Below are positions 1 to 33,752 of a stretch of 33,752 bases of DNA, piece after piece (position 1 is the stretch's first letter; the number at the start of each line of letters is the position of its first letter). The notes beneath the pieces were generated by a model. It made no database searches and had not been told where the DNA came from. It worked only from the letters and a program-made list of their open reading frames with translations. Position numbers and translations under genes: made by a program. Source of the DNA: a virus; the IMG/VR virus record IMGVR_UViG_3300045541_000004, positions 1-33,752 of that record; one strand, given 5' to 3'.

Positions 1-1392
1 TGATACAGTAGCACCACAAGATGGGTCAGTAGGAGATCCATACCAGGCTGTAGCGTTCGCAAAGACATATCCATCTGGAGCACCAATAACTGCCAGATCT
101 CCCTCATTAAAAGAAACCTGCCACCATGTTGGGGCAACTGTGACTAAAGAAACAATATTTGATTGTCCTGAGTACAACGCAAGTGTATCGTTATCAGATC
201 TAATAGCAAACTGAAATGTACTTCCCTGCGGTGCTGTAGAGAATAGGGTGGAGGCTGGAATGGTTATTGACGTTGTAGTGCTTGCAATACCCCAGCCATT
301 CTGAGTAAAGTTTGTTGTTGACCACATGACGGCATACCGCTCTGGCATTACTCCAGATAGGTTTGGCACTGGTGCTGTCCAGGAAAGTTCTACGCCAGAC
401 TCGGTGACATTTAGAGTTAGGTTAGTGGGTGCTGTAAGTCTTGGTGTTAAATCTTCAACTAAACTAGTAAGCCTAACGACCTCATCAATGGCTGCGTCTA
501 GTCTTGCCGTGGCTGCGGCTTGTGCCAATACAGCAGAGTCAAGTGCCGACTGTCCAGACTGTAGATCTTGCTGTGCTGAATTTTTTGCCTGAGTCTCTAC
601 CTCTCCATAGGTGTAGGTATCTGGAGTAGATTGTGTCATTGTAGCAATAACACGAACATTGTCCATTACTGGACCAAAAGCACCTGCCCAGTAACCTGAG
701 TCTTGCATTCTAAAACCAACGTCCCACCTGACGGCATCGTCAGATAGGGTGTATGTTGCACCTCTAGTAATCCAGTCGTGCCATTGTGACCATTCCAGGT
801 TGTAATAGTTTAGTCTGGTGCCTGCCGCATTATAAGTACGGAACTCAATGCGGTAATAGTCTGGGTTATTTATACGATTACCTTCGTTGGTATCGTAGTT
901 CCAAACGTCTACAGCAAAGGTTACTTGCCTTGTTGGACTTGGAAACGTTCCTTGCTGACTAATGTATATACCAGCAGTGTATGAACCCTTAAGCGTACCA
1001 TTATAGATTAATGGTGATGCACCAGTACCGTAAACGGTATTGCTTGCTATAACATTAGACCAGTTAGCAGTGCTATCAAATGTGCCATTTTGTACAACGT
1101 TTTGAGTAGTAGTTGTCGTGGTTCCAGAAATTGTTACCTTAGTAGCTTCCCACGCAGCCAGAGCAGCACTATAGCTTGCCTGGGCCTCGTCTCTAATATC
1201 GGTTGCAGCAGAAACGCTACTATTTGCTAACTGTAGAGTAGCAGATGCACTAGATAGCTCTTGCTGTGCCAAAACTAAAGCTGCCTGGGCCTCTTCTAAA
1301 GTCATTTGATTAGCACTAGATGGTGCAACCCAGAACAATGGCAGAAATGCCAAAATAAGAGCAGCACTGGCTCTTCCTACTTTAAGGTTAAT
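1..1392 (-). CDS. Secreted coiled-coil / beta-sandwich / FN3 protein, 3' end off the window
   Basis: The frame is open for 464 codons to the window edge, so the C-terminus is missing. The start I choose is an ATT at 1392-1390. A Shine-Dalgarno AGGAG (1404-1400) lies 7 bases upstream, and no in-frame ATG, GTG or TTG lies between it and the upstream in-frame stop. Residues 1-27 form a Sec signal peptide: basic n-region (KVGR), hydrophobic core (ALILAFLPLFWV), and a c-region ending APSSA. Then come an Ala/Gln-rich coiled coil (about 30-85), a Thr run, a jelly-roll-like beta domain beginning VVQNGTFDSTANWS (about 98-245) that resembles carbohydrate-binding modules, a second coiled coil (about 260-320), and a fibronectin type III-like domain (about 322-415, with ELSWTAP and a YAVMWS strand). 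It sits alone after the nrdF terminator. A host-surface or adhesion role is inferred. It could instead be a virion fibre, but an N-terminal signal peptide argues against that. Confidence 0.75.
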   Translation of the reverse strand, partial: MNLKVGRASAALILAFLPLFWVAPSSANQMTLEEAQAALVLAQQELSSASATLQLANSSVSAATDIRDEAQASYSAALAAWEATKVTISGTTTTTTQNVVQNGTFDSTANWSNVIASNTVYGTGASPLIYNGTLKGSYTAGIYISQQGTFPSPTRQVTFAVDVWNYDTNEGNRINNPDYYRIEFRTYNAAGTRLNYYNLEWSQWHDWITRGATYTLSDDAVRWDVGFRMQDSGYWAGAFGPVMDNVRVIATMTQSTPDTYTYGEVETQAKNSAQQDLQSGQSALDSAVLAQAAATARLDAAIDEVVRLTSLVEDLTPRLTAPTNLTLNVTESGVELSWTAPVPNLSGVMPERYAVMWSTTNFTQNGWGIASTTTSITIPASTLFSTAPQGSTFQFAIRSDNDTLALYSGQSNIVSLVTVAPTWWQVSFNEGDLAVIGAPDGYVFANATAWYGSPTDPSCGATVS

Positions 1393-1399
1393 ACTATCA

Positions 1400-1404
1400 C
1401 TCCT
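1400..1404 (-). promoter_or_regulatory. Shine-Dalgarno AGGAG for an ATT start
   Basis: AGGAG reads on the minus strand 7 bases before the ATT at 1392. A GTG overlapping this site opens a frame that stops after seven codons, and an ATG further upstream stops after two. This ribosome-binding site therefore points to the ATT as the initiation codon of the secreted protein. Confidence 0.65.
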
Positions 1405-1433
1405 GTGGGGTCTATGGAATGTACTCTTATATC

Positions 1434-1439
1434 ATTATA
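1434..1439 (-). promoter_or_regulatory. -10 box TATAAT upstream of the secreted FN3 protein gene
   Basis: A perfect TATAAT lies between the nrdF terminator and the ATT-start gene, about 42 bases upstream of the start. That would give a leader of roughly 35 bases. No convincing -35 is visible, because that position overlaps the terminator hairpin. The placement suggests the gene has its own transcript. Confidence 0.5.
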
Positions 1440-1454
1440 CTAGACTATATAAAG

Positions 1455-1486
1455 AAAAGGGGCACAGCCTTAGCCATGCCCCTTTT
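1455..1486 (-). terminator. Rho-independent terminator after nrdF
   Basis: Two perfect 10-base arms (1455-1464 and 1477-1486, AAAAGGGGCA pairing with TGCCCCTTTT) surround a 12-base loop. The downstream arm ends in TTTT followed by CTTT on the minus strand. It begins 11 bases after the nrdF stop and ends the nrdI-E-F unit. Confidence 0.85.
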
Positions 1487-1496
1487 ATTGCAGCCT

Positions 1497-4547
<3,051 letters not shown>

Positions 4548-4555
<8 letters not shown>

Positions 4556-4949
4556 ACAGTATTTCCAACCTCTCTTTTATCTTAATTACATCCTCATTGG
4601 TGCCGAATATCTCTACCCTGCCCACAATGGGAACTCCTGTTTTTTGAGACACAATGTCTGCTGCTTTGCAGAAATGCTCTCCAAAATTTGTATTGCCAAA
4701 CCCAACAACACCCCTTAACAAATCCCTATTGCTGGGAATGTTTAAAAACTTCTTAACCTGCCTTGGAATTGCAGGACTCTCTGCTCCACCACCATAAGTT
4801 GGTACGAACAAAACATACTCTTGCTCTGCATAAACTGGATGTGCTGGATCCCACTGAATGGGGATGCGAACAGAACTTAGACCAAGCTTATCTACAAATC
4901 TAGCAGTATTTCCTGAGTAGTTTGAGAAATAGATGATTTGTATGGACAT
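4548..4949 (-). CDS. nrdI: Class Ib RNR flavodoxin NrdI
   Basis: This is a flavodoxin-like protein that provides oxidant for assembling the NrdF manganese-tyrosyl radical cofactor. The 133-residue length is typical. The N-terminal beta strand and FMN phosphate loop read [15 protein letters not shown] (about 5-19). A later segment, [17 protein letters not shown] (about 82-98), matches the second flavin-contact region of the family. The start at 4949 has AAAAGGAG about 9 bases upstream. It is the first gene of nrdI-E-F and follows a hairpin terminator at 4987-5016. Only a weak TATTAT -10-like element lies between, so the promoter is not clear. Confidence 0.94.
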
Positions 4950-4986
4950 CTATTGTAACTCCTTTTTATAATATCTGGGGACAGCA

Positions 4987-5016
4987 AAGGGGAAGAGATT
5001 TTTGCCTCTTCCCCTT
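4987..5016 (-). terminator. Hairpin terminator between the Ig-like protein gene and nrdI
   Basis: An 11-base perfect stem (4987-4997 with 5006-5016, minus-strand arm AAGGGGAAGAG) surrounds an 8-base loop. The downstream side continues TTTGCTGT, so the U-tract is poor and termination may be partial. It starts 14 bases after the stop of the Ig-like protein gene. The GGGG/CCCC stem resembles the other two terminators in the window. Confidence 0.7.
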
Positions 5017-5030
5017 CACGTATACTGTGA

Positions 5031-5927
5031 TTACTTCAGGAAGGCAAGTCGCTCAGACTTTGGCTTTCCTACGTTGTACTTCTTTACAAGCACGTTGTAC
5101 TGCCACTTTAGCTTACGAACGACCTTCTCCAGGTCTGCCTTAGCAGTGTTTGCTGTGGCTAGATCTGCGGTCAGGGTTGCTACAGCAGCTAGTGCTGCAC
5201 CAAGCTCGGCCTCAACGTTGCGTGGCTGATTAACTGCAATAGTGGCTACAGCAGAAGAGCTAGCAGCAAACGCAGTTACAGTTACATTGCCAGTTACTGG
5301 CAAGGTTACTACATAGCTTACAGTACCAGAAGTGGTAGTCGTAGCAGTTGCAGTAGTGATAACACCATTGGTGTTAATTACTAGATTAACAGTACCGCCA
5401 GACTTTGCATTGTCATACTTGTCAAATGCGGATACAACTACGGACTGAGTAGAGCCAGCCAGACCAGTTGTTGGTGCAGCAAGTGCTACCTTAGCAAGGT
5501 CACCTGCAGTTCCCTTAACGTAGTAGGTAGTCTGAGTGTTACCAACAGTAACAACTACAGAGCCTACAGCTGTGGTCTTAGTAAATACAAATAGCTCTAC
5601 GCTTCCGCTAGTGCTTGCATTTACGGTCAGGGTTGCTGAACCAGAGGCTGCAGTTGCACCAGTCAGGGTTGATAGTAGTAGTGCATTGGTGGCAGTTGCC
5701 GAAACGGTAGTGCCAGAAGCAACTCCCGAAACAGAAATGCTCAATGCATTTGAAGACGATACGTTCTCTGCTGGAACTGGCAATGCAATTGCAGTAGCAG
5801 AAGTCGTACCACCTGTTGCCGATACGGCGGCAACGGTTAGTGTTTGGGTGTTTGCAGATGCTGCAACACCAGTTAGGCCTAGGGTCAATGCTGCGACCAG
5901 GCCAATTGCTAGCTTATTAAGCTTCAT
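5031..5927 (-). CDS. Secreted Ig-like beta-sandwich protein with C-terminal coiled coil
   Basis: The 298-residue protein has a textbook Sec signal peptide: KLNK n-region, core LAIGLVAALTLGLTGVA, cleavage likely after ASA (about residue 25). Residues about 27-235 are Thr/Ala/Val/Ser-rich and low in charge, with alternating beta-strand patterns. One unit reads like an Ig/invasin-type domain (SVVVSAFDKYDNAKSGGTV, about 166-184). A coiled coil follows (about 240-280, with repeated AAVATLTADLATA heptads). The basic tail contains KLKWQYNVLVKKYN. There is no LPXTG motif and no C-terminal membrane span. Surface or S-layer proteins of some actinobacteria have this kind of layout, as I recall it. A host-derived moron that coats or alters the cell surface is inferred. 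It is the last gene of the terminase-containing unit, 22 bases after terL, with AAGGAG before its ATG. Confidence 0.85.
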   Translation of the reverse strand: MKLNKLAIGLVAALTLGLTGVAASANTQTLTVAAVSATGGTTSATAIALPVPAENVSSSNALSISVSGVASGTTVSATATNALLLSTLTGATAASGSATLTVNASTSGSVELFVFTKTTAVGSVVVTVGNTQTTYYVKGTAGDLAKVALAAPTTGLAGSTQSVVVSAFDKYDNAKSGGTVNLVINTNGVITTATATTTTSGTVSYVVTLPVTGNVTVTAFAASSSAVATIAVNQPRNVEAELGAALAAVATLTADLATANTAKADLEKVVRKLKWQYNVLVKKYNVGKPKSERLAFLK

Positions 5928-5949
5928 TGGTTTTCTCCTTAGTTTGAAT

Positions 5950-7725
5950 CTAGATTAGATCGAATCTAGCCAAGTATTCTTTGACATCTTTTGGCATAGG
6001 CTTATATTGTATCACACCGCTAGAATCTGTGTCAAGCTGCTGTTTTGGACGATCCTTAAATGTATGAATCTCAATCTCAGCATTCTGATCTTTTGGTGTG
6101 TGAGAGATGGCTCCAAAGATTGCTCCACAAACAGCGTCTGCCAAGTCCTTAGAAGATTTGCGTGGGTGGTCAACCCTGTTCTGCTTAACAATCTTAAGCT
6201 CTGTTAGCTCTTCAAATAGCAGATCAATGGCAGGCATTACCAAGCGGTCTTCGTAGATTAGCATAGCCATGTCTTCGTAGTGCTTCTTTGCGACAGAAAC
6301 GGTTTCAGTTCTCATTCCGACCTGCTTTAGCTCGTTCTGGATATCAAACGACTGCCAGCGGTCAAACGATACCATACCGATGTTAAACCCTAATCTGCGT
6401 AGGTTCTGGATCCACTGCTTAACTTCTGAAAGGTTAACTGGTCCCTCTACCCTTGGCTCCCACCAAGCTACGGCATCAACTACAACGATAGGGGCCACCT
6501 GATTATAGTCTTTTAGAATCTGAAGGCTAACCCACTTGTCAACGTGAGCAATTGCAACAGCACACTTGTCGTGCTTCTGTGCAAGGTCAGCATGCACAAA
6601 ATAAACCTTGTCTGGGTCTGGCTTGAATGACTCCTCAAATCTTCTAGTAGTGTCCAAAGGATTTCTTAAGCTCATTGCCGACCTTACTTTATCTTGCTGC
6701 TTAAAGAATCTGTCAGACGAGAATGTTGGAACACAGGCAAAACGCTGCATAGCATCACCCAGATCAGTAAAGAATGCCAGCTTAAAATCATCAATGTTTC
6801 TTGTTGGGTTAACTACCCAGGTAGGACGCTTTAGAGCAAACATTCCTGGGTACTTATAACTAACAACGGTATCTTCGTCCCACTCAATATCTAGGTAGTT
6901 GCCATCCTGGTCCTCTGGCAAATCGGGATTCATAACGAATCTATGATGCTTGGTAACGACTTCCTTGTCTGCAATAACTGCGTCATACCTGGAAGAGATG
7001 AAGTCACCTGGATAACGTGGGAACGATAGAAGTGCTACCTTGCCCAGGTCTGGGAAACGGGAGTCTACTGAGGCTCGGAAGGCCTTGTAGATGTTGTCAG
7101 CAGTCTTTCCCTGATCATTACCAGTTCCAATCTCAGTAGCAAATCCAGAGATTTCATCAAGCACCGCAAGGATAAGGTTAAGTCCTTCGTGTGACTCTCG
7201 TTCCGAGTGTCCCGAATAAACAGTGATAGACTTATCAAACTCAATAGATTCTGCCTTGGGGTTGAACTTTCCAGCAAACCAAGGCGACCTCTCAATCTTA
7301 GTCTTAAAGCCTTTAAAGAATACGTTCTTCGCCTGCTGAGCGTTGATCGCAACGTTAATGATATCAATGGCATCACCAGCAGGCTTACCAAAGTATCGTG
7401 CAGGATCCTTAAGGCAGAGTAGTTTGTAGACAATATACGCACAGGCGACAGTTGAAGTAAAGTCTTTCCCAGAACCCTTCCCAAGTTGAAGAATAACTTC
7501 GTTTTTGGTGTACTTCTTGTAGTATCGTCTTCCATCTGTTTCTCCCATCAACTCAATAAGATCTTCAAGCTTGTAGATTTGGCTCATAGCCTCTACGATG
7601 TCATACTGTACCTGAGACAGCGGTGGCTGCCCTAGGAAGTCCTCACCCTCTACAAAGGTCTTTGCATCTACTGGTCGCTCCTCAAAGTTGTCAGACTTGA
7701 GGGCTTCTAAAAAATCATCAAACAT
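5950..7725 (-). CDS. terL: Terminase large subunit (packaging ATPase and nuclease)
   Basis: This is the DNA-packaging motor. The ATPase domain has Walker A LGKGSGKD (G82-K87; a D follows the lysine where S/T is usual) and Walker B with catalytic acid LAVLDEISG (D190, E191). The RNase H-fold nuclease domain shows acidic residues in the expected order: D380 (FVHADLA), D455 (VSFDRWQ), and D527/D530 (SSKDLADAV). The 591-residue length is normal for a two-domain TerL. The start overlaps the small-subunit stop by 8 bases. No portal gene follows, which is unusual: next come a secreted protein and the nrd genes. The Walker A substitution should be checked against relatives. Terminase identity is secure from the combination of motifs. 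Confidence 0.94.
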   Translation of the reverse strand: MFDDFLEALKSDNFEERPVDAKTFVEGEDFLGQPPLSQVQYDIVEAMSQIYKLEDLIELMGETDGRRYYKKYTKNEVILQLGKGSGKDFTSTVACAYIVYKLLCLKDPARYFGKPAGDAIDIINVAINAQQAKNVFFKGFKTKIERSPWFAGKFNPKAESIEFDKSITVYSGHSERESHEGLNLILAVLDEISGFATEIGTGNDQGKTADNIYKAFRASVDSRFPDLGKVALLSFPRYPGDFISSRYDAVIADKEVVTKHHRFVMNPDLPEDQDGNYLDIEWDEDTVVSYKYPGMFALKRPTWVVNPTRNIDDFKLAFFTDLGDAMQRFACVPTFSSDRFFKQQDKVRSAMSLRNPLDTTRRFEESFKPDPDKVYFVHADLAQKHDKCAVAIAHVDKWVSLQILKDYNQVAPIVVVDAVAWWEPRVEGPVNLSEVKQWIQNLRRLGFNIGMVSFDRWQSFDIQNELKQVGMRTETVSVAKKHYEDMAMLIYEDRLVMPAIDLLFEELTELKIVKQNRVDHPRKSSKDLADAVCGAIFGAISHTPKDQNAEIEIHTFKDRPKQQLDTDSSGVIQYKPMPKDVKEYLARFDLI

Positions 7726-8257
7726 TGTTGTGCACCACAGTTATAACTTCTTGGTCTCTTGCTACGTCAGACAGTCTTCTCATAATCTTGTCTCGTATCT
7801 CTGGATGCTCTGCTGCAATCTCCTGCAGAATACCCTTTAGGATGTCCTGCCTACGCTCAATCTCAACCATCTCTTCTGCAAGCTCCTTGTTCTCAAGTAG
7901 GCCTGCCTTCTGTAGCATATCAATACGCTTGGACTCAAGGTCCATCACTAGCTTAATACCAGCAGTCTTGGCAGTAAGATTGGCAGTTGTAGTAGCATCA
8001 TCAATAACCTCATACGCCTTGCTAATTAGCTTGGTGTAGTGGGTGTCAGCACCAACCAGTGCTTCTTTGGCACGAGCACGAATAGCAGCATTATCTGCAG
8101 CCATGGCTCTCCATTCATTGATGTAGGCGACAACCTTTTGACGTGGCATTGCTAACTCTTTTGAAATCTGGGTAGGCTCATTTCCTGCCAGGTACTTCTC
8201 AACAACCTTGTTTACTTCATCAAGGTGTTCTACTGTTAGGTCTTCAAACGACGACAC
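7718..8257 (-). CDS. Probable terminase small subunit
   Basis: The 179-residue protein is mostly helical. An N-terminal helix-turn-helix-like segment (about 25-50: GNEPTQISKELAMPRQKVVA, then YINEW) resembles the DNA-recognition part of TerS proteins. A long charged helical region (about 90-165) could oligomerise. It starts with GTG, with GGAGG 7 bases upstream, and lies inside the end of the preceding gene (14-base overlap). It overlaps terL by 8 bases. Position directly before terL and the HTH-plus-helix layout are the basis for the call. There is no catalytic motif to confirm it. Confidence 0.75.
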   Translation of the reverse strand: MSSFEDLTVEHLDEVNKVVEKYLAGNEPTQISKELAMPRQKVVAYINEWRAMAADNAAIRARAKEALVGADTHYTKLISKAYEVIDDATTTANLTAKTAGIKLVMDLESKRIDMLQKAGLLENKELAEEMVEIERRQDILKGILQEIAAEHPEIRDKIMRRLSDVARDQEVITVVHNNV

Positions 8258-8537
8258 GCTTTGCCCTCCTACCCTTGTTAGGAATTCTCTTAATCCTGTC
8301 CGTCTTGAAAGATCTGAATACAGACGTCATTCCAGACATTACTTCAAAACAGTCTACCCACTGGGCACCTGTGTCAGTATTGGTTACAAAAGAGTGAAAT
8401 TTAAACTTGCCACCGTGCTCTCCACGAACCTTAAACAAGTCGCCTTCCTTAATCTCAAAGCCGTCAAGCATTACTGACGACTCTCGTGAAAATTTCTTTG
8501 CAACATCTGGTACTACATACTTTTGCTTACGAGCCAT
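8244..8537 (-). CDS. Conserved small phage protein, SH3/KOW-like, function unknown
   Basis: This is a 97-residue basic protein. I choose the ATG at 8537 (MARKQK) over an in-frame one 45 bases upstream, because GGAG sits 7 bases before it and the upstream codons overlap another small gene. The middle has short beta-strands rich in G and aromatic residues (GDLFKVRGEHGGKFKFHSFV, then GAQWVDCFEV), and a basic tail RIKRIPNKGRRAKR follows. The look is of a small beta-barrel nucleic-acid-associated protein. I recall similar small proteins in other actinobacteriophages without a known role. It is coupled to the terminase genes by overlap. Confidence 0.8.
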   Translation of the reverse strand: MARKQKYVVPDVAKKFSRESSVMLDGFEIKEGDLFKVRGEHGGKFKFHSFVTNTDTGAQWVDCFEVMSGMTSVFRSFKTDRIKRIPNKGRRAKRVVV

Positions 8538-8703
8538 TATTGTTCTCCGTGTTTCTTCCAGAAATAATTTTACTACAATCAACGCAGATTGTATAGGTGA
8601 TTCCAGTGTATGGACATGACGAGTCCCTAGTGCTATTGTGTCTACAGGTAATTGATCTTATTAGCCCAATGCCCTTTTTATAAAAGTGCTTTAAATATTT
8701 CAT
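8527..8703 (-). CDS. Small cysteine-containing protein (58 residues), possible zinc ribbon
   Basis: The 58-residue frame runs from an ATG at 8703 that overlaps the upstream TGA (ATGA junction) to a TAA at 8527. It overlaps the next gene by 11 bases. The N-terminus is basic (MKYLKHFYKKG). Cysteines and histidine at C20, H22, C30, C40 and C43 (CRH, TICVDCSK) suggest one zinc site of the small zinc-ribbon kind common in phages. No function can be assigned. Confidence 0.75.
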   Translation of the reverse strand: MKYLKHFYKKGIGLIRSITCRHNSTRDSSCPYTGITYTICVDCSKIISGRNTENNNGS

Positions 8704-8852
8704 CGCCTAGACTTTCTTAAACCAAACTTGGCAAGATAAGCATAGATAGTTTCTATGCTGACTCCGCACTCTTTCGCAATCTGCTCTGGAGTTCTTTTAT
8801 CAAAGATGTATCTTTTCTTAAGCCACACCTCGCTTGCATACAATTTTACCAT
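8700..8852 (-). CDS. 50-residue helix-turn-helix protein
   Basis: The frame runs from an ATG at 8852, overlapping the RuvC-like stop by 7 bases, to a TGA at 8700. Almost the whole protein is one homeodomain-like/resolvase-type HTH: YIFDKRTPEQIAKECGVS (about 15-32) then IETIYAYLAKFGL (33-45), ending RKSRR. The layout is first helix, IAKECGVS turn, then recognition helix. It is too small to hold a catalytic domain. A DNA-binding accessory or regulator is inferred. A second, TerS-like role is possible given the nearby terminase genes. Confidence 0.8.
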   Translation of the reverse strand: MVKLYASEVWLKKRYIFDKRTPEQIAKECGVSIETIYAYLAKFGLRKSRR

Positions 8853-9436
8853 GATACACCCGACTTGTCAATCTTGTGCCAGTTATGAGTTGCGTAATGA
8901 CCAATTCCAATTGCGTCTGCTACGTCGTCATCGCTAACTTCTTTGTCATAATAAGTATTAACAAACTTAATGGTCCTTTGCTTGCGAATCTCTCTTGACT
9001 TATTCTGATACCAGTTTTTTGATTTACCTGGAAAATCAGTCATGAGGTCCTGCTTCTCTTTAGCTGTAAGTTTATTGTTGTTGATAAAGCTTTGCCAAGT
9101 GATTGGATTAATTGATCCAGCAGTTGTGATGCCAGCTAATGCAGCTGCCCCCAGCAATCCTCCTTGGACTAAAGCTAGGTCAGAGGCCGTCTTGGGGCTG
9201 TTTATAAAAACTGTGTGCTCAATAACTATAGCATCTACCTCAAAGTTTTTCATAAATGGCAAAGTTTTCCTTGCTGCATCACCGACTCTTTGGTAAACGG
9301 TTGACCCCTCAAACTTAATTTTTCCAAATGTTTTTAGCTCAATGCCAGAAAACAGCGAGAATGCAAGGCTGTTTGTGCTGGCATCAATAGCCAGAATGTT
9401 CTTTGGCTGATTTGTAAGAAACAAGCTGCTACTCAT
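8846..9436 (-). CDS. RuvC-type Holliday junction resolvase
   Basis: The 196-residue RNase H-fold nuclease is expected to resolve branched recombination or replication intermediates before packaging. The catalytic acids are in the right context: D18 (AIDAST, strand 1), E73 (IVIEHTV), and the acidic cluster D169-D171 with D174 (SDDDVADAIGIGHY). The GxLxxAAxxAG helix (93-102) and TWQSF segment match RuvC-like phage enzymes. It overlaps the zinc-finger gene upstream by 8 bases and the HTH gene downstream by 7. Resolvase specificity, as opposed to another RuvC-fold nuclease, is inferred from the family. Confidence 0.88.
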   Translation of the reverse strand: MSSSLFLTNQPKNILAIDASTNSLAFSLFSGIELKTFGKIKFEGSTVYQRVGDAARKTLPFMKNFEVDAIVIEHTVFINSPKTASDLALVQGGLLGAAALAGITTAGSINPITWQSFINNNKLTAKEKQDLMTDFPGKSKNWYQNKSREIRKQRTIKFVNTYYDKEVSDDDVADAIGIGHYATHNWHKIDKSGVSW

Positions 9437-9713
9437 CGGACAACTCCCGTAATTCTTTTAATGCCTTTTTTACCTCTTTAGGGTCCACTAAGCAATTTTG
9501 GCACAACACCTCATCGTTATATATTGATAGGCTGGTACCACAAGATCGGCACTTTCTGTTTTTGCCAGTTCTTTTACTACGCCTGGTAATTTGATAACGT
9601 TCTGAAATCTTCTCTCTAGTTGCTAGCTCACGGCAGTTCGGTGAGCAATAAACCTGATAAGAAACTGCTGGCAAGAATACAATGTCGCAGTGATTACATC
9701 GCTTGTTTTTCAT
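9429..9713 (-). CDS. Double zinc-finger protein
   Basis: The 94-residue protein has two Cys4 sites: C6-x2-C9 with C23-x3-C27 (CNHC, YCSPNC) and CRSC with CQNC (about 55-75). They are separated by a basic linker (KISERYQITRRSKRTGKNRK). The tail is an acidic helix. It begins inside the end of the Cas4-type gene (20-base overlap) and overlaps the RuvC-like gene. A nucleic-acid-binding partner of the recombination enzymes is likely, but no specific role is visible. Confidence 0.8.
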   Translation of the reverse strand: MKNKRCNHCDIVFLPAVSYQVYCSPNCRELATREKISERYQITRRSKRTGKNRKCRSCGTSLSIYNDEVLCQNCLVDPKEVKKALKELRELSDE

Positions 9714-10503
9714 CTAGTGTCTCCAAAGAGTTAAGTTTTATCTCTCCAGAGCCAGCTTTGTCGCAAGCGTCACGAATTGGACACGTCTTACAAATTTTTG
9801 AGTTGGACCTATAGTTCTTGGTTGGCAAGGTCTTATTCTCCCAAGCTGACCGAACCTGTCTCATCCACTCAAATGCGTTCTCTACCCACTTATACATGTA
9901 CTCATTTAATTCAATTGGAAAAATTAAGAGTTCATGGTTGTTCTTGTTTTCATAAATAAGAACCGACTTGCCCTTATTTAGGATCTTCATATAAATCAAG
10001 ATCTGGACTAGGTGCCCAGCCTTTGGCTTACCAGAAATTTTGCGATATTCAAATGCCTCGTGTGGCATTGTTTTAATTTCTCCAAGGAGTTCCTGGTCGT
10101 CCCAATTAAGCATTACGTCACCGAAACCAAAGATTGGTGGATCGCTGTATGTAATCTTAAACTCAGAGTCAACCAGGAACCCTGGAACATTACCCATGGC
10201 TTCCTGAATGCGTTCGTGGGACTTGGTCCCAGCAGTCATGTTGGCAGCACCATAGGCATCTGCGTTGTCAGAGAAGACTGCACCCTCAAATGCTAAATAC
10301 CAGTACCTTGGGCACTCTCCATGAGAGAAGGCAATTGTACTAGGTGCAAAGGTTTTCTTCTGTGTAAACTTGTCTACACGATTAACAGTATAACCAGAGT
10401 TAATCTTTTCAATCAGTGCGTCACGATCAATAAAGGATGGCTTGATAGCTGCATAGCCATTCTCTGCCTTCTCCATTACCTGCTTTAGAAAATTCTTTGC
10501 CAT
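9694..10503 (-). CDS. Cas4-type PD-(D/E)XK exonuclease with iron-sulfur cluster cysteines
   Basis: The 269-residue protein has the full Cas4/RecB-nuclease motif set: H96 (GTKSHERIQ), D129 (GFGDVML), E142-x-K144 (LLGEIKT), and Q167-x3-Y171 (LVQILIYM). Four cysteines placed for a 4Fe-4S cluster are also present: C64 (GECPRYW), then C238-x2-C241-x5-C247 (KICKTCPIRDAC). Such phage enzymes degrade DNA ends and support recombination. Here it lies among recA, exonuclease and resolvase genes. No CRISPR genes or array are present, so a role in spacer acquisition is not supported. The ribosome-binding site before 10503 is weak. Confidence 0.92.
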   Translation of the reverse strand: MAKNFLKQVMEKAENGYAAIKPSFIDRDALIEKINSGYTVNRVDKFTQKKTFAPSTIAFSHGECPRYWYLAFEGAVFSDNADAYGAANMTAGTKSHERIQEAMGNVPGFLVDSEFKITYSDPPIFGFGDVMLNWDDQELLGEIKTMPHEAFEYRKISGKPKAGHLVQILIYMKILNKGKSVLIYENKNNHELLIFPIELNEYMYKWVENAFEWMRQVRSAWENKTLPTKNYRSNSKICKTCPIRDACDKAGSGEIKLNSLETLDEKQAM

Positions 10504-10510
10504 AATATAC

Positions 10511-10828
10511 TTACCGAACTATGTACTTTAGTGCTGACACGAGATCTGAAATAGCCTCATGTGCAGTGAAGTAAATGTTCTTCTTCTCCCGATTCCCTTT
10601 TTCAACGTTTACCATCCAAGTGGCCTTGAATGCCATCTTGGCTGCAATTGCCTGTAGACGAACGATCTCTACAGTTGCAACGTTAATTGGAATGTCTGGT
10701 CTAACGATTAGCTTGGCAATGAATGTCAGTGCCTGAGTAAGCTCTTCGTCTTCCATAAAGTCTGCAATTTCTGCTAGACCGTTAATCATTTCAATAGTTG
10801 TCTTATCTGTTTTTGTTGATTGTTCCAT
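10511..10828 (-). CDS. Conserved hypothetical helical protein, probably leaderless
   Basis: The protein has about 105 residues, is mostly helical and has no recognised domain. The acidic N-terminal half (IADFMEDEELTQALTFIAK) is followed by RLQAIAAKMAFKATWM and a C-terminal block with KKNIYFTAHEAISDLVSALKY. I start it at the ATG 10828. A GTG three bases upstream is the alternative. An extended -10 element lies exactly 6 bases before the ATG, and no Shine-Dalgarno is visible, which suggests translation from an mRNA beginning at the start codon. It lies between the DEDDy exonuclease and Cas4-type genes. Confidence 0.8.
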   Translation of the reverse strand: MEQSTKTDKTTIEMINGLAEIADFMEDEELTQALTFIAKLIVRPDIPINVATVEIVRLQAIAAKMAFKATWMVNVEKGNREKKNIYFTAHEAISDLVSALKYIVR

Positions 10829-10834
10829 CACTTA

Positions 10835-10843
10835 ATTATACCA
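10835..10843 (-). promoter_or_regulatory. Extended -10 promoter TGGTATAAT, leaderless geometry
   Basis: TGGTATAAT overlaps the stop codon of the exonuclease gene and is followed by exactly 6 bases and then ATG (10828). Transcription starting at the usual distance would begin at the A of the start codon. No good -35 is visible. Compare 21010-21018, which has the same geometry. Confidence 0.6.
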
Positions 10844-11462
10844 CGGCTTCGCTGTCTGTGGTGGGTTCTGGTGCAGAAATTGCCTGCTTTTCTTTAGCCG
10901 TTGCCCTACCTGCACCAACGAACCAAGGCAATAGAATGTCGTACAGCTCTACAAGAAGATTAACGTCCTGAATCTGATACTTCTTCATCTCTGCCCAGGC
11001 CTTGTCGTCCCCCTCCATACACTTAATCCAAAGACTAAATCCAGAGTGCTTAACCTTGGCACCAACGCCAAGCTTCTGTGCCACATAGTCTAGCTTGTTA
11101 GATGGGAATAGGAAGTTAGCCTTTGTAACGCTCATTAGATCAAGGTCCTTCACTGGTGATGGCGGTGTCATTCTATTTTCAAGGAACTCACGGTTAATGT
11201 GCTTGTGATCAAATGCTGCGGAGTTCCAGCCCACCAAAAGGTCTGCCTCATCCATTAGCTTGTGTAGCTCTTGCAGCATTGCCTGCTTGCCATCGTGGTG
11301 GACAGACTTGAAGATAACCTTCTTCTCTCCCAACCATCTTGCACCAAAGCAAAGCATCTCAGTGCTTTTAATGATCTGGTCAATGCTAATGTTCTGGTCC
11401 CATAGCCCCCAAGCATAAACCTGCATAGGAGTTGTTTCAATATCTAGTAATAGTATCTTCAT
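10836..11462 (-). CDS. DnaQ/PolB-like 3'-5' exonuclease (DEDDy)
   Basis: The 208-residue RNase H-like exonuclease carries the four acids and tyrosine of the DEDDy group: Exo I D7 and E9 (LLLDIETTP), Exo II D85 (VGWNSAAFDHKHI), and Exo III Y162-x3-D166 (YQIQDVNLL). LDYVAQKLGVG lies between, as in PolB-type exonuclease domains. No polymerase domain is attached. It could proofread in trans or process recombination ends. DnaE also retains PHP-domain metal ligands, so which one proofreads is open. The C-terminal ~20 residues are low complexity. GAGGAATAATT precedes the ATG. Confidence 0.9.
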   Translation of the reverse strand: MKILLLDIETTPMQVYAWGLWDQNISIDQIIKSTEMLCFGARWLGEKKVIFKSVHHDGKQAMLQELHKLMDEADLLVGWNSAAFDHKHINREFLENRMTPPSPVKDLDLMSVTKANFLFPSNKLDYVAQKLGVGAKVKHSGFSLWIKCMEGDDKAWAEMKKYQIQDVNLLVELYDILLPWFVGAGRATAKEKQAISAPEPTTDSEAVV

Positions 11463-11464
11463 AA

Positions 11465-11746
11465 TTATTCCTCAATTAGTTGCTCTAGTAGAGATAGCTC
11501 TATTATTGCAAGCCTAGTTTTTATATTTCCTTCTCCCAGAACCACGATGATTGCTGGGTCATTTTTGTTTTTCATTGCATCTGTTACTGCTTTTGCCCAG
11601 GACTCCTGGTTGATAGTAAAGCCTTTTGGATACTCCTTGAAGTCAACAGTGAAGTTGTTCCAGGTTGCATCGCCCTTCTTAGTGCCCCTGCCGCTATTCT
11701 TTATCTGCTTGGCACCAATTCTCTTAGACTCACTTCTCTCGCTCAT
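11465..11746 (-). CDS. Small PD-(D/E)XK nuclease candidate
   Basis: This is a 93-residue basic protein. The chosen start at 11746 (MSERSESKR) has AAGG just upstream and a 17-base overlap with the preceding gene; an in-frame ATG at 11770 would add 8 residues. Residues 18-38 contain SGRGTKKGDATW then FTVDFKE. D26 followed by D35-x-K37 fits the motif of minimal PD-(D/E)XK (VRR-NUC or resolvase-like) nucleases. A later segment has the WAKAV helix and PAIIVVLGEG strand of that fold. A nuclease fold is supported by pattern only. Holliday junction or branched-DNA cleavage is inferred from the neighbourhood. Confidence 0.65.
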   Translation of the reverse strand: MSERSESKRIGAKQIKNSGRGTKKGDATWNNFTVDFKEYPKGFTINQESWAKAVTDAMKNKNDPAIIVVLGEGNIKTRLAIIELSLLEQLIEE

Positions 11747-11906
11747 AGTCCTTCTTCTTCTTTGTTGCAAGTGATACCGTGCTCATGTGGCCCTGAGAAC
11801 AAAGCCAAGTAAGATTTTTGTCAGAGCTGTAAAGTCTTAGTGATAGCACAACTTCTTTACAAGTGTGGCAAGGAAACTTTCCAGAGAAGACAGTGTATTT
11901 AGACAT
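11730..11906 (-). CDS. Small zinc-ribbon-like protein (58 residues)
   Basis: The frame runs from an ATG at 11906, overlapping the recA stop by 8 bases, to a TGA at 11730. The protein has C13-x2-C16 (FPCHTCKE) and C36 with H40 (LCSQGHMS), consistent with one zinc site, followed by a lysine-rich tail (KKKKDYEREK). It joins recA and the small nuclease gene by overlaps on both sides, so it belongs to the same operon. Function unknown. Confidence 0.78.
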   Translation of the reverse strand: MSKYTVFSGKFPCHTCKEVVLSLRLYSSDKNLTWLCSQGHMSTVSLATKKKKDYEREK

Positions 11907-12909
11907 CCATCAACTTCTTTCTAATCGAATCCTGCAACTCTAAATCTTCTCTCACCTTTGCTACAAAAGCATCACGACCTTGCAGCTTAGTTCCATCCTC
12001 TAGCTGATACCAGGCACCAGTGCGAGAAACTATCCCCAGCATTTCTGCGGTATCAACTAGATCACCTACGGAATCAATTCCAATATGTTCTCCCCTATAG
12101 TAGAAGTCATACTCAGCACTGTCTCCTGGTGCAGATGTCTTAGAGTTTAAGACTTCCCAACGAACCTTGCGTCCAATCTTCTGCTCAATAATCTTGTCGC
12201 CAACCTTGACCTTGCCCTTGATGGCCTGAGAATCTGAGCTTGATGAGAACAACTTAACAATTGTAGACGACATAAACTGCGTAGTCAAGCCCCCAGTTGG
12301 TGCTGACTGAGTATATGTAGCTTGGATATTGTTTCGTGCTTGAGAAATTGCAATAATCAGTGCAGGCTTCTCACGATTGTTTGCATAGTTAAGCATTAGC
12401 CATGCATGCTTTAAATCCTTAGACTCTGCACCAATCTGCTTAGTTTGATCTAGTGCCTTAAGCTCATCTGAGTCTTTTTCAAAGTATACCGCTGGCAAAA
12501 GCGAGCTAATGCTGTCAATGACAATAAGGTCTACGCCTGCATGCAAAAGTGCAACACCAACATCAACCATGTCGTTAATACTTCTCGCCTCAGAGTAGAT
12601 CAGTTGCGATGTATCTACACCCAAGCTTGTTGCCCACTCTTCATCATACGACATCTCTGCATCAATCCATGCACAGAGCTTGCCTTCTTTTTGTGCGAGA
12701 GCAATTGTCTGCAAGCACAGAGAAGACTTTGCACTTGACTTGCTGCCCCATAGCAGCACTTGCCTACCATAGGGAAATCCTCCACCTAATGCACGATTTA
12801 GACCTGGACTTGGGGTAGGCTGAAACTCTGTCTTAATACCTACGCCTGTTGCCAAACGCTTCCTGATCTTTGGATCAAGTAGTGCCATGGCTTCTTCTAC
12901 TGTTGTCAT
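11899..12909 (-). CDS. recA: RecA-like recombinase
   Basis: The 336-residue ATPase has RecA-family order. Walker A is at 55-62 (GSKSSAKS), the catalytic-glutamate segment at about 82-98 (IDAEMSYDEEWATSLGV, like RecA IDAEHALDPEYARKLGV), and Walker B at 127-132 (DLIVIDSISSLLP). Then come the L1/L2-type region and the SQARNN sensor. The N-terminal PTPSPGLNRALGGGFPYGR corresponds to the RecA entry into the core. Strand exchange during phage recombination is expected. Walker A has Ala where the conserved Gly before Lys is usual (SSAKS, not SSGKT). It overlaps nrdH by 4 bases (ATGA) and the zinc-ribbon gene by 8. Confidence 0.92.
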   Translation of the reverse strand: MTTVEEAMALLDPKIRKRLATGVGIKTEFQPTPSPGLNRALGGGFPYGRQVLLWGSKSSAKSSLCLQTIALAQKEGKLCAWIDAEMSYDEEWATSLGVDTSQLIYSEARSINDMVDVGVALLHAGVDLIVIDSISSLLPAVYFEKDSDELKALDQTKQIGAESKDLKHAWLMLNYANNREKPALIIAISQARNNIQATYTQSAPTGGLTTQFMSSTIVKLFSSSSDSQAIKGKVKVGDKIIEQKIGRKVRWEVLNSKTSAPGDSAEYDFYYRGEHIGIDSVGDLVDTAEMLGIVSRTGAWYQLEDGTKLQGRDAFVAKVREDLELQDSIRKKLMDV

Positions 12910-13151
12910 TGCTTGCTCCTTTCTACAAGACTATTAATCTTTGCTGGGTTGAATCCAGCCCAAGACTCTTCTTCTGTAACCACTACTGGTGCTGACTTAA
13001 ATCCCAACGCCAGAACCTTTTCTAGAGCTGCAGCATCCTGAGTAATGTCAATAGTTGAATACTCAATGCCCTCCCTATCCAAAATTCTTTTTGTCTGGTC
13101 GCATTGCACACACTGTGGCTTTACATAAATCAATACTGATTCATTAGACAT
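12906..13151 (-). CDS. nrdH: NrdH-type glutaredoxin
   Basis: The 81-residue thioredoxin-fold protein has active site C14-V-Q-C17, the usual CxQC of NrdH redoxins. Strand IYVKPQ precedes it and the cis-proline region SAPVVV (about 53-58) follows. Near the C-terminus, WAGFNPAKI matches the NrdH WSGF(R/N)P motif. It would reduce the C-terminal CxxC of NrdE using thioredoxin reductase. It sits between dnaE and recA with overlaps of 8 and 4 bases, far from nrdI-E-F. Electron supply is therefore made in the replication operon and the reductase in another. Confidence 0.94.
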   Translation of the reverse strand: MSNESVLIYVKPQCVQCDQTKRILDREGIEYSTIDITQDAAALEKVLALGFKSAPVVVTEEESWAGFNPAKINSLVERSKQ

Positions 13152-16100
13152 TTTCTACATCCTCCATAATTACTGTTCCGTCCTTAGTTTTTCCAAAACT
13201 AAACTTATATGCTTTACCTTCATCAATCTTCATATATGCCTTTGAGAATGATGTTGGAAAGACTGTGACTGGGTGAAGTTCTCTATTAGTATCCGCAAGA
13301 GTCAGGTATGCCATCTTCTTTCCAGTCTTTGTTACTCGTGGCTTAAATGCTACGACAAACATCTCTTCATCCTTGAATGGTAGCTGACGATACCCCAAGA
13401 ACTTTACAAGAGCAGAGTCTGACGACTTGATCTCGTCCGATGGGATTGCCGTAACAATTCTATTATCGCTAGCAAGAATTAGGTACGTCTTGCCTGGCTC
13501 AATAGCTGTCTGCTCGTCATCAAAAATGCCAACACTACCAGTCTTGTCTAGAATCTCAACACGAGACCAGCCCTTACCACGCTTAATATTCTTAACCATG
13601 CCTAGCAAAACAAACGAACCCTTTTCCTCAAACTCTTCCACGTCATTTATAAAGGCGTAGTAGTGTGGAGGAATGGATACGTTAAACTCTGGCAGATTTA
13701 GATACTCGTACAGGTTCTGCCTGATGTCCTCGTCATTTCTAGGGTTGTCGTCAAACGTTGCAGCACCAGTCAGCCTGAGTGCCTGAAGTGCACGAGAATT
13801 TACTCCGCTATTCTTCTCAAACGTAAATTCTTCTAGCTCCTTGTATGACTTGAATGGTCTCCTGGCCAAATACTTACCAGCAATGTTGTCGCTAATATAC
13901 TTGATTGAGCTTAGCCCAAAGCGAATACCCTTGCCCTCAATCTTAAAGTCAGCATCTGAGTCATTGATGTGTGGCAAACGAATAGGAATATTCATACGCT
14001 TAGCCTCAATCAGATACTCAGTTCTGGCATCTTTGTCGCCCTCATTCTTAAGAATGGAATACATAAACTCAATTGGGTAATAGTACTTCAGCCATGCAGT
14101 CCAGTATGAGAGGGTGCTGTAGGCCACAGCGTGAGACTTGTTAAAAGAATATCCAGCGTGTGCCTCAAAGTCGTGCCACAGTTCTTCTGCGACCTCTGGG
14201 CGTACATATTCGGATGCACCCTTTACGAACCTATCCCTAAACTGATCAAACTCCTTGGCATCTTTCTTCTTACCAATGATCTTACGAACCTTGTCTGCTT
14301 CTGCCATTGACATACCGCCAAGCTCTGTACAAGCCTGCATAACCTGTTCCTGATACAAGATGCAGCCATAGGTCTCAGCAGTAAACTGCTTCATCTTGAC
14401 GTGGTGATACGCAATGTTCTGCTTACCGTGCTTACGAAGAATGTAGTCTTTACCAATGGTATTCATAGCACCTGGACGAACCAAAGCGTTAGAGGCTGCA
14501 AGCTCTGCAAAGTTCTTAACACCCATCTTGACTAGTAGGTTTGTATATGGTGTAGCCTCACACTGGAACACGCCCTTGGTGTATCCGTCAGAAAGCATCT
14601 GGTAGATATTCTTATCTTCCATGTCAATGCCGTGCAAGTCTGGCTCTGCACCAGTTCGCTCTTTAATAATCTTGAGAGTGTCTTGAATAACAGACAAGGT
14701 CTTTAGACCGAGTGCGTCAATCTTAATAAGACCAATCTTCTCTGCCTCTTCCATGTCAACAGCCACAACAGGAATGCGTTCTTTGCTTCCTGGAGAAGTT
14801 CTAGTCTCTAGTGGTGCAAACTTAAAGATTGGTTCCTTGGAAGTAACAACACCTGCTGCGTGAATACCAGTACCACGGATACGACCACGAAGCTGCTCTC
14901 CATAGTTTTCTACCTCTGGATACTTCTCACGGAACCATGCTGCCTGCTTTGAGCTACAATAGTCGTCCCAGGTGTCAACTACCTTCATAACCTTGTTAAC
15001 ATCCGTTAGTGGGATCATCAACACTCGTGCGATGTCACGCACCACGCCCTTATCCTTAAACTGTAGGAATGTTGCAATGGATGCAACGTGGCGATACTGA
15101 CGAACCAAGTAGTCCTTTACCTCTTCACGACGGTTGTCCTGGATATCTGTATCAATATCTGGGAAGTCGTTACGCTCTGGGTTGATAAAGCGGAAAAACA
15201 ATAGGCCATGCTGAATTGGGTCAATGTCTGTGATGTCTAGGGCATAGCAAAGCAAAGAGCCTGCTGCAGAACCACGACCTGGCCCCACCATAATGCCTTC
15301 CTTCTTAGCCCAAGAAATCATATTACGAACCACCAGGAAGTATGGGCCAAAGTTCTTTGCCTCAATTACCTCTAGCTCTTCGTCTAGACGAGCTAGGTAC
15401 TGGTCGTTCTTAATGCCACGCTTTTCTAGTCCTGCAATAGCAAGCTCTCGTAGTTCCTTGTTAGGATTCTGATACTGCACTGGAAGCAGGTCCAGGTGAT
15501 CTTTGATGTCGTAGTCTTCAATCTTGTTTGATACCTCAACAGTGTTGTCGTAGATATCCTGACGATTAATACCCTGGGCCTCCATAGCCTTGTGCATCTC
15601 TTCATCAGAGAGTAGGTGAATCTCAAAGTCACGGAACGTCATTTGGCGGTCTGCCCCATATAGATAATCTAGACGGTCCATAAGATTGTCATGCTTGCAA
15701 GACTTCTCGTAGGTAACATCCTTAACGGTCTTATTTGAATAAGAGTTAAGAATAAGCTTTAGCTCCTGGATTTCTCTCTGTCCAGTGTGAGCGTGGTGAC
15801 AGTCTGGCGTTACGATTGACTTGATTCCAAACTCATCTGCCAGCTCAAGTAGGGTCTTATTAATCTCTGCTGGATTGTGTGGCATAACCTCAATGTAGTA
15901 GTCATCGCCAAAAGTTTCTTTTGCCCAAGTCAAGTGCATCTTTGCAGCAGCAAAGTTGTCTGCCTCAATAGCCTTTGCCAGATATCCAGATAGACATCCA
16001 GAAGTGACAACAAGGCCGTCACGATACTTAGTCAAAATCTCCCAGTCCATGCGTGGCTTCTTAAAGAAGCCCTCTGTCCATGCAAGCTCATTAAGCTTGT

Positions 16101-16419
16101 TAAGGTTCTCTAACCCCCGTGCATTCTTAGCAAGGATAATGAGGTGGTTATAGTTAAGGTCTAGTGGGTCGTTCTTATCTTTCTTATCTTCGTGATCATG
16201 GCGATCTTTAGTAATGTACCCCTCAATACCCAGGATTGGCTTAATGCCATTTTCCTTGGCTACACGATACATCTCACGGTGTCCAGACAGGGATCCGTGG
16301 TCTGTGATAGCAATAGCTGGCATGCCAATCTCTTTTGCACGTTCCACATATTCCTGTGGGGTTGCAATGCCGTCAAAAAGGCTGTAGTGCGTGTGAACGT
16401 GAAGTCCAACGTAGCTCAT
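13144..16419 (-). CDS. dnaE: DNA polymerase III alpha subunit (DnaE)
   Basis: This is a 1091-residue C-family replicative polymerase, slightly shorter than bacterial DnaE1. The PHP domain keeps its putative metal ligands: H7-x-H9, D40-H41 (TDHGS), E66 (GIEGY) and D206 with H208 (PDCHHAH). That suggests a possibly active proofreading site. The palm has catalytic acids D421 and D423 (FPDIDTD) and D568 (KIDALG). GPGRGSAAGSL (379-389) and FNKSHAVAYS (759-768) are family signatures. A C-terminal OB-fold (about 955-1010, VLLGMVKNIKRGKGW) ends the recognised part. It is preceded by its own promoter and an AAGGA site. It is first in the long unit that includes nrdH, recA and terminase. Confidence 0.97.
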   Translation of the reverse strand: MSYVGLHVHTHYSLFDGIATPQEYVERAKEIGMPAIAITDHGSLSGHREMYRVAKENGIKPILGIEGYITKDRHDHEDKKDKNDPLDLNYNHLIILAKNARGLENLNKLNELAWTEGFFKKPRMDWEILTKYRDGLVVTSGCLSGYLAKAIEADNFAAAKMHLTWAKETFGDDYYIEVMPHNPAEINKTLLELADEFGIKSIVTPDCHHAHTGQREIQELKLILNSYSNKTVKDVTYEKSCKHDNLMDRLDYLYGADRQMTFRDFEIHLLSDEEMHKAMEAQGINRQDIYDNTVEVSNKIEDYDIKDHLDLLPVQYQNPNKELRELAIAGLEKRGIKNDQYLARLDEELEVIEAKNFGPYFLVVRNMISWAKKEGIMVGPGRGSAAGSLLCYALDITDIDPIQHGLLFFRFINPERNDFPDIDTDIQDNRREEVKDYLVRQYRHVASIATFLQFKDKGVVRDIARVLMIPLTDVNKVMKVVDTWDDYCSSKQAAWFREKYPEVENYGEQLRGRIRGTGIHAAGVVTSKEPIFKFAPLETRTSPGSKERIPVVAVDMEEAEKIGLIKIDALGLKTLSVIQDTLKIIKERTGAEPDLHGIDMEDKNIYQMLSDGYTKGVFQCEATPYTNLLVKMGVKNFAELAASNALVRPGAMNTIGKDYILRKHGKQNIAYHHVKMKQFTAETYGCILYQEQVMQACTELGGMSMAEADKVRKIIGKKKDAKEFDQFRDRFVKGASEYVRPEVAEELWHDFEAHAGYSFNKSHAVAYSTLSYWTAWLKYYYPIEFMYSILKNEGDKDARTEYLIEAKRMNIPIRLPHINDSDADFKIEGKGIRFGLSSIKYISDNIAGKYLARRPFKSYKELEEFTFEKNSGVNSRALQALRLTGAATFDDNPRNDEDIRQNLYEYLNLPEFNVSIPPHYYAFINDVEEFEEKGSFVLLGMVKNIKRGKGWSRVEILDKTGSVGIFDDEQTAIEPGKTYLILASDNRIVTAIPSDEIKSSDSALVKFLGYRQLPFKDEEMFVVAFKPRVTKTGKKMAYLTLADTNRELHPVTVFPTSFSKAYMKIDEGKAYKFSFGKTKDGTVIMEDVENV

Positions 16420-16457
16420 TATTTTCCTTGGTTGTTGTTGTAAAAAGTTATAGAAGA

Positions 16458-16486
16458 ATTATGACACACTTAGAGGGATATGTCAA
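16458..16486 (-). promoter_or_regulatory. Sigma-70-type promoter for dnaE
   Basis: A perfect -35 TTGACA (16481-16486), a 17-base spacer and -10 CATAAT (16458-16463) are present. TG one base before the -10 makes it an extended -10. Transcription would begin near 16451, leaving a leader of about 30 bases before dnaE. It lies just downstream of the terminator at 16496-16524. Confidence 0.88.
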
Positions 16487-16495
16487 GATAGCAAA

Positions 16496-16524
16496 GATGG
16501 GGGTAGAACATCTCTACCCCCATC
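16496..16524 (-). terminator. Intrinsic terminator after the SSB-like gene
   Basis: A 12-base perfect stem (16496-16507 with 16513-16524, GATGGGGGTAGA arm) has a 5-base loop and is followed by TTTGCT on the minus strand. The U-tract is short. It starts 15 bases after the stop at 16539 and separates the helicase-primase-SSB unit from the dnaE unit. The 119-base gap 16420-16538 contains only this hairpin, the dnaE promoter and leader. Confidence 0.85.
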
Positions 16525-16538
16525 ACTTAGTTTGCTGA

Positions 16539-17192
16539 CTACCAGTCCATGTTAGACGATGTCACCGATGGGGTGTCAAAGCCTAGGTAGAAAGCCTCCT
16601 GCTCTGCATAAGGAATCTTACGCAGTGCGGACTCTAGTGGATATGGCTTTACGCTGCCCCAGTCGTACGGCTCAGAGTCTGGTGCCGATGGAATTAGGGT
16701 GTAGGTGGTTTCAGTGCCCTGACCGTTACGCTTCACCTTCCAGGTGGTGTTTGAGATGCTACCAGTCTCTAGTGCATACTCACGAATAGTGTTGAATGCA
16801 GACTGCTTGCTGATACCCATTGACCAGATTGCAACGTATGGCTCTTCAATGCCGTCGTCCACAAGAACGTTGCAGTAGAAGCGTAGGCGAGCCTTCCAGC
16901 CAGCCTTTGGATCCTTGCGGTGCATTTCCTCAGCCCAGTCACGGCCTTCGGTATCCATGGTATCTACAGCCTTACGCTTGTAGTCCTTTGGATTAGTGTG
17001 CTCCTTGACTACAAGAGCCAAACCACGGTCTGGCGAGTAGTGTGCAGAGTCTTCGTCAAGCTCCTCAATAAAGCGGATCTTGATGCCCTGTCCGTCAGCT
17101 AGCTTTAGCCAACGAACCTTTGGCGAGTTTTCATCATACTTCGGCTTGTCAAGCAGGGCATTGATATTCTTTAGTCCCTTAATAACGCTCAT
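16539..17192 (-). CDS. Single-stranded-DNA-binding-type protein
   Basis: The 217-residue protein has a beta-rich core (about 25-170, with VRWLKLADGQGIKIRFIEEL, LRFYCNVLVDD and VAIWSMG). A short acidic/aromatic C-terminal tip (SNMDW) resembles the acidic tails with which phage SSB proteins contact partners. I see no zinc site like that of T4 gp32. Position directly after the primase gene and just before dnaE supports an SSB role. Sequence alone does not prove it, since these phage proteins lack the classic bacterial SSB signature. AAGGAG lies close before the ATG. Confidence 0.7.
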   Translation of the reverse strand: MSVIKGLKNINALLDKPKYDENSPKVRWLKLADGQGIKIRFIEELDEDSAHYSPDRGLALVVKEHTNPKDYKRKAVDTMDTEGRDWAEEMHRKDPKAGWKARLRFYCNVLVDDGIEEPYVAIWSMGISKQSAFNTIREYALETGSISNTTWKVKRNGQGTETTYTLIPSAPDSEPYDWGSVKPYPLESALRKIPYAEQEAFYLGFDTPSVTSSNMDW

Positions 17193-17217
17193 TTTTCTCC
17201 TTATGTTTGTTGTGTTC

Positions 17218-18162
17218 TTAGTTTAGCATCGCAGCTATTGATTTGTCAAACGATTCGTCAAGATTTTTTATTGCTTCGTCTGGCATGTCACCAATATCTT
17301 TATACTTTTTGTCTATGTTAATTACGGTCACACGTCCTCCGAGCTTTTCTACAAGCTTGCTCTTCATGTTACCGCCTGCTTCATCATTATCTGCAATAAC
17401 GTAAATGTTATTGAAGTATTTTTGTAGTAGGTCTGTTTGGAAGTTGGATACATTAGCACCCAACGTAGCTACCGCTGGAAATCCACACTGATCTAAACGA
17501 ATAGCGTCAAAGGATGACTCTACAACGTATACACGATCTGCTGTCTTTACACGGTGAATATTAAATAATGTCTTGCTCTTTGGCAGCCCTGGAGTATTCT
17601 TAAACTCTTTACCCTCCACAGACCTACCAACAAAGCCAATCTCCATTCCGTCTGGAGAGTGCACAGGTATAGTGACCATGTCCTGCTTTTCTGAAAATCC
17701 TAGCGAAAACTTCTTGACTGATTCCTCAGTGATAAGTCTGCCAAGATAATAACGCATTGCACGTGGGGAGTCCAAAGCCTGTTGGTTTAATCTCTTGATT
17801 AGCACCTGATCATACTGAGTATATTCTGGCTTGGTAACCAAAGCCTTGTCAATAATCTGCTCAATGCTTGACTCAGAGCCTTTTGACTTGATAAACCTAG
17901 CAGACTCAAAATATGTTCTGCCAGTGGTGTGCATAACAAACTCAATAAGGTTTGCAACCTGATGGCAAGAGAAGCAAAAGAATGTTCCAGTAACCTTGTC
18001 AACTTCTCCTGCTGGGGATCTGTGGTTGTTGTGGTATGGACAATAGATGATATAGTCTGAATCTATCTCAGACTCAACAGAGATTCCTGAGCCTGCGAGA
18101 ACTCTAGAGATTTGTTCAGTTGTATAAATGTCAGCGGTTCCACGCCTGTCTCTAGTGCTCAT
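17218..18162 (-). CDS. dnaG: DnaG-type primase
   Basis: The protein makes RNA primers for replication. The N-terminal zinc-binding domain has C41-x2-H44 and C63-x2-C66 (CPYH, CFSC). A Toprim catalytic domain follows with E215 (YVVESSFDA), D258-x-D260 (VIADNDEAGG), and DIGD (289-292) as the later acidic site. The length of 314 residues is short for DnaG because the C-terminal helicase-interaction domain is missing, as in many phage primases. It stands next to DnaB, its natural partner, 92 bases downstream of it, with a promoter in that gap. Confidence 0.93.
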   Translation of the reverse strand: MSTRDRRGTADIYTTEQISRVLAGSGISVESEIDSDYIIYCPYHNNHRSPAGEVDKVTGTFFCFSCHQVANLIEFVMHTTGRTYFESARFIKSKGSESSIEQIIDKALVTKPEYTQYDQVLIKRLNQQALDSPRAMRYYLGRLITEESVKKFSLGFSEKQDMVTIPVHSPDGMEIGFVGRSVEGKEFKNTPGLPKSKTLFNIHRVKTADRVYVVESSFDAIRLDQCGFPAVATLGANVSNFQTDLLQKYFNNIYVIADNDEAGGNMKSKLVEKLGGRVTVINIDKKYKDIGDMPDEAIKNLDESFDKSIAAMLN

Positions 18163-18235
18163 TCTGTTTCCTCTTCTATATAATCTAAATAAATATTCTA
18201 ATGTTTTGCCAAGCTGTAGATGCTTGTGTCTTTAT

Positions 18236-18265
18236 ATTATAGCAACATTTGCTGCTATCCATCAA
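18236..18265 (-). promoter_or_regulatory. Extended -10 promoter for the primase gene
   Basis: -10 TATAAT (18236-18241) is preceded by TGC, giving the extended form TGCTATAAT. A -35-like TTGATG (18260-18265) lies 18 bases further upstream, at the end of the helicase gene. Transcription would start near 18229, leaving a leader of about 67 bases. The remainder of the gap 18163-18235 is AT-rich and ends with GAGGAAAC before the primase ATG. Confidence 0.65.
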
Positions 18266-19481
18266 GACCTTCCATGTCCTTGTACTTGTACCAGCCCTTG
18301 TCAAAGTCTACCTGGACTAGGAACTCACCCATAAATCCGTTACGATTCTTTCTAAATACACACTCAACCACGTCAGAGTTTGTGCCACGACCCAGAGCAA
18401 GCACCCAGTCGGCATCGTAGGCGATTTGACGGCTCCAGGCAGTCTGACCTAGGGTGGGAACTGTGTCTAGCTTTGTAACGTCATCTGGGGTCGCTGAGGA
18501 GATAGCGATAATTGGGACCTCTTCTGCGATAGACAGCAACTTTAGCTCACGAGACAGATTCTTCATACGAACAGTTTCGTTATCTGATTTCTGATTTGGA
18601 GACATAAGCTGTAGATAATCTACGATGATAAAGTCTGGACGATACTGATCAATCTTTCCACGAATAACAGATGGAGTAACTTCTCCACCAGAGTCGTTAG
18701 AAATAATGTGGAACTCAGGCTTACCAGTCAGCTCCTTCTTGTGCCAACGCTTCAGGTCGTCTACGTCTACCTGGCCATTAGAAAGCTTTCTATGGGAGAA
18801 AAGTCCTTCGCCCATAATTGTAAATACACGGTTACGTACTTCAGTTTCGCTCATCTCAAGTGAGATTACTAGTGGTGACTTCCCCTGCTTCCATGCCTGT
18901 ACCGCAAAGTATAGTGATAGCCATGACTTACCAATACCTGGATAGGCAAGCATAACCCCTAGCTGGCCTGGCATAATTCCAGCAGGCAGATAGTTGTCAA
19001 ATCCTGGCAGGCCAGTCTTTACACCGACAGATCCAATGGCCTGCTGAGCCTGTAGATTTGTATAGTAGGCAACAGCATCTTCAATGTCGGTAACGTCAAT
19101 GTCCCTGATGACGGCTGTATTTTTCTTAAGCTCCGATGTTTTTGCAATCAGGCTTTCTAGTGCGTTTGCACTGTGTCCAGACTGAACCTCCGTAGCTGCT
19201 GACTTTAGCAAGCTCTTGATGCTGCTATCCAAGAACTCTTGCTGCAGCTCTTCTAGATGATACTTTGTTGCACCCACGCCATCAACAGGGGAGAAGTCTC
19301 TAAACTTTTCAACAACTAGCGACACTGGGGGGACAGCCTGATTGGCCTCAGAGTACTTCCTAATAAACTCCCAGATGTCGTTGTGGGTAGTCATAATATT
19401 GTCTACGTTTGCCTGTAGCAAAACGTGAATCTGCTTGTCCTGTAGGACTGCTGAAATTAGTTTAGCTTCTGTATTATTCAT
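18255..19481 (-). CDS. dnaB: Replicative DNA helicase (DnaB family)
   Basis: This is a 408-residue ring helicase. The N-terminal helical domain (about 1-120) is short but present. The RecA-fold motor has Walker A AYPGIGKS (179-186), the SLEMS motif with its catalytic glutamate (208-211), Walker B FIIVDYLQL (D288), a Q-loop-like segment near AISSATP, and the arginine-finger segment FRKNRNG near the C-terminus. It overlaps the possible loader gene by 8 bases. DnaB, primase and SSB form one consistent replisome module. Confidence 0.95.
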   Translation of the reverse strand: MNNTEAKLISAVLQDKQIHVLLQANVDNIMTTHNDIWEFIRKYSEANQAVPPVSLVVEKFRDFSPVDGVGATKYHLEELQQEFLDSSIKSLLKSAATEVQSGHSANALESLIAKTSELKKNTAVIRDIDVTDIEDAVAYYTNLQAQQAIGSVGVKTGLPGFDNYLPAGIMPGQLGVMLAYPGIGKSWLSLYFAVQAWKQGKSPLVISLEMSETEVRNRVFTIMGEGLFSHRKLSNGQVDVDDLKRWHKKELTGKPEFHIISNDSGGEVTPSVIRGKIDQYRPDFIIVDYLQLMSPNQKSDNETVRMKNLSRELKLLSIAEEVPIIAISSATPDDVTKLDTVPTLGQTAWSRQIAYDADWVLALGRGTNSDVVECVFRKNRNGFMGEFLVQVDFDKGWYKYKDMEGLDG

Positions 19482-19782
19482 TTAGCCACGCCTTGGCTCT
19501 ACGCCTTAGCTCTGCCCTCTCTTGTTGGTCTCTTTCTAGTTGCTCACGCTTCTCAATAATCTCGTGTGCATAATTTGCAAAATATTTCCATACTGGCTTT
19601 TGTGCTACCTGGAAATAGTATTCTAGCAGGTCATAGCAAAAAGGTAAAGTATATGATTCAATGAGTGCATCTGCAGCCCATTGCTCTACGTTTAGGTTAA
19701 GATTGGCTTTTTGCTCATAGTGCTGCGTGTGCAGCTTAGAGTAGCGACTGAGCAAAGCCATGCGGTCTTTGCGATCTGCCAT
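19474..19782 (-). CDS. Helical protein upstream of dnaB, possible helicase loader
   Basis: The 102-residue, highly charged helical protein has WAADALIESYTLPFCYDLLEYY (split here as WAADALIES and CYDLLEYYF, about 34-57) and PVWKYFANYAHEI in the middle. The C-terminal helix is Arg/Glu-rich and ends KAWLNE. It has no ATPase motif, so it would not be a DnaC type. The stop overlaps dnaB by 8 bases and the start touches the previous gene's stop. A helicase loader or accessory role is inferred from position and helical composition only. Confidence 0.6.
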   Translation of the reverse strand: MADRKDRMALLSRYSKLHTQHYEQKANLNLNVEQWAADALIESYTLPFCYDLLEYYFQVAQKPVWKYFANYAHEIIEKREQLERDQQERAELRRRAKAWLNE

Positions 19783-19991
19783 TACTTATCTTCAATCTCG
19801 CTTTTAGCCTCAGATGTCTTTTCCTGAAGCTTTGATTCAACAAATGCGTAAACACGCTCAAATGCGTCGTTGGTGTTCTCACCATCACGTTTGCTGTCCT
19901 GGACCTCAACGTCAATTCTTAGTGATTGAAAGTTGCCTAGGTTAAGTGTATAGCCAAGTGCTACACGAACCTTTGTGTCTTCGTTATTCAT
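19782..19991 (-). CDS. Conserved small phage protein, unknown function
   Basis: The 69-residue acidic protein reads MNNEDTKVRVALGYTLNLGN at its start, then SLRIDVEVQDSKRDGENTNDA, and a helix FERVYAFVESKLQEK. The pattern VxxGYTLNLGNFxSLRIDV recalls a small protein family I have seen in other phages near replication genes, with no known role. I begin at ATG 19991, because AAGGA lies 9 bases before it and the alternative start at 20024 overlaps the preceding gene. It ends with a TAATG junction to the next gene. Confidence 0.75.
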   Translation of the reverse strand: MNNEDTKVRVALGYTLNLGNFQSLRIDVEVQDSKRDGENTNDAFERVYAFVESKLQEKTSEAKSEIEDK

Positions 19992-20005
19992 ACCCGTTTT
20001 TCCTT

Positions 20006-20551
20006 CTATATAGATTCTGACCAAATCGGAATAAATCTTCCGTCTTCAGTCCTTGTATAAGTCAGTATACCATCACCCATACGCCGTGTCAACTCCTGTC
20101 TTGAAGGAGTTCTGTCATTAGTTATTAGCTTATCTTTTCTTGGCCTACCAGTATGGTAGGAAGCAAGTATATCACGAATCTCAAAGACTTGCGACTCTGA
20201 GTAGTAGCTTCTTACCTGCCACCCAGTTTTACCGCCCTTTTGAGATCCTGTGGGAAAAGGAATGACACCAGTCTTCATTAGGAATGGTAGGTACTTCTTG
20301 TGCCTATTGACCAAGTCTGCGGTTTGTCCTACAGTGTAGGCTCTTTCTCTATTCTTTTTAAAATCACTAATAAGACAGCTTTCAATCTGATCTTCTGTAA
20401 TATTGTAGACGGACATTATTCCGTTAGACTTGTTGTAGTGATGAATGCGAACCAGGCTTCCATTTAAAAACCAAACCTTTTGGTTTGCTTTAATTACTGG
20501 TGCCTCGTTGTAGCCTTCTTCAGCTATTGACTTCTTTTTTGGATTTGCCAT
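20006..20551 (-). CDS. MerR-like winged-helix DNA-binding protein
   Basis: This is a 181-residue basic protein. After an N-terminal beta segment (about 25-60: VWFLNGSLVRIHHYNKSNG) comes AYTVGQTADLVNRHKKYLPF (71-90), then GVIPFP and WQVRSYYSESQVFEIRDIL. That is the helix-turn-helix plus wing pattern of MerR/excisionase-type proteins. A GRPRKDK basic patch follows. It begins 5 bases after the last tail gene and is the first gene of the replication block. It is a candidate regulator or origin-binding protein, but the target is unknown. Confidence 0.65.
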   Translation of the reverse strand: MANPKKKSIAEEGYNEAPVIKANQKVWFLNGSLVRIHHYNKSNGIMSVYNITEDQIESCLISDFKKNRERAYTVGQTADLVNRHKKYLPFLMKTGVIPFPTGSQKGGKTGWQVRSYYSESQVFEIRDILASYHTGRPRKDKLITNDRTPSRQELTRRMGDGILTYTRTEDGRFIPIWSESI

Positions 20552-20556
20552 GGTTA

Positions 20557-21003
20557 CTACCCATTTGCTGGAATACCGACGGCAATCATGTTTACGCCAA
20601 CAGAAACATTTCCGTTAGTTGCAAACTTTACTACGCCATCAATCTTGCTGGTGGTCACAGTTTTAATTACAACACTTGCTGCATTTCCAACCGAAGATCC
20701 ACCATTAAAAATAGTTGCAGTTACGATTGGTGGATAGGAAAAGTCTGTGTCAAACTCGTAAGAGAATGGAATCTCTTCTCCAGAAATTACTGGCTTTTCA
20801 CTAGCAATCACAACGTGGGCGGCAACCATTCTTGTCTCCATGTTCTTGATGCTCTCTCTTCCACGAGCTGGGGTGTGAATAGTGAAGAACTTATAATTGG
20901 ATGGAGATATCTGCTTGGCAACATCGTTAATTGCCGAAGCCAGCTGAGCAATGTATTGAACGTCTAGTGGTTGACCAGACTGAGGAGTAGGAATTTTTGC
21001 CAT
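20557..21003 (-). CDS. Small tail fibre / tip protein, probably leaderless
   Basis: The 148-residue protein begins with a helical segment (VQYIAQLASAINDVAKQI, about 15-32). A beta-rich C-terminal half follows, with SYPPIVTATIFNGG and ending GVNMIAVGIPANG. This end-pattern is one I associate with phage fibre tips. It closes the tail module. The ATG at 21003 has no Shine-Dalgarno. Instead an extended -10 box ends 6 bases before it. Confidence 0.65.
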   Translation of the reverse strand: MAKIPTPQSGQPLDVQYIAQLASAINDVAKQISPSNYKFFTIHTPARGRESIKNMETRMVAAHVVIASEKPVISGEEIPFSYEFDTDFSYPPIVTATIFNGGSSVGNAASVVIKTVTTSKIDGVVKFATNGNVSVGVNMIAVGIPANG

Positions 21004-21009
21004 AATTAT

Positions 21010-21038
21010 ATTATATCAGATGTCAGGACTCTTGTCCT
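21010..21038 (-). promoter_or_regulatory. Extended -10 promoter with leaderless geometry
   Basis: TGATATAAT is at 21010-21018, with -10 TATAAT at 21010-21015. A -35-like AGGACA at 21033-21038 gives a spacer of 17. Exactly 6 bases separate the -10 from the ATG at 21003, so the predicted start site is the A of the start codon. The -35 overlaps the inverted repeat 21024-21039. Confidence 0.65.
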
Positions 21039-21184
21039 GGATCTAGCCTAACTATTGGAGACCAGGCAGACGCTCTGTTTCTATCTTCAGAGATGATTCT
21101 GTATCTTACTAGATACTGCTCTCCTGGAGCTAGTTCTGGCAATTCCAAGTCAGATATTGCCACTTCCTGAATCTCTTCGTTCAT
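21023..21184 (-). CDS. 53-residue fibronectin-like tail mini-protein
   Basis: The frame runs from an ATG at 21184, whose A is the last base of the preceding TGA, to a TGA at 21023. After an acidic N-terminus, residues 17-50 resemble the C-terminal strands of an FN3 domain: LAPGEQYLVRYRIISEDRN, then SAWSPIVRLDPG. The pattern YxVRYRxxSEDxNRxSxWSP is found in small structural proteins of T4-like and marine phages as I recall them. It is probably a tail decoration or fibre accessory. It lies between two tail genes. Confidence 0.8.
   Translation of the reverse strand: MNEEIQEVAISDLELPELAPGEQYLVRYRIISEDRNRASAWSPIVRLDPGQES
21024..21039. repeat. Short inverted repeat at the promoter of the tail-tip gene
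   Basis: Perfect 6-base arms CAGGAC and GTCCTG surround TCTT. The repeat overlaps the stop codon of the 53-residue gene and the -35 of the promoter at 21010-21038. It could be an operator or a weak terminator for the upstream tail message. The sequence cannot tell which. Confidence 0.4.
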
Positions 21185-22296
21185 CAAATCACATCCATAG
21201 CAAATCTAAATTCAACAAAGTTTTTAGTATTAGGACTCTTTACTATAGGGGTGCCGTCTGTATTCTTAATAACTGTGTACCCAACCAAACCATACAGTGG
21301 GTTGTCTAGTGTCTTATTCTCAAGTCTCATTCCGTCTAGATTTACATAGTAGCGATCAGAAGCATTTCCTGAGTCATTTATTACCGTTGCAAAGACACGA
21401 ATAGTTGTTGCGTCTGCCCAAGAAAAGTTTGAAGATAGATAGAGCTCTGACAGCTGCTTAGAAACAACGAAATATCTATTATTATCAAAAGAGTTTATTT
21501 CGTCATTCTGCAGGATGACATCAAATCTGGCGTGTGGCGTATTAGATGCCGAGCTTTCTGTGCCAAGAAACTCTACCCTAACAAGAATTTTATCTATGGT
21601 CTCTCCAGACTCTGGGCCTACCAGACCATCTGCTACGCTAAATGCGAGTGCTAGCTCATCTGCTGGGCCTTGCCTGGATAAGTCGAACTTAGTTCCAGTT
21701 AGGTGGATGTGTGGCCTGCTATTTGTTATTGTATCTATAATTGAGCCAGAAGACAGTGAGAGGTTTGAGAAGTCTCCTCTAATTCCTATTACACTATTCA
21801 AAAACCTGGTTGTTTCATATCTAGCAACCCTTTCTGTCTGCCTTAGCACTGGATTGTTCGCATTAGATAAAAATGTTTCTCCAGTTAGTGGCGACGTCCC
21901 AAGTGCCGACACTGCAAGATCATGAGCAACCCAGCCTTCCGCATCAGAGAACTTTATGAGCGTTCTGCTGTCCGATAGGCCTGCATCTGGGTTTGATCCT
22001 GCTGAGTAGACACCAATTTCAGATATCTCATATCGCTCTTCTGTTGGCAACTCTGCAGAGAACACAATTTTTGATACGCCATCCTCAACAAGGTAGCCCC
22101 TTGATGTAATCGGTACTCGGAACATTTCAAAGTCTAGGCTAGTCTTGGTAGAAAACTCTGCCTTTTGCTCATCCGTAAATTGATCTTGTGCAGATAGTGG
22201 CTTTGGCCCACAGCCTAGTGCGATGTAGGATGCGTAGGCTGGCGTTTGCCCAATCATATATTTTGCAAAGATAGCTTTGCCTTTGTCTGTAATCAT
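21184..22296 (-). CDS. Tail fibre-type / baseplate protein
   Basis: The 370-residue beta-rich protein begins MITDKGKAIFAKYMIGQTP, the kind of opening found in phage tail-fibre N-termini that attach to the baseplate. SRGYLVEDGVSKIVFSAELP and RYEISEIGVYSAG (about 85-120) match the same fibre family. The C-terminal half is a long beta domain with LTGTKFDLSRQGPADELALA and strands around RVEFLGTE. Identity as a fibre component is reasonable. The receptor-binding end is not obvious. It abuts the 53-residue gene (TGATG) and the linker-protein gene. Confidence 0.72.
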   Translation of the reverse strand: MITDKGKAIFAKYMIGQTPAYASYIALGCGPKPLSAQDQFTDEQKAEFSTKTSLDFEMFRVPITSRGYLVEDGVSKIVFSAELPTEERYEISEIGVYSAGSNPDAGLSDSRTLIKFSDAEGWVAHDLAVSALGTSPLTGETFLSNANNPVLRQTERVARYETTRFLNSVIGIRGDFSNLSLSSGSIIDTITNSRPHIHLTGTKFDLSRQGPADELALAFSVADGLVGPESGETIDKILVRVEFLGTESSASNTPHARFDVILQNDEINSFDNNRYFVVSKQLSELYLSSNFSWADATTIRVFATVINDSGNASDRYYVNLDGMRLENKTLDNPLYGLVGYTVIKNTDGTPIVKSPNTKNFVEFRFAMDVI

Positions 22297-23058
22297 CTAT
22301 TCTCCTGTATATATTGTATCATCTAGGAGGGAGCCAGAGGAAACAACTTGAACCTCTACCAACTCATCTTTTTGAATATCCTTTAGCTGTATGATAACCT
22401 TATTGTCGCTAAACGAAACATTATTTCCTGTAGATGTTGGTATCTTTGAGTTTAGTTTTATCGGAAACCTATTAAACACTTTGTCTAAGGTTTCTGAAAG
22501 ATAAATTATATTGTTTGGATTGTAAGCCTGAGACACCTCTTTTGCATCAGAGATTGGCTCATATGTTACGGACTGGCCATTAATCAGGTCGCTTCTAGAA
22601 ATAGATATTAGCTCTTGGCCACCAATGTCGTTAAGAATAATTGAAGCGATCTGGTCCGCTGGAACTGGTATTTCTGATACCGCTCGCACTATGTCTGGAT
22701 CAGCTGGTTTTACACTACCAGAAGATGTTACTAGCTTTTTCTCTGGTGAATCTGGCACAGACGATACGCCACCAGCAGATCCTCCAGACGAACCTCCAGA
22801 TGAACCTCCAGATGAAGTAGATGAAGTAGATGAAGTAGTCGTTGTAGGCTTGGTCGTTGTAGGCTTCGTAGTCGTAGGCTTTGTTGTCTTAGGCTTAGTT
22901 GTTGTAGGCTTCGTGACCTTTACTGCAGTTTGGCTAGTTGCCGATGCTTTTGCTGCCGCAGATGTGATGTTCTGCTGAACATATTTTGGCAACGAGTTAA
23001 AGCCTGGAGCCTTTTTAGCATTTTCTGCTGCCCTGGCTGCGTTGTCTGCTAACCCCAT
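22297..23058 (-). CDS. Tail protein with Lys-Pro-Thr and Ser/Gly low-complexity linker
   Basis: The 253-residue protein has a short N-terminal helical Ala-rich segment (about 1-45), a linker of KPTTT repeats then TSS and GGSS repeats (about 48-95), and a folded C-terminal half (about 120-253: IASIILNDIGGQELISISRS, DKVFNRFPIKLN). The linker likely separates two domains of a tail structure. It lies between the large hub protein and the fibre gene, 3 bases after the former. No known family recognised. Confidence 0.65.
   Translation of the reverse strand: MGLADNAARAAENAKKAPGFNSLPKYVQQNITSAAAKASATSQTAVKVTKPTTTKPKTTKPTTTKPTTTKPTTTTSSTSSTSSGGSSGGSSGGSAGGVSSVPDSPEKKLVTSSGSVKPADPDIVRAVSEIPVPADQIASIILNDIGGQELISISRSDLINGQSVTYEPISDAKEVSQAYNPNNIIYLSETLDKVFNRFPIKLNSKIPTSTGNNVSFSDNKVIIQLKDIQKDELVEVQVVSSGSLLDDTIYTGE
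22837..22911 (-). repeat. Five 15-base repeats encoding KP(T/K)TT
   Basis: Five in-frame 15-base units, each containing GGCTT on the plus strand, encode KPTTT or KPKTT in the linker. The 12-base and 9-base repeats just left of it (about 22784-22832) encode Gly-Gly-Ser-Ser and Ser-Ser-Thr. Such arrays may change length by slippage. Confidence 0.85.
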
Positions 23059-23061
23059 TTA

Positions 23062-26000
23062 CTACACCTCCACAGCATATATAGTCATGTCTGGGCCATT
23101 TGAGCTACGACCGTATTCAATATTATACACGACAAAGACTTTTCCATCGCCAGCAACCTGCTCAACATCATCTGCAGAATATTGAATTGTTACTAGGTCT
23201 CCCAGCTGTATCGTGGGCATAGAGAAAACCTTCATTCCAACTGAAAGCCTCGGCCTCATTGTTTTGTCAATTAGCCACCCCATCAGGCTTGAGGCGGCGT
23301 CGTGGCTTTGAATATAAACTGGATCCATCGTAAACTCTTTTACGCCGTCAGTCATTCTGCTAAACTTGATTCCCTGATATTTTTCTAGACTTCTGAGTGG
23401 AGACCTTACTATTCCATCATCTACAAACTCCTGATTGGCAAAATTACTATTCTGGGTAAAGTAATCGTCTACCGTCAGTGACTGCTGGGACTCCTGGGTA
23501 AAAGCAATGCCCTGAATTCTTAGGTAGTTGCCACTTGAAGAGTCTAGGGCTAAGTGAGTATCGGTGGCGTTAAATACTAGGAACTCTGCACCATATGCTC
23601 CAGCAGTAAATCCAGAAACCGTATACCCCTTTACCTTATTGAATGTTGGAGAGATCTGGGAATATAGAGCTGGATAAGCCTTGTCATATTTTATGTCAAA
23701 ATATGCGGCTTCTCGCATGATAGTTCCAAATTCCTCAAAGTAAATGTTGTATCTAGGTGGCTCCTGTGTACCAAGGCCAGAGAGATATGTTGACTGAACA
23801 ATTCCACTCATAGCATACTTTCTCATTGCCTCGCTTACGTCAATCTCTGAGTCTCCAAATATCTGGCTGATTGGTGTGCTAAGTGCAAAGGCCGTATTTT
23901 GGCTGTAGTTATTTTGAATTGCGTAAACATTCTCAAACATCACTCTTGAAGATCCTCTTACAAAAAGTGCTAGGTTGTTGTAAGTAACAATCTTTTTGTC
24001 TGGAGACAGCTCGGGGTCTGGGTCATCTACTACAGCAAGCAGCCTTCCATTAATGTAGAGGGAGAATCTGAGAACTGATCCTACCTCTTCATACTCAACA
24101 GACAGATCATACACCGTTGTTTTGTTTTCTGCAGTTAGTCTAGACTTTGACACAAGGGTTCCTGAGTCAGACAGAATCTCTGCGGATCCTCCCCAAAGCT
24201 TGATGGGGAAGGCCAAATCATTTTCTGAGCTGCTGCCTGGTGCCTTACCTAGCTTGTAGAATATGATGTTGTGAATAACTCCACCATCACCATCGGCATA
24301 CGACTTGGAGTCTGCAGCAGTAAGGCTGATTATTTCAAAGTAGTATCCGTTATTTGTTTCTGGATTAATTGATATCGCAAGTCCTCCAGAAGAGCCTCCA
24401 ACTGTAAGCTCCTTGTCTGGGGTAGCCTGGTTTAGCTGATAATATGGATTAACTCCTACGGGTGTTTGAGACCTAACAAGGCCATCCTCAACCTTTCCAA
24501 TAATTCTCATTCGTGTACCAAAATGCTTAAACTTATCTGGAAGCTGCTTGTAGACATATGACACAAAGCTTATTGGCGTATCTTTAATTGAAAAGGCTGG
24601 GCCATTCATAACTAATGCAGAAGACTGTACAACTCCTGGCTCTGTTACCTTTAGGTTAGAAACTGTAGACTCTTTTCCAGCAAAATAAGATTGGAAGTTC
24701 TTAATGATTCCATTTCTTGTGGTCTTTTGTGCAAAGGAATTACTTGTTCCGCCAGAAAAAAGCTTTCCAGCCTTTCCAGTAGTTGGCCCAGTTCTCTTTG
24801 TATAAATCTGTAGAGTCGCATCCGCAAGTGGTGTGGTGATCTTCCTGTCTACCCTAAAGTGTGTGTCGTCTACAACCTCTACAACAGATGCAATCTGCCC
24901 TGGCTCAAACTGTCCAGTGCCCTGAACAATCTCAACCTTTTGCCCTACCTTAATTAGTTCTGTGCTAGAAACAATTACAACGTACTCGCCATTTGTCTCG
25001 CCTGGGGCTGATTGAGCCTCTGTTATCTGAAGCGTATCATTCTGATAAAATATCTTTGAGTAGTCCATGGCAACTCCACGAACATTGTTGTTGTCATACC
25101 AATAAGGATTTATGCCAGCAGTGTGCTCTACAACCTTAGTTCCGAACTGCCCTCTACCGTGCTGTGCCACTGGTCCTTCAGCCAAAATTGCAGTTCCATC
25201 CTGAAGCTGAACATAGTTTGGAATAGAAAAAATTCGTACTCGTCCAGTAGGATAAATCTTTCCATTAAATGGTAGCTTGGAGAAATAGCTTTGATACTCT
25301 CTAATGCTTGATATCCAAACGTTTCCTGCTTCTACTCCTGGAACGCTATACTCTACAGCATCGTAGCGAATGACTTCGCCATTAGAATAGAAATAACCGT
25401 TGTATCTTCCTACCCACTGAACGCTCTCGCCAAAGTCAATTATATTATTTTCTATACGGCCTGCAACCACTTCTGGAAGCTTGCTGCTCAGAGAGGTGTT
25501 TAGTGGGATTGCAGATAGCAAGAAGTTTTGCTGGTCGCCAGTCTTATCATTGATGGACTTTACGTTACCACTTGGAGAGACTTCCCATAGCAGGGCTGGC
25601 TTGTATACCCAGGTCTTGCCAGTGTCAGTAAGCATTGCCTGTCTCAGAGATGCCATCTCTCGCTGGATGTATCTAGTAGTATAAGATATCTTTCCAGAAT
25701 TATAAATGTTTGTTTGCGACATTGCAATGTCTTGAATGTTTGACAGTCTTTGGCTTGTAGACATATTATTTACAATTCCATCCTTGGCCTGGTCCATAGT
25801 TCCAATTAGCTGTGTGCTTATTGGCCTTGTGCCGCTGGCTGGCATAAGATATTCTCTGCTCATAACCACAAAATTGTTAAACTCGTCAAAGAACATGGCT
25901 GTTTGTGTGGAAACCGCAATGTCCTGAAGAACTTCAGCCACTGTCTTGTTTGGTGCCACAAAGAAGTAAGGGATTATATCCTCTTGCTCGTCTGGCATCC

Positions 26001-27690
26001 TTCTAAAAACGTAATTTGAGAATCCGATTGAGTCTAGCAAAAGGCTTACGGCATAGCTTGTAGATGCGTCTTGAAGCAGCAGCTCTGGTGCACGAGTGCC
26101 TTCAAGATGAAAGAAGAAGTCTCTTAGCTCTATGGATATTGAGCGATCCTTTGTTGAAAAGTTTGGCTTAGTCTCGGAATACATAGTTTTAATTGGAACG
26201 TAGTAATCATATAACAGTCCATCAATGTCTACATCCCGAACTATCTCGTAAAAAGAAAACTTAATATTCTCATACTGGTACTTAGAGATAATGCTATTTA
26301 CATTGTTAGTGTTAAATACCTGATCTGGATCAAATAGCCCTAGCGATCCTGTAGCTGCAAGAAGCTGTCCTACTGGCATACCGCTTGATCCAAGATCTGA
26401 GGCTGCTCTGTTTACCTTAAAGCTTGTGGTCATATCTGAAATATCTGCCAGCAATCTAGGAGAAATCTCTATCAGGTCAAAGGTAGCATCTCTGACATTC
26501 ATTGTGTCTACAAGAATTCTAATTCCAGAGACATACTCTATCTCTCTAAACTTTTGTTCTCCAGTAGAAGAAACGTATGTATCTGGAGAAGTAAGCTTTT
26601 TAACGTATGCAGTCCTTCTGGTGATGTCGCCTTGCTCAAGATACCAGCCATACTTGGCAGAAAAGGACTCTTTGCCAGAATCTGTAACAATAACAAATCT
26701 TCCAGGGTCATTCAGAGAACTCTTTACCAAATAGGCATCCCCAACAGCAGGGTTTACAGGAATGATTGTATCGTCGTAGATCTCGCCAAGGTATCTAAAT
26801 GTGTCCAGATATTTTTCTGGAATGATTGGTCCGTAAGATATCTCTACATATCCGTCAGGTCCAATGATGTTTGTTCCGTCAAGTCTTCTTGAATTCTCGT
26901 CAAACGATATGGCGTCATACCAAGAGTTATTCTTGAGATATTGAATCCTCCATCTTACTGGAGTCTTTTGATTAGCATAACCAAACAGTGGGTCTGGCGT
27001 TGTGCCAGAGTCTGTTTGAAATGGACCTAGGTCAACTGACCCAACTCCTGTTTGCATCTTTACTACAATTCTATTTGCTGGTACCGCATCCTTATAGACA
27101 ACAAACGGAGCTGCGTCATCAATAAAATATGACAATCCTGCTGACTGGCCAGAGATGCCCCTCTCTATGTTTTGAGATCCTACAGACTCAGTTCTGTGTG
27201 AAGACCAGTATTTAAAGTTATCATTCTTTCCAGCCATGTAATATCTCGGCCTTGATGCCATTTCTGGATTTGTGTGATGAAGAAATACATTGTTTAGAAA
27301 TCTTGCCTTGTTAATTCCAGATCTTGGTCGAAACTTTAAAAAGCAATCGTCCAAAGAGTAAAGCATTTTTTCCTTTTGCTTCTTACTGGAAAAGGCCATT
27401 GGTACTGGTGCTAATTGATCGTCAAGGTAGTCCTCGTATCCTCCAGGGATAGCGATGTCTGAATCTGTTGCATCTGTATAGTGTTTGAACTCTAACTTGT
27501 AATCTTCTGGATCATAAACAGATATCGCTGGATTGTATGGAGAGCCTGGCTCTGAAGGCCTGTTTCTGTAGTTTCCAACAATAGAAATGTTTGATGGAAT
27601 GTTCATGTTCCACTCTGCAGTAACAAGAGACTTTAAGCTAACAGATGAGCTCTGTTCTAGGTGATTCTGAAGTCGTTCATTTACAAACAC
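23062..27690 (-). CDS. Large minor tail / hub protein
   Basis: This is a 1542-residue, mostly beta-rich protein. It starts at a GTG with GAGG 6 bases upstream, 1 base after the previous gene's stop. The N-terminal third contains beta-sandwich strands around residues 130-330. A hub-like region follows (about 395-640), including FDLIEISPRLLADI, ISIELRDFFFHLEG, LDSIGFSNYVFRRMP and TVAEVLQDIAVSTQTAMFFD. The latter resembles the gp27/Tal-type hub of siphophage and myophage tails. About 960-1230 looks like a concanavalin/LamG-type sandwich (FAGKESTVSNLK, YINGRLLAVVDDPDPE). The C-terminal FSMPTIQLGDLVTIQY and VVYNIEYGRSSNG recall late tail-protein strands. No lysozyme motif is visible. Confidence 0.75.
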   Translation of the reverse strand: MFVNERLQNHLEQSSSVSLKSLVTAEWNMNIPSNISIVGNYRNRPSEPGSPYNPAISVYDPEDYKLEFKHYTDATDSDIAIPGGYEDYLDDQLAPVPMAFSSKKQKEKMLYSLDDCFLKFRPRSGINKARFLNNVFLHHTNPEMASRPRYYMAGKNDNFKYWSSHRTESVGSQNIERGISGQSAGLSYFIDDAAPFVVYKDAVPANRIVVKMQTGVGSVDLGPFQTDSGTTPDPLFGYANQKTPVRWRIQYLKNNSWYDAISFDENSRRLDGTNIIGPDGYVEISYGPIIPEKYLDTFRYLGEIYDDTIIPVNPAVGDAYLVKSSLNDPGRFVIVTDSGKESFSAKYGWYLEQGDITRRTAYVKKLTSPDTYVSSTGEQKFREIEYVSGIRILVDTMNVRDATFDLIEISPRLLADISDMTTSFKVNRAASDLGSSGMPVGQLLAATGSLGLFDPDQVFNTNNVNSIISKYQYENIKFSFYEIVRDVDIDGLLYDYYVPIKTMYSETKPNFSTKDRSISIELRDFFFHLEGTRAPELLLQDASTSYAVSLLLDSIGFSNYVFRRMPDEQEDIIPYFFVAPNKTVAEVLQDIAVSTQTAMFFDEFNNFVVMSREYLMPASGTRPISTQLIGTMDQAKDGIVNNMSTSQRLSNIQDIAMSQTNIYNSGKISYTTRYIQREMASLRQAMLTDTGKTWVYKPALLWEVSPSGNVKSINDKTGDQQNFLLSAIPLNTSLSSKLPEVVAGRIENNIIDFGESVQWVGRYNGYFYSNGEVIRYDAVEYSVPGVEAGNVWISSIREYQSYFSKLPFNGKIYPTGRVRIFSIPNYVQLQDGTAILAEGPVAQHGRGQFGTKVVEHTAGINPYWYDNNNVRGVAMDYSKIFYQNDTLQITEAQSAPGETNGEYVVIVSSTELIKVGQKVEIVQGTGQFEPGQIASVVEVVDDTHFRVDRKITTPLADATLQIYTKRTGPTTGKAGKLFSGGTSNSFAQKTTRNGIIKNFQSYFAGKESTVSNLKVTEPGVVQSSALVMNGPAFSIKDTPISFVSYVYKQLPDKFKHFGTRMRIIGKVEDGLVRSQTPVGVNPYYQLNQATPDKELTVGGSSGGLAISINPETNNGYYFEIISLTAADSKSYADGDGGVIHNIIFYKLGKAPGSSSENDLAFPIKLWGGSAEILSDSGTLVSKSRLTAENKTTVYDLSVEYEEVGSVLRFSLYINGRLLAVVDDPDPELSPDKKIVTYNNLALFVRGSSRVMFENVYAIQNNYSQNTAFALSTPISQIFGDSEIDVSEAMRKYAMSGIVQSTYLSGLGTQEPPRYNIYFEEFGTIMREAAYFDIKYDKAYPALYSQISPTFNKVKGYTVSGFTAGAYGAEFLVFNATDTHLALDSSSGNYLRIQGIAFTQESQQSLTVDDYFTQNSNFANQEFVDDGIVRSPLRSLEKYQGIKFSRMTDGVKEFTMDPVYIQSHDAASSLMGWLIDKTMRPRLSVGMKVFSMPTIQLGDLVTIQYSADDVEQVAGDGKVFVVYNIEYGRSSNGPDMTIYAVEV

Positions 27691-27691
27691 T

Positions 27692-28300
27692 TTAGACCTC
27701 TTCCAGGGTTATAGAAACATTCCATAGGTCGTGATTTGTTGCTCCACGCTTTTGGACAGAGTATGAAAAGTCTGCTGCATACATCTCTACTACCTGGCTA
27801 TATTCTGCTAACCTGCCGTACTTATTTGTTGAAAAATTCTCTGGATTATCGTAAGACAGAAATACCCAAAATGGACCCACGTGATTTTCGTACCACTCTA
27901 GTAGATCTGCACCACCAGCACCACCATCCGCAGTATACTGATCTGGGGCCTGGCTCGCACCGTCTGACTGAAAAGATGGGTGTGCGGAGAATGCTCTGGA
28001 TGGAAGCAGATCCCATGATAGAGACATACTAAGCTTATCTGCAATATGGTATGAACGCATCCTACCATTAATCATTCTTTCACGCTTCTCTATTCTGTCA
28101 ACCTTAATGCCTATTGGAGCACGATTGTGATCAGAGAGGATTAGGAAGGAGCCGTCAAGCCCCTCTTCTGATCCCAACTCATATCCATCTGGTAGCCGCT
28201 TACCACTTTCAGTAACTATGCCAGGGTTGTCAGAAAATAGTATCGCTTGAGGTCTGGCATACTTTTTCCTGCCACTCATATATTCTACAATGTCTACCAT
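27692..28300 (-). CDS. Minor / distal tail protein
   Basis: The 202-residue protein follows the tape measure (TAATG junction at 28300), where distal tail proteins normally sit. It has beta-rich segments: ARPQAILFSDNPGIV, GSFLILSDHNRAPIGIKVDR, SMSLSWDLLPSRAF, GPFWVFLSYDN, and a closing WNVSITLEEV. The final strand pattern (W-N-V-x-I-T-L-E-E-V) is common in phage tail subunits that pack against the tube. I do not recognise a named family. Confidence 0.65.
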   Translation of the reverse strand: MVDIVEYMSGRKKYARPQAILFSDNPGIVTESGKRLPDGYELGSEEGLDGSFLILSDHNRAPIGIKVDRIEKRERMINGRMRSYHIADKLSMSLSWDLLPSRAFSAHPSFQSDGASQAPDQYTADGGAGGADLLEWYENHVGPFWVFLSYDNPENFSTNKYGRLAEYSQVVEMYAADFSYSVQKRGATNHDLWNVSITLEEV

Positions 28301-31300
28301 TAGAATCTAGTACCTCTCATTTGCTGTGAATTAATCTGTCTAATCTGAGCCATAACTGTTCTTGCAATCTCGTCTGGGTTTGAGTCTGACCTTACGTTGA
28401 CGTTTAGCTCATAATTATTATACACTGAATTGCTTGACTGCACATTAGTGTTTTCTGATACCTGCACTGTAGGCGAGGAAATATTTGTTATTCCTGCCAT
28501 AGCCAGCTCAGGTTCTGACAGCTTTGGTAGACTAAACTGACCAGCATTTATGCTTGACAGCATTCCAAGTCCATAAGCGTCTACCGCTTCTTTTCTCATT
28601 ACGAACTCTCCAGGAGTTAGCATTGCAGGAACAACGTCGCCATTGCCAATTCCTGGAACTCCTCCACCAAAGGTTCTTCTAATTGGGCCGCCATAACGCT
28701 TTCCATCTGGGTTATACCCCTTGCCAGTAGCAGAGTCAAACCAACCCTTCTTAAAGCCGTCAATAATGTCTTGGATCCACTGTGGAACCTTAAAGTTAGC
28801 CCAGAAGCCATCCCAGATACCCTTTACCCATTGTGCCACCAATGCTGGCAACGATGTAAACCAGTTCTTAAGCTCAGTGAGCTTTGTTCCTAGCCAAGTG
28901 CCAAGGTCTTGAATACCGTTCCAGAAGTTGGCTGCCCACTGCTTAATTGCATTTGGCAAAGTTACTGTGAACCAAGTTGAAAGCTTGGTAAACTGCTCTG
29001 ATAGCCAGGCCCCAACTGCCTGGATGCTACTCCAGAACTTTGCACCCCAAGCTGCAATAGCTGCAGGTAGGGTTACGGTAAACCATGTAGATAGAGCCAG
29101 CCATTGCTCAGCTAGCCAAGCTCCCACTGTCTGGATACCGCTCCAGAATGCTGCACCCCACTCAGCAATAGCGGTTGGCAAGGTAACTGTAAACCAGGTA
29201 ACTAGTGTGTTCCACTGTTCTCCCAACCAGGCACCTACTGCCTGTAGGTTGCTCCAGATGGTGCTCCCCCATTCAGCCAATGCTGTAGGAAGTGTAACCG
29301 TGAACCATGTAACTAGTGTATTCCACTGCTCAGATAGCCATGCTCCGACAGCCTGCAAGTTATTCCAAACTGTAGCACCCCATTGTGCGAGAGCAGTTGG
29401 TAGCGTCACGGTAAACCAGGTAACCAGACTTGTCCACTGCTCTCCTAGCCAGGCTCCCACAGACTGAAGGTTGTTCCAGATTGCGGTTCCCCAGCTAGCA
29501 ATTGCATTTGGAAGTGTTACTGTAAACCAAGTTACTAGGGCTCCCCACTGTTCTTCTAGCCATTCTGGTAGCTTTTGAATGCCTTGCCATAGCTGGTTTG
29601 CATAATATCCAACTGTATATGGTAGATTTTTAAACCATGTAGAGATGTCATTCCACTGACCTGCCAGCCAGTCTCCAAACGTTAAGAAGTCTTCCCAAAT
29701 ATCTCCTGCCGCATCAGAGATCTTCGTTCCTAGGTCGCCTAGCCATGCTAGCCCTTCGTTCCACTTCTCTGCTAGCCAGTCTCCAAATCCTTGGATTTCC
29801 GACCAAATGTTTCCTGCGGCTTCACCAATCTTAGCTGGAAGATCCTTAAACCATGTAACGAGACCTTCCCAGGCTGCCTCAACATTTGTAATAACATCTG
29901 TCCAGAATTTTTCAACGTCTGCAATCTTGTTTTCAAGAGTGTCGTCCTCAAAGAACCAGTTGAAGAATCCTGAGAATGCATCCTTAACTGGCTGAATTAC
30001 ATTTGTGTCTACCCATCCAGAGAAGCTATCCCAGGCATCTTTTACAGGCTGGACAACGTTGGTGTCTACCCATGAAGCTACAGTGTCCCAAGCATTCTTT
30101 ACAGGCTGAATAATGTTTGTGTCAAACCAGGTAGAGAACTGATCCCAAGCAGCCTGTATTGGCTGAACAACATTTGTATCAAACCATGCCGTAAACTTGT
30201 CCCACTCAGTCTTTATCCACTCAACGGCCTTGTTGAATGCGTCCACTATTGCATCAACAATTGGCTGGATAAATATGTTGTATGTTCCAATCACCATTGC
30301 AGCGAGTGACTTTACCCATGGCTGGTTTACAAAACCATCCCACATAGAGCCTATGCTCTTTAGTGTGTCTGACCACCAGTCACCAAAGCCACCACCAGTA
30401 GCCTGAGCAACCATGTTTCCAGATCCTGCACCTGGCATTGATGAAGGAGAAATACCAGTGTCAGCTGCTGCAGCCGCTCCTGCAGATGGTGACGATCCTC
30501 CACCAGTTCCTGCACCTGCACTTCCAGTAGTTCTAACATTGTCTGTTGCTGTTACCTGTGCACCTGGTAGCTCTACATCTGGCTTACCATTAGTCTTGGT
30601 TATTGTGTTTTGAATTATCTCGTAAACAGAAGAGTATTCCTTGCCATTTAGCTCTTCCCAGGCCAACTTAATCTTTTCAACAATACTTTCTGCACCAGAA
30701 ATTGAGGCGATGTACTTTGCAGAATTAACCTCTGCCAGGCCTGCCTCACTGGCAATCAGATTCCACTCAAGCTTTGACTTACCGTCTGGAGTTGTTAGCT
30801 TTTCAATGTTTGCATCACGAATTCTTTCAAGAAGTTCTACCGCCCTTGTTGCTGGCTCAAGGGTATCTTCTTCAATATCAAAGATTTGCTTTTTAAGATC
30901 TCTAATCTTTGTCTCTAGGTCTTTGCGAGTAAGAAGAACACCATTCTCATCAGGAACAGTTATCGCAGCCAGGTCAGCTTCTCTTTGAGCCTCAATGGCT
31001 GCCATCTGGTTTTCCATGGCAATGGCTGTCTCTTGTGCAGAAAGCTCTTCTGCTGCTCTTGCTGCTGCTGCAATGTCACCCTGAGTAAGAGCATCAGCTA
31101 CGCCAAGCTGTCCTCTTTGTAGAGAAAGAATGTCTTCGTTGGCATTCTTTACCTTGTCAAGTGCCTCAAGTGTCTTATCGTAAGACTCGTTAATCTCATC
31201 TTCCTTTTCGGCAATGACTGTTAGACCTGCTTCGTAGTCATCTATCTTATAGTTGATGTCCTCTATCTTGTCTTGAGCCTCTCCGATAGTCTTGTTTAGG

Positions 31301-33747
31301 TCCTTAGTGTCTGACTCAAACTGTAGGTTAATTGCATTCTCTTGTCTAGAGAACCATTCCATTGCCTTGTCGTAAATACCGTTGAAAAGTTCTGTAAGGC
31401 CTTCTACTGAGAAACTCTTTAAGGTTATCTCAAGATCAGCAGCTGATGCGGCCTCTGCAATAATTCTCTTTAGGTCCTCTGGCTTCATTGTTGGGTCTAG
31501 AAGAATCTTTGCCTGGATTGCCTCGTTGCTCATAACGGTAGACATCTCATCTGCCGTCAGATTGGCGTCATTCTTGCTTAGTGCTGCAATTAGGTCTGAC
31601 TTGTCTTGTCTAGCCTGAGCTTCATTTGCCAGCTGTGTGTTTGCTGCTAAAAGCTTCATCGCCTTGGCTGCTGCTGTTGCAGCTGCAACTACCTTCTTTA
31701 GCTGGCTATCTGTAATGTCCTTGCTTGCTACCGCTGCAGCAACGGCTTCGTTCTGCACAACCTCGTATGCCTGAGCTGCGTCAAGGCCAGCCTTTCTAAG
31801 CTTTGCTGCTGCTGAAGCCTGAAGCTTGTAGTTTGCAGAAATCTTCTGCTGTCCGCTGACAAATTCTCCAATTGCAATAGATCTTAGAGCATCGCCAAGA
31901 GTCTTTGCATCTTCCTTCATCGCAACGATATTGCCATTCTTGAATACAAACAGGTCATCCTTGTACTTCTTGTATTCCTCTGCTGGCATACCTGCAATCA
32001 GGGTTATTAGGTCTTCCCCAGCACCAATCTTTCTAAGCTGGTTCTCAAGACCGTTGAATAGGGTTAGAGACTTGTCTCCACCAAACAGCTTTCTCATAGC
32101 TGTCATAGATTCTTTCCAACCCAAGGTCATCTCTGACGAGCCCTTGCGGACATCACGAATCTTCTTCATCAGATCGTCTAGCGAAGAGGATACAGGCCCA
32201 CCACCGCCATCACCAGATGTTTCTGCTTCAGGGTCTACTGGAGCTTTTGATAGGTCTGTGCTTTCTGCAACCAGTCTCTTGCCCTCTGCCATTGCAAACT
32301 GATCAAACGTGCCAGAGTTACCCTGAGCAATCCAGGCCTTGTAAGCTGCTATTGCCTCTGGAGTTCCTTCAATTGCCAACTGTGTCTTTATGGCTGCAAT
32401 CAGAACCTTCTGGCCTTCAGATGTTAGCGAGTTGAAGTATGCTGCATCCTGATTTAGAACCTCTAGAGCATCTTGTCCAATAACCTTTACATCTGCCGTT
32501 AAGTCAAACTTTCCATTATGCTTCTCTATTTGCTCTAAGCTATTCTCAAGTGCCTGCTGGGCCTTTGGATTCTTAAGCATGTATTTTGCTACGACGTCAA
32601 CATCTACGATGTTTTGGAAGCTTGCAATCTTATTGAAGAATGCCTGGAACTCAGCAGCCTCTCTGTCTGGCTTTGCAGTAATCTGCTGAATGTACTTTGT
32701 CTGAAGAACCTTGTTTGGCTTACCATTCTTGTCAACAAATGAGTTCAGGATCTGCATAGAAGCAGTTGCAAACTTACCACCAAATCTTGTAACAAGATTC
32801 ATTCCAAGCTCAAGGTCTTCACCCTTGAATGTCTCAAAGAACTTGACAATTTGAAGCGGATCCATTCCTCCAGTCTCAAGCTCTAGCTTTAGGACATTCT
32901 TTCCTTGCTCTGTTAGGTTGGAGTCCTTTATGTTTGACAGTGCAAGAGGAGCAATATCTTCCTGGGCAGTACCCTCGTACTTTTTGTTAATTGACTTTTC
33001 TAGCCCAGACATGTAAGCCGAATAGACATCAAATTGAAGTCCTGATAGGCTATCTAGGATTTGCTGCTTAGTTTGTGCAATTCCAGCAACAAGCGTTTCA
33101 CGCTCTCTGTAATACTGGTTCTCAAGGGCAACTGCTTCATTAATCTTTCCCTGAAGTCTAAGCTCATTAATCTTTTTCTCGTACTGCAAGTCAAACGCAT
33201 CTAGAATTTCCTGGTTTTGTTCTAGTGCAATCTTGTCTGCTGCAACTGCTGCACCAGTTACTGTAGCAAGCCTTTCTCCTCTTTCTGCACCGCCGACTAG
33301 GCCACCTACCGCACCACCTATAAATGATCCACCAACCGCACCAACTGCTGCTGCTGGAACTGCAGCTGCACCAAAGGTCAGCCCACCGCCCACAAGGCCG
33401 AGAACGGTGGCACCGATGGCTGCACCAATACCTGAGCCTAGGGCAGATGCACCACCTATCATTGCAGCATCCTCTAGAGAAATCGCACCCTGCCTTGCAA
33501 CGTTATTTGAGCTTGCAGATGTCTGGTCAACATTTTGCTGCACAAGCTTCATAGATACGCCAAGAGGATCCTTCTCTAGCTTTTCTCCATTTGGGCCTAC
33601 TAGTTCTGTAATCTGTGCAATAACATCTAGACCGAACTTCCTGTCTCCAAGTGCCTCAGCAAGGTTTGCTGCTACTGACTTGGCCTGAGCGGCTGTCATT
33701 GCTCCAGAAACAATTGCTGTCTGAAGCTGCTCTGTAATAGAGCTCAT
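28300..33747 (-). CDS. Tail tape measure protein
   Basis: The 1815-residue protein sets tail length. The ATG at 33747 is 5 bases from the window edge, so a longer N-terminus cannot be excluded. Segments in order: a glycine-rich hydrophobic hairpin likely to act as membrane-inserting part (about 95-155), helical N-terminal half, coiled coil (about 805-960, with SLQRGQLGVADALTQGDI), a Ala/Gly/Ser linker (about 1070-1110), four 19-residue then about ten 36-37-residue Trp-rich repeats, and a C-terminal GNGDVVPAMLTPGEFVMRKEA. The last is a hallmark of many siphophage tape measures. At the usual 0.15 nm per residue the tail could approach 270 nm. No zinc-peptidase or lysozyme motif is seen. Confidence 0.92.
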   Translation of the reverse strand: MSSITEQLQTAIVSGAMTAAQAKSVAANLAEALGDRKFGLDVIAQITELVGPNGEKLEKDPLGVSMKLVQQNVDQTSASSNNVARQGAISLEDAAMIGGASALGSGIGAAIGATVLGLVGGGLTFGAAAVPAAAVGAVGGSFIGGAVGGLVGGAERGERLATVTGAAVAADKIALEQNQEILDAFDLQYEKKINELRLQGKINEAVALENQYYRERETLVAGIAQTKQQILDSLSGLQFDVYSAYMSGLEKSINKKYEGTAQEDIAPLALSNIKDSNLTEQGKNVLKLELETGGMDPLQIVKFFETFKGEDLELGMNLVTRFGGKFATASMQILNSFVDKNGKPNKVLQTKYIQQITAKPDREAAEFQAFFNKIASFQNIVDVDVVAKYMLKNPKAQQALENSLEQIEKHNGKFDLTADVKVIGQDALEVLNQDAAYFNSLTSEGQKVLIAAIKTQLAIEGTPEAIAAYKAWIAQGNSGTFDQFAMAEGKRLVAESTDLSKAPVDPEAETSGDGGGGPVSSSLDDLMKKIRDVRKGSSEMTLGWKESMTAMRKLFGGDKSLTLFNGLENQLRKIGAGEDLITLIAGMPAEEYKKYKDDLFVFKNGNIVAMKEDAKTLGDALRSIAIGEFVSGQQKISANYKLQASAAAKLRKAGLDAAQAYEVVQNEAVAAAVASKDITDSQLKKVVAAATAAAKAMKLLAANTQLANEAQARQDKSDLIAALSKNDANLTADEMSTVMSNEAIQAKILLDPTMKPEDLKRIIAEAASAADLEITLKSFSVEGLTELFNGIYDKAMEWFSRQENAINLQFESDTKDLNKTIGEAQDKIEDINYKIDDYEAGLTVIAEKEDEINESYDKTLEALDKVKNANEDILSLQRGQLGVADALTQGDIAAAARAAEELSAQETAIAMENQMAAIEAQREADLAAITVPDENGVLLTRKDLETKIRDLKKQIFDIEEDTLEPATRAVELLERIRDANIEKLTTPDGKSKLEWNLIASEAGLAEVNSAKYIASISGAESIVEKIKLAWEELNGKEYSSVYEIIQNTITKTNGKPDVELPGAQVTATDNVRTTGSAGAGTGGGSSPSAGAAAAADTGISPSSMPGAGSGNMVAQATGGGFGDWWSDTLKSIGSMWDGFVNQPWVKSLAAMVIGTYNIFIQPIVDAIVDAFNKAVEWIKTEWDKFTAWFDTNVVQPIQAAWDQFSTWFDTNIIQPVKNAWDTVASWVDTNVVQPVKDAWDSFSGWVDTNVIQPVKDAFSGFFNWFFEDDTLENKIADVEKFWTDVITNVEAAWEGLVTWFKDLPAKIGEAAGNIWSEIQGFGDWLAEKWNEGLAWLGDLGTKISDAAGDIWEDFLTFGDWLAGQWNDISTWFKNLPYTVGYYANQLWQGIQKLPEWLEEQWGALVTWFTVTLPNAIASWGTAIWNNLQSVGAWLGEQWTSLVTWFTVTLPTALAQWGATVWNNLQAVGAWLSEQWNTLVTWFTVTLPTALAEWGSTIWSNLQAVGAWLGEQWNTLVTWFTVTLPTAIAEWGAAFWSGIQTVGAWLAEQWLALSTWFTVTLPAAIAAWGAKFWSSIQAVGAWLSEQFTKLSTWFTVTLPNAIKQWAANFWNGIQDLGTWLGTKLTELKNWFTSLPALVAQWVKGIWDGFWANFKVPQWIQDIIDGFKKGWFDSATGKGYNPDGKRYGGPIRRTFGGGVPGIGNGDVVPAMLTPGEFVMRKEAVDAYGLGMLSSINAGQFSLPKLSEPELAMAGITNISSPTVQVSENTNVQSSNSVYNNYELNVNVRSDSNPDEIARTVMAQIRQINSQQMRGTRF
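28753..29853 (-). repeat. About ten tandem 36-37-residue Trp repeats in the tape measure
   Basis: Start tryptophans occur at 29853, 29745, 29637, 29529, 29418, 29307, 29196, 29085, 28974 and 28863. The first three units are 108 bases and the later ones exactly 111 bases. The central units read WFTVTLPxAIAxWG then a WxxLQAVGAWL segment. Codons differ between units while residues stay fixed, so the array is maintained as protein and is not a recent duplication. Confidence 0.95.
29959..30186 (-). repeat. Four 19-residue WxDTN repeats in the tape measure
   Basis: Tryptophans at 30186, 30129, 30072 and 30015 (next at 29958) define four exact 57-base units. Each has the pattern W(F/V)DTN(V/I)(V/I)QP(I/V)(Q/K) followed by an AWD-type segment. 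The array directly precedes the 37-residue repeats. Confidence 0.95.
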
Positions 33748-33752
33748 TGCCT

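Follow-up and report, generated by a model that had tools for sequence, protein, structure and literature searches.

The question raised by this locus is whether a phage gene for a predicted secreted protein truly begins at AUU and, if it does, why so poor a start codon has been kept. The window, that is, the whole stretch of DNA that was analyzed, is a 33.75-kb phage record. The finding lies on its minus strand, where the order is nrdI, nrdE, nrdF, a terminator, TATAAT, AGGAG, and the ATT gene. The features on which the argument rests are the following.

1..1392, minus strand: coding sequence of a putative secreted modular surface protein, read from the ATT (the first 464 aa; truncated by the window end)
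1390..1392, minus strand: ATT start codon, by direct reading (among relatives, 77 distinct sequences have ATT/ATC/ATA in the same column, 7 have TTG, and L046 has ATG)
1312..1392, minus strand: predicted Sec signal peptide INLKVGRASAALILAFLPLFWVAPSSA (12-residue hydropathy peak 2.55; cleavage after A27 judged by eye)
1393..1428, minus strand: short 5' leader of type 2, CATTCC...ACCCC...AGGAGTGAT (a fold pairing CATTCC over GGAGTG is predicted in the window and unproven)
1400..1404, minus strand: Shine-Dalgarno sequence AGGAG, 7 nt ahead of the ATT
1432..1434, minus strand: in-frame TGA stop, with ATG, GTG, and TTG absent between it and the ATT
1434..1439, minus strand: TATAAT, the -10 element of a predicted promoter that would belong to the gene itself, kept in relatives, often as TGnTATAAT
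1455..1486, minus strand: intrinsic terminator, called strong, at the end of the upstream nrdIEF transcript
1497..2462, minus strand: nrdF, the conserved upstream neighbor, which serves as phylogenetic marker

The in-frame codons after the TGA are TAT AAG AGT ACA TTC CAT AGA CCC CAC AGG AGT GAT AGT ATT, and the earliest in-frame ATG, GTG, or TTG is a TTG at 1353, codon 14, within the hydrophobic core of the signal peptide, which is directly followed by the residues NQ. The sequence-only reading had claimed that ATT at 1392 is the only start between the upstream in-frame stop and the signal peptide and that it sits 7 bases after AGGAG, and both claims held (AGGAG at 1404-1400, ATT at 1392-1390). 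The GTG that it placed at 1402 lies instead at 1400, out of frame with the signal peptide, and reads GTG ATA GTA TTA ACC TTA AAG TAG. Because TATAAT stands just upstream and the nrdF transcript has its terminator at 1486-1455, the ATT gene likely has its own short-leader transcript, an inference from sequence alone. A second predicted secreted protein, encoded at 5031-5927 on the minus strand (MKLNKLAIGLVAALTLGLTGVAASA...), has a weak Big_1 match and a normal ATG start.

Several lines of evidence indicate that the ATT is the true start. First, it recurs. Many metagenomes contributed to a set of 84 distinct leader and start sequences in IMG/VR, of which 68 have ATT as the start, 5 ATC, 4 ATA, and 7 TTG; one further relative, L046, has ATG. 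ATT, ATC, or ATA (AUH) thus stands 5-9 nt after GGAG in 77 distinct relatives, which is beyond chance. Homologs of the window protein are encoded at 20 loci, most of which repeat ATT, either at the site matching that of the window or at the site that the Shine-Dalgarno sequence marks; among distant homologs behind other leaders, L015-L017 start at ATG and L018 and L019 at GTG. In further phages the gene right after nrdF encodes a signal-peptide protein with a different body in the same arrangement. Complete relatives are about 470-830 aa long. A scan blind to the start codon, which used the leader hairpin alone (TTGTTAG-N3-16-CTAACAAGGAG), returned 75 loci, and most of these combine the hairpin and an extended -10 with AAGGAG, an AUH codon, and a signal peptide, the same result as the 84; the exceptions are half a dozen chance matches and the L104/L105 group with TTG. 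Another pattern, CCAGCTACCCCAACWAGGAGTGA, was poorly designed and matched one locus only.

Second, the coding signature starts exactly at the AUH codon. Substitutions by codon position 1/2/3 number 1229/663/1782 in codons 2-28, a coding pattern, and 1066/1112/1149 in the 36 nt upstream of the start read in the same frame, where no such pattern is seen. Furthermore, no upstream reading frame is preserved, since the spacers between GGAG and the start, mostly 5, 6, 7, 8, or 9 nt, cover all three frames. Several relatives also have an in-frame TAA that overlaps the Shine-Dalgarno sequence.

It could be objected that an ordinary start exists after all, through an indel, a misassembly, a GTG within the Shine-Dalgarno sequence, or an internal TTG or ATG. 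In support, 10 of the 84 sequences do have an upstream in-frame canonical codon, several of them a GTG inside the Shine-Dalgarno sequence: the GTG of AGGAGTG is in frame in L005, L012, L068, and L037, and an ATG is in frame in L025. However, this GTG overlaps the Shine-Dalgarno sequence and does not fall in the signal-peptide frame in the window, L004, L010, L013, L014, and others, whereas the internal candidates sit in or past the core of the signal peptide. An upstream or internal canonical start is rejected for the window and for the 74 relatives of the 84 that lack an in-frame upstream ATG, GTG, or TTG. The sequence-only reading had offered one missing or extra base in this assembly as its alternative, and it would have been undone by relatives that carry a canonical start with ATT seen here only. 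Neither proved to be the case: most relatives keep ATT across many independent metagenome assemblies, and an indel peculiar to this assembly is thereby excluded, although raw reads were not examined. We consider an ordinary start very unlikely.

Very little weight can likewise be given to a start in another frame, at a TTG or ATG of the leader hairpin, with a later -1 slip into the signal-peptide frame, for which CCCAAAA in L002-type leaders would be one candidate site. For this hypothesis, L002-type leaders have a hairpin-loop ATG in the right frame, a Shine-Dalgarno sequence, and C CCA AAA. Against it, 50 of the 77 AUH leaders have no ATG, GTG, or TTG open through the AUH codon in any frame, and 18 of the 77 have one solely in another frame; no slippery heptamer is found there in the window (by eye); and the replacements by ATG and TTG fall exactly at the AUH column. 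Frameshifting at CCCAAAA is rejected in general and remains possible only in L002-type leaders. The C CCA AAA heptamer after the Shine-Dalgarno sequence occurs in many type-1 leaders (L002-type, CCCAAAATT) and is in frame with the hairpin-loop ATG in a few of them.

The AUH-start kind of gene is single in each of five long phage contigs (G005, G008, G013, G016, and G018). The motif scan behind this count missed the copy of G002, which has AGGAAG; its ATT start was seen as L023. We conclude that the AUH codon, carried by one gene per genome, is a true and conserved start site and not an assembly error, a conclusion that rests on sequence evidence alone.

How strictly the codon is held can be read on the nrdF tree of 65 phages, which requires seven start-codon changes: ATA three times, ATC twice, ATG once, and TTG once (the direction is unrooted). 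Only two of the seven cross between AUH and canonical starts, though AUG is one base away. The ATG of L046 (CAAGGAGACCCCAAAATGAAAACCCC) replaces ATT in a leader otherwise near-identical to that of L020 (...AAAATTAAAACCCC). AUH is not indispensable, because one clade carries TTG in its column and one phage ATG. Third positions of nrdF change a median of 13 times on this tree, and its conserved Ile codons change 4-13 times at the third position, compared with seven at the start codon. The proposal that the third base of the start is conserved beyond that of Ile codons is therefore unsupported; within AUH, ATT is not extremely favored, and the bias may be partly compositional. The telling feature is that G at the third position, which would give the best start codon, AUG, is nearly absent.

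The neighboring signals are strong. A Shine-Dalgarno match of at least 5 nt is found in about 27% of ordinary genes in these phages, by comparison with which the AUH gene is unusually strong. In 61 leaders a hairpin adjoins GGAG, with a few compensatory or G-U changes. In type-1 leaders, such as L102, L110, and L149, a 7-bp hairpin ending at GGAG lies at or beside the predicted start of the transcript, and it is conceivable that this hairpin protects the 5' end of the mRNA. In L104, L105, L115, L118, L130, and others, the leader hairpin is followed by AAGGAG TCT ATG CAA TAA A TTG AAA AAA, a mini-ORF of two codons whose stop abuts a TTG start in place of the AUH start; it may point to translational coupling as another weak-start device.

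These relatives form a large group of freshwater phages with one such secreted protein of sugar-binding type per genome. Among named phages, the closest by terminase are Streptomyces phages, Gilson among them (about 54%), and the closest by NrdF are Mycobacterium and Gordonia phages. On indirect evidence, the similarity of NrdF to that of freshwater Microbacteriaceae together with the terminase match, we infer that the hosts are freshwater Microbacteriaceae or related actinobacteria. No homologs of the AUH proteins tested were found among 50,697 named phages (tblastn). A leader copied from the host is rejected: the leader pattern is absent from about 85,000 GTDB genomes, and in bacteria no AUH-type gene follows nrdF.

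The protein is predicted to be a modular ectodomain comprising a coiled coil, a beta-sandwich or PA14 domain, fibronectin type III (fn3), a SUEL-type lectin, and a conserved C-terminal segment, a prediction that rests on a model and partial structure. Three modules are assigned in the window.

448..1299, minus strand: two long antiparallel helices with an inserted beta-sandwich (residues 32-315), from the AlphaFold2 model of L010, the sandwich at low confidence (pLDDT about 43-70)
142..432, minus strand: predicted fibronectin type III domain (Pfam and structural matches)
1..120, minus strand: beginning of a predicted SUEL-type lectin domain, the rest outside the window (lectin of PDB 8suf, TMt 0.71, rmsd 1.7)

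The model of L010 (765 aa, mean pLDDT 66.8) places in order a signal helix, the two long helices that flank the beta-sandwich, fn3, a lectin-like domain, a disordered linker rich in Pro and Glu, and a C-terminal helical part of low confidence. Among 22 members, Pfam finds PA14 in four (best E 1.4e-11), SUEL in five (best 1.2e-4), and fn3 (best 4.7e-6); in L010 itself fn3 and SUEL score below the Pfam cut-off, and the lectin part matches the fold of 8suf (TMt 0.71). At the C-terminus most members have a stretch of moderate hydrophobicity with a basic tail, possibly a membrane anchor. Behind the common leader and signal peptide the bodies are swapped among MTLEEAQ, CVNPGQ, CDTY/CDTH, and RAEYDA types, and the C-terminal third of the proteins has a Pro/Glu-rich linker and a conserved segment, GADMSPQVRE. 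Kinship with the phage's own tail proteins is rejected, as no same-genome homolog of the AUH protein was found in the four phages tested. We infer that the protein is displayed at the surface and binds glycans, perhaps with a part in superinfection exclusion.

The explanation that we favor, and consider likely as a whole in the absence of expression, proteomic, or ribosome-profiling data, is a throttle of the infC type on a surface protein. Translation would begin at the AUU at 1392, presumably with fMet, where a strong promoter, a short leader, and a Shine-Dalgarno sequence of unusual strength recruit the ribosome. Initiation would be held low by the near-cognate codon, which belongs to the class rejected by IF3 (AUU, exchanged for AUC and AUA in relatives), and output would go up if IF3 became limiting relative to 30S subunits. 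The protein so held down would be secreted, of glycan-binding type, and probably displayed on the infected cell, where excess would be costly. Low initiation, sensitivity to IF3, timing in infection, and the role at the surface are all inferred from sequence alone.

Discrimination by IF3 is probably intact in the likely hosts, because infC starts at ATC or ATT in all 10 bacteria read, which are freshwater Microbacteriaceae and allied actinobacteria identified by similarity of nrdF. In Streptomyces, where infC starts at ATC, the GTC start of sigR is repressed by IF3 (PMC5472188), and in Staphylococcus aureus AUU and AUA starts with an extended Shine-Dalgarno sequence yield about 10% as much as AUG, with the output of one depending on the medium (PMC13009471). 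Given these precedents, the infC starts of the likely hosts, and the failure to find a phage IF3 or special initiator in long relatives, the infC-type translational throttle is the best-supported mechanism. The suggestion of the sequence-only reading that AUU links expression to the state of translation through IF3 fits, on the basis of the AUC and AUU starts of likely-host infC and the published AUU, AUA, and GTC starts, and is unmeasured.

Recoding of AUU by a dedicated initiator tRNA or a phage IF3 is an alternative that we regard as highly improbable. In its favor, most long relatives carry tRNAs, and G013 has an initiator-like tRNA-Met(CAU). However, the tRNA-Ile genes found (GAU, UAU) do not resemble initiators, and AUH is used only once per genome. 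No AUU-reading initiator was found among the tRNAs of long relatives, IF3_C is absent from 21 records of long relatives, and the window, a fragment of a genome, has no tRNA. The initiator-like tRNA-Met(CAU) of G013, a phage with an ATA start, is one of 22 tRNAs, has a weak 1-72 pair, and lies at about 10174-10251 on the minus strand of L205 (G013 contig 12001-32000).

A more serious rival holds that AUU is a constant damper on a protein needed in small amounts, with no response to changes of IF3 in infection. It has a precedent in pcnB (Binns and Masters 2002, cited in PMC13009471), the AUU of S. aureus cvfC1 gave no medium effect (PMC13009471), and TTG, a canonical weak start, stands in for AUH in one clade. 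Against it, a weak Shine-Dalgarno sequence or promoter would suffice, yet strong ones are conserved with AUH. A damper is not excluded thereby, and sequence data cannot separate it from an infection switch, although we lean slightly against it. On a bolder version of the throttle, which we offer only as a possibility, the host's IF3 autoregulation signal has been turned into an infection sensor: a conserved 5' cassette of extended -10 promoter, 5'-terminal hairpin, strong Shine-Dalgarno sequence, and AUU, set ahead of exchangeable surface-lectin bodies, would confine most synthesis of the protein to times in infection when IF3 drops relative to ribosomes.

Known systems resemble the phage gene in part. 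Like it, infC (AUU in Escherichia coli, AUC in Streptomyces) has a near-cognate start behind a Shine-Dalgarno sequence; however, infC has a housekeeping role and is controlled by the protein that it encodes, whereas the phage gene encodes an unrelated surface protein for which direct feedback is impossible. The Streptomyces sigR gene (PMC5472188) is also actinobacterial, with a conserved, IF3-repressed non-canonical start, but this start is GTC and not AUH, sigR is a cellular regulator, and the IF3 effect was shown experimentally there and not for the phage gene. E. coli pcnB (AUU) and S. aureus cvfC1 (AUU) and ccpN (AUA) likewise have weak starts, and in the latter two the start is conserved with an extended Shine-Dalgarno sequence and about 10% of AUG output (PMC13009471); these are single cellular genes, whereas the phage leader is shared by exchangeable gene bodies. 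Bacteriophage T4 gene 26 reportedly has an internal AUU start (Nivinskas et al. 1992), also in a phage, but it yields a shorter product, does not serve as the principal start of a secreted protein, and has no known conservation. Proteins of uncultured Caudovirales phages with PA14, SUEL-lectin, and fn3 modules (BFVD A0A6J5KND8 and A0A6J5NGG5) show 22-24% identity in structural alignment; the comparison covers the modules, and gene callers restricted to ATG, GTG, and TTG would cut off an AUH start and the signal peptide.

A handful of cellular genes are known to start at AUU, and the papers that we found report no AUU start conserved across a phage group. The conserved AUH start is probably a built-in brake on a surface protein, a reading for which there are no expression data. 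These phages offer a natural case for asking why evolution keeps a bad start codon: dozens of diverged phages carry AUU, AUC, or AUA, in one gene each, with the other signals strong. Moreover, gene callers limited to ATG, GTG, and TTG miss the signal peptide, and surface proteins are thereby mistaken for cytoplasmic ones.
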